Of a stretch of DNA of 64,000 nt, positions 1 to 64,000 are shown in pieces (the first letter of the stretch is position 1; each line of letters begins with the position of its first letter). The stretch lies in NCBI RefSeq assembly GCF_026914265.1, contig NC_069129.1:18771945-18835944 (forward strand). Reading direction: 5' to 3'. Below the pieces are notes generated by a model. The model ran no database searches. It was not told where the DNA came from and saw only the letters and a program-made list of their open reading frames with translations. The translations under genes were made by a program, and so were the position numbers. This stretch comes from Mya arenaria. Lineage: Eukaryota > Mollusca > Bivalvia > Myida > Myidae.

Positions 1-3000
1 GTGTTGCTGTGATTAATGTATACACGTTGGAAAATAGGTTTGAATGGAAACGGATTTAAAAGCATTTCGAGTGACTGCCTTTGAATATTATTTTTTTTTC
101 ATTTATGGTGCTTTCTTTATGCCGTAACAATTTACTTTTCACTACAATAGTAAGTAATTTATTAAACTTTTCTCATTGAATACGTTTGGGATAAATCGGG
201 TAACCTAGGGAACGGGGATTAAGAAAGCAAGTCCACTAGATTCAAATGTCAGCTCATCAATTGCCGTCATTTGTATTTAGTTTACTTATTTACACTCAAT
301 CCCTTCTCTGTACTGATAACCCGTTAAACCCCGCTGCTTAAGGGAGCACTTGTCTTTAATAACTTCAACAAAATATTATACCGTTCACCACTGCAGATCT
401 TTGAGACATATAAAGACATAGATATCAGAACGTAGCCACAGAATGAGGGAGACAAAACGTTAAAATGTGTTGATTATCTGCTGAATATGTTTTACCTGAA
501 TGCACCTTATTTATCAAAAAACAAACGCGGATTAAACAAAAACGAAATTGACATTTAACAAAATGCCGTGTCTAAGTTATGATTAAAATCATTCGTGTAT
601 TTTGCCTGACGTTTCGCTTATCCGCAGACGTATGAAGCATTCACGATGAGGCTTAAGGCCACTTTTTTATTGAAAGCTCGAACAAATGAAAATTGCAGGT
701 CATGTTGCTTTAAAAAGAGCCAAATTTAAAAAATTCTGCCGAAATGGTGAAGTCTTTCTTTTCGGAACCCATCAAAAAAACTAATTATAGAATCTTTGCG
801 ATAGAAAAAAAAGAAGACGGTTTTCAGTATTGTATTGGTATGAGGCTACGTCGAATGAATGCATGTACACACGAATATAATAAATAAGAAAATAATTATA
901 TCCAAAGATGCTGACAGAGGCGGATCCAGGAATTGACGATAAAGGGGTTTTAACGTAAGGGCGCAACCTTTCGAAATGCTACCCTCTCTCATAATCGATT
1001 TTTGTTTTGTTTTGTTCGGGGGTACTTTACAAGAATGTCATCGTTCCCCAAGAAACTGAACTAGCGGTCTTAAAAGGAGACTAGGACATCCAGAATAGTG
1101 AACTCCACATATGGTTTTGCTGGCAAGTTCTACTTTGATGGTAAGGTACACCCCGCTGTGAAAAGGATTGTGGACAGTTATGAATTATTGGCTGGTGGGC
1201 TGTTACAATTGTATGTGTAGACACCATGGTATATAATGAAAAAAAACAAGACAGTTTTATCAGACACCGCTTTAAGCGTCAACCCATCCCCAGAGCAGGC
1301 ACCAATTGAGTAACTGATGCTAAATGCAAAATGTTCGGAGACATTTCATTTGGATATGCGAAAAAAATGAAATGGAAACCAAATCAATTTCCTATTTTCT
1401 AAGAAAGAATTTGAAGAAAGAGTGAAAATGGTGAATGCTTGCTCTAAAATAAAGGGCATTGGTTGTCAAGATGTCCTGGTGCAAATTGTATAAACCTGGT
1501 TTACTCTTCGGTTTGGTCAAAGTTGGCAAAATTATTTATTGATTGGCCAATGTTTATCCAATAATTAGTCTCTTACATGTGCAAACTGGCCAATTAGTTA
1601 ACCTTAGATAATGGACAACTTATCCAAGTTTTATACAATCGGCTGCTGCAGGACGCTAAAATAAATAAATAAGAAAGTTAAGTGAATGTTGTAATGAACT
1701 AATTGTTTCGATGTGTAACCCTATAAAACACGAACGAGTCCCTTTAAGATGTAGAGTCATATCATGATATATTCACACCGGCTCCCAAGTGCATGTTAAT
1801 TGTATATTGTTTTCTGGTTTCCCCATAAACGTTCGCAGTTACTTTATTCATACATTTACTCAAAAGCTTCATTTATATGATAATACATACATCTGTCCAG
1901 GTAAAAGTTAAATGCGGGTGTGGTCTTTTCATGGCGACATCACGGAACAGAATTAAAGGGTTATTTAATTGATAACTTGTCTCCTAGATGTTCTTTAATC
2001 TAAAAGGGGTATTATAAAACTGTCTTACATTTTACTCAACGGAGAATCTGGCGCAGATTGATCCTGAGAAATAAACCTCTTCGGAATAGTATTAGCATTT
2101 ACAACTACAAATAAACGAAACGAAAAATACAACTTAAGTTAATATATAACACGAACACCCCCCCCCCCCCCCTCACGCACTCCATTCCTCTACAGTCATC
2201 TGCTGACTGCAGAATGCAGAGAAACGGGATGCGATGGCCATGGGTATATGAGGATGCAATAAAAACTACGACACAACAAAAATATTAATCTGTTTGTGTC
2301 AAATATGCAGTAAAATTCGTATATATAATGCACCAAATTGCACCACTTTGGCTATTGAAACATTGCTATATCTTTTTATATTTCACTTAGTTATATCGTT
2401 TCATTTTAAAGAAAATTATCTTATTTTTTCACCGCCGAAACATGCAGTCGTTAAACCCGTACAGCGTTAAGGACTTTCATCTGTTTCGATTTGACATTGG
2501 CAAGATACATGTCCTCCAATCCATGATCACCAATTCCTTGGTCAGCAGCCGATATTTAAAAATAATAATCCTGGACTCATATTCACTGGCTTCATTACAG
2601 TATAGGCTGAATTTGCGACTTTGCTCAGAAAAGAGAATTCTTAAGGGTTTTAAAATACCTTCAATATAACTATATTTGACAAAATATGTGTGTCTGAATA
2701 TAAGTTATTTGTAACGGATACAGCAGATGATGCCATTGTTGGTCTTGAAAAAGCGAGTATACATTCAAAATAAAAATATCCAGTCTCGAGTTTTGCATCG
2801 TGAACTCGGAATGAAGACGTCAGTGAATATATAACCTTGCCCGTGTTGAAACGAGTATGAGTTCGTTTAAAAAAACTTCTTTACTGTTTCATCGTATAAT
2901 GACCAATACAAATAAATCATGGAGTAACATTCCTAACAACATCATTACGAACAGGGGAAAGTACCGCTACGTGGATTTTCACTATTTGTGTTATTTACTG

Positions 3001-3125
3001 CAAGTTGACCGTTTCTTTCCATCAATTTATTTTTCTTTGGGTCATTTAGTATATTCGGCTTACCTCGGATTTTTAGCTTATCCGTCGCAGTTGCCATTGA
3101 AAAGTGAAACAAGACAGTTGTCAGG
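1..3125. other. Non-coding 5' flank with HSBP1 promoter region at its right end
   Basis: No open frame here resembles a known protein. The frames at 2442-2669 and 2857-3201 are short and lack family features. A poly-C run lies at about 2157-2172. The last few hundred bases before 3126 must contain the HSBP1 promoter and 5' UTR, but I see no TATA box or heat-shock element I would defend. Confidence 0.6.
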
Positions 3126-6100
3126 ATGGCAGATACAGGAAAAGATTACATTTCAAACAGTGCTGATCCTAAAAATATCCAGGATCTCACAGGCTTTGTA
3201 AGTACCTTTGTTTTGGCGTTGATGCCATTGTATTTGACTCTTTAATTTCTCTAAAAATTCATGAAGTTTAAAGCCTGTCACAACTTGACTTTTATTTTTT
3301 GTAAGGAATTAATACAGTATAAGGAGTATATATTTTTTCAGAATTTCGTGAACATCTATTGAAATTTTTTACCAAAGATAAACATAACATTTTTATGCTT
3401 CACAACGTTTAATTCCCAAAACATGAGAATGCTGAATGTTTTTATAAGAAATAATTTTATAAAAACATCTCTGCAACGAGTCTTTCAGATGAACATACCC
3501 AAATCATTTCCATTTACCATATTGTAGTGTGTGTGCGGATAAGAACCAGCCGCCAGGTGAGCTCAGTTGGTTAGAGCTCCGTGCTAGTGTTTCGGCTGTA
3601 GTGGGTTTAAGCCCCACACTTTTCTTCCCAAGTAAACTTTAATTGTGGCATCGGTAATCGGTAGTAGTGCCTCCGTCGGCCTATTTAATAGGTTTATGGG
3701 GGAAGGAGTGTAGTATATATATGTGTTAAAACCAGCTGTCCGTTGACCTCAGTTGGTTAGAGCTCCATGCTAGTGTATTGCCGGTCAAGGGTTCAAGCCC
3801 ACACCAGGCGCACTTATCTTCCCAAGTTTACATATTCGTATGTATCCAAAGCATTCTAATGATGTTGTGCTTTAGTATAGATATCATCACTAATATGGAA
3901 TGTAACAAGCGCCATTATTATGCAGTTCAGAATTTTGTATATTGTATATAGACTTATTAAAGCTGCATTCCATCAGACTGGCAACTGCCTTTGTGGTACA
4001 TTTATCGAAAGTATTAATTCTTAATTTGTATGGCATTACAATGTGTCAAGATTTTTTGACAGATGTTGTTTCTTCCAATTAGAATTCATTTCACCATTTT
4101 TTACAGGATTTGTAGACTCAAATTCCTTACTTTAAAAAAAATATATGTTTTAAGTATTGTTCTATGCATGAATTTATCCTGTTAAAATGTATAGATAAGA
4201 AGTCCTGGCCTTCATTTGACAGCAACTCATTCAACCTTTTTAGATCAAATATTGGAGGATGAGAGTAGTCTTGTCAGTAGTCGTACATGTAATTTAAACA
4301 AGTTCATAAGCAATGCCCCGGTAAAAGGACTCCCAGTCTTGCTCCAAAATCAGGATTTTGATATAGGAATGCAAATCATGTAAAGCATTTATGTGTTTAA
4401 TTTAATTGAGATTTGATTTAGGCGTTTTCTTGATATATGAGTATGGGGTTTGTTCTCACAATATCTTCAAAAAAGTAAATCATTAAAAGTGAATAATGTT
4501 TTACAGTATATTGCAACATCGTCTAAAGGTATGTGTATAATTATATACTATCAGGGTTCCCGCTGGCGATCGCCATTGTCGTCATTTGCGACAAAATCGC
4601 AAAAGTGGCGACAACTTTTCAAATTTGGCGAGTTTATGGCGACAACGATTTTTTTCTAAAATATTTTCTTAAAATGACGTAAGTGGTGACCATGCGGCCT
4701 GCATGATAATCGATTCTGTCACTGTCATAAATCAAGCGCATCTGCTGGTGCGACAACAAAAATTAATCCGATAATTAGGGCAAGCAGTCACGGCCCAGTC
4801 AACACCTCGCTAATTATTGCAGAATTTTATTGCTTTCACGGATAAACAATGACATCCTTTAACTGTTATGTCTCTTATTAGCAAACAATTTTAATATTTA
4901 GCTCAACAGCCTTGTTGTCGTGTTAGTTTTAAATATGCAAATCATAGAATTTTATGTTGTCGGAAAGTCACGTGATATGCAAATTTCGTAATGACGTTTA
5001 CGCGCTAAAAATAGACTTGCTTTCGGTTTTGTCGCAATTTGTAATTGCTATAAATGCAGCATTCTAAGAGTTCAAAAACAGTCAAAAAGATTAACAGAAA
5101 TCAAATAAACAAGGATTAAACCCCATTTGATAAGGCTTCTAATATGTTGGCTGGAGTAAAGAGTAGGTAGACAAATTTCTATTAGGAAAGTTATGGCCCT
5201 AGTTTGACAATGTATATTTCTTTGAGTTTTCATTTATTTTAAATTTATCTCATAATTTCACAAATGTATTCTTTTATTGTATGCAGGCATTAGACTGAAA
5301 TCAACATATTGATGTTTATGTCACATTTTTTGCAATATTTTTTTATTTATATACTAGTCCATATACAATGAATTTTGTCAACAGAATAACAATTTGCTAT
5401 TAATATCTTGTGCTTCATGTACAACAAAATGTTATGATTTGCACGACAATGTGCTAATTAAATGCAATTTAAGGCTCTAAAAATGCTTAAACCCCATGAG
5501 CTTCGGGGGGCTTCGCCCCCTTGGCCCCCACAAGGGCGCTGCCTTGGACCCGTAAGGGGGCCTATCGCGGCCCCCTTAACCCCTTGCGAAAAAGTGGCGA
5601 CAACTTTTTAGAACCCAGGGGGAACCCTGACTATTAAAGTATTTTTTGTCAATATATAAAATACTTTGTATGAATTAAAAGACCAAAAGTTACAGAATTT
5701 GCTATAACAAGATCTATATACACAAGGGTTTTAGCTAAAGAGTTATGGAAGGGCCTTACACCCTGTCCTTTTTTGATAGCACCCTTTCCCTCCTAGAGAC
5801 CAGCATGTGCAACTTCCTGCATACTGATAGAATTAAATGCTTTCTTTTGTTTTGATTAAAACTTCAAAAGTGATTATAAATTCATACAAACTCGATATAA
5901 TTGCCAGTTAAAACCTAATATCACTTAATAACTGTACCCTTTTCTCCCCTAACACCCTGTCTTTTTTTCTACAGCAGTTCTGTCATATTAAAATCTGGCT
6001 AAATCCCAAAAACATATACATGACTGTTATAGTATAGTAGTTTGCACTAATTGTCATTGAACCATTGTCATTGAGTTCTTAACAATTTTTCATTGCGGAA

Positions 6101-9100
6101 ACCTAATTTTTTTGCATTTTAATTTAAAATGGAATCATTTCAATTAATGGAATTACCTTCCATTGAAAGTGTATTGTATCAGTGATTTCAGGCAGACTAA
6201 TTGTTTCATGGTTTACGACAGGAATTTCATTGTACGGTAATATAAAGGATATGTTAAACCTTTTATGTTAGTTTGTTTCACAAAGGCATTATCGGAATCA
6301 ATAAAATCAATATTGACCCGACCGTGAGAGAGTTAAACTTAACAACCCACAATGGGCTAGTTATACCTGCTTATCTTTGCAAGTTTAGATCAACAATGAA
6401 TTCGCTGAGTGGCCACAAGAGCATTTAATACAATGAACAACTGCCATATTTGTTTAATGTACTCATTCTGTCTTAACTGACTACAAAGCTGTAAACTTAT
6501 GTTTATCTTTGGCTGAGAAATGGTACATTTTAAGGAATGGTACATTTTAAGTAACGATTCATTTTAAGAAATGGTGTATATATAAGAAATTGTACATACA
6601 AGTTAATGGTGCATTTTAGGTAAAGGTGTATTTTAGGTGCATTTAAAGTAATGGTGCATTTTAAGTAATGGTGCATTTTAAGTAATGGTGCATTTTAAGT
6701 AATGGTACATTTTAAGTAATGGTACATATAATGGTGCATTTAAAATAATGGTGCATTTAAAATAATGGTGCATTTAAAGTAATGGTACATTTTAAGTAAT
6801 GGTGCATTTTAACAACCAATGATGAGGAGACATAAACATGCATGTATCTTTTAAGTTCCAAAGTTAAGGTTCAATGCAAATGCAGTGTTGTGTCAACCAA
6901 ACTGATTGATTTCTTGACTTAACTTAATTAAATTATGTCTATATAGCTATAGCTCTTAATTGATATAAATGAGAGTACCGTTTCACTGTAAAAGTTAAAA
7001 ATTGATGACGTTAAGTTCATTGCACTTAGTGCCCTGTAATGGTTTTTTGCATGTTCGTACACAGGGTTTGAACCATCACATTGCCAGACAGACTGTTTAC
7101 CTGTTGTTTTTTCTCATCAGTGGCCCTCTTCTGTGGAATGAGGACGTTAGTTTTAAAAGTAATGATATTGTAATGTGTTTTGTTTTGTTTTTCTCATCTC
7201 TCGTCTTGTTGATTGTAGCAAATAACTTGTGGTGATGTCCCTGAAAACCTCTCAACTTTAGTCCTCTTATGATATTCTTACATTATTTACATTATGTGTA
7301 CGGTAATGTTTGTGTGATTTCAGGTTCAGAACCTGCTTCAACAGATGCAGGACAAGTTCCAGAACATGTCTGACCAGATCATCACAAGGAATATCCTTTA
7401 TATAAGTTTTCTGGGGAAACAAATAAGAAAAGATTTAAGAAGGCTGAATGGTCCCATTAGCCTGTAACTTATAGAAATCCAAATTGTAGGTACTGGTAAA
7501 AGGGCTTGCGCCAATTAGGTTTGCTAAGCACCGCTTTTGTTTTTACAAAGCAGAAATGGAAGAATTTCAGCTTATTGATCTATTTTCAATGATAATTTTG
7601 AACAGTTATAACACGTAAATTACAGTAAAATATAAGCACAATCTAGAATATGCAAAAAATATTGTATGAAACCAACCAAGATTTCATATATATATGTTAA
7701 TTTAATTATCCTTACAAAGGCTTCAGTTTAAAGAAAAAGATATCTTTTAAAAAAATAATTCATTGAGGTCAGCCTACTATTTGCTTGTGTTATACAGTTT
7801 TTATAATGTATTTACTTGCACATCATTGTGTGTATAAAGGTAAATCTGCCACTCTTTACATTACAATGATGAAGAGTTCTGAACGAAATGAGGATTTGCT
7901 TGAGCTAAATTGGTCAAATATGGCTTAATCTATATGTTTTTCTATGTAATTTATTGAAGGCAATGTCTTCCTTATAATCAACATTTCAATTTTTCTGTTA
8001 TAAAATATGGAGATACAAAACAATCATGGGCTCTTTCTTATGATCAAGTTGTTTTATTTATTACAAGGTAATGCTTTCCAGCGATTTTATCAATATTTCC
8101 AATTTTCCCAGCCCTGTTTCATTAAGTATTCACAATAAAACTGTTGCAAGCGTTGAAAGGTCACTCTGATTTAATAACCAGTGGTTTACTCTATATTGGC
8201 ACTTCACAGAGTGTATTGAAGTTTATTGCAAACAGTATTTCAGTATTGATCATTGGCTTTATTGAAACCTGATCGTTCAAAGAGTGTATTGGCTCAAACT
8301 TGATTACAATGTACTACCAAGAGGATTATGCAATGTGCAACATTACTGCTATCAGTTATAAACAAAGATTATGGCATTTGTAATGTTTGCTACTGACTTC
8401 ACATGTTAATATTTCATTCAGGCAAATACAAATGTACAGGTGTGCAATTTAGAAAATTATGCAATAAACAATACAAACCCCTTTACATTTTTACATGTGC
8501 CAAGTTTGATTTTCTGATCCGTATGGTAGTTATTGATATTTCTTGCATAAATTGAACTTGTGTTTTCGGTCATGTGACCAGTGTTGGAAAACCCGTCTTA
8601 CACCCCCCATGTTAGATGTGTCACGCACAACTAGCCACTTCTTATTTTTTTTATTGTATGGTTTATTAAAAGTATATTATGCCATTTCAATAAAGCGCAA
8701 TCAAATAAGTATGCAAGACTTTTAATTAAAATTGAAAATAAATAATTTTTAGAGGAACTATTTGACATCAAAAGTGATTTAAAATTACTGTGCTCTATGA
8801 TGTTGTTCACTTTTTGGTGAAATGTACAAAAATGTGATTTCTAAGTCAATTTTTCCACAAATTGGTAATTTTAGTTATGCAAGAACAATATCAGTCATGT
8901 CTTTCCGGTTTGAGTAGAAAAATCCAACCCTTGAGCATGTTGCATGGCCGGTAACACAGCAAGCCTCATTACTAGCTTACACACATGTCCTCTTGTCAGA
9001 TTTTTCTATCCATACCGGAAACACATGATACATGTAGATACTTGTATTCTTATAGCATTCTCCTAGAACTTTTTCCTTAACCTTGGTCACTAGATGAAAT

Positions 9101-9176
9101 GGGAAACAGAATCGACGACCTTGAGAAGAATATCGCTGACCTTATGACTCAGGCTGGCGTTGACGACCGTGCATAA
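3126..9176 (+). CDS. HSBP1: Heat shock factor-binding protein 1 (three coding exons)
   Basis: Coding exons are 3126-3197, 7324-7390 and 9091-9176, which join to 225 nt (74 residues plus stop), close to the ~76 residues usual for the family. HSBP1 is a small nuclear coiled-coil protein that binds the trimerised oligomerisation domain of heat shock factor 1 and damps the heat-shock response; this is family knowledge. The sequence shows the conserved core: NIQDLT (about residues 17-22), [20 protein letters not shown] (25-44), and [18 protein letters not shown] near the C-terminus, with hydrophobic heptad spacing. The ATG at 3126 is the only one in frame before the homology. Intron 1 is GT-AG and phase 0. 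Intron 2 is phase 1 and only joins the homology if spliced AT-AC. The gene converges with GPATCH1, whose stop codon is about 5.7 kb downstream. Confidence 0.96.
3541..3833 (+). mobile_element. tRNA-derived SINE, two heads in tandem
   Basis: Two tRNA-like heads lie about 180 bp apart in HSBP1 intron 1. Each has an A-box-like GCTCAGTTGGTTAGAGC or CTCAGTTGGTTAGAGC. Each also has a B-box-like GGGTTTAAGCCCC or GGGTTCAAGCCC, followed by a CACTTNTCTTCCCAAG tail. A short AT microsatellite separates them. The same two-head layout recurs at 32402-32695. Confidence 0.75.
4552..5629. mobile_element. Non-autonomous DNA transposon with CAGGGTTCCC termini
   Basis: The left end CAGGGTTCCCGCTGG and the right end CCAGGGGGAACCCTG are near-perfect inverted repeats. 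A 5-bp direct repeat ACTAT flanks the element (4547-4551 and 5630-5634). Next to each end is a direct repeat containing AAAAGTGGCGACAACTTTT. The right part holds a GC-rich palindromic stretch (about 5505-5585). No transposase frame is present, and I cannot name the superfamily. Confidence 0.8.
6519..6815 (+). repeat. 17-bp minisatellite, HSBP1 intron 1
   Basis: About 15 imperfect tandem copies of a unit close to TAATGGTGCATTTTAAG. Variants include TACATT for TGCATT and shortened units. Confidence 0.85.
7391..9090 (+). other. HSBP1: U12-type AT-AC intron in HSBP1
   Basis: Exon 2 ends at 7390, after AGG A. The intron begins ATATCCTTTA, the canonical U12 AT-AC 5' splice site. Near its end it has TTCCTTAAC at 9073-9081, the canonical U12 branch site, and it ends GGTCAC at 9085-9090. 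The branch adenosine (9079 or 9080) is about 10 nt from the 3' end, within the narrow range typical of minor-class introns. Joining 7390 to 9091 restores [14 protein letters not shown], matching HSBP1 orthologues. No GT donor or AG acceptor nearby gives this frame. Confidence 0.95.
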
Positions 9177-9425
9177 AGGTCGTAATCATGGAAACCAGGT
9201 CATGTCATTGTCATGGCAACCAAATATCTACAGTGTGATATCATCTTTAGTGGTCCAACCGTTTCTCATATACTTTGTGTGTGGTTTTCTCAGTAATGCG
9301 TGTAGCTGCTACATTTTATACTGTGTGGCTGGAAAAATTTCAACAAGTTCTTGAGCACCTTCGATGAAAGACCCAATTTGTAATTGAGAAAACAGCTAAA
9401 ATGGAAAATGCAGGAAAATTATTGT

Positions 9426-9431
9426 AATAAA
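9426..9431 (+). promoter_or_regulatory. HSBP1: Candidate poly(A) signal of HSBP1
   Basis: AATAAA lies 250 nt after the HSBP1 stop codon. It is the first canonical hexamer downstream. Longer 3' UTRs are possible. Confidence 0.5.
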
Positions 9432-12039
9432 ACTTTAAAATTAGTGCAAATAAGATTGTTATGGAAGTCATGTATATATATATGTTAATGAAATAGTGTT
9501 TGTGTATACATGTTCATTCCTCAAGTTTGTTATTCAACCAGGGAATATTTAATTAACACCATCACAAAATGAATTAAGAGTTTATTTATACTAATATTTA
9601 TTTTTTTGTTAAAAGAGTGGGTTGGTCAGTCATTCATATATCATGTTTTATGTGTATTGATCAAAATTTTGTCACAATATTTGCATGGTGTAAGATTTCA
9701 TTATTTATTCATATTAACTGTAACACAAAACAAATTAATTTGTCATGTGCAAGTGATTCTGTGTTGGATATCTCACAATTGTTGTTAATTCATTTATCAG
9801 GTGAAGTTATGATGCTGTATGTATCTGAAACTAAATTACTTTCCAACCATTCTAAGATTTTCCCATGGTTTTTGTGTGCACTTAAAGTATTTGTATTACA
9901 ATCAAAGACATTCAAATGATCATATTATATATGTAATAATAACATTAATGTCTATCAGAAAGTGATATATTATGATATTATTAATTTTGACAACATTTTA
10001 AAATCTCCATTTCATGTCATCTCAACTTCATCTGATTGTTAAATGAATGTTTTGTTACAAACCCAACCAGCCAGTGACTTTATGCGTCACAGGTGCCTTG
10101 ATGTAGATTTTAGTTTGTGAACACTGTGTCTATGTTTCCAGTCTTGTTTTAGTCCAGTTTCCCACAATAACCAGTATTGAATAATTAAACCATCCAATCA
10201 AATTAAAGAACACTGTTAACATTTTAACTTTATGACTAAGTAAGATCTTGAAAAATAAATACAACTTGAAATACTGGTGTTTACTTAATCAAGAACTTAA
10301 TTTCATGCAGATGCCAAATGCAGTACTGCTCAAGATATCTTGTTTTTCTCTCAGTTACAAAACTATGCAATAAGAACTACATCGGATGTTGTGTGAGGAT
10401 AGTGAACAGAATGATCTTCTGCGATTGGTTAAGACACGATTATTACGAGACTTGTTCATTGGTACAGAACTGTTAAGAGCAAATCAAAGTTGTCAAAGAG
10501 ATATTTGGCACTCATCACATCACATTCCTCAATGCTCTAAATATGCTGAGCTTGTCCAAGTTCTGAAAATACACATGACCCCAATTTCTCGAAACTTCTG
10601 AAGCTTAACAGGCTTAAGTAGCTTATTTCAATTCAGCAAAGAATATTCTTAAATTGGAATTTGATTAATAAAAAAGGTTTATTGTGATTATCATAATGAT
10701 AATCTCCATCTAAAGCATAAAAACACTTAAAGAAGTAAATATTACCCAAATTGTTGAAAGACAAAAATAGTGATCTTAGCTTAATCATGTTATATGGGAA
10801 CTTTCGAGAAATTGGTGCCATTCTTATAACAACCGATTGAGACAAGAAGTCTGTAAAAGGATCCGGCATATATCGAGGACTGTTAAATCATTACATCCCA
10901 ATACATGTACATACATGTAGTTCTGTTCCTATGCCTTACAACACGTTGTTTCAGGTTTACAACAGCCAATATTAGATGTCGTTAAGTATCACACTGTTAC
11001 ATTACTTCTTGTTAACTTTCTGTGAATGTTTGTGACAGTCTTAGTGGAATAGTAAATAGTTTTGATTTTGTGTGTCAAGCAGCAATTATTTTTATAAAAT
11101 TTCTCTTTTCTTAACAGTTACAAACAGAACAGTTTAACCGGTAAACCGTTATTAACAGTTACATAATGTTGTTTATAGGTGGTCAGTTGACTGTTTGTCT
11201 CTAGAAAACTGCAATATTTACTACTATATGTTTTTAGACATGGTTTTTAGTCCCTTTAGTGATGTCGAAGTGATATAAATTATATACCCCCTTTGTTGTG
11301 AATAAAAAGTAGAATTTGAATGAAGGTATTGCTTATAGATTTTCTTTTAACCCAAATCAGCAGAGTGAGTGATGTTTACTAATAGTTTAGCAGTCTGTTT
11401 TTTCAAAGGGACCAGGTATTGTATAAGCCTTGGTGTTGATGGCTTCGTAATCGTGCCAAAACTTTTACCTAGGCTATTACTAAATACATTATAAAATATT
11501 GCAATAAAACATGGTGCACATGTTTCAGAGACGTAATAAACACATGTTGATCTGTATAAATAATGCCCCTTGAATGAGAAGAGTTTGACATCAGCTTCAG
11601 TACTATTCTTTCATATAGACTTACCATTTCAAGATTTCAAAGCATGTTATAGTGTTTGATATTTTTGCCAAAATTAACTTAATAAAGGTAAAATCACATA
11701 CCTTAGATCTTTGTAAAATCAAGTGCAATACTGCATGCCATTTTTGGTGAACATCAAACAAATGGCCTGCCACCCTCATTAATTGACATACATGTGTGAT
11801 TCACGACAACAATTTTAAAAGCAAACAATATCTAAAAATTGAAGTCATGAAACTAAAACCAGGCTTTGGTTATAATTTTCTTGATTTGTAAGGGCAAAAA
11901 ACAGTAAGCAATGATCTTGTTTGATGCTTGACAAAAATGGCTTTGCAATCTGAATACATCTGACTTGGCCTAATCAATTTTGGCTCATTTGTAAAGACAG
12001 CTAAAGAACTATATGAAACACTTGTCTGTGGCCTTGGCA

Positions 12040-12150
12040 GAAACCCTCTGTTTTTATGGGCAGAAACCAGTACTGTGACCTTTTTGAGAAAGTTTCAGTG
12101 GCAGGGATCAAACCCATGTCCTCTGAGATAAGATACGCACACCTATTCTA
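12040..12150 (-). mobile_element. tRNA-like SINE head fragment
   Basis: On the minus strand, GGTTTGATCCCTGCCACTG gives a B-box-like sequence and acceptor-like end. It is preceded by a head resembling the better copy at 27740-27880. Confidence 0.5.
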
Positions 12151-12644
12151 CTATAACTTATTGATAAACTGTTTTACCAAATATCTTAGAGACTGTTCTG
12201 CTACAAGTTAATCAGGAATTTGAAAAAGCTTGGAACAAAATGATATTATCACCCTAGTGACACATACCGGTACTGTTATGCCTTAATCCATGGCAAGTTG
12301 TTCAAAGGTCAAGGTTACATTCCATCAGGTTGATCTTGTACAATGCTGCTTGCATGCACGTATTTCCTTTTTCATCCTTAAATATATTTTTCTATAATCA
12401 ATGGTTCACCATAATGTGGTCAGAAGGTTTTGCTGGTCCCTAACTGAAAGGTCAAGGTCACACCGATCCTTAATAGATGCCTACATAACCAAATGTTTCA
12501 AAGAACATCTATCTTGGTTTTCAAATACAAATCTATGGTGGTCCAATATGCCTCTAAAATGAATATTGTATTTCTGTTTTTAAATTGGTTTGTCTAGTTG
12601 TATAAACTTTTCTGATCATAAAGTCTCTAGTCTGTCAGATTTAA

Positions 12645-13098
12645 AGGAACTACACACCAGATGGTCCAATAATCGGCAAATACAGTATTTCCTCAAAACA
12701 AGCCTAGAATTGTCAATGCGATCTAGTGGGAGGCCAACAATATATCATTTTACATAATTGAAATGATAAACGCAACTATCATGTTGGTGATTTTTTCCGT
12801 TTAAAAATAAAGCACATAATGGTTTCACAGTTTTAATCATATCTGTTTATGAGGACATATATTGATATATATATATTGATGCTATTTTTAACCTTACTGG
12901 GATTGACATGGTAGACAACCCCAGTAAATTTTGAATTGAAAAAATTGGCAAAACCTGTGAATGATGCATGTGTTGTAAGAGATGTGATATATCAGATAGT
13001 AAAATTCAATGCAGTGTACACAATAATATCAATTTTAAGTAAGTTTTTGACAATTTTCTTCATTTTTTCTTGCTAATGTATCATCTGGAGTCTAGTCT
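12645..13098. mobile_element. Degenerate TTAA-type inverted-repeat element
   Basis: The left end reads TTAA then AGGAACTACACACCAGATGG. The right end reads CATCTGGAGTCTAGTCTTTTTGA. These match the termini of the elements at 21057-21550 and 61962-62757, and the subterminal TTTTTGACAATTTTCTTC is shared. The middle differs, and I see no tRNA-like segment in it. Confidence 0.6.
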
Positions 13099-14548
13099 TT
13101 TTGAATGTACATGCAACCATCCTTCTCCGTAAGTGATTTTCACACATTCTTCCAAGATGTATAACCTCTGAACACATAAGTGTTGCATTATTAAACAATT
13201 TTCGGTCTCTGATAGACATGCTATGTTATTAACTTTTTAAAGTTGGTAACTGTACTACAAAGTTCAAAGTTATTAACAAGTATTTCCTTTGATGCCATCG
13301 TCTGGAGATATATAGTGATATTTTAATTGAATAATAAAAATACACAAAGCCTACAACCAATTATACAATGAATTTTAAATAAGGATTTCATTTGTGATCA
13401 TTTAAGCTTATAATTGTACTGATGGATTAACTGGTTTATAGTTGTCCCTTCACACACACAAAGTCATGTAAATATTAAATGAAAGTTATGTTTTTTTCAA
13501 TCATCAATATTTCAGTCAAGTTTTCTGCTCCTAAAACATTTTCATTCACACTGCTTTTGCACTGAAGGGGTAAGTTATGTGAAGGCTCATTTTTGGCCTG
13601 GCAAATTTTCCATGAAATTAAAAAGCCATAAATGTGACATTTTAAACACATATGTATGTTTTCTCTTTCTCAGTTGAGAAATGTTTGAAGAAAATAAGTA
13701 ACAGATAAGATGGCTTTTTATTTTGATTTGAGCATTTAATATTTTCTTTTTTTCCAGAGTGGCTGCATTCTTCAATGAGCATTCATATGTTGCCTAGTTT
13801 ACACACCCAGTTTGTGGTTTTAATATTTTTTATGTTACAAAATAGAGCTTTAACTCATTGTATTTGATCAAATACATAAGAAGGGGAAAAACTCACATTT
13901 TTCACTCTGTAAAGTTCTAAAACAATTTTTAATCAAGTATTTGAAATATAGTTTGATGAAATTTAAATTAAAAAATAATAATTGCGGGGCTGAAAATGTG
14001 ACTTGTAAACCTAACCCTTTTATGAATGATTCGGCTTAAATATTACAAGAGCACCAGAAAAAAGGAAAATCAACAAAATAAATTTTAAACATTTATGAAG
14101 AAAATAGAACCACTGAATCAACAATCAAGTTATTATTTCCTTTATCTGATTATTAAAGCCAGGACCTGGTTATAGTCTTCTTTAAATCACAGATTATTCC
14201 TGAAGATACATTGACATTGACAGTTTATCGTCTGTGAAAAGGCAACCAAGTTCCCTGGAAGTTAATGGGAGATTGGATTTTTATTTTTTTCATAATTAAA
14301 TATCATATATATATCTTAATAAACTAATGGAATAAAGAAACTGTGCATGCAAAACCAAAGCGATTCTCCATGGGAAAGCAATTTCTAAAGATGACCTAAG
14401 TGTGACAATTGTCACTAACTTTGAGAAGTACCACAGTTTGTGTCACTGTATCACAGTAACATTTATGTGTAAAATAACTGTGATAAACAACATGATTGTA
14501 ATCATTAAACGACTGGACATTATTAAAGACAATTTTTGTTACAGTTTC

Positions 14549-14554
14549 TTTATT
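14549..14554 (-). promoter_or_regulatory. GPATCH1: Candidate poly(A) signal of GPATCH1
   Basis: AATAAA on the minus strand, about 275 nt beyond the GPATCH1 stop codon. Confidence 0.45.
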
Positions 14555-14710
14555 TCACTTAAAAGCTATAGTTGTGTGTTGTAATGAAAATTGTTAAACA
14601 TCTGTATTGCATGCATCAAGAGGAAAACACAAATTATCACAGTTAACAGCACTAAATAAGGAAAAGTCCATCAAATATGTAAGACCAACAGCTTGAGAAT
14701 CTCTGTCTGT

Positions 14711-14844
14711 TTACATGAAGTCTACAGCTCTTCGTCTGTTTACATGAAGTATGCAGCTCTCCGTCTGTTTACATGAAGTCTGCAGCTTTCCGTCTGTTTA
14801 CATGAAGTCTGCAGCTCTCCGTCAGTTTACATGAAGTCTACCGC
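14711..14844 (-). repeat. GPATCH1: 29-bp tandem array overlapping the last GPATCH1 exon
   Basis: TTACATGAAGT recurs exactly every 29 bp at 14711, 14740, 14769, 14798 and 14827. The 14827 copy is the real stop codon context (minus-strand ACTTCATGTAA). The other four copies lie in the 3' UTR, so the array appears to have grown outward from the terminal coding exon. Confidence 0.9.
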
Positions 14845-15126
14845 CCTCTGTCTCTGCGCTGATTTCAATAACTTCAGCCTGTAAGACAAAACCAGAAAAA
14901 TACCAAATAACAGTACTTTAATATTTCAATGTGACAGCTTTATTTCATTTATCATAACATACATTACACAGTCATCAAATTAGACTTCTGAATGATCAAG
15001 CCTGATTATTATACAAGTGCAACAACCAATAAATACTATATACAATCCAGAATTTGACCAAGCAGGAAAGCAATTTACCTGTGCAGGGCTTGTACTAATT
15101 CTAACCACTGCATTTGAAAAATTTAA

Positions 15127-15163
<37 letters not shown>

Positions 15164-18100
15164 CCCCAAGAGATTGATATCAGATGTATAATCATTGTAA
15201 GACTAATGTCACTGGTCTGCGGAATGTCTTAAACCATTAACTATCAAGTATTAAAACTTATAATTGTACCTATTGATTATTTCCTTGTCCGTTTCCCTAT
15301 CATCCTCATCACTGCTCTCCTCCCGTTCAGACGAGTCTGATCTTTCGTTGACATGTCTGGAACGTTTCTCCTTCTTGCGGCCTTTCTTCTTGTGCTTACT
15401 TTTCTTTCGTTTCTCCTGGAAAATTGGTTTTCATAATTAAATCCTTTGTAATTAAAACAAGTCTTTAAAAACAAGGCCAACTTTTAAGGACAGTCATGAA
15501 ATATTCTCACACTTGAGTGGTTATTTCAAAACCTCAGAGACTAAAACCTTTCAAGAAAGATTTCAATTCTTCAAACAACCTTCATATATCTATTTTTTTC
15601 ATAATGATAGCAGAAAAGCAGAATTATTACACTTTTACATACATGCCCGATACTCCACATTACAGTCATTAATTAATAACCGCTTTCAGCAGTTACAGAA
15701 CAAATTATCACTTCATTTAAAGACTTTTCACCAGTTTTCTAGAAACCCATTTAATACCATCTTCACCATAGACTATTACCAATCTACCTTTTTCTCTTTC
15801 TTGTGTTTATGCTTGTCTCTATGTCTGTGTTTGTGTTTTTTGGTTGACTCTTTTGTAAGGTCTACATAGTCATCAGGTGGTCGGTCTTTCGATTTATCAT
15901 TAGTGAGATCAATGATGTCACCAGCTGGCTGGTTTCTCGATTTTTCATTAGTGAGATCAATGAAGTCACCAGCTGGCAGATCTCTCCATTTATCATTTGA
16001 TGCTGATGCAGCACCTTTAATGTTAAAAAAATCAATATTAGAAAAGATATAGAACATGGATATTACACTTATTTGGTCAAGTGATTGTTTGTTAAAAAAG
16101 AAGAACATAATTTGCAGCAAATTGTATGAAAGTGATTAACACCTTGGTTTTATCAAAGATAGCCAAAATGTTCATGAACCGGTCAACAGTTATCCACGAA
16201 TTACATTTAACCAATGAAATCAACTAGCCTTAAAAGATAACCTGCAATGATTTTAATAACATAATCATAACATTATCTTTATATCCATTTACTAACTTTG
16301 CAAACATCATGTAAACATATGGAGTCTGAAACTTGTATTGAAGCAATGGGAAAATGGCGCATCTGTATACCTTCACTGTTAACATGTGAATATCTTGTAT
16401 CATCAGAATGGTTTTAGAGTTATAGCCAAGGCTTAAAATTGTTGCATGACACTACCAAACATGCCACAAGTGCTGTAACAATACCATAAAACTGACAAGC
16501 TAAAAACTGTAAACGCTACATATTCAGCCAAACCTTGTGGTAGGGAAGGAGGTAAAGCAGGTCCATATGCATCTGATTCATCCCCACTGGAATCCTGGGG
16601 CTGACCAGCTGACCCCTTTCCAGTCTCCATGGGGCTGATCTCTGGGGGCAGGGCTACGAAGGATCCACAGCCTGCTAATGTGGACTGTTTGGGTGGGGCA
16701 GTAAAGCCTGGCAGTGATGTGGCCGGAGTGGCCTCAACCGAGTCTGTGAAAAATAATATTTTTATAGCTTAAAAAGTTTTAACTGAAAAAGTGGTCTTCG
16801 CGTAAAATCTTTTGCGATTTGAATGCAGTTATTAAAGTCACAAAATACTGTTTAGTTTGGGCAATGCAATATTAAGACGAATTTACAAAATGATCACACA
16901 TATAATAAGACAAGAGCTCATCAATTTTACTAATTTGGTCAATGGGCATATCTCAACAGTATTTAATGACAAAGTTATTTACTTTGCTACACATTTCGTT
17001 GCATAATATCACTAGTAACATGTGTTCTAAGTTTCATGTGAATATCTAGAAAATATTTTTAATATTGGTTTAAGATTTTGCCTGCTGCTACAGCCACAGC
17101 CTAAGACACAATGACAATACCTTGCTCAACTTTAGATAAAAACAGCAGTCTGTATACAGGTGTTAGTCACATTTAAAATATTTATACTAATCCTGTGTCA
17201 TTATCAATGAGCTATTGTGCAGCTGACTGTGACCTTGACCTACTAACCACAAAAACAAAGAAGCCAACTACATGTCAAGAGCAACCTACCAGTGAATTGT
17301 CATGATCCTAGGTCAAACCATTCTTAAGTAATTGGTAGGAAAAAGGGTTTTTAATATAGGCCCTTGTGGCTTACACTCTTATAGCATGACATTTTGGGTA
17401 TTTTTATCCAAAGCATGAACATAGCTCATTCAAAGGGAAAAAATCAGTGAACTACATGTTTTACAGAGGTTGAAGGGAGATAACCCCTAGAATAATACAC
17501 AACTCTGTACAAGTTGTCCCCCTTAAAAATACTTTTGCTTGGGCTGAAACATTTTAAATCTGGCTGGTCTTAAAATGGAACCAGGCTCTCACCTACAGCT
17601 AACTATTGTATAAGTCTTATTGAGATACAATCAAAACTGAAGACTGTATCGCATTAAAAAGTAATTGTTTACGGATGCTTGGGCAATGAGCACCACGCAA
17701 TGGCATAAACTTTTCTGGACTCTGGCCAATAGAGCTGAAAACCATTGCCGTGCCTTTTGACCAAATATAACATGGGTCAAGAACTGGTCAAGGGCAAACG
17801 GACCAATGGAGTTTCATGGTCCTACATCTATCTGCTCTTAAAATCTTGGATAACAAACTTTTCAGAAGACTAGAAAGTGACCTTTATTTCTGATCTACTC
17901 ACCCCCTGAACAACAGGGGTGAACAACTAGTCATGGGTAACCTACCTCTAAAGTTTCATGGTTCCCAGTCAAACTGATCTTAGTTCATTTGCAGCAGAGA
18001 CATGGTTTACCAACAGACTTACTGACTTGCAACCTGACCTACTTACCATCCAACATTTGCAAAACTATTTGCCCCCTCTAACTTATATGCCCTCATTTTA

Positions 18101-21100
18101 GAGGGCATACAAAGGGATCTATAAATTACTTTCAGACAAAGCTTGTTTCTACTTACCGGAGATTGAAAAAGCTGGTTGAAAGGAACTATCCTGTGCATCT
18201 GGTAGTTTTGAGGAACTATCCTCTCCATCCTCCTCCTCAGAACTGGAGCTATCCTCGGAGTCAGTGTTTCTAAATATAGCTCTGAACAGGTCCATAGCTG
18301 GAGCACCATCAGTCTGTGTGAAAATAAACATTGAAAGATTTGCTGAGCACAAATAATCATATAACAATGAATTATTAGTAAATCTTAAAAGAAGCCCTGA
18401 ATAAAAAATCTATCACCCATTAAACAAAATATCAATGAGTAACAATGAAACACCACCAATCAAATACAAATGGTCACTGCATTTGCCCTGCTACTTTCAA
18501 AAAGTGACAAACTTGAAACCTTGTGAAAATACCTTATATACGAGTTTTCAAATGTATGATAATACTTCCACATAACTTTTTTTAATCATGTTTTCAATAT
18601 AACTTTTGGCATATACATTGTTACATGTACATGTATCATAATTCCTGGTATACTGGCAATATCAGACTAATAATAACTAGAAATGTGTCCATAGGACACG
18701 GATGCCCCCACTTCGATTTTTTGTCACAGAAAATAAGCCATAATGATTATTCAGGATAATCTGCACATATAGGATAAGTTGAGTTGAGTTGGGTTTTACG
18801 GCATCGCAAGACTGTATAGGTTATATGGCGCCATTCAGGCAGGAAAATACTTGTTGGATCCACATTGGACACATACTTTTCAAGAATTAGATTGGAAACA
18901 TATATTTTTGAAGTATTTTTGGCAAAAAAGGGCCGTAACTCCTAAATGACTAAAGCGATTTCCATGACTATCGAACTTGATCAAGATATTATGGTCACAA
19001 ACATGTGTTTAAAGTTTGGTGAGGATTGGACAAACAGTTTTCAAGAATTAGATTGGAAACATATATTTTTGAAGTATTTTTGGCAAAAAAGGGCCGTAAC
19101 TCCTAAATGACTAAAGCGATTTCCATGACTATCGAACTTGATCAAGATATTATGGTCACAAACATGTGTTTAAAGTTTGGTGAGGATTGGACAAACGGTT
19201 TTCAAGAATTAGATCGGAAACAATCTTCGGGACGTACGTACGTACAGACAGACAGACGTACGTACGGACAAGGGCAACCCTATATGCCGCCACTTTGTGG
19301 GGGCATAAAAATCGTGAAAATTGGGCTCCAGTAGGAGGGATTAAGTCTCAAAGCAGAGTTAAGAGACTAATGATTCCTGCTGAAAAAGACACTTTATATC
19401 TATACTGGTACAAAAATATGAAAGTGAAAGCCCTCAATCTGGAGTTCAGGATTAATGCTCAATTTTATCTTCCCTGTATTTTGTTTATAAAAAAACTTAA
19501 ATTCACGTTCTTGCCTAACCGGGGACATACCTCTGATTTTTCAACAAGTTCAGCAAACTTGTCTGTTTTACTGACAGACTTCCCAGCTGCTGTTTTACCA
19601 GCATCCGCAGCATTTTCATCGTTATCTGTTTCCATGGCAACAGGTGCAGGTTTCACAGTATTCTCCCCTTTCTCAAGATGGCTAAATATAGACTTAAACT
19701 CTTTAGGTTTGTTTGATTGTACAGATTTAACACTAAATGAAACCGGTTTATCACTTTTCAGGTTAGATGCCTTTTGTGCCCCTTTTTCAGCATCAATAAG
19801 ATGGCTGAATATTGATTTCATGGCTTTTCCCTTGTTCAATTCTTTATCAACCTTACTAGTAGTATCAGTCTTATCTGTATCAGTTTTAGCATTGTCTTTT
19901 TTCACTTCTTCTGGGGGTGGTGTTTCCTGGGTTTGGGACCCCCTCCTATCATAGGCCATCTCTGTTGGGTTAGCGAAGTTAAGGAAATTGAACACAGAGT
20001 ACTTGTCCCTCTTTGCTGAAATTAGGCCAACTATTGTAGACCTGAAAATAATCAAAATATACAGAATTTTAAAAAGGTTTGTTTGTATTCTTTAATACAG
20101 CTGTATAAATGAGAAACAATTGTTTTATTTAATCTTAGTCTAAATCACCCTCTTTTTATGTAAATAAAAGAGAGAAAAAAAGAAAAAAGGGAAAAACAAT
20201 GTGTGCATAATTAGTCTTTGATCCAACCAAACATCAGAATTATAATTTTGCACACAAGATTCAAATAATTACTTCATTTCTACATTGCTTGACCGCATAA
20301 TTGCTTTATATGTATATGCAATGCATGAGCATAATTACTTCATATCTACAACACATGACGTGGCATAATTACCCTATATTTACCATGCATGATGCCAATA
20401 TAAATTCATTTCTACATTTCATAAAAACATAATTTCTTCAAATCCAAAATGCATTACAACATAATTTCTTCAAATCCAAAATGCATAACAATGCATTACC
20501 ACATAATTAATTCAATTATAAAAATGCATGACAGCATCATAACTTCATTTGTATCATGCATGACAGCATGTTAACTTCATTTGTACCATGCATGACAGCA
20601 TGTTAACTTCATTTGTACCATGTATGACAGTCTCTTAACTTCACATATCCTAATTCATAATTCATAATGAATATGAATAATATTGTCTACATATTTTCAA
20701 TAAAAAGTTCACATACCCTGGGTATGGGTTTGGCACATTAAATCGTTTACAGACTAGATTGTCAGGGTGCCACTCTTCGTCCTCCCTAGTCAGCTTCCCG
20801 TACATCTTCATGGAAGCTGCTTTCTCTGCGTCTGTCTGGTCAATCTGTCAACACATTTTAAATCACAAAATATTGCAGAATACTTGTTTCACAACGCAGA
20901 AGCGCTTTCAACTTAATGACTACGTTAAACCAAAATATTTGTAATACCCGGTACCTATGCTTTGACAAATCCTGAATTGGACTCAAATCAACAAATCCTA
21001 TGGTAGACACATCTAGCAAGGAAATGATGTCTATCTTACAGACAGAGCTGGCTTAAACGGAATGTACACCAGATTGGCACCAATTTTTTTTTCTGTAACG

Positions 21101-24100
21101 AATCTCAGGACAATTATTTAATAAAATGTTCTACTCTTTGTTATCATAAATGTAAAACAAATACCAAAATGTAAACAAAAAATTGACTCGGGGACTGGGT
21201 TCGAACGTGTGTCGCCAAAATTGCAGTCTAGCGTTGTATCCACTGTGCTACGAAGACTTAGCCTAAACAGTTGGGAGTATTTAAGCTATATACCTAACTT
21301 GGTTATATCACGTGATAACATCGACTAGCCAATCATTCATGAGGAATGAATTCTACTAGGTAGACATACCTAGTAATCTTTTTTAATGGTAAAATACGAA
21401 AAAAACTGCGAAAAATTAATTAAATGTGACTTATGTGGTACTTCAGTAAGTGAGTTTTAACGCATTGTACACATCGATACCAAGTTTATGTCAGTTTTCG
21501 ACAATTTTCTTCTTTTTTTTCGCTTTTTCATCATATGGAGTACAGTCCCTATAATTGTGGTTGGTATCATCAAAGAGGGTAAGGGTAACTTTGTAAACTC
21601 TTAACATTTAATTAATGCCATTCGCTGTATGTTCTCTTTTAACATTCTCAATCATCCTCAGTAGTTTTTGTACGGTAAAAGCCACCATCATGGATGCTAA
21701 TGGATGTTACAGGTGGATGGTCTAGATAGCTTAAATCTGTATATTTCATTAATGCCCCTCACTTTATGTTCAATTTTAACATCTCATCTGCAATAGTTTC
21801 TGCACATGTAAATCATGCAGCCATCATGGATGCAAGGGTCAGTTCAGGAGGACAGTCTTGCAAGACCCCTTACCTCACACCAAAGCCACTTACTATTTGT
21901 TCCACCTAGACATCAAATCCAACCATCCTCAATAGGTCCTGCATGAGTAAATTGTGTGGGCGTCATTGAAGCCAGTAGTCGGTACAGGTGAGCGGCCTTG
22001 CAGGACACCTTTAATTATACCAAAGCCACTTACTGTTTGTTCCGCCTTTACATCCTCCCCACCATCCTCAATAGTTCCTGCACGTGTAAATCGTGCAACC
22101 TTCCTGGACGCAAGAGTCAGTACAGGAGGATGACCTTGCTATACCCCCTTACATAACATCAATGCCACTTACTGTTTGTTCTGCCTTTACATCAACCCCA
22201 TTATCCTCAATAGGTCCTGCACTGTGCCTGCACATGTACATTGTGCAGCTATCATGGATGCTAGTGGTTGGTACAGGTGGACAACCCTGCTTAACCCCTT
22301 TCATGACACTGATGCCACTTACTGTTTGTTCAGCCTTGACATTCTCCCCACCATCCTCAATTGTTCCTGCTCATGTAAATTTTGCAGCTATTATGGACGC
22401 TAGTGGTCCGTACAGGCGGGAGGGGATGGGGGGGCTTGCAGGACCCCTTTCAATACAGCAATGCCACTTACTTTTTGTTCAGCCTTTACATCTTCCTCAC
22501 CATCCTCAATTGTTCCTGCACGTGTAAACCGTGCGGCCATCATTGATGCTAGAGGTCGGTACAGGTGGGCGGCCTTGCTAAATTCCTCCCGCTCTCTCTC
22601 TTTCTCCCAATCTGTTTTTCCGGGCATACCAACTAACAGGTATGGTTCTGTAGAGATAATATTTCAGGATATTGGTTACTTGTTGACATAAAAGAGTAAG
22701 GGCTATAACATTAAAACATATAACCCCCGGGCGAAAGCCTCTTTTAAATTATGCCACACCCCAACAGAAGCAAATTTACCCTTCTCGGGTCCAAATTAGT
22801 AAAAAAAGACACCCACTTATATACTATTTAAATTATTGCCTTTCCCCCCGGGAGTTATATGTTTTACTGGAATAGCCCTAAATGTTGATCGAATAGCTGA
22901 AAGAGGTTTATTTACATAAGAAAGTACTGATTTTTTTATCAATCAAAATCAAATCAATACGCTTGCGATCGCAGTTGATTCATGTAAACAAGTAAAACCA
23001 AATTGAAAGGTAAAACATAACATAATATTATCATAAAGTGCTAGAAATCAGTTCCAGTTGGACTGTCGATAATCGGTTCTGACACTCAAGAAACCAGAAC
23101 AATTGGTTTTTGACAATACCTTATTTGTAATTTATACTTGTACAAATACTCGTAAACCTTAACTATGCTTAATTAGCCTTATGTTATGTCTATTTTTGCG
23201 GATATTCAGTGTTGTTGTTGCTTTTGGCCATACAGTTAACGATAACAACTGAACATTGACAAATGTATAAATAAACTCAAAGGAGAACATAGGCAGAAAT
23301 AAACTGAACGCAAATAACAAGAGGAAAGAAGCTAGTTGAATTGATGTTCACTATAACCAAATACAATCGATTGTCACAGATTTCAGGCCAAACCAATCAT
23401 AATCATTTTTTGATTATAATCAATCATCGGAGCATCACTAATATTATATATGTACCTTTGTGCCCATGTTTGACTGCTTCTAGATATTTATCATATCGCA
23501 ACTGTTTAGCTGGATCTTTGCTGAATGGTTTGAAAATGGCTGCTCCCTGGAATAAAGGGACACCACTCTTTCTATGCTCTTCAACATTGGAGGTAGATTC
23601 AGTAGTAGTGGAATTATCTCCCTTAGGTTGATCTTCACTACCTTCAAGTGTCTCAGAACTGACAAATGTTCTTAAAGGGAAGTTCACGATTGCTGTGGTA
23701 TCAGTATTTTGCTTGGCTTGATTTATTCTCTCCTTTTCTTCCTTGGGTATAAGATCAAACACAGATCCTGCAATAAAACTTCTTTAAGTACACGATACAA
23801 GAATCTTTATTTAAAGTCAGGTATGTGTAAACAAGAAACATTAGCTCAATGAGCTATTTTCAGACATGAGCAATTAATAAAAAGCATTGACAGGACAATT
23901 TCAATACTTATAATTACATTTACATTAATTCAGGGGATAACAAGTTAGGTTGCAAGGAGCAACACATTACAAAGTATCTTAATGTATTTGGTTTACGCAT
24001 TTTATAAAAGAAATAATAAATTGATTATAGCCAATTATGAAATCATTATCTATAACAATATAATATTGTACATTTGTTATAAACTGATGCAAATTCAATG

Positions 24101-27100
24101 CTATATACTTATATTGTGTATATTTGTGTATTGCTTAAGAGATCAGAAGCCTTTTAGCATATTTATATTTGTCAAATGTCAATACGAATTGAGGCGTAGC
24201 TAAGTCATTTGTCCAAAAAGAATAACTGTCAATTCTAACAAGGAAAATATCTGAGTGAACTGTTTCATAGATTCTAAAGCAAGAGATACTTTTACACTAG
24301 AGTTCCAAGAAAAATAACTAGTCAATCAAGTCATCACTTATAACATTCTATTTCTGAAAAAACACACACTACTTTACCACTTCTTAAGCTGAAATGATCT
24401 TATATAACAATCTTTTATAACAAAAGAACAACCTACCAACAAATGCCTGCTCCCCGAGAGCGACACCTCTACTTGTAGCATCATGACGCTTCTCCCTAGC
24501 TGATGAACCTTGACTCACACTGCCAGGTGCTGAGCCTGGAACCAAACCAGAGCTGCTGGTTCCAGGCACAGGGCTGGGCCCAGCATCAGAAGGTTTTAGG
24601 AACTGCCTGTAGTCCACACCTGTACTGGACTGGTTTCTAGTCATTACTATTGACTGGTCATCTGACTTTTTGAATCTGTGCACTGGTCTACAATGAAAAC
24701 AGAGTGAGAATTTTCATTGTTCAGAGATAATATTTCGTAGAGATTGTTTTTATATATATTTCATTGCACTTGTAAACAGAAATAAACTAGACTTAACAGG
24801 AACTTCAAAAACTTTACAGGTATCTAATACAATACATTAACGCAAAAAAATGTGACATTTATTCCATCAAAAAAAGTCTCTTCACAAACAATCCAATATC
24901 GGTACTTGCTATTTAAAGAGTGAAATAAATAGGCCATGAGAGATATCAACCCTTGTAAGTTTTTCTTAGTTGGTCAAGGGCCATCCCTTACGATCTGCGT
25001 TATGGGAACTTGTTAATCTTATACAAACTGTCCATGCAAACATTTGAATATGTTTCATTGTTTATATCTTAAACAGTTACTATGAGTTACAGAATACATT
25101 AAATTTTGCACAATAACAACAAGGCTATAACAACACATCAACTGTTTTTAATGAATAAAAATACACACAAAAATGATCATAATTACCTAAAGTCCCTGGG
25201 GAGGGAAGGGGGTGGGAAGTCTTTCTTCTGGACCAGTTTCTTGGAGGAGAGAGAAAACCCATCTAGCAGTTGCCCCACATAGCCCACTGGTGTCTGCTGC
25301 TTCTGACCTGCCATAACATATTACTTATCATTATCTAGCCCACCTTAAGTCCTTAAGGAGGGTTGGGTGAGGGAAGTCTTTCATACAAACCAGTTCCTTT
25401 AGTGTGACAGAAAACTATAGTGGCCGATACAATACTTTTAGCAGAATAAGTTCAAGAATCAGACACTATACCAACAACAACAAAAGTTGTCATGTCTATC
25501 AGAGTAGTATATCTTCAAGAATCTTATACTTTTAGGAATCCTTGGCAGTGATTATCATTTTTTACTTGTTTGCAGAAAAACAAGCTGATTGCCAGATAAA
25601 GTTGATGCTATGAAACCCTACCCCTATGAGTTGGTGCAGTCCATCCAAACTTGTCATCTCCCTCACCGCCCATCGTCATGTCATATTTGGACATGTCATC
25701 CATACCGTAGACATCATCATCCTCATCCTCCAGAGCACCGACACCAAACCCCTGTATCAAATGGAAGTGATTGAGGGTGATATGTTTAAGTTTGAATGTC
25801 CCCTTCTTTTGCTAAACTGAGAGGTCCACAGAGCATGTCGTCATTTCTCATCCTCCAATGCAAGCCAAAAAGCCACAACTAGATTGAATTACCTATCAAC
25901 TTATTATATAAGAATAGTTGGTAAAATGTGAGTTGAACTCATAATAAATATGTGGTATTCAAAATGTTTGTTGGGCCTGTTCAAATTCGGAATGTCATAA
26001 AGCAGGCCTTTTTAATTTCTTTTACACCAAGTAAGATTTTCAAGAATTTGGGCTAATTCATCCCAAAGTCTGTTTTTGAAGACTGCTGAAAATGGCAATA
26101 TAATACTGGCCAATGACAAAAACAGGACAGAAAGAGACAAAACACACAATAAGTCTTAAACTGTCATGCTGCTCTAGAATACCTGTCCTCGTATTCCTCT
26201 TCTACTGGCGCCAGATTTCCGTACAGTTGGGGCCTCAAACAGGTTGATGTGTGTAGAGGGCAGGGCTTTCCTGGGGTCCAACCCGCTGTAGCCCAGACCA
26301 TGGGTGTTGTCCTTGGCACCTGTCATTACACAAAGGTAATCAGATTTGAGTACAGGCGGGAACTCGAAAAATTAAATATTTGTAGAGAGTAGGGCCTTCC
26401 TTGACTCCAACCCACTGTTGCACAGTGATGTTGACAAAGATGATGGTGACAATAATGATGACAACGATGATGATGATGATGATTGCCTCACAGGCCAAAT
26501 TTGTAACAAGGCTTCTTCCCCTTTTTTTCAGAATAAACTGAATCTTTATATACATATGAAGCAGAATGTGGATTGTGTCGGTCAGAGCAAATGTGACATC
26601 AGACATGACTTTTCGTAGTGTTGGGAATCAGACAGAAAAATAACTATCGATAATCGGTTTATGAAACCGATCAATGATCTATTATTAATTGATGTAAACA
26701 TTATTTAATAATATTTCGTCATCATATTTAAGGCATACAGATACAGCATCAGTTTTAAGCACCAATGTTCCCTCACAATATTGTTTGTACATTTCTTCGA
26801 TAATTTACATTATTTATTCAGAACGCAACTGTCTTTTCGTGTTTACAAGTTACTTATACATAACATGAGACCACAGGCTCTAATTTTTGTCTTACATTTA
26901 GTATTATATTCATGTGTTAAATAAACACAGAAAGATATCGTTATCTTTTTAATAATCAGTCAGTAACAAGACAGTACAACAAGCAGTTGAATATATTTTT
27001 ATTTTACAAGAACATATCCTTTCAGAAAACTGAGAAAACTTTATTCTTACATGGTAAGAAGTAAACGGTAATATGTTTTAAAATTCACTTTTAGACCATT

Positions 27101-30100
27101 ACATGATAAGTTGAAACTAATCCTTTAGCAGTTAAATTGCGAAGAAAATTTGTAATATGGTACTGTAGTGACATTCTGACTTGATAAGAATATGACTTGA
27201 TAACTTAAGATAGTAACACCTTAACACTTAAGCATTAAACAAAAAAAAATTAGTCGGTAGCATTTACATCCCTTGTATGTATAATCAATTGTTCAAATTT
27301 CACTATCGATTGTCGCCAACATAGGCCTTTCAGATAAATTGTCGATTATAATAGATCATCGGCACAACACTAACTTTTCATCATCAAGATAAGTACATAC
27401 CAAGCAGTATATGCGCTGTGTCAGTCGGAGCAAATGTGACGTCAGACAAGACTGTTTCATCATCAAGACCGTCGTCTCCACTGTCGGGGCTTGGTGGCCC
27501 AGTGCAGCCATAGATCCTTCTGCCTTCAGCTACAGATATAGTAACACTTATATAAATTACAATACTTAGTCAGACAAAAAAAAACATCAAACCTGTTTTC
27601 ATGTAATATCAATCAACCAATCATAGTAAACCACCCAATACACCCAGGATTTGGTATAATGTCTTGGGTTTACTAGTTAACTTAATACTAACTTCTTAAG
27701 CTTCATTGTGGCAAAAGCTGATAGCTTATAGAATCACTCTTTAAGTCGGTTTCCTGGATTTATTTATGTCCATTGTATTTGTAAGAGGCAAAGAGAAAGT
27801 AACCCTGTTGGGGATTGAACCCACATCCTCTTGGTCGAGAGTCGAACACCTATACCACTTTCACTTTCATAATTATGAAAATCATATTGTCTCATTGGCA
27901 TTGTTCTTTGTAATTGGTGTAAACTTGATTGCTTTGCATGACAGTGATTTCAAACAAGCACAACTATGCAACCTATGAACTACTGACGTTGGTCTTGTGC
28001 CTGATCATGTCTTGTCATACGGTACATTAGTGCAGGGAGGGTATTTTAAAATCCCCCAATACATGGTCTAGTTACAGCCCGGAAAAGACAAAATACAAGC
28101 AAATTTTGACCTAACCTTGCTTGACATAAGACAATTCATCACTAAGTTGTATTTGTTATCATGTGAAATTTAAGGAAACAATAATTTTTAGAATAACAAT
28201 TATTATCAAACCTTGTTTCTGTTTCCTTGACAACCTGGGTCCCACTCCCTGCCCTTCCTTCCAGCCCATCTTTCTCAATAGTCGCACTCCTACAGTAATT
28301 CTGTAAAAAAGGAAATCAAATGGCTCCATTTTGCCTTTAACATAAAATTCATGAAGACTTTTATCTTGCAAATGCATAATTTCTTTTAACCAGAGAATCT
28401 GTATCAGTAAGCACAGTAACAGGGCAGCATTAGCACAAGCAAGGCACAAATAAAAGGGGTGAAGGGCTTTTATTATATAAAATTTATAATTTACATCTCC
28501 CTTATGTTTGCTACAGTTCTCACAACCAGTATTGTAAAAAAATGAGGCAAGTTCTAATTTTGATGATTATGGATTTAACACATGCAATTCAAACAATAAG
28601 CCATTTCTTAAAACAATATACCTTTCAGGTACAATTAGGTTTAACAGTGTGGTGTCCCCTCCCAAAATGGAATCTGCTGTTGCAAGTTTGGCCTCATCAA
28701 ATGTCCGCTTCTTCCTCTCTTCCGAGGTAAACTGGGCACTCGTTACAAACTTCCTAGGGGCTATTCCATGCTCACTAATATCCTTAAGAAAAAAAAAAAA
28801 ATAATTGATTGTTGGTAAACAATAAATTTTATAAAACTTGTTCTTGCTATCTACAAACTTGGCATATCCACGCACATATTACTGCCAAGTTAGTATCATG
28901 CACCCTTCACGCACATAGTCTCAGAAGATTCTGACACTGCCAAATCTATCCAATGTGGTATATAAGCAGATCACCGCCTTTACAGAAATCGTTCGTATAT
29001 GTTCATCTTGTGTGCATATTCATTTGTTTAAGTTCATTTTGACATTTATTTTGTCTGTCAGAATGACACTTATTTTCTCCCAAAGGACTGGTGAGTTAGC
29101 ACCTAGCAGGAAAGTCTCCAGCCAATGCAAATGATCGTTTTATTGTGATTGTCTTATTGACTGTGATGTTCGTGTGTTTTTATTTTTTCATAAGTGTCCG
29201 ATTGGTTACTTATTAGTCTGTCTGTCCCCGTTTTTATGCGAGAGTGGAAGCGTCATTTTCATTGTCTGTTAAATTCCTAAAGGAGCAGTTTATGAAAAAT
29301 GTGTTGCTTTTTAATGAAAAATTTGTTGCTTATTAAACTGGATATCAAATACTTTCTACAGTAATTCTATTTCCTGTATTCAGTGGTAAATTGTATTTTA
29401 ATATTACTAATTTATTACATTTATCTTCATTTACATGCAAGATATTACAGATACAGAAATAGCAAAATCTACAGTGACTTATTTACCAGTATTGTCATTG
29501 TTTTATGATACTCATCATGTAATTAAGTAATACATGTTTATGTTAATAATTATTTTAAGTTCATATTATTTTGGTTCAGACCTTTTTTTGCAGAACCTTT
29601 GTACAAACATTAAATTTTGTATGTACGCCTTAGTTTAAAACCATTCTGAACAACCACATTGTGTGAATTTAAATAAAAGTTGGAACCCACCCAAGAGACT
29701 TTATAATTCTGTTTGAATATACTCATTACTGAATTATATATTTAAGGTAATCATGTTTTAGAAAAATAGTCTGTATTTACACATAAAATATACACTAATA
29801 TCAACAGAAAGTAAAAATTTGTTAATTGGTAAGTAATAAAACTGTGTTCTTAATGTTCCCAAATAAGGTCTTATCGCTAAAAGGCGCAGACAGCATTAAA
29901 AATAATACTCAAAAATCACTGGAATATATTCAATATGGGATATGAATACTGCATCCTGTGACAAACTCATCAAACCTCTTCATCCATAAAATCCTCTGGT
30001 CTTTGTCCCGAGCCTGAGCCATCTGTCCGCTTCTCTCTTGATGAAACAAATGTGGAAGGGGTGAATCCTGGGCATAAAAAACATATGGGAAATTAAAACA

Positions 30101-32313
30101 AAACATTATTGTTAATAGTATCTTTATCAATTTCAGATAACAAATAACTTGTATTCTAAGCTAATATCGGAACATTCTGATGCATGTATCACAATTTTAA
30201 TACTTAAAAAGTATAATAAGTATATTACTCAAGATAATCCAATAATGATAAAACTGTATTGTAATTAATGATGTATATATAATAGTGTGTATTTTGGGCT
30301 GGAGGCCTTTATGTTCTGAATAAAGTTGAGTTGAGTTAAATATGCTTAAGATGTCTAATGCTGATAAAAAAAATGTGTTCTGTTGAGACCCATATTGTCA
30401 TTGAGCTTTCTCATAATAAACAACTTGAAACAAATTTAAACTGCTTCATCTTAACATCTTACATTTAATTTTTAATTTTTACTAAACTTCAATAACAGGC
30501 TTTCATTAATTACAAAAATTTATAATTTCATCTTGCTTTCTAGGGCTGTGTATCACCGGACAAAAGGCGATCTGATTCGAATCGCGATCTTTGATTAGCG
30601 ATCCACGAATCGATTCACGATTTATTGGTTATAAAGCAATACATATTTTGAAAATAAATGAATAATTAAAGTATAACAAAAGCTTCATTTTTGTTTAGTT
30701 TTCATTTTTTTGTCATTCTTTACATCAAACCTGAAATATTTCCAGAATTTAGAAGAAAAGGATGCTGGGTCATTTCTATATAGCGCTGAATTTGATGTTT
30801 TTGTTAACGGGGATGCCATGTTGGCATTGAATTGCAGACAAAAATAAACGATAGCTGCACATAAGTTTCGCATTATTTTATTATTGTAGATCTTCTCTTT
30901 ATAATTTCTTTAATGCCCTTTGACTTTTCATTTCTTATTTCTAAATTTGCATTCATTTTAAAACATTATATTCCCTTAAAACCTTGACAAGAAGCATTCT
31001 CCATTCCAACATCGCACACTGCATTGAATGCTAGCGCTGTATGAATTAACTTGCGGTTGCGTCAGTGCAACGTATTTCGGACATTTCGGATAAACAATTC
31101 ATTATATTTTTTAAAACAACCACAATATTTGCTGGAATTGAATTATCTCATTTTGTTTTATTCTTTTATTAACTTTTGCACTTGAATCACGATCCAGCGA
31201 TCACTGGCAAATATTTGTGTTGAATATTTTGCTTTGACTCGCGATTACTCGGGTACTCGTTACAGCCCTATTGCTTTCCTTCTCACCCAAATGTTCACTA
31301 TTGCCTTTTCTGACCAATTTAGAGCCAGCATCAAGCCCTATTTCAAATGCTTAAACATGTACTTTTCTTAAATGTGAAAATAAAATTCACCAATTTAGGT
31401 TTTTAAGTTTTTATTTGATTTATTAATAAAAGAAAAATGGACTCCTCAACCATTTCTGTATGGAAGAGTTGGAGTATTTTGAAAAAAAAAACAACCTAAA
31501 TCACCTTCTTTGTATTTTTAAAAGCATTCTTGTTCATTCGCAAGCAAAATTTGAGTTCCCAAATTCAGTCAAAATAGTGATTTTTTTGCAATTAGAAAGG
31601 CTCTGACCCCATTTCCAAAATGGTGAGTTTAAAATTTGCTGTATTTAAATAACTTCCTTAAATATTCTTAACTTTAATTTAATTAAGTGTTCCAGAAGAA
31701 ATTTGGATGCTTTCTCACCTTGATGGAAACCCTAACATGTAAAAACAAAAAAGAGAATAGACAATTAGAAATATATCTATTTTTGATCATTGAATATTCT
31801 ATATATTGATGAGTTTTATATTTTTTTCCTGTCTGCCCACCTTCTCTGGATCCCACTGTGTTGAAGTACCCAGCAGAGAAGCCACCTGTGAAGGCTCCAT
31901 GGAACCGAACTCTTCCTTTACTGTCCTTGACAGACATGTCTTGAACAGTGATAGGCTTTTTAACTGGCTCATCTGTAAAAATTATTAAATTTTTTAATTA
32001 CATGTTTAATCGTGTTTCATAAAAAAATCCTGAAATAATTACAGAGATTTCAGAATAATTCTTCAGACAGTGGATGCCCATGATGGCTTATCATCTAAGA
32101 AGACAGCAGCTACATGGGCAACTTATTTATATATCTGATTTTCCCAAATAATCATTTAGGTTCATTTATGCTCATTTGCCTTTTACTCTTGACAACATTT
32201 AAATACACCTTAGGAAAAAGAGGCTAGGTGCAAGGTTTGAATCTGCAACTACTGGAACATTAGCACCAGTCTCTAATTGAGTTAACCAGATGGCTTGATC
32301 ATAAGCCGTTATG

Positions 32314-32362
<49 letters not shown>

Positions 32363-33086
32363 TGTGTATAAAAACCAAGCAGTAATGTAGGGTTTGTGTG
32401 CGTATATTAGAGAACCAGCCGCCAGGTTAGATCAGTTAGTTAGAGCACTGTGTTAGTGTTCCGGTAGTTGTGGGTTTGAGCCCCACACCAGACTCACTTT
32501 TCCACTAAGGCTTACTATATTGGTGTCAGAAGTAGAAGGCAAGAGTGCCTGGATCAGCCTTAAAGGTAAATGGGGGAGGAGTGGTTTGTGTGGGTAAGAA
32601 TGAGCGGCCTGGTAAGCTAATTTAGTTTGACCTCCATGCTAGTGTTCTGGCAGTTGTGTGTTTGAGACCCACATCAGGCACACTTTTCCTCCAAGGAATA
32701 CATAAGTAACACACACACACACATTACAGAAAAAAATTCACTTTTCTATAAATTCATTTTTCTATTTATAAACACTGATGGTAGCAGATCGAATGTTAAA
32801 CGATCAATTGAAACCGTCGTTGAAATGGTTTTGAAATGAGATGCAAGTCTGCTTTGGAACCTTTCCCAGATTCAGTGATAGCTGAATGAAAAACGATAGC
32901 CTCGAAAATACATGAAAAACCTAAATTTAAAATCTTATCAATTGTGTCATAGTATGAAAGAAAAAAAAAGAAAATAACGAAAAAGTGCTTGACTTCAACA
33001 GTAATTAGACCTTTATCAGGAACATCCAAAGCCGTTCCAATTGAAACAAACGTTTCATCTTCGTCAGAATCACTATGCGCCGCCAT
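14827..33086 (-). CDS. GPATCH1: G-patch domain-containing protein 1 (19 coding exons, one frameshift)
   Basis: Exons 5'->3': 33086-33011, 31972-31841, 30067-29976, 28782-28622, 28300-28212, 27529-27401, 26319-26183, 25751-25622, 25308-25187, 24687-24437, 23767-23456, 22647-22472, 20844-20717, 20041-19531, 18313-18157, 16743-16534, 16014-15788, 15415-15270, 14878-14827. All introns are GT-AG and phases agree, except for one extra base in exon 9. Ignoring that base, the product is about 1078 residues (human about 930). GPATCH1 is a nuclear spliceosome-associated protein whose G-patch is thought to stimulate a DEAH helicase (family knowledge). Landmarks: [19 protein letters not shown] near residue 50 (N-terminal DUF1604 block); a G-patch with [16 protein letters not shown] at about 158-175; FGKLTR-like and [11 protein letters not shown] motifs at about 615-670; an acidic serine tract at about 830; and a Lys/His-rich tail after three IDLT-type repeats. 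The middle and C-terminal linkers account for the extra length. Confidence 0.95.
15121..15166. repeat. Compound CT/TA microsatellite
   Basis: A (CT)n tract followed by a (TA)n tract in the last GPATCH1 intron. Confidence 0.9.
15855..15985 (-). other. GPATCH1: Three tandem IDLT repeats in GPATCH1 exon 17
   Basis: Exon 17 encodes three 16-residue units containing [20 protein letters not shown] and DYVDLTKES, at about residues 954-994. The first two are nearly identical at DNA level, with a 48-bp period. The core of two hydrophobic residues followed by DLT matches the classical SUMO-interacting motif. SUMO binding is an inference. Confidence 0.85.
18690..19310. mobile_element. Intronic repeat with 161-bp tandem units and inverted ends
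   Basis: CAAGAATTAGATTGGAAAC starts at 18881 and 19042, and a variant (AGATCGG) at 19203, a 161-bp period. The unit includes GGGCCGTAACTCCTAAATGA. The whole is bounded by the inverted pair GATGCCCCCAC and GTGGGGGCATA. An ACGTACGTAC/CAGACAGACAG simple-repeat stretch lies near 19235-19270. The family is unknown to me. Confidence 0.65.
20255..20650. repeat. Degenerate ~30-bp minisatellite in GPATCH1 intron 13
   Basis: Repeated variants of GCATGACAGCATGTTAACTT and TTCATTTGTACCATGCATGA. They are best preserved at 20520-20640 and more diverged to the left. Confidence 0.75.
21057..21550 (-). mobile_element. TTAA-type element carrying a tRNA-like segment (copy A)
   Basis: The ends ACGGAATGTACACCAGAT and GGAGTACAGTCCCT are degenerate inverted repeats, flanked by TTAA and ATAA. 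On the minus strand the interior contains GTAGCACAGTGGATACAAC (A-box-like). It also contains ACGTTCGAACCCAGTCCCCG (T-loop/B-box-like). It is homologous along its length to 61962-62757. Confidence 0.75.
21640..22445 (-). repeat. GPATCH1: Six decayed tandem copies of GPATCH1 exon 12 (3' part)
   Basis: The exon 12 anchor CATCCTCAA (plus strand 22501) recurs, with changes, at about 22352, 22202, 22063, 21924, 21784 and 21653, giving steps of 131-150 bp. Each unit contains the last ~110 bp of exon 12 and about 30 bp of the following intron, but no acceptor. The GTAAGTGG donor is kept in the copies at 22317-22322, 22177-22182, 22028-22033 and 21888-21893. The copies carry indels, so they are treated as pseudo-exons. 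Confidence 0.88.
22699..22879. mobile_element. Short MITE with long inverted repeats
   Basis: About 33-bp imperfect inverted ends start AGGGCTAT and contain AAAACATATAAC and CCCGGG. The total is 181 bp in GPATCH1 intron 11. No clear target duplication is visible. Confidence 0.75.
23036..23440. mobile_element. Diverged copy of the hAT-type element at 26616-27372
   Basis: It shares CGATAATCGGTT near the left end and ATCATCGGNGCATCACTA at the right end with the better-preserved element in intron 6. It is shorter and its ends are eroded. Confidence 0.55.
25258..25261 (-). other. GPATCH1: One-base insertion (frameshift) in GPATCH1 exon 9
   Basis: The minus strand reads CTAGATGGGGTTTTCTC. Upstream YVGQLLDG and downstream [17 protein letters not shown] both match the family, but they lie in different frames joined by a run of four G where three are expected. 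Exon phases on both sides demand 121 nt, and 122 are present. It could be an assembly or homopolymer error, a polymorphism, or a true break. Confidence 0.85.
25343..25425 (-). pseudogene. Decayed copy of GPATCH1 exon 9
   Basis: The plus-strand stretch, including GGGAAGTCTTTC and CCAGTTCC, aligns to the 3' half of exon 9 (25187-25280), which has GGGAAGTCTTTCTTCTGGA. It sits about 35 bp upstream of exon 9 in transcript order and carries many substitutions. Confidence 0.7.
25835..25870 (-). pseudogene. Possible decayed fragment of GPATCH1 exon 8
   Basis: CATGTCGTCATTTCTCATCC and the following CTCCAATGC resemble the CATGTCAT and CTCATCCTCCAGAGC segments of exon 8. The match is short and uncertain. 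Confidence 0.35.
26340..26425 (-). pseudogene. Decayed copy of GPATCH1 exon 7
   Basis: The tract includes CAGATTT, TTTGTAGAGAGTAGGGCCTT and CTCCAACCCACTGT. It matches exon 7 sequence (GTGTAGAGGGCAGGGCTTTC, GTCCAACCCGCTGT) in the same order, lying just upstream of exon 7 in transcript order. Confidence 0.8.
26556..27400 (-). pseudogene. Decayed copy of GPATCH1 exon 6, split by a transposon
   Basis: Positions 26556-26615 encode [15 protein letters not shown] on the minus strand, close to [15 protein letters not shown] of the real exon 6 (27401-27529). The remainder of the copy (TTTCATCATCAAG) is found at 27376-27388. It is separated by the hAT-type element at 26616-27372, whose target duplication lies inside the exon copy. 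Confidence 0.85.
26616..27372. mobile_element. hAT-type non-autonomous element in GPATCH1 intron 6
   Basis: Inverted ends TAGTGTTGGG and CACAACACTA, flanked by the 8-bp direct repeat ACTTTTCG/ACTTTTCA. Subterminal CGATAATCGG and CGATTATAATAGATCATCGG are related. No transposase frame is visible. The 8-bp duplication supports hAT. Confidence 0.8.
27740..27880 (-). mobile_element. tRNA-derived SINE fragment
   Basis: The minus strand gives AAGTGGTATAGGTGTTCGAC, then GATGTGGGTTCAATCCCCAA. These are an A-box-like and a B-box-like sequence about 50 bp apart. It lies in GPATCH1 intron 5. Confidence 0.65.
30283..30340 (+). repeat. Retroelement-like 3' tail with TTGAG repeats
   Basis: TTCTGAATAAAGTTGAGTTG ends in a short TTGAG repeat. 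A similar AAGTTGAGTTGAGTTGGG occurs at about 18777. A pentamer tail suggests a non-LTR element or SINE 3' end. Confidence 0.4.
30541..31270 (-). mobile_element. hAT element remnant with BED-finger start
   Basis: The 730-bp element has inverted ends TAGGGCTGT and ACAGCCCTA and a perfect 8-bp duplication TTGCTTTC (30533-30540 and 31271-31278), the hAT signature. On the minus strand at 30685-30873 is a 62-codon frame with [11 protein letters not shown]. This resembles the start of the BED zinc finger at the N-terminus of hAT transposases. The rest of the transposase is missing, so this is an internal-deletion derivative. It sits in GPATCH1 intron 2. Confidence 0.88.
32215..32300 (-). mobile_element. 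tRNA-like SINE head, minus orientation
   Basis: The minus strand reads CTGGTTAACTCAATTAGAG and later GCAGATTCAAACCTTGCACC. It belongs to the same head family as 3541-3833 and 32402-32695. Confidence 0.6.
32317..32370. repeat. GT/GCGT microsatellite
   Basis: (GT)n followed by (GCGT)n between two SINE heads in GPATCH1 intron 1. Confidence 0.95.
32402..32695 (+). mobile_element. tRNA-derived SINE, two heads in tandem (second locus)
   Basis: Heads start near 32405 (AGAACCAGCCGCCAGGT) and 32600 (GCGGCCTGGTAAGCTAA). The B-box-like GGGTTTGAGCCCC and GTGTTTGAGACCC match the arrangement at 3541-3833. Confidence 0.72.
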
Positions 33087-35214
33087 GTTTGCTTTATTTT
33101 GAATACAGTCATAACGGTATCCGGTGGTTCGGTCCTCTTGGTAAATTTAAAGACTGCGTCCGAAGTTAATCGCCGCCGAGTTCAGATCACTATTAAATTT
33201 TATAGATGTTATGTACATGACATCTCATGATATTGTCGCTTAATAGAGGGATGCAGTTATTTGAAGACACTGTAGCCTAAAACTAACTTATGAAAAAAGG
33301 TTTTAGCCAGAGCTGTGTATACTTCCCGATCTACTGCATGCGCCCTTAATAAAATCATTTAAGGCTACATTGAATTGGGTCTGGTGGGTAAATCCCAACA
33401 AACTCGATGCAAGTACCAAAATTCCTAGTCTATATGTAATTATTGTTTTTAATTCTAATAAATTAAAAACAATATACTGTGAAGGGAATATTCAAAATTG
33501 ACGACATACAGTGTTTATTAAACCTGTGGTTTTAAATACATGTTTTGTGATACTTGTGAAACATATCATAGAAACATTTGAATGCGGCATCTCAAATAAA
33601 GAAATATACATATAAAGATAATAAATGCAAGTGATCTCTACCTTGCACAAAAACAAAGGAAAATAAAGAAATACGAAGAAACTACACCAAAAATGCCAAA
33701 ATCTTTATGCTTTAATCACACAACGATGATTTATGTCTCATCAACTTCTTCAGGTTTTCGACAAAGTATAATAATACTGATTGTTTATAGAGACAAAACG
33801 CGGGTAAGCACTCTAGTTAGTGTGTCGAAGACATCATAAGGACTGTGATTGGATATGTTGTCTATATCATCTTACATTAAGGCGGAATCCTCCCAACTAC
33901 AATACCATCTCAAAGGATGTTAACACACCCACACGCGCGCACGCGCGAACACACATATACACTTCCATTAAAAAGTCAATATATGTGAACTATTCTAGAA
34001 AATGGGGGTCCATCGCAGCAGTGTGAGAGCAATAGATCTTTACTGTTGGAGCGAAACGACTCTGTCGTGGCACGCCTTCGATATTTGAAGGAAAAAGAAA
34101 TCTATGCGAACCTAGAATGTTGGAACATCTAGTCTTCACTGACGAAACATACCTACACAGGTCATTGCATGACACCCTGTTTGCAGAGCGCTGACGCCAG
34201 ACTTGTACTTACCTTTTTCTTACGGCCTTATTGTTGTGCATGCGGGTTGTAATGGTGTTTTATTCTAGGTGCCGGCTTATTGTTCAAGCAAAATTGGTAC
34301 TTTGATATGAATGCTCCTATCCAAATTATCGCCAATGATCTTCTTTATCCGTAACGTCCAAAAAACAGCGCATACGATGGTAAAAGGCAAGAATCAATAC
34401 TGGATGGATAGACGAAGTATTGTCTATAAGATGAGCTTTTGCCTGAATGCCACAATTGCCTTAATACAATAAATCTCACTTGGGTTCATGTAGAAAGAGA
34501 GAGCAATTGCTTTCAGAATTCTCTAACTTTAACCGAAGACAGCGTACGTTGTTGTTGAGGATGTCTATTGCTAAATGTCAAGCCAAGATCATTTAAAAAT
34601 AGCTAAGTGAAAAGAAATGCTTTTCAAAATACATGCATATATACATATTTCTCGTATAAGTAACAGCGTTAAACCTCAGATGGTTAGAAGCTGACATAGG
34701 TTACATCAAGTGTGTTATTCGATGTATTTTTTATCTGCAGCGAGTAAGTTAACATAACTGTATTAAATGTGAAAGGGAATTGCTCATGTTTTTTTGTAAA
34801 ATGCCCCATTTTTGTATGACGAGTGTGGCAACTCATTAGGAGTGTTCAAACTAAGATACTGACAGCTGTAACCCTTTAACAATTGTTGCTATATGCTAAA
34901 CTATTGTCTTTGAAGTCCACAACTTTAAGCTTGAGGCTTAAAGGTTAATTAAGTAACCTCATGTTTTTGCATGAGTCTTTGTGGGAATGAGGTTTTGTTG
35001 TTAGTTATCAAATTTTTGCCGTGACTGTATCGGCATGGGTTCACACCCCACTAAAAGCAGATTGTTTTTAAACTTTAAGTGTATTTTTTTCTGAAATGTG
35101 TGTATCTAAGAGTAAATAAAGCTATGTAGAGGTGTTTTCAGATGCATTAAAGGTAAAAACAAATTTGGTGCCACTTGAGCGAGTCCCTTAAAAGGCGACC
35201 CTAAGGCCTAAAAA

Positions 35215-35532
35215 AAAATACATTTGGTTCGGGTTACCCGACCCTACCTACGGAATAGGCGCCGACCCTAACGTTTTTATAGTCAGTTTGAAAAAAAAAA
35301 TGAAAAACTAAAAAAAAAAAAAAAAAAAAAAAAAAATTCTTTTTGTTTTTTTTTGCTTTTCAATATGTAGTTTAAAACCTTAATTGCTTATATAGAAGAT
35401 AACTTTAACACCATTCTCCAATGATGAAAATGACATTCTTATATAAAGCCTAATAAAAAACAATAAAAAAGCCTACCTACCCTACCTATTTTTGAAAAGG
35501 ATGTAACCCTAACCAAACATTTTTTTTAGGCC
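35215..35532. mobile_element. Harbinger-type MITE, copy 1
   Basis: Termini GGCCTAAAAAAAA and TTTTTTTTAGGCC are perfect inverted repeats flanked by TAA on both sides (35212-35214, 35533-35535). Subterminal GGGTTACCCGACCCTACC and CCTACCCTACC are shared with the copy at 56152-56477. TAA/TTA duplication is the PIF/Harbinger habit. Confidence 0.82.
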
Positions 35533-35699
35533 TAAGCAGATAAGCTTTACAAATTATAACAGCAACATTCAGACAAGTCTAAGATGTTAATTAGATGACG
35601 TTGTATAAAATAAGAAAGATTACGAAAGAACAATCTAATATTTTATTGACTTTTAAATGTTGATCATTCTCTTGCAAATATCAAACTTTAAAGTACCAA

Positions 35700-37260
35700 C
35701 ATTCAAACTTATTTAGAGGATGCAACATAAACTTCATTTAAAGCTTAAATGATGCAACATAAACTTCAGGTCAAGGTTAAATGTGCAATAAAACTAAACG
35801 TCAAGCTTTAATGATGTACTAAAAACAATTAAACAAGCTTAATGGATGCAATAACTAAAATATCAACTTAAATGATGCCAATGAAACTAAATATCCGTGT
35901 CAAATAATGCAATAAAACTACATGCTTAGCTTAAACGATACAATTAAAACTACACAACCACCTTAATGATTCAATACAAACTACACGACCAGCTTGAATG
36001 GTGCAGTATAAACTACATGACCAGCTTGAATGGTGCAGTATAAACTACATGACCAGCTTGAATGGTGCAGTATAAACTACATGACCAGCTTGAATGGTGC
36101 AGTATAAACTACATGACCAGCTTGAATGGTGCAGTATAAACTACATGTCCAGCTTGAATGGTGCAGTATAAACTACATGACCAGCTTGAATGGTGCAGTA
36201 TAAACTACATGACCAGCTTGAATGGTGCAGTATAAACTACATGTCCAGCTTGAATGGTGCAGTATAAACTACATGTCCAGCTTGAATGGTGCAGTATAAA
36301 CTACATGTCCAGCTTGAATGGTGCAGTATAAACTACATGTCCAGCTTGAATGGTGCAGTATAAACTACATGTCCAGCTTGAATGGTGCAGTATAAACTAC
36401 ATGTCCAGCTTGAATGGTGCAGTATAAACTACATGACCAGCTTGAATGGTGCAGTATAAACTACATGACCAGCTTGAATGGTGCAGTATAAACTACATGT
36501 CCAGCTTGAATGGTGCAGTATAAACTACATGTCCAGCTTGAATGGTGCAGTATAAACTACATGACCAGCTTGAATGGTGCAGTATAAACTACATGTCCAG
36601 CTTGAATGGTGCAGTATAAACTACATGTCCAGCTTGAATGGTGCAGTATAAACTACATGTCCAGCTTGAATGGTGCAGTATAAACTACATGACCAGCTTG
36701 AATGGTGCAGTATAAACTACATGACCAGCTTGAATGGTGCAGTATAAACTACATGTCCAGCTTGAATGGTGCAGTATAAACTACATGTCCAGCTTGAATG
36801 GTGCAGTATAAACTACATGTCCAGCTAAAATGGTTCAATATAAACTACATGACCAGCTTGAATGGTGCAGTATAAACTATATGTCCAGCTAAAATGAGTC
36901 AATACAAGCTACATGTCCAGCTTGAATGGTGCAGTATAAACTATATGTCCAGCTTGAATGGTGCAGTATAAAGTACATGTCCAGCTAAAATGATTCAATA
37001 TAAACTACATGTCTAGCTTGAATGGTGCAGTATAAACTACATGTCCAGCTAAAATGGTTCAATATAAACTACATGTCCAGCTAAAATGAGTCAATACAAG
37101 CTACATGACCAGCTTGAATGGTGCAGTATAAACACATGTCCAGTTTAAATGATTCAATACAGACTACATGATCAGCCTGAATGGTGCAGTATAAACTACA
37201 TGATTCAATAAAAAATACAGATCTAGATTAAATGATGCAGTCAAAATTACAGGTCAAGCT
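35700..37260. repeat. 32-bp minisatellite array
   Basis: Between about 36000 and 36830 there are 26 near-perfect 32-bp units containing CAGCTTGAATGGTGCAGTAT. They differ almost only at one site (ATGACCAG or ATGTCCAG). Degenerate units extend left to about 35700 and right to about 37260, where TTCAATA replaces GTGCAGTA in several units. Confidence 0.95.
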
Positions 37261-37900
37261 GAAATGATACAATCTAAAGTACATATCCATCTTAAAGTGA
37301 CCAGCGCGCAAACACCTTAACTCGTGGTACTGCACAAGGATGTTTATTGGTCCATTTTTTATTGACCTAAATGTGAATTCTGCAGAACTGCGATTGCAAT
37401 ACCAAAATTTATGTGAAAACTACAGAAACAAGCTCAGTAGCCAAAAGTTTAAACATAAACCCCATTTAATGACACAGGGTAAACGCTAAAGACATAGAAC
37501 ACACACAAAAATCACAAATAAGAAACATAGAACAACAGCACAAAACTCCACAAACAACACAGTGCACATATATTATATAAATAACTTTGTTTGTTTATCA
37601 AGGATTGTTAGGAACCGTCTTGGAACGGTCAGTAAAATGTAAATTTACTGGGGGTTTAAATCAGTTCACGTGCACAAACCTCGGTCTTAACCCAACAATC
37701 CCGAATAAAGTAAAATCGCAAATAGATAAACAATCATTCTTAAACTAGTCTTTTCCAGGACGCAATAAAAACTACAAGGAATGATAGTAGCTTTAAACAC
37801 ACACTGCAGAATATAACAATGATGAATTACATTCTATATATTGAAATGCATTTCCACTTCTGTATATGAACACGCGCTTGTTGTTTATATGATCAACATC

Positions 37901-39819
37901 TCATTTCATCTGAAACACGTTTATATAGTCCGAGTTGTTGGCCGAGAGCAGCAACAGTCCTTTGTGTTCGTCGTAAGCAAGACTCTGTGGATGCTTTATG
38001 GCGTCCACTTTGGCAAGAATCGTTCGGCGGTCACGTGGGAATTTAAGAGAAATTATCTCAATTTCATCCGTCATGTAGTGGCATATAAACATATTACCTA
38101 CGCCATCTACCGCACATCCACGTGGTCCTTTTCCACTTACGTCACGCACATCCAGTACCGTTCCAGTTTTATCTAAAGTAGTAACTGTGTTTTTTCGTCG
38201 GTCCGAGACATACACCTTTTCGACTTCCTCATTCGTGGTGACGTACCATGGCCATTCAAAGAGGGGCTCCCCAAGATCGTCTGTAACTGCCGTCCACAAA
38301 ACAATTCCTTTTTTGTTAATCAACCGTACACATTTTTCTGCTATGCTCGTCAGTATAATGTTTCCTTTTAAGACAGTTATACCATTACAATCAAAATCAA
38401 GCTGTAGGGTTTCGCCATATTTTATGTCTGAACGCCCAACGATTCTTATCAACTGAACCTGTTTCTTGTCTGGCAAAGTGAACGCAGCTTCCACTTGGTT
38501 CAGGAGAGAAATGTCAAACGGAGGAGTGGCAAGCAGCACGGAGTTCACGACATTGTCCCGACGATCAATGACCTTGATTCTGTTGTTATTGTTGTCAGCC
38601 ACTATTATAGTGCTGTCTTTTAAAACGCACATTCCAGTAATCCAACAAGTTTTAACGTCTTCTCTATCTCGACTGAAGATTTCGCCAGCTGGAGTTAAAC
38701 GTCTGTCGTCTACGTGTTTTCTGATTTTGAATTCGTCGGGTTTCTTAGTTTTCAATGGCGTAAGTTGAAGCTTCGGTTCCTCTGATTGATAAAGTTTCGG
38801 AATCACTGCATACTGCATGGTGTTCAAGTTTAATTCTCCAAGACTACTCAATGATTTCATCGCAGCGTCCACTGCCTTACTAACTTCAAACTTTAAGAAC
38901 ACCTTATGAGCCTCGTTGTGAATTTTCATCAAAGCTGATGTCGTTTTCTTATGTCCGTCCATAGCATTTTGTACAGCAACAAACATTTCTAAGTCAGAAT
39001 CAACTTTTCGTTTTGTTTCTATTAGCTTTACCTTTGTATCAAGCTCTTGTGCCATTTCCTTCAAAGACAAAAGATGATTGCTAATTTCAGTTCTTTCAAT
39101 CGTATAACGCCTTTCGATATCCCCCATCACGCGTTCCACGAGTTTCTCGACCTTTGCCAGAACCTTCTGTTTCTCATGCTGGACAGCGTTAATGACGTCA
39201 TTGCGTTTTCGTTCAAGGTCGTTCAAGTCCCACTCTCGTTCTCGCGCAACAGCCTGACACTTTCCAAAAAGCTCCCTCATTTGTTTATGGCACTTTTGTG
39301 GCGCACTTCCTTTGGTAAAATTAATGCTAGCTTCTCCAATCCGTAAAATTTCTTGGCATCTGTTAAAATACAAACTATTTAAACTCATACTTTAGACCCA
39401 AGATGCCGATGGCTCATATTTTTGTCATAGCTTTTGATTTTTATTAAATACATGATCGTATATTACGTATGTCATTCCATTATTAAACAGCATACACACA
39501 CACACAGTGCAGTGTCATTCCTTGAATATAACTTTTATTTCTTAAAAATTCAAGGAAATAATATCTTAATACTAAGAAATACTTACTTCCCGTGGTACAT
39601 TCGTCTGCAGACGATGCAAACCATACATGAATGTTCCAGGCAAAACATCTCTTCAGGTTCACCGTTGTGTTTCTTACATTGGTTGTACGGCAACGTTACC
39701 GGTACGGTGCTCGCAGTGCGCACGTCTGAGCCCTTCGGATCACGGGGCTTATCCCGCTTAGTGGTACTGCTTTTACGTCCAGTAGTAATGTCTACCGAAT
39801 TGTTAAGAATTTTTGACAT
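37901..39819 (-). CDS. B-box/coiled-coil/beta-propeller protein, TRIM-like (no RING)
   Basis: Exon 1 is 39819-39587 and exon 2 is 39359-37901, joined GT-AG in phase 2 to 1692 nt (563 residues). A single B-box zinc finger spans residues 48-79: C48-x2-H51, C60-x2-H63, C68-x2-C71, H76-x2-C79. The intron falls at K78 inside it. A Lys/Glu-rich coiled coil follows at about 110-220, and the C-terminal half (about 290-563) has repeated ...VSDRRKNTV...PRGCAVD...-type blades of an NHL-like propeller. Such proteins resemble TRIM2/3/56/71-type ubiquitin ligases but this one has no RING, so ligase activity cannot be assumed. Large families exist in bivalves (background knowledge). The intron-poor C-terminal exon is typical. 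It is divergent from TMPPE. Confidence 0.88.
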
Positions 39820-40797
39820 GATTGTGTGTAATACCTTAATAACGGATGATTTATTTCGTTTTGACCGAAAAGTGTTCAGAAATGATCAAGTTGATTCGAC
39901 TTTCCGCTCTTTTATTAAGTAAGTATTGGTCTACTTATTTTGAAACCTGGTAAAATTAATACGTACCATCTGTGTTAACCTTCAATTTGAAATACGATAT
40001 GTTGGTGAAAAGTGTTTAATTGTGAAAACAATAGAATGTCTTTACGCGTAATCGGTTCAGAACATTAGACATTGACATTTTATGTTTGTCAGTTTAATCA
40101 GATGTACTGTCATGAAGTGTAGAGGTCGCCAATGCGGACGAAAGTAATATAGCATTTAAATCACTGTTCAGCAATATTACTGATAACCTCTTGCGTTTCA
40201 GTCCAATGCAATTCATGATAGTACAAACAACTTATCCATGGAAAAGACGAACATGTATCATTTTAGACTAATTTAGGCCTGATTAGTTTTGGAGGAGCCC
40301 CCCCCCCCCCCGCAACTTTCACCCATTGTCTCATTTAAAGCCTATATGGGTCGGTTAATGGGGGGGGGGGAGGGGGTGCACGGCTACAGTTGGAGTTATT
40401 GTTACGCACGTTCTTACTGCCGTAATCGTATAATGGCATTGATATTTTAAATGAATTTGTTTCTAAGGTACTTATCACAGAAGGCACGAGAGCAAATCGA
40501 CTTTTCGATTTATTTTACAATTTGAAGTTATATGCCGTTAATGAATGTACAAATTTATGTATATACAAGTATTTGAATATGCAATAACCATTTGAATTTT
40601 TTGACATGGGTGGTATTACCTGGGAGTAGAATTGTTATTGATCCCGGGTATTACTAGACTAGTACCCTCGGTTCCTTTTTGTGAAAAGAGAATAAGGGTA
40701 CCAGTCTTGATATTATTACTACTAGGGGAAATTCAATCATTGCCGCAATTTAACAGTTTTGTCGTGGCCGTTTTGACTAAATTACAGGCGGGCAAAG
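39820..40797. promoter_or_regulatory. Shared upstream region of two divergent genes
   Basis: The start codons of the B-box gene (39819, minus) and TMPPE (40798, plus) face away from each other over 978 bp, so both promoters must lie here. A poly-C run at about 40298-40311 and a poly-G run at about 40362-40371 are the only striking features. No core promoter element is clear. Confidence 0.5.
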
Positions 40798-43700
40798 ATG
40801 GCGACGTTCACTAGAGGGAAAGTCTTTGGCGTGGTTTTTGTGTTGATTTTGCTGTATATACTGAACAAATCAATTGTTATGAATATGGAGAACTCAACAT
40901 TAAGAGCAAAACTATTAAGGTTTCAGTTTTCATGTATAATTATGTCTGGAATGACGCTTATCTGTTGCTATTTATGGAGAAACTTATCCACCGTGCTAGA
41001 TTCGACGCAGGACAAAGTCCATAGTGAAACAGAGTCAAATGAATGGAGATTATTTATTGACTTTAAAGATATCAGAGAATGGAGATCATATACAATAAAT
41101 GCTGCGATATCTCGTCTATTATTAGCAGCTGTACTGATATCGTCACTATTTTCATACTCCTCATTTTCTTTCCTGATTGCAATAAATCCTTACAAACTGG
41201 CTATTTGGCTGTTCCTTGCATTAGCTGTAACGATACAACTTTTCACCGCAGTTGTTTTCTTGAAAATTGTGAATTTAATCTTACGCCTAGGAGGGCGGAA
41301 AAAGACGAGGACATTTAGCAAACTTTCCAAAATACAACAGATATCCGCCTTCGTGTATGCAATGTTAATTGTCATGTTTGGATATATCAATGCTCAACAA
41401 CCGCCCACTATCAAAGAAGTAACAATACCTGTCGAGGGCCTTCCAGAAAATTTAGAAAGGCTCTCAATAACATTTGTGTCAGACATTCATCTGGGTCCAA
41501 CTAATGGAATGGACAGGTTGAAGAAAATTATTAATATGATCAACTACTTAAATTCAGGTTTGTACAAATAAAAATGTTTGTTTTATTAGTCTACACATAC
41601 AAAATACTTGCAATCTGAAATATGACTTGGAGTATTTTTAAATAAGAGGCACAGAGGTGAAACTTGATGTACATTGTGTGGTTTGGTGTACTTCTTTTGC
41701 CAATAAATAAATGGTTGGTAAAACCAGTCCTACCTTGGGTCAGGCTTTGACATGTATAATAACTCTTATAACTTATAAAGTTGTGCAGTAAACCACACCC
41801 GTCATAGATGGATTATAATGCATACAGTATTTGCATTTAATAAATTTTATTGTATTTAGTATTCAGAGGAACACTCTTAAGGATTCCAAAGTGTCTATAA
41901 AGGAATTGCTTAGTCTTAGATTTGATATTTTAACATGATATCTATTTAATTCCTATTACTGACTTACATACGCATTTTGTACACTTCAGTCCTTGAAGAA
42001 AAAAGAAAAAAATGTGCCATGTAGGAGGGCTTCTTTTTTCAGATATGGTGATAATTGGAGGTGATCTGGTTGATGGACGTGTTGATCAGTTACATGATGC
42101 TGCAGTACCAATCAGCTGGATCAATTCTAAATATGGAACCTACTTTGTTACAGGTGCAAACTGTGTGATAATTCTGTTGAAACAGTGTGATACTGATAGT
42201 ATTAATTTTGTTATTAAATTGTTTCTGTAATGATCATGCAGTTCATTGAAGTTCTTGATCTAATGGATTGAACTGTATTTTTCTGGGATAACTTAAAATA
42301 TAAATGTCTTTATTTTAATTATTATAAATACTATTTAGCATTTAAAGTAATTAAGTCAACAAAATATAAACTATGAAGTAACTTTCATATTTTAAATCCA
42401 TTTCAACAATTTTAAACAAACATTTCAGCCCTTTTTCTGCCCATTTCACCGGTCAGAATATCTGACTGATTCGAAATGCCAAATATGTATATATTTTTTC
42501 CAAGTTCAAGAAAAAAATAACAAATGAGATTGCTGTCATGACAAGCCAGGGTTCTCAACTTACACACCTTGTCTCTTAGCTGGGGTTTTAGTGCCGGAAC
42601 ATTACAATTATTCATTAACAATTATATATGAATTCATAAGTACTTCAGGGTGACATCTTTGTTATATACACTAATATCATGGAGAAATGTTGCCCAAAAA
42701 GATGATTTTGCTAATGATTTTTTTTATTCCCAATATGGCCAATAATTACAGGATTCGAAAAAAACATACACAATTTTTGCAAGTACTGTATCCCAAATTG
42801 TCAAAAAAAATCTGAAATTTATTCCCAAATCAGTCAATTTGGTGTCTCAAATTTCCCAATTTGTCTAGGGTCTTTTTCGCAAAATGGACAGAAAAGGCCC
42901 TGTATTTGTCATAGTTCAGAGAATCACCACCAGATGATAGTTTAAAAGTTATGAAATTTCAGGTAATCATGAGTACTACACAACTGATGCTGAGAACTGG
43001 TTGGTGAAGTTAAAATCACTTGGTGTAATCCCACTACACAACATCAATGTGAAAATATCTGCTGACAAGGGACAAACTGGCATATGTCTGGCTGGTGTAG
43101 ATGATCCTACGGCAGATCAGTACAAGTAAGAATCTAACTATTAAAGGGATCTTAAGTTGCTTCTCTTTTAAAATCTTGTTTACTTTATCTTTAATTTAGT
43201 GTTAAATTGTTAATGTTAATAGTTACAACTTGCTACTCATATAATGTGTAGAACCACCTCTACTTATCAGAAGCGCTGGTGATATGCCTTTTGACTTAGT
43301 CTCTCCATGTGTTACGATGTTTTAAAGATTTTTTTACATATTGTTTTTACATAATCTCACTACTAGTTTTATCTCAGTCATATTGGGTAGCTCAGTTTAA
43401 TTTCTGGTCATTGTCCTAAAAAATTCATCTTAGCACTTGACAACAACCTATTTCGAATTTTATTTGTATACATATTAGTAAATTTACCAACTATGTATTT
43501 TAGGTTTGGGGATCACACTATGGACCTCGATGGGGCTCTGGGTTCATGTGACGTTGAGAGCCCTGTAATTCTAGTGGCTCACCAGCCCAAGGCTGCTCAA
43601 GCTGCACTTCAATCTAAGCACAGAGTGGATCTAGTCCTGTCAGGTATGTTAGCACGATTATGCAATGAATTAGGACTCACTAGTTGAAATAGCTGAAGAC

Positions 43701-44392
43701 ATGAGTATTAATTTAAAGTTTACCTTTGACAACCAAATCGGCCGAATGTTCAAAACTTTGTTTCAATTAACAACTGTTAAGGGTTAACGTCATCATTGTT
43801 AACTTTCAAATTGTTACTGCTCTGGCATTTAATGGATAAACATGTGCTCTGCTGTATTTCTAACAAGATTTGAGAAAATTATTTCATCAGTTTGTTTGTA
43901 TTTATATATGTGAGCACATCCACAAACTATTTATGTTTAAAAGTTAACAACGATATTGTTAATCACATTGTTTTCTTTATCAATTATTAAAAAAATTGGC
44001 CCAATGTTATGCAGGACTGGTGTTAGGCCAAATATTTTTGGAACCCTCTTGTCTATGTTTATGACCATAAACTAAACTCAAATGCTTGGAAGCAATTCCT
44101 GGATGCCTTTGTGAGAGGAGCTTCAACTTCACAAAACAGACAAAATAATGCAATACTTAATGAATATTCATGTTATATTAGCTACTCTTGTTTGGTTTCA
44201 GGTCACACACATGGCGGCCAGTTCTTCCCATTAATCATTCCTGCGTACCTGATGAACCCATTCTATGCGGGCCTGTATCGCCATGGTGACCATTCCCACG
44301 TTTACGTCTCCCAAGGAACACTGTTTGCCTCAATACCCATACGGTTTGGAACTACCATGGAGATTACTAGAATATTTTTAACCCAAGCTTAG
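40798..44392 (+). CDS. TMPPE: Transmembrane protein with metallophosphoesterase domain
   Basis: Coding exons 40798-41557, 42043-42153, 42963-43125, 43504-43643 and 44202-44392, all GT-AG with consistent phases, encode 454 residues (human TMPPE about 453). The N-terminal half, all in exon 1, has about five membrane segments (near residues 9-27, 42-60, 103-125, 130-155, 180-200). The catalytic domain follows with the calcineurin-like metal ligands intact: SDIHLG (D229, H231), GGDLVDG (D261), GNHE (N292, H293), AHQP (H371) and GHTHGGQ (H393, H395). It should be an active binuclear-metal phosphoesterase on a membrane; its substrate is unknown to me. The start ATG at 40798 precedes the first membrane segment directly. 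The closest alternative family is bacterial YkuE/YaeI-type phosphoesterases, but length and topology favour TMPPE. Confidence 0.95.
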
Positions 44393-46280
44393 GCATTTTG
44401 TTTAGAGATGTGTCTCTGTGAATATATTTGTTTGTCTATCTTTTACATAAGCTTTAAAAGACAATTATTGAGTGGTTATAAAAGTTGCATTCCAAATGTT
44501 GCATTCAATTTACATTTCAAACAGCTATGGAGATTTTTACTAACACTTTAGCCACATAATTCTCATTCGAACTTTGGTGCCATATCCCAGATTATCACTT
44601 TTACGTGGCAAATTTTTGTCCTGTAAAAAGCTTACGTGAACAAGTGATGAACAAGGATGAATACTATTTCTTCTCTGTGCTCAAGAATTTGTTCTGTGAT
44701 TTTATGTTTCTGTGATTTAAAGGCGCACAAATATAATTGTTCATTTTGATGCATAGTCATGTTTAACTCACTTTGGTTTAATGATCAAAACAAAAAAAGC
44801 ATTTGATTTAGGTAGAGATGAAAAAATATTAGCGAAATTTTGGTGCTTTTTTAACTGGGAAATTTGTGGCATGTAGCTATTGATTAAAAGATAACATTTA
44901 TATGGTTAATGTTTTATATCTGTACCAAATTTTTAAAACTACTGATATTGTGCGCCTTTTATTGTTTTTGTCAGTCATAAGCATAACCCTAAAGACAATA
45001 CCGGGTAGTTATAACACTTGAATCCTTGTTTATTGGTTGTGCAATTTCTAAAGTATGGGCCTGTTTTATCAATGATTGCTAATTCTGAGTACTCAGTGGT
45101 AACGCATACATGTTTTTTGTTTTGGAACAAGTTTCTTCACTCATAAAAAAACACTAGGCACATTTGAATCTTTAAGTAGAACTTTTCATTTGATTTTTAA
45201 CACAAAGATATGTTTAAGTGAAAATGGTCATCGCTATTATATAATTTTTTTGTTATAAATTCATTGATGAGGCAGCCCAGTGTATTCTAGTCCAATAGAT
45301 GTAGTTATTAATTTATTACTATAAGTATTATTTTATATAGTATTCATGAAAAACAAACGCATTATTGCATGTTTGATGAATTTGTTGGAATTGCGTTTAT
45401 TTGTTAAGGCATAAAATGCTTTTGAAACTGAAAGTAACTGTCTCAGTCTGTAAGTTGCATCCTTTAGTACATTTTAGTTGAATAACTCAAGCAATGATCA
45501 TTGAATGATAATTTAATTTCAGACATGGTTACATGTCTAATAGAAGGTTACTAATATGCAGTCACGTCAAGTTTAAGCTGTTGTGTTAAGCCAAATGTCT
45601 CTCTTTAAAGTCTTGCCTCTTTTCCATTTATAACTGTACTCTTATAACAATAAATTAAGTATATAAGTATTTACCAAATTAAATTTAAGTAAATAACTGT
45701 TTTCTAATAGTAATAGATTGAGTATTACAATGTTACATAATTGAATAATAAGCTTCAAATGGAATAATTCAATAAAATGGATAGTTTGCATAATTTGTGA
45801 CAGTAGCCATAACTGAATCAAAGTGCTGCAGGCACTGGTGGAATCACTGTGTGTTGGTTTTTGAGGCATTGAAAGTTTCAGTTGCAAGAGTTGTATTAAG
45901 GAATTTGGTGCGCAATGCTTAATGTTAAAGTTTGATTAAGGATTACAACATGCAGTTGTTGTTGTTTTTTCGGCTATTTTTTGGGGCTGAAATTTGGCCT
46001 TATTTCCGTCCTGAAAAAGGATTTTCCCCCTACACAGTGCAAAAATCCCCTTAAAAATAAAAATAATAATAATTTGGGAGCTTTGAACTCTTATCATTAA
46101 GCAAGCGTGGCATATTAGTGACATTTATTGATATGTTGTAAGGTTTTTTTTTATTTAAAGGTTAGACAACAAGTTGAACATTAAATAAATCATTTTCCCC
46201 CTTTTTATCAAAACGACTTCATTTCATCCCCTATCACAGGGCCCCTTCACCATTCCAAGTGTAATTGAGAAAAAAAAAAG
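44393..46280. other. TMPPE 3' UTR and downstream non-coding DNA
   Basis: No recognisable gene. The minus-strand frames at 45642-45887 and 45936-46124 are AT-rich and featureless. An AATAAA occurs near 45648. Confidence 0.55.
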
Positions 46281-46289
46281 ATTATGTTC

Positions 46290-47900
46290 TGCTGACAAAC
46301 ACCGACTCTTCTGGTCCCACACAGACGCCTCTCGGTTCCAGTATCCGGTCACCTTTCACGTCTCTGCTTTTGCCAGTCAGATGCCTACTGTGTTAGCAAA
46401 GCTATCAGTAAAAATAAGAGTATCTAGGAAAGGTATATAGTGGTGATCTTGCTTTAAGCATCCTCTAGCTCTTCCCAACTTTCACACAGATGTGGGAAGT
46501 TGAGATGCAGGATGCCAATTTTAACAATCTTACTAAAGGAGGACAAGACGTTGTTATAAAACAAATATCTTAGTCCATTATACACGTTTTTTTATAGAAT
46601 ATGTTTTTTGAAAGGGGTTGCTTTTCAGATAGGTTGTAGAATACGTTTCATTATACATTTTCAGAAAGGTCGCCCCTGAAATAGGTTCCCATTGAACTTG
46701 TTTCGAAATTAGGTTACTGAGACTGTGTCCTAGTCTACAGTTTCTCTGTTTTTTTCTGCAGACAAACACTGACTCATCTGGTCCTACACATACGCCTCTT
46801 GGTTCCCATATCCAGTCTTCTTTCACCCCGCTGCTGTTGCTAGGCACATGCCTACTGCATTAGCAAATCTGTCAGTAAAAATAAGAATATCCCGGAAAGG
46901 TATATAGGTGATCTTGCTTTTAGCTTCCTTTAGCTCTTTCCAACAGGGAGCCAATTTTAACAATCTTAGTATTAAAGGAGGACAAGACGTTGTTATAAAA
47001 CAAATATCTTAGTCTGTTATCTTAGTCTGTTATACACATTTTTTTTATAGAAAATATGTTTTTTGAAAAGGGTTGCTTTCAGATAGGTTGTAGAATACAT
47101 TTCATTATACATTTTAAGATAGGTCGCCCCTGAAATAGGTTCCAATTGAACTTATTTCGAAATTAGCTTACTGAGACTGCGTCCTAGTTTACAGTAACCG
47201 GTACTCTGTTTTCTCTGGAGACAAACACCGATTCTTCTGGGCCCACACAGACGCCTCTCGGTTTCCATATCCGGTCGTCTTTCACCTCGCTGCTTTTGCT
47301 AGGCACATGCCTACTGCGTTAGCAAATCTGTCAATAAAAATAAGAGTATCCCGGGATGGTATATTGTGGTGATCTTGCTTTTAGCCTCCTCTAGTGCTTT
47401 CCAACTTTCACACAAATGTGGATAGTTGAGATACAGGGTGCCAATTTTAACAATCTTAGTATTAAAGGAGGACAAGACATTGTTTTAAAACAACTATCTT
47501 AGTCTGTTATAAACATTTTTTATAGAATATGTTTTCTGAAAGGGGTTCCCATTGAACTTATTTAGAAATAAGGTTACAGAGACTGCATCCTAGTTTACAG
47601 TTACTCTGCCTTTTCTGCAGACAAACACCGATTCTTCTGGTCCAACACAGACGCCTCTTGGTTCCTGTATCCGGTCGTCTTTTACCTTGCTACTGTGTCC
47701 TAGTTTACAATTACCGGTACTCTGTTTTCTCGACAAACACTGACTCCTCGGGTCCTACACAGACACCTCTAGGTTCCTGTAGCCTGTTGTCTTTCAACTC
47801 GCTGCTTTTACCGGTCAGATACCTACTGCGTTAGCAAATCAGTTAGTACAAATAAGAGTATCCGGGATGGTATTTAGGTGATCTTGCTTTTAGCATCCTC
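46290..47900 (-). pseudogene. Decayed array of propeller-type exon modules (copy 1)
   Basis: Five related modules end near 46295, 46763, 47222, 47620 and 47735 (minus strand). Each resembles a propeller blade: ...DTLIFTDRFANAVG..., then ...IWEPRGVCVGPDESVFV. The best piece (46740-46847) reads WIWEPRGVCVGPDESVFV, while others carry stop codons and shortened spacers. The blade pattern (LIFTDRFANAV, PRGVCVG) resembles that of the B-box gene at 37901-39819 (VYVSDRRKNTV, PRGCAVD). No complete frame links the modules, so a broken gene of that family is the simplest reading. Confidence 0.65.
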
Positions 47901-48308
47901 TAGCTCTTCCTATTTTTAATTTTAACACAAACAATGGACTGCTCTGTTGTAAATTAAGCTCAAAAGTACACATCATTGGTACTTCATGCTTGGGTGAGCA
48001 GGCAATGTTATTTTTGTTAACTCAAATGTTATGGAAATTATTGCTATAATTTTGTTTATTTTTATGTTTGGCATATAAAGTGTTTCTGTCAAAGCCAATA
48101 TAAGGCCTTATAATGACAACAAAACACAATATTTACAAATATATATATATATATATGTAATATTTTCCATATTTTTTTTGACACAAGGTCAAAATACTTG
48201 TTTAAATACTAACAAAGAATAAATTCATTTAGGTAAATAACTGTATTCTTATTACAATAAATTAAGTATTTCAATGTAACATGATTGAATAATAAACTTC
48301 AAAAGGAA

Positions 48309-48948
48309 TTATAATTCAATAATATTCCAAAAGTTTACGTAATTCGTGACACGGTCCTCTTTCACCTCCGTGCTCTTGCTGGTCACTATATTGTACATGA
48401 AAACTGTGTAAGCATGCCTGTCTGTAAGGACTAAAGTACCAGGGGATGGTTTAATTATCTTAGTCCTAGATGTTTTGGTTAGAAATGATTTTAAAATTTC
48501 TTCCTTTGAACACCAATCGATGCTTGGAGTCAAACTTACAATTGTTCCAATTGCACGATCCAGCATTGTAAAAATTACAAGTTGGCATTGAATGATTCGC
48601 GGTTCTTTCTCCGCCACCTACAGGTCATAATTGTATGCAGCGCCACCAAAGATCATATTAATGGTGACCCAGGATGACGGAGCAATAGCTAGCCTAAGCC
48701 TAAATTGCTCGTTGTTAGTGCGCCATGGGGTTCCGCCATGAAGCAACAGTTCCTGCGTTTTGCCCTTGTTTTGTGGTTATGTAAACAGAAATGAAAATTA
48801 TAAAGGTATCGGTCCACTTTTCTACCGTCTGGACTTTTTCACTACAGTCTTTTGCCCTTGTTTCAAGACGACCGTCCGCAAAAAAAAGGGACGAGCCACT
48901 TACGAATTCCGACAACTCAATTGAACCTTTGAGTAGCTGTGTAAGCAT
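48309..48948 (-). pseudogene. Propeller-module remnant, first copy
   Basis: The minus frame 48617-48309 includes PSPGTLVLTDRHAYTVFMYN and STEVKEDRV, the same blade pattern as the modules at 46290-47900. The frame 48948-48715 has LETRAKDCSEKVQTVEKW. The same pieces recur at 51800-52396 and 55378-55974. No start codon or splice context is convincing, and the pieces are in different frames. Confidence 0.55.
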
Positions 48949-49760
48949 GCCTGTCTGTAAGGACTAAAGTATCACGGGATGGTATAAATATCTGAGTCCT
49001 AGATGTTTTGGTTTGAAATGATTTTCAAATTTCTTCCTTTGAACATCAATCGATGCTTGGAGTCTCTTTATAATACAAGGAAGTTATAAATGTCCTTTTC
49101 CTCTGCAGCAGAAAACAGATCAAAGGCGGATAGCGTTGGAACATCCTTGTCACATGGGAGAATAAAACGTTCAGTCGCTCTTCTCTCTTTCTTTCCGATC
49201 CCTCCCGTCTTGCACATGTTTGTCGGTGATAGAAAGTCTGTATGCATCTTTTGTCCTTTCAGTCAGATCACATTTAAGACGTGATGTATTAAGTTTCCTG
49301 TTCGCAAGGTATCTTTTCAAATAAACGTTGTTGATGTACTGTTTATTACTTTTATATATATGGTAACATCATATACACATATATACCGTGAATATTAATT
49401 TCGACATAATAAAGTCCACCTTGTAATTATACAGCTAGACTACATTCATTCTCAGACCTAATAAAAAAAAATATAACCTTCATGAGGCATGATCAATAAA
49501 CATGGCACTGAACAGCCCTGGTTTTGAAAGGCCGTATGACTTGTTATGCGAAGACCAGGGTGTGTTACTGATAATTTGTTGGCAGTATTCGGACAAACAT
49601 CAACTAAGTAGTAGTGGCTTTATTACACTTTGGACCTCTCTCTTCCTTACAGCAAGTCTGCTGGTCTTTGGAACTTCAGTCTCTGTGATGTCAGTTCTAA
49701 CATGCCTCCCAAACTATTGAAGGCACTGCACTGTCAAGACGTGCAGGTTTATACGTAAGC

Positions 49761-49883
49761 CTAAGTCTCTGGATACTGGAACTGGATACTCTTGACCCAC
49801 TTTCTCCTCAGATCATTGCCTTTAGGAAAGCGATGTAGGCTTACATTGTTCCCTTGCGTGTTACTGCATCCTCCTGCGCAGCA
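49761..49883 (-). pseudogene. THAP zinc-finger remnant, first copy
   Basis: The minus strand encodes CCAGGCSNTQGNNVSLHRFP followed by KGNDLRRKWVKSIQ, then a stop. The pattern C-x-G-G-C-S-N ... HRFPK ... LRRKW is the N-terminal half of a THAP (C2CH) DNA-binding domain, as in host-domesticated and P-element-type transposases. The second copy (53257-53378) has lost one base and is out of frame. Confidence 0.8.
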
Positions 49884-51799
49884 ACAAGGGCCATACATTA
49901 CCAAAACAGTGTATTATTTCTTTACTTTCTATGTTTAGAGAACCTTTCTTTCTATTCTTTGCCTGAAAAAAATAAAGATATAAATTAAAAGCATCCCCAT
50001 TTATCAAAGATCAGCAGTTTAATAGCAATTTTTTAGCAATCTTGGGCATTTGAAGTAGGTTTGTGGGTCTTACACTTGACTAAGTACCATTATGAACCAA
50101 ACATACATAAAAATAACATTTAAAAATTCGTCTTTGATATTTAAAACGTCAAAGTAAAATCATCTTAGTCCATTATACACGTTTTTTATAGAATATGTTT
50201 TTTGAAAGAGGTTGCTTTTCAGATAGGTTGTAGAATACGTTTCATTATACATTTTCAGAAAGGTCGCCCCTGAAATAGGTTCCCATTGAACTTGTTTCGA
50301 AATTAGGTTACTGAGACTGTGTCCTAGTCTACAGTTTCTCTGTTTTTTTCTGCAGACAAACACTGACTCATCTGGTCCTACACATACGCCTCTTGGTTCC
50401 CATATCCAGTCTTCTTTCACCCCGCTGCTGTTGCTAGGCACATGCCTACTGCATTAGCAAATCTGTCAGTAAAAATAAGAGTATCCCGGAAAGGTATATA
50501 GGTGATCTTGCTTTTAGCTTCCTTTAGCTCTTTCCAACTTTCACACAAATGTGGGAAGTTGAGATACAGGGAGCCAATTTTAACAATCTTAGTATTAAAG
50601 GAGGACAAGACGTTGTTATAAAACAAATATCTTAGTCTGTTATACACATTTTTTTATAGAAAATATGTTTTTTGAAAAGGGTTGCTTTCAGATAGGTTGT
50701 AGAATACATTTCATTATACATTTTAAGATAGGTCGCCCCTGAAATAGGTTCCAATTGAACTTATTTCGAAATTAGCTTACTGAGACTGCGTCCTAGTTTA
50801 CAGTAACCGGTACTCTGTTTTCTCTGGAGACAAACACCGATTCTTCTGGGCCCACACAGACGCCTCTCGGTTTCCATATCCGGTCGTCTTTCACCTCGCT
50901 GCTTTTGCTAGGCACATGCCTACTGCGTTAGCAAATCTGTCAATAAAAATAAGAGTATCCCGGGATGGTATATTGTGGTGATCTTGCTTTTAGCCTCCTC
51001 TAGTGCTTTCCAACTTTCACACAAATGTGGAAAGTTGAGATACAGGGTGCCAATTTTAACAATCTTAGTATTAAAGGAGGACAATACATTGTTTTAAAAC
51101 AACTATCTTAGTCTGTTATAAACATTTTTTATAGAATATGTTTTCTGAAAGGGGTTCCCATTGAACTTATTTAGAAATAAGGTTACAGGGACTGCATCCT
51201 AGTTTACAGTTACTCTGCCTTTTCTGCAGACAAACACCGATTCTTCTGGTCCAACACAGACGCCTCTTGGTTCCTGTATCCGGTCGTCTTTTACCTTGCT
51301 ACTGTGTCCTAGTTTACAATTACCGGTACTCTGTTTTCTCGACAAACACTGACTCCTCGGGTCCTACACAGACACCTCTAGGTTCCTGTAGCCTGTTGTC
51401 TTTCAACTCGCTGCTTTTACCGGTCAGATACCTACTGCGTTAGCAAATCAGTTAGTACAAATAAGAGTATCCGGGATGGTATTTAGGTGATCTTGCTTTT
51501 AGCATCCTCTAGCTCTTCCTATTTTTAATTTTAACACAAACAATGGACTGCTATGTTTGGCATATAAAGTGTTTCTGTCAAAGCCAATATAAGGCCTTAT
51601 AATGACAACAAAACACAATATTTACAAATATATATATATATATATATGTAATATTTTCCATATTTTTTTTGACACAAGGTCAAAATACTTGTTTAAATAC
51701 TAACAAAGAATAAATTCATTTAGGTAAATAACTGTATTCTTATCACAATAAATTAAGTATTTCAATGTAACATGATTGAATAATAAACTTCAAAAGGAA

Positions 51800-52396
51800 T
51801 TATAATTCAATAATATTCCAAAAGTTTGCGTAAATCGTGACACGGTCCTCTTTCACCTCCGTGCTCTTGCTGGTCACGATATTGTACATGAAAACTGTGT
51901 AAGCATGCCTGTCTGTAAGGACTAAAGTACCAGGGGATGGTTTAATTATCTTAGTCCTAGATGTTTTGGTTAGAATTGATTTTACAATTTCTTCCTTTGA
52001 ACACCAATCGATGCTTGGAGTCAAACTTACAATTGTTCCAATTGCACGATCCAGCATTGTAAAAAATACGAGTTGGCATTAAATGATTCGCGGTTCTTTG
52101 TCTGCCACCTACAGGTCTTAATTGTATGCAGCGCCACCAAAGATCATATTAATGGTGGCCCAGGATGACATAGCAATAGCTAGCCTAAGCCTAAATTGCT
52201 CATTGTTAGTGCGCCATGTGGTTCCGCCATGACGCAACAGTTCCTGCGTTTTGCTCTTGTTTTGTTCCGTGGTTATGTAAACAGAAATGAAAATTATAAA
52301 GGCATCGGTCCACTTTTCTACCGTCTGGACTTTTTCACTACAGTCTTTTGCCCTTGTTTCAAGACGACCGTCCGCCAAAAAAAAGGGACGAGCCAC
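51800..52396 (-). pseudogene. Propeller-module remnant, second copy
   Basis: Same frames as 48309-48948, with a few substitutions (for example VTIYANF for VTNYVNF). Identical variants recur in the third copy at 55378-55974. Confidence 0.55.
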
Positions 52397-53256
52397 TTAC
52401 GAATTCCGACAACTCAATTGAACCTTTGAGTAGCTGTGTAAGCATGCCTGTCTGTAAGGACTAAAGTGTCACGGGATGGTATAAATATCCGTGTCCTAGA
52501 TGTTTTGGTTTGAAATGATTTTCAAATTTCTTCCTTTGAACACCAATCGATGCTTGGAGTCTCTTTATAATACAAGGTAGTTATAAATCATATAAATGTC
52601 CTTTTCCTCTGCAGCAGAAACAGATCAAAGGCAGATAGCGTTGGAACATCCTTGCCACATGGGAGAATAAAACGTTCAGTCGCTTTTCTCTCTTTCTTTC
52701 CGATCCCTCCCGTCTTGCACATGTTTGTCGGTGATAGAAAGTCTGTATGCATTTTTTGTCCTTTCAGTCAGATCACATTTAAGACGTGATGTATTAAGTT
52801 TCCTGTTCGCAAGGTATCTTTTCAAATAAACGTTGTTGATGTACTGTTTATTACTTTTATATATATGGTAACATCATATACACATATATACCGTGAATAT
52901 TAATTTCGACATAATAAAGTCCACATTGTAAGTATACAGCTAGACTACATTCATTCTCAGACTTAATAAAAAAAAATTATAACCTTCATGAGGCATGATT
53001 TATAAACATGGCACTGAACAGCCCTGGTTTTGAAAGGCCGTATGACTTGTTATGCGAAGACCAGGGTGTGTTACTGATAATTTGTAGGCAGTATTCGGAC
53101 TAAGTAGTAGTGGCTTTATTACACTTTGGACCTCTCTCTTCCTTACAGCAGGTCTGCTGGTCTTCGGAACTTCAGTCTCTGTGATGTCAGTTCTAACATG
53201 CCTCCCAAACTATTGAAGGCACTGCACTGTCAAGACGTGCAGGTTTATACGTAAGC

Positions 53257-53378
53257 CTAAGTCTCTGGATACTGGAACTGGATACTCTTGACCCACTTTC
53301 TCCTCAAATCATTGCCTTTAGGAAAGCGATGGAGGCTTACATTGTCCCTTGCGTGTTACTGCATCCTCCTGCGCAGCA
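53257..53378 (-). pseudogene. THAP zinc-finger remnant, second copy
   Basis: Nearly identical to 49761-49883, but ATTGTCCC replaces ATTGTTCCC, breaking the frame after GGCSNTQG. Confidence 0.75.
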
Positions 53379-53651
53379 ACAAGGGCCATACATTACCAGA
53401 ACAGTGTATTATTTCTTTACTTTCTATGTTTAGAGAACCTTTCTTTCTATTCTTTGCCTGAAAAAAATAAAGATATAAATTAAAAGCATCCCCATTTATC
53501 AAAGATCAGCAGTTTAATAGCAAATTTTTTAGCAATCTTGGGCATTTGAAGTAGGTTTGTGGGTCTTGACTAAGTACCATTATGAACCAAACATACATAA
53601 AAATAACATTTAAATATTCATCTTTGATATTTAAAACGTCAAAGTAAAATC

Positions 53652-55139
53652 AGGTATCTTTTACTGTTAGCATACTTGATCCTAATCCTTTCGTACCACA
53701 TTGACACATGAAAGTTGACTTGAGGCATTTTACCCATGTCAACATATTGGAAGTCCAAGTTATAATCCCTTAAAATAGTTATTATACTAAAACGAGAGCT
53801 TGAAGTGCTATCCAGAAACAGAAATAGTTGAAATTGTCACAGTCAACAGTTTCATGGTTTACTTTACGGAAAAAATTAAGGCTGTATAGATTCCAATGGT
53901 CAGACCGTAAGCGTGTATATAATAAAACGTTGACCACAAGATTTACGTCCCACGAGGAATACTCTCCTTCAATGGAGGTGACATAAACAATATTTGTAGC
54001 TGACTTATTCCTATAAAGTTTAAGCTTAAGAAGTGAATATTTAGTGGATATTACATACCAGCCATGGCACTGAACTGCTGCTTCACTTGGCAGACACGAT
54101 CACCGGAGGGGAAGCAGATATACCGGTCTGCAAGAGCAGAAAGCACCTGTCCAACCTGGTGGCAAACTCTGCTTACTGTGGGCTGGCTCAGGTTGACAGT
54201 GTCACCGACAGTCAACAGTCAAAGCTCCTGTTGCTAATAACCGCAGGTAGCTTTAAACACACAACACCAAAGGTATTGCGAAACATCTGCCTGTGTCCCG
54301 GGCATAAATTAACAATAAAGATAGCGAGCAAAGATCTCCTCTTCCCTTAGGTCCTCCAGAAGGTTACTCCTATCGCAAAAAACATGAGGACGTGGCACTT
54401 GCCTCAGATACATGCGATCTCTAACGATAGCAACCCAACCAATTGTAGTGATGTTCTTCATTGAAAGAAATGATATGAGTAGATAACATCAGCATATTTA
54501 AATCATATCTGTAAAGAAAGGAATGGAACATTAAAAGTATATTTTTTTATAAAAAAAATAAGTTACTCCCAGACTTATTTATGGATGGGTTTTAAGACAA
54601 TCTGGACCCCGATTTAATTCCAGGCCTGGGTGTATGTGACTAGTCTGGTGGCCATTAACAATACACAGGTGACAGCATGACATAATTACTCCTAAGTAAA
54701 AAATTTAATACATAATAATAAAACACACAGAGTAGTATAAATATCATAATTTTTATTGATGATGATTTATATATCTTTATTCATAAGACTATAACATAGT
54801 TATACTGTACCTGGTAATGTACATACAGATTCCTCATTATAGATTATGACTGTCCGATAGTAAAACAGACTTATGTATTATTTGTGTTAATTTTCAAAAC
54901 AAATGTTTTAGAATAGATGAGAATTATTTGTTGTTAATAATACTCCAATAAGAATAGTAACCGCAGTTTTTTCTAAACCATCTACCCCACCCACCAGAAC
55001 TAACTGTCCAGGTAAACTGTCATTGATTTATAGCTCATGACATTCAAATTATATCACAATTATATAATATAAACTCATTAAAATGACAAATCTAATAAAA
55101 AATAAATAAATAATAACAAACCTGGAACGATAATAAGTC
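53652..55139. other. Unique AT-rich spacer between duplication copies 2 and 3
   Basis: Apart from the transposase remnant at 54066-54415, I see no gene or named repeat. A simple AT-rich tract fills 54540-55130. Confidence 0.55.
54066..54415 (-). pseudogene. HARBI1-like (PIF/Harbinger) transposase remnant
   Basis: The minus strand carries pieces such as YLRQVPRPHVFCDRSNLLED, GDTVNLSQPTVSRVCHQVGQ and RYICFPSGDR...QQFSAMAG. This is the helix-turn-helix and pre-catalytic region of HARBI1-type transposases. Stops and frame changes separate the pieces, and the DDE catalytic part is not present. Confidence 0.82.
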
Positions 55140-56039
55140 AAAGTGTTTCTGTCAAAGCCAATATAAGGCCTTATAATGACAACAAAACACAATATTTACA
55201 AATATATATATATATATATATATATGTAATATTTTCCATATTTTTTTTGACACAAGGTCAAAATACTTGTTTCAATACTAACAAAGAATAAATTCATTTA
55301 GGTAAATAACTGTATTCTTATCACAATAAATTAAGTATTTCAATGTAACATGATTGAATAATAAACTTCAAAAGGAATTATAATTCAATAATATTCCAAA
55401 AGTTTGCGTAAATCGTGACACGGTCCTCTTTCATCTCTGTGCTCTTGCTGGTCACGATATTGTACATGAAAACTGTGTAAGCATGCCTGTCTGTAAGGAC
55501 TAAAGTACCAGGGGATGGTTTAATTATCTTAGTCCTAGATGTTTTGGTTAGAATTGATTTTACAATTTCTTCCTTTGAACACCAATCGATGCTTGGAGTC
55601 AAACTTACAATTGTTCCAATTGCACGATCCAGCATTGTAAAAAATACGAGTTGGCATTAAATGATTCGCGGTTCTTTGTCTGCCACCTACAGGTCTTAAT
55701 TGTATGCAGCGCCACCAAAGATCATATTAATGGTGGCCCAGGATGACATAGCAATAGCTAGCCTAAGCCTAAATTGCTCATTGTTAGTGCGCCATGTGGT
55801 TCCGCCATGACGCAACAGTTCCTGCGTTTTGCCCTTGTTTTGTTCCGTGGTTATGTAAACAGAAATGAAAATTATAAAGGCATCGGTCCACTTTTCTACC
55901 GTCTGGACTTTTTCACTACAGTCTTTTGCCCTTGTTTCAAGACGACCGTCCGCCAAAAAAAAGGGACGAGCCACTTACGAATTCCGACAACTCAATTGAA
56001 CCTTTGAGTAGCTGTGTAAGCATGCCTGTCTGTAAGGAC
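55140..56039. repeat. Third, partial copy of the duplicated block
   Basis: Homologous to 51568-52460. It starts at AAAGTGTTTCTGTC and ends at GTCTGTAAGGAC. It shares copy-2 variants such as TTGTTCCGTGGTTA and AAATCGTGACACGG, so it derives from copy 2 or its parent. The internal (TA)n tract lengthens from copy 1 to copy 3. Confidence 0.92.
55378..55974 (-). pseudogene. Propeller-module remnant, third copy
   Basis: Same frames as 51800-52396 with one visible protein change (STEMKEDRV for STEVKEDRV). Confidence 0.5.
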
Positions 56040-56151
56040 GCAGGCCAGTTTGAATTTGGTATCCTTGTACTTTGTACTGACAGATGAAGTGTTCAGCTGT
56101 GTTTTGGGAATCTTAATTAGCACTATTATTTGTCAATGTCCTGTGTAGTAA

Positions 56152-56477
56152 GGCCAAAAAAAAATTGTTTAGGGTAACCTTCCCAAAATTTCTAGGTAGG
56201 GTAGGTCGGGATTTTTTATTTTTTTTTCAAAATCTGTCGTAAGTTCAGTGTGTTTTCTTGCACATGGCAGTCTTTCCTACATTACTGTCATTGCCTGACT
56301 TTGTTTTATCATATAAACAATAATTCTGATTAAAATCTGCATTTATCCGCCCTTCGTAACTCTCTTTTCGCTAACAAATATTTTTTTTGCTCAGAAACGG
56401 AAAAAAAATAGTTAGGGTCGGCGCATTTTTATAGGTAGGGTCGGGTTACCCGAAACAGACATTTTTTGTTTTAGGCC
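56152..56477. mobile_element. Harbinger-type MITE, copy 2
   Basis: Ends GGCCAAAAAAAAA and TTTTAGGCC flanked by TAA (56149-56151, 56478-56480). Internal GGTAGGGTCGGGTTACCCG is the reverse complement of the copy-1 subterminal region, so it is inserted in the opposite orientation to 35215-35532. Confidence 0.82.
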
Positions 56478-56493
56478 TAAATGGAAAGTTTGA

Positions 56494-56810
56494 TCATAAT
56501 ACAAGATGCAGGAATATCGGTGGTTCACGTTTCTTGGCTGTACATTTCTTTACCAGAATGTTTAAATATAATAGTGGTATATTGTCCACTGGTTGATGGA
56601 TATTTGTTTTGTAATACTGACCTGTAACATGCTGGCACAACTCTTCTGCCATCAGCTGCAAGTATCCATATACCCAAAGCACATACTGACTGTAGGCAGC
56701 ATGCTGCATAGACCTGTTGATAATCTCTTCTGAAGAGGCATGTTCCACAAAGACATCTACACGAAATGTCTGCTGAAGTCTCCAAGCAAAGGCATCCGTC
56801 ACAACTAAGC
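56494..56810 (-). CDS. Unrecognised frame next to the YqaJ remnant
   Basis: The minus frame from 56802 includes VTDAFAWRLQQTFRVDVFV and MQHAAYSQYVLWVYGYLQLM. The composition is protein-like (helical, balanced), with an acceptor-like CAG before it, but I do not recognise the family. It may be part of the transposon gene set to its right. It is probably broken. Confidence 0.3.
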
Positions 56811-57189
56811 TTATCTCCTGTTAAAGATATAAACTATTTTCCAGTTGTTTAACTTCATCAAAATACAGTACATGAAATGGCTTCTTTAAGTTTTGGGGAT
56901 TGTTTAGCAATAACACCAGCATCACCGACTCTTTTGACGAGATGACTGGCAAATTGAGGGCAAAAATAGTTTTTGACAAATCTTGATACACCTAACTCAA
57001 GAGACATTGATGTAATTCATTTTCCATTGCTTGGTAAACAAAACAATAATATTGCATTTTCAATAAACTGCCTTCAAATGAAAATAATGTAATGTATTGT
57101 ACAAGTGATGGCAATTCTGATTTCAATGAGTGATAACAAAGTGATTACATTGTGACATGGTTTGCAAGAGTGCATTTATGATTATTTCA

Positions 57190-57770
57190 AATTCTGTTCA
57201 CCTCGCATAAGTCTCCATGACTCGGCCAAAATGATTCACTGAATGAAATGTTCTGTACAGAAAGATCTACACATGTCCAAACTACAAAATTACACCCTGT
57301 CTTTAGATTCCCATCTGCCCTTGGACCTGATAGAAATACTTGTGCTTTTCCTTGAGTACTACCTTGCCATTCTCTAACTAATATAAACAATCCTTGCCTA
57401 TACAGCATTCTTCAGGGGTTTGCATTCTCCATTTCTTAGAGGCAGGGCACTTAATTTCCACCAGACCAACACTTTTTGTACAATGCGAACAAAACACAAG
57501 TTGATCTGGACTGGTTCCAAGGTAGGGTCTGTCAGCACATGCAACAAGACCACTGTCTTTAACTGAAAGTCCCCTGTGGTCTTTGCATTGCCTTTGTGTA
57601 CATTCTCTTAGCAGCCTTTTCATGTTTCATTCCATACTCTGTGTATTTACTGGTGAAAATAGCATAAAACATCTGGCGAAGAAGTCCATCAGGTTCGGTT
57701 GTTTCTTTCCTACGACAGATGCTGCCAAAGTTTTAAATTGTAGTGCATTCTTTTCTGGCCCATTGCCATT
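57190..57770 (-). pseudogene. YqaJ-type nuclease remnant of a DNA transposon
   Basis: The frame 57623-57378 has PYLGTSPDQLV and GLVEIKCPASKKW. After a frame shift near 57400, the frame 57408-57187 has CNFVVWTCVDLSVQNISFSE. The order LG-SPD ... EIKCP ... FVVWT ... FW is the YqaJ (lambda-exonuclease-like) fold, with D and E-x-K catalytic residues visible. In animals such proteins are found in DNA transposons related to ISL2EU/PIF-Harbinger; that link is from memory. The frame shift makes this copy non-functional. Confidence 0.82.
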
Positions 57771-57835
57771 TTCCATTTTTCTGACCTCTTGTTAAAATTT
57801 CAGTTTATTGAATATGTTCATCGCTTTGTGTTAAA

Positions 57836-58740
57836 GTGTTAAAATGATCTGAAAACACTTTCTTACAGGTTCTGTCTCTCAAGCTCACACTGTTATGGTA
57901 ATTGAAGGGCACTGACTGTAATACAGGGTGATGTGGTTCATTTTCTGTTGTTTTGTTTTTTAACCAGCCTACATTCAACTTTGAATCAACCAGTTTCTGC
58001 TTAAACCTGACAGTGTTGACAGTACATCCATTGATGAGTTAAGTTGAGCCAAGTAACCCATGCCGTGAAAATTGAACTGTATGTTGAAGCTGCTATTCCA
58101 AAACGGAGGGCACAGTCAACAGTTTGTACATAAAGTTTCAGCTTTACTAGGGTGAAGAACATCTCTTCTTCTAGAATTTTTGACCGGGGTTTTCCTGTTT
58201 TCTTTTGTTTGTCTCTGCGTAATGCTTAAACAAACTTGGGTTAACCCAAACCATATGATTTTTTTAGGTCTTTGCTTGCATTCTGATTTCTTATGCCTTC
58301 CACAATGCCAAAATGTTGATAATGACCATCGCTTTGCCTAAAAGTGTTAAAATGATCTGAAAACACTTTCTTACAGGTTCTGTCTCTCAAGTTTACACTA
58401 TTATGGTGATTGAAGGGCACTGACTGTAATACAGGGTGATGTGGTTCATTTTCTGTTGTTTTGTTTTTTAACCAGCCTACATTCAACTTTGAATCAACCA
58501 GTTTCTGCTTAAACCTGACAGTGTTAACAGTACATCCATTGATGAGTTAAGTTGAGCCAAGTAACCCATGCCGTGAAAATTGAACTGTATGTTGAAGCAG
58601 CTATTCCAAAACGGAAGGCACAGTCAACAGTTTGTACATAAAGATTCAGCTTTACTAGGGTGAAGAACATCTCTTCTTCTAGAGTTGTTGACCGGGGTTT
58701 TCCTGTTTTCTTTTGTTTGTCTCTGCGTAATGCTTAAACA
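57836..58740. repeat. 508-bp tandem duplication within the transposon region
   Basis: GTGTTAAAATGATCTG occurs at 57836 and 58344, and the copies remain similar up to TAATGCTTAAACAAAC (near 58230 and 58735). The duplicated DNA includes part of the transposase remnant. Confidence 0.88.
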
Positions 58741-59104
58741 AACAAGTTCTTTCACCAGTGGGATACTTCATGTATTGAGCTTTAGGTTCTAGATATGTAA
58801 AAAGAGCCTCAAAAACATCATCTTTGAGTCTTGTATAATACTGGAATAGTTTTTCCTTTTTTTTCAGTTCATATACTTTCAGTACATGACCTGAACATTT
58901 CGATTTGTCCAATTCATCTCTATCTTCCTGAAGATTTTCTTTCTCCTTAAGAATATGAAAGAGGTCTGTATTTGCTTGAAGAATTTCAAGTGAAGAGATA
59001 TCAGTCATAGTTGTAACATATTCATGTCCAGCCAGGTATACTGCCTGATTATACACAAATAAACAACAGTTTAATATTACGAATAAATCAAGTTGTAAAC
59101 ACAA
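58560..59104 (-). pseudogene. HTH/DDE-type transposase N-terminal remnant
   Basis: Minus frame 59104-58760 ends ...YYTRLKDDVFEALFTYLEPK. A shift near 58750 leads into a second frame with KTGKPRSTTLEEEMFFTLV and CAFRFGIAASTYSSIFTAWV. This is the helix-turn-helix region that precedes the DDE_Tnp_4 catalytic domain in ISL2EU/Harbinger-type transposases. The catalytic domain is missing or beyond recognition. Confidence 0.78.
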
Positions 59105-59384
59105 AACTGACCCTAAGGTCTTGTTTATCGCTAAAACACCAATGTAAACAATGCAGAAGAATGGCTTAATATTCCCTGACCACCAAATCTCACCGTATCA
59201 TGTTATTTGATAATTAGGAAATCATGAATAAGAACGTCATTGTGTCATCACTGGAGAACGGTATAAAAGTAATCCAGTGTCCATTAATTGAGTTAAGTAC
59301 ATGAATTTTGTTCACAGACACTTTACGAACTGAAACATTGTAGAGTTTCTTTTTTGAGAATATGAGATCCTAAGACTTCCTAGG

Positions 59385-59590
59385 TGACAACTTGCGTTTC
59401 CGTGGTGCAGTTAGCATGCTGAAGTTGTTCCAGGAACAGGGTTTGGATGTAGGAGCATGCGTTTTCGTTCTGGTTTGGTCTTCTAGTCCATATAGCAAGG
59501 CCCCAATGTGGTTGCAGCATTCATCTTCACTTGTAGCACCCTCACTCCAATTCCCGTCCTATACACTATGCCGTTCAATCGTATATTTAC
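59385..59590 (-). pseudogene. SWIM-type zinc-finger remnant
   Basis: The minus strand encodes ECCNHIGALLYGLED and, about 20 residues on, TSKPCSWNNFSMLTAPRKRK before a stop. In transposon-linked YqaJ proteins a SWIM finger followed by PC-W-N...PRKRK precedes the nuclease domain. Here the nuclease part is 1.6 kb away (57190-57770), with the transposase remnant between. Confidence 0.75.
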
Positions 59591-59949
59591 AAAGTCAAAA
59601 CTACCATGTCTGATGAAACAAAAGTTATTGTTAGCAATTATTTGTTTATTAATTGTCAATTAATTTTGTTCTGTTACAGAGAGCAATGCTGACTCTCAGA
59701 TCTTAACCTGGCAGACTACCTAAACTTGGTCCGTAGACCTGAAGATTTAAACCAAATTACATTATATCAGATTTTAACTACTTTGCAGAATATAACCCAC
59801 AATCATAACCAAAAACAGACTCAGACTCTCGCTGTAAACTTACTAACTATCAAGCTCCGGATAAGTGTTTTATTCTTCCCAATTGACTCCAATTGCCATT
59901 GACCATTCAGAACTGTTTAATTATCCCCCTAAATAGTTTACCCCTCTAC

Positions 59950-60180
59950 AGGCAGAAAACAGATCAGTGGTGGATTTCCACGCTTACAATGTTGATAGCG
60001 TAGGATCATCTTTGCCACATGGGAGAAATCTAACCGTTCGGGCGCTCTTCTCTCCCCTTCTTTGCATTTGTTGGTGATAGAAAGTCTTTATGCACCTTTT
60101 ATCATTTCAATCAGATAACATTTAAAATCGAAAGTTTCCCGTTCGCAAACTATCTTATCAAATCAACAACCTTTAACAGT
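59950..60180. repeat. Diverged fourth relative of the duplicated block
   Basis: It shares CAGAAAACAGATCA, CACATGGGAGAA, GGTGATAGAAAGTCT and CCGTTCGCAA in the same order with 49105-49320 and 52610-52830. It is clearly more diverged. It may be an older copy of the THAP-associated element. Confidence 0.75.
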
Positions 60181-60690
60181 GTCAAATCAGTATTATTCAT
60201 ACACATCCCTGTGATTTCATTGCCTATGTCAGCCATCTTGCAAAAATGTATTCCCCGGACGTAGAAAATGGAGTAGCAGCCTTTAGAAATCAGTGGAAGT
60301 AAACAAGTTATTGAAAAGGACAATAAAATTTAATGTTGAATACTTGCTGGCTAAATAATATTACGGACTAACACAGACTTACTTTCAGTTTTAAAAGCGT
60401 TTTATTGTTGTTCATTAATACATGTAAGTATCATATAATTTATTTCATGCTTGTGAATGTATAGTTGACATGTTGTTTTTCAAATTCAACTTGTATTTGT
60501 TATTGTTATTGAATACATTGAATTGTTGAATACTGTATGGATTGTTCAGAACTGTTAAATTTAACAACATCATTGACATCATTGTTGTTTACTTTAATAT
60601 CTTTACTGCTCTGGAAGTTTAATGAATACACAGTCAAGTTTTGTGACACCTGTTTCAGTTGTATGTTTTATTTAAATATATTATATATAT

Positions 60691-61074
60691 CAGTGTTCGA
60701 CACTATCGGTGTCCAGGGATGCCGAGGGCACCAAATTTCATAGAGGGACACCAGAACCTTCAAGTCAGGTGTCCCGGCAGGACACCATGATTTTTAGACA
60801 GAAAATTAGACAGGAACCAATATAATATGTTAATTTCAAGGAGACGTTTTCAGAACTGTAAGACAAAAAGCTAAACTAAAGAATTGAAGAGCTTTTGTTC
60901 ACCACTCTATATGTGAAATTCTTGGTAAAACAGGCAAAGACTACTTAAACACATTATAAATGAAACCAGGCAATCTGACAATTTTTTAAGGGTCACCTGA
61001 CTTCAGGAAGGGACACTTGATTTCAAGTCTTGGTGTCCATTCAGGATCCATGGGAAATAAAGTGTCAACCACTG
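60691..61074. mobile_element. hAT-type MITE with CAGTG/CACTG ends
   Basis: The ends CAGTGTTCGACACT and AGTGTCAACCACTG are inverted repeats inserted in a TATATA tract. The target duplication is therefore ambiguous. Internal GGTGTCC/GGACACC pairs could form hairpins. Confidence 0.75.
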
Positions 61075-61176
61075 TATATACATCATCTTATATATATATA
61101 GTTCATGTTTCATAACGATGTTGTTTAACACTTTGTTAACTTTACCTAAGTTCTGAACAATCAGCCAAATGTTTGC

Positions 61177-61308
61177 CATAATTATTAGAGGGCTCAGCAC
61201 GGGACAGACATAATTATTAGAGGGCTCAGCACGGGACAGACATAATTATTAGAGGGCTCAGCACGGGACAGACATAATTATTAGAGGGCTCAGCACGGGA
61301 CAGACATA
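61177..61308. repeat. 32-bp tandem repeat, four copies
   Basis: Identical units containing ATTATTAGAGGGCTCAGCAC repeat at 32-bp steps. Confidence 0.95.
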
Positions 61309-61961
61309 TTTCCTTTTTATTTATAAACAGAGGTTTGTTCCTTGAAGTGCTGACCCCTCATTTCGTTGTTGTTGTTGTTGTTCTAATTAATTATGTTTAT
61401 ATTATGTTGAATAAATATTTGATGTGAATGATATTTGTTGTTCAAAACCAAAAGGGCATGAAAATAATAAGGGCTGTATAAAGAACTCCACAGCGTTTAA
61501 GCTTTGTTATTATGGGAATATTTTTCAGTTGTGTTAGGATAAACCCTTGGAAGGGACACCACCAGTTGAAATGAAGTCAGTCCCTTCCTGAAGTCAGGAG
61601 TTGCATCAATAAATTGTCCATAGCAGAAGCGGGATCATGCTTTGCACTTTTCGGTTTGTTTACCAGACCTTATTTGATTGGTAATTCAAGGACGCTTGGG
61701 CCTAAGGTTCTCAATCTTGTGTGGGAGGTTGATCGTGACCAGCTGATGACCCCTATTGATTTTAAGGTCAAAGGTCACAATTGTTGTGACCAGGAACACA
61801 AAAAACTTTTCCAATTGAAAGCTAGAGTATGCTTGGTCTTACGATCCTAAAACTTGGTAGGGAGGTTAGTCATGACCAGATGATCCCTATTTAGTGGTTG
61901 AGGTGACCTCAAAAAGCTTGTCCCATTGAAAATTAAAGTATGCTTAGGTCTACCATCTTAA

Positions 61962-62757
61962 AGGGGCTGTACTCTGTATGATGAAATAGCGAAAAAAACA
62001 AAAGAAAATTGTCGAAAACTGACATAAACTTGGTATTGATGTGCACAATGCATTGAAACTTATACACCAGTCAATTGCAACCACAGCCTCCCCAGGTCTT
62101 GGGGTATAGCCGGGGAAATGGGCCAAGTTTTTACCTTTCAGGTGGCCCCGCAGTGCCAGGTGCATGCGGTGGTTTTGTCTTCACGTCAAAAATAGCGGGG
62201 AATGGGCCTTATCTAGGGTTCCTTGGGTGCGTGGGCATTTGGCAGGGATTTTACCAGCAGTTCATCCCCGCAGGGCGGGGAGTTTACCCGGGCTTTGCTG
62301 GACCAAGTCAAAGACCCCACTATTCCCCGGACCGGGGGGGGGGGGGGGGCGTGGATACAATGTACTGGTGCATTACTAACTGAAGTACCTCATTAACTTT
62401 TCGCAGTTTTTTCGTATTTTACCATTAAAAAAGATTACTAGGTATGTCTACCTAGTAGAATTCATTCCTTATGCATGATTGGCTAGTCGATGTTATCACG
62501 TGATATTACCAAGTTAGGTATTATAGCTTAAATATTCCAACTGTTTAAGGTAAGCCTTTGTAGCCCAGTGGATACAACACTGGACTGCAATTTTGGCAAC
62601 ACCGGTTGAAACCCGGTCTCCGACTCAATTTTTTTTTACATTTTAGTGGTTTTTTTTACAATTACGATATCAAAAAATCAAACATTTTATTAAATAATTG
62701 TCCTGAGATTTGTTACAGAAAAAACTTTTTTTGGTGCCAATCTGGTGTAGAGTCCCT
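61962..62757 (+). mobile_element. TTAA-type element carrying a tRNA-like segment (copy B)
   Basis: The ends AGGGGCTGTACTC and GGTGTAGAGTCCCT are inverted repeats with TTAA on both sides (61958-61961, 62758-62761). That suggests a piggyBac- or Kolobok-like mobiliser. Near 62550-62625, GTAGCCCAGTGGATACAAC and CCGGTTGAAACCCGGTC form a tRNA-like A-box/T-arm pair. A GC-rich insertion interrupts the left part. Confidence 0.8.
62062..62373. mobile_element. GC-rich insertion nested in the TTAA-type element
   Basis: Copy A (21057-21550) lacks this roughly 310-bp segment. It has short inverted ends ACACCAGT and ACTGGTGC. The interior is unusually GC-rich, with CCCCGC/GCGGGG motifs and a long G run at 62332-62349. 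Confidence 0.7.
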
Positions 62758-62959
62758 TTAAAACTTGCTGCAGTCCAATGTTAGTGTTATTGGATTATTT
62801 CAATTTTGACGCTTAGAATCCGACTATGAGACATTCAAATCTTTCATAAACTAGACGCCAAATGACAACATGTGGCGCCCTTTAAAACAGCCTTTGACAC
62901 AAACATAATACTCTTTCATGGAATTGTAGCACAGAATAACATGGTGTTGGAAGTTTTTT

Positions 62960-63500
62960 TGTAAAATCCTATGATGCATGGTAAAGATACAGCCCTGACA
63001 AGGATCATTTCAACCTTTGAATTCTTACCTTGACATTTGAGGTACAAACCTGGGTATTGTGTGCGAAACACCGCCTCATCTTGGTCAACCTTCATGGAAA
63101 GTTTTTTTGATAATCCTATTATCCCTGGCCAAGATACAGCCTCAACAAGGATCATTTTGACCTCCAACCTTGACCCGACGTTGAGGTGCACACAAACTGC
63201 AGCCTAATCATAATGAACTTTAATGGCAAGTTTCCTTAAAATCCTTGCGTGCATTGTCAAGATACATGAGCCCAGATAAGGATAATTTCAATCTTTGACC
63301 TATTACCTACACTTTTGATCCTTTAATGCAAGGTCAAGATACAGCCTGGACAAGGATCATTTCAACCTTTGACCTCTTACCTTGAACTTGACCTTTGAGT
63401 TACAGACCTTGGTCTTGATCATGGTGAAACTTCATTACAAGTTTTTTTCAAAAACCCTCTTATGCGTAGTCAAGATACGGCCCGGACAATTTCAGTTCGG
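62960..63500. repeat. Degenerate intergenic tandem repeat
   Basis: Several units of roughly 120-150 bp share AAGATACAGCC, AAGGATCATTTCAACCTTTG and CCTTGACNTTTGAGGT. The array ends in a CGGACGGACGCAC stretch. Its function is unknown. Confidence 0.6.
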
Positions 63501-64000
63501 ACGGACGCACTTAACGCATGCACACATACAGAACTGCCATTGTGAAATTTGCTCACTGCAAGCAGACATGCCAACAAAATTAATACCAGATCAAGCAGCC
63601 AAAGACAGCTTGTTGTTAACTTGGATCCTGTTTAGACCATGAGTACCAACCAAGAGACATTTGAAATCAGTACAGCAACTGTTTGTTCCACCTCATCTAC
63701 TTTTCCCACCATTATATTGTGTTTATGAAGATACAAAAGCCACAATAAATGCAAGAAGAAAAGATCAGTCATGGTAATCCATCAAAACAGGTTTTTAAAG
63801 AAAAAGGATTAATGAAAAAATCACAAACATCTCTTTTGCTCCAATAATGACTATTTGTCGAACATGCACTCTAGGCCCAATCGTAGGAATCTATCACATT
63901 TTAAGTGAACTTTACATGTATTCTTTCCTATCTAACCATCTTGCGCAAAATAATAACCATTTTGACACCTTACTTGGAGGTTCTAGTGAGCCATCATGTA

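Follow-up and report, generated by a model that had tools for sequence, protein, structure and literature searches.

Introns of the AT-AC class were originally described by the elements ATATCCTT, TCCTTAAC and AC, according to passages of PMC2831892. In humans, AT-AC introns make up ~26% of minor introns in the sections of PMC10639083 and PMC7367187 that cover them, so the statement in the initial annotation that they form a small fraction even of the U12 introns was too strong. The large survey in PMC10639083 describes a relative enrichment of minor introns in molluscs within the protostomes. For the spacing between branch site and acceptor in U12 introns, an excerpt of PMC3584512 gives an optimal distance of 11-13 nt. 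The second intron of a predicted HSBP1 gene in Mya arenaria, located in the 64-kb stretch of DNA that we analyzed as a whole (hereafter the window), matches ATATCCTT, TCCTTAAC and AC letter for letter.

The HSBP1 gene lies on the plus strand and consists of three exons with a predicted product of 74 amino acids (Table 1). The segment listed as exon 1 is a putative assignment, made from its position and from the form of HSBP1 N-termini. The product of exons 2 and 3 scored 92.7 bits against the PF06825 (HSBP1) profile (cut-off 28.6), covering profile positions 7-51 of 51 with the frame intact; this score applies to the exon 2-3 product and not to the full 74-aa chain with exon 1. The product also aligned with 3ci9_A, a solved chain of human HSBP1, in a gap-free stretch of 38 residues that crosses the exon junction (E 3.6e-14). 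The codon context at intron 2 is R-I-D in phase 1, and the Ile codon is split between A and TA.

Table 1. Positions of HSBP1 gene features and predicted splice signals within the window.
Feature	Position	Strand	Basis and details
HSBP1 exon 1, coding part (putative)	3126..3197	+	Motif search; encodes 24 residues; GTAAGTACC directly after
HSBP1 intron 1, ordinary GT-AG (GTAAGT ... TTTCAG), phase 0	3198..7323	+	Sequence reading and join enumeration
HSBP1 exon 2, 67 nt; 22 residues plus first base of Ile codon	7324..7390	+	
HSBP1 intron 2, predicted minor-class (U12-type) AT-AC, 1,700 nt, phase 1	7391..9090	+	Sequence, homology
HSBP1 exon 3, coding part up to TAA	9091..9176	+	
U12-type 5' splice site ATATCCTTT	7391..7399	+	9/9 match to RTATCCTT(T)
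U12-type branch site TTCCTTAAC	9073..9081	+	Exact over 9 bases; consensus TTCCTTRAC
AC 3' splice site	9089..9090	+	Chosen by homology; in-frame AG at 9092-9093 is a possible weaker rival

We paired each of 155 possible donors (7325-7479) with each of 177 possible acceptors (exon starts 9000-9176), and the 4,604 joins that were in frame and free of stop codons were ranked by similarity to 3ci9_A alone, with splice signals ignored. The top-scoring join (153) was 7391-9090, which has AT-AC ends, ATATCCTTT at the donor and TTCCTTAAC at 9073-9081; the exact coordinates at which the initial annotation had placed an AT-AC intron in HSBP1 were thus borne out. Ranks 2-5 (scores of 151, 151, 146 and 146) were shifts of this same join by 1-2 bases, with the ends AA-CA, GA-TC, AT-TA and TA-CT. 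The claim that splicing at this junction is the only way to restore the reading frame was likewise too strong, as five GT-AG joins, four GC-AG joins (top score 117) and one AT-AG join in the searched box are also in frame. Based on similarity to the solved chain, the AT-AC join at 7391-9090 is nonetheless clearly the best choice.

The five GT-AG joins, which are free of stops, would allow removal of an ordinary intron by the major spliceosome, either at 7406-9093 or at one of the four other positions, and the CTAG at 9090-9093 has a pyrimidine-rich stretch in front of it. In addition, the join 7464-9109 uses a donor that agrees with the major-class consensus at 6 of 9 positions, as does the donor of intron 1. 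However, every one of the five joins alters the conserved coiled coil (scores of 134, 117, 102, 83 and 64 vs 153 for the AT-AC join), and their donors match 3, 4, 6, 5 and 4 of the 9 consensus positions. The best-scoring of them, 7406-9093, has the weakest donor (GTTTTC, 3/9); it replaces ID with NILYIN, a net gain of four residues, and it lowers the PF06825 score from 92.7 to 80.1 bits. With 7464-9109, the middle of the protein becomes intron-encoded residues. A GT-AG intron would also leave the perfect U12 signals without an explanation, and we consider it extremely improbable.

The U12 donor, branch site and AC acceptor that had been named in the initial annotation were all confirmed by reading the letters directly. 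The branch adenosine would be 9079 or 9080, 11 or 10 nt upstream of the final base of the intron. This branch-AC distance of 10-11 nt is at the low end of the optimal 11-13 nt; the distance from the branch to the AG at 9093 is 13-14 nt. A U12-type intron might end at this AG, 3 nt downstream of the AC, as the sole or an alternative acceptor (AT-AG, 7391-9093). Such an intron would retain the donor and the branch site unchanged, and the resulting join is in frame with a score of 133; however, one residue is lost, the Ile-Asp pair common to 3ci9_A is gone, and the PF06825 score is 79.0 vs 92.7 bits. AT-AG combinations are also described as disfavored in a passage of PMC3584512, and we regard this acceptor as very unlikely.

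Neither U12 motif is unusual in the window by its presence. With both strands of the 64 kb counted, there are 3 exact copies of RTATCCTTT vs 1.90 expected, a number reached in 28 of 100 shuffles, and with one mismatch it occurs 48 times vs 48.27 expected. TTCCTTAAC occurs twice vs 0.86 expected, with as many copies in 22 of 100 shuffles. Because both motifs are at chance frequency, the argument rests on their position. Based on the shuffle rates, the chance that a donor motif falls on one of the ~6 near-equivalent positions at the homology-defined junction (the number 6 being a judgement) is ~1e-4, and that of a branch site ≤40 nt from the acceptor is ~2e-4; the joint chance is roughly 2e-8, on the order of 1e-8. 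The other TTCCTTAAC copy, at 19978-19986 on the minus strand in the neighboring gene, was considered as a candidate second U12 branch site and dismissed: it encodes FLN in a reading frame with a weak alignment (E 0.01) to a GPATCH1 chain.

We searched the genome (a 1.216-Gb assembly of 18 contigs) for minor-spliceosome snRNAs using Rfam gathering scores as the threshold, with counts of places taken as lower bounds. This search identified U12 in at least three places (best 102.9 bits), U6atac in at least four (best 94.1 bits), U11 in at least two (best 99.5 bits) and U4atac in at least two (best 81.5 bits). All four snRNAs exceeded their gathering scores, and judged by them the organism would possess a minor spliceosome. 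An Rfam family scan of the 64-kb window itself yielded no matches. The fourth U6atac-like copy (G000:C15:56114487-56114608) scored clearly lower, at 57.2 bits, and in its changed 5' part AACGAGAG replaces AAGGAGAG; this copy is perhaps a pseudogene or a variant.

The snRNA sequences can be paired with the intron. The three U12 copies carry GUAAGGAAAA, by inspection the complement of UUUUCCUU(A)AC apart from a single bulged branch A; the lowest-energy U12/branch duplex, in which UUUUCCUUA pairs and AC is then bulged, departs slightly from this canonical arrangement. Both U11 copies start with AAAAAGGGC, in which AAAGGG is complementary to the donor UCCUUU with one G-U pair, and AAGGAGAG, present in 3 of the 4 U6atac copies, is complementary to the same donor letters. 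Of 8,000 random 18-mers from the window, 128 did as well as or better than the predicted U12/branch duplex of -9.3 kcal/mol, and of 8,000 random 9-mers 1,364 did so for the U6atac/donor duplex; the pairing energies discriminate poorly and therefore add little. AT-AC introns that are removed by the major (U2) spliceosome also exist, as reportedly described by Wu and Krainer (cited in PMC3584512). Against such a pathway here, all 9 bases of the donor and all 9 of the branch site agree with the U12 consensus, and the genome carries the minor snRNAs; the probability that we assign to U2-type splicing here is close to nil.

With the motifs, the reading frame, the homology and the snRNA genes all established at the level of sequence, we infer that the minor machinery splices this intron and that it uses the AC in preference to the AG that follows 3 nt later. 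The stretch at 7391-9090 is thus almost certainly intron 2 of an HSBP1 orthologue that would be removed by the minor spliceosome. In the proposed mechanism, U11 and later U6atac would pair with the donor UCCUUU, and U12 would pair with the branch at UUUUCCUU(A)AC. The bulged A, at 9079 or 9080, would then attack 7391, and the exons would be joined at 7390/9091, which would complete the Ile codon and yield the 74-aa coiled-coil protein. The order of these snRNA contacts follows the general scheme of the pathway.

A PF06825 search of the genome, in which 82 candidates were scored, identified at least four exon matches, which correspond to two HSBP1 genes on the same contig, C8. The second gene is inverted at 17.28 Mb, ~1.5 Mb from the first, and lies in a duplicated block of ~34-35 kb. 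In its well-matching part this block extends from about -6100 to 27774 in window coordinates, and its partner is at C8:17262083-17297044. Identity between the copies is ~92-98% over most of the length, with some lower pieces, and the block is not wholly collinear; it may have arisen by genuine segmental duplication, or it may be a haplotype that was left unmerged. Exons 1 and 2 are identical between the copies, exon 3 differs at 2 of 86 positions, both silent, and the frame is open in the second copy. In intron 2, 62 of 1,676 aligned bases differ and there are 13 gap runs, with the donor, branch site and acceptor unchanged. Because divergence between the copies is so low, unchanged motifs are expected and are weak as evidence for selection.

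The end of the duplicated block at 27774 falls inside the neighboring gene, and the 1.6 kb examined past the break in the second copy contained no match to a continuation of that gene. Domain search identified a G-patch domain at 28159-28566 and a DUF1604 domain at 31683-31997, both on the minus strand. The frame with DUF1604 aligned to 9s2f_GP, "G patch domain-containing protein 1", with E 6.4e-15, and the frame at 19465-20091 did so with E 0.01. By this homology, which covers 19465-31997, the minus-strand neighbor is identified as a predicted GPATCH1 gene, and from comparable open frames around it the gene seems to extend over about 15.8-33.1 kb (15776-33146). The initial annotation had described the neighbor as encoding a splicing factor; the sequence supports its identity as GPATCH1, a splicing-related protein. 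In a limited search of the open-licence literature, we found no link of GPATCH1 to minor splicing, to this intron or to HSBP1.

Several tandem repeats were also observed in the window. The 17-base unit AATGGTGCATTTTAAGT occurs in ~18 copies at 6519-6812, within HSBP1 intron 1, and a 32-base unit forms an array of 38 copies at 35978-37202 with 92% matches. Two further arrays, at 46566-47405 and 50157-51156, are ~2.8 kb apart and consist of similar units of 459 and 474 bases, each in about two copies.

HSBP1 acts as a brake on heat-shock factor, and levels of U6atac are stress-regulated. If HSBP1 depends on a minor intron with exact consensus signals, its output might follow the capacity of the minor spliceosome, which in this lineage would couple stress signalling to how long the heat-shock response lasts; we regard this idea as a long shot. 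If it is true and the intron is old, the link between HSBP1 and the minor spliceosome would extend to all animals. HSBP1 intron 2 would offer a simple, testable case of a stress-response regulator that depends on the minor spliceosome. It is also a clean reference for annotation, as a gene finder restricted to GT-AG introns likely gets this 74-aa gene wrong.

In open-licence full texts we found neither a link between HSBP1 and a U12 intron nor work on the exon structure of HSBP1, and the papers that matched concern ovarian carcinoma and intracerebral haemorrhage. As this search covered full texts of that kind, the intron may well be on record for other species. The term "HSBP" is absent from the main text of PMC10639083, PMC2846911, PMC2831892, PMC7367187 and PMC2952598. 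Among viral contigs, 26 pattern matches were obtained, none of which was confirmed as a relative.

The phenomenon itself is well known, and HSBP1 intron 2 is a clean new example of a known intron class. Compared with HSBP1 genes, the likeness consists of the gap-free match of 38 residues to 3ci9_A and the 92.7 bits to PF06825, the comparison being confined to the matched part. Compared with U2-type AT-AC introns (AT-AC II), the likeness is limited to the terminal dinucleotides, whereas the donor and branch site here follow the U12 consensus. Compared with U12-type AT-AC introns, the sole difference detected is the short spacing of branch site and acceptor, at the lower limit of the optimum.
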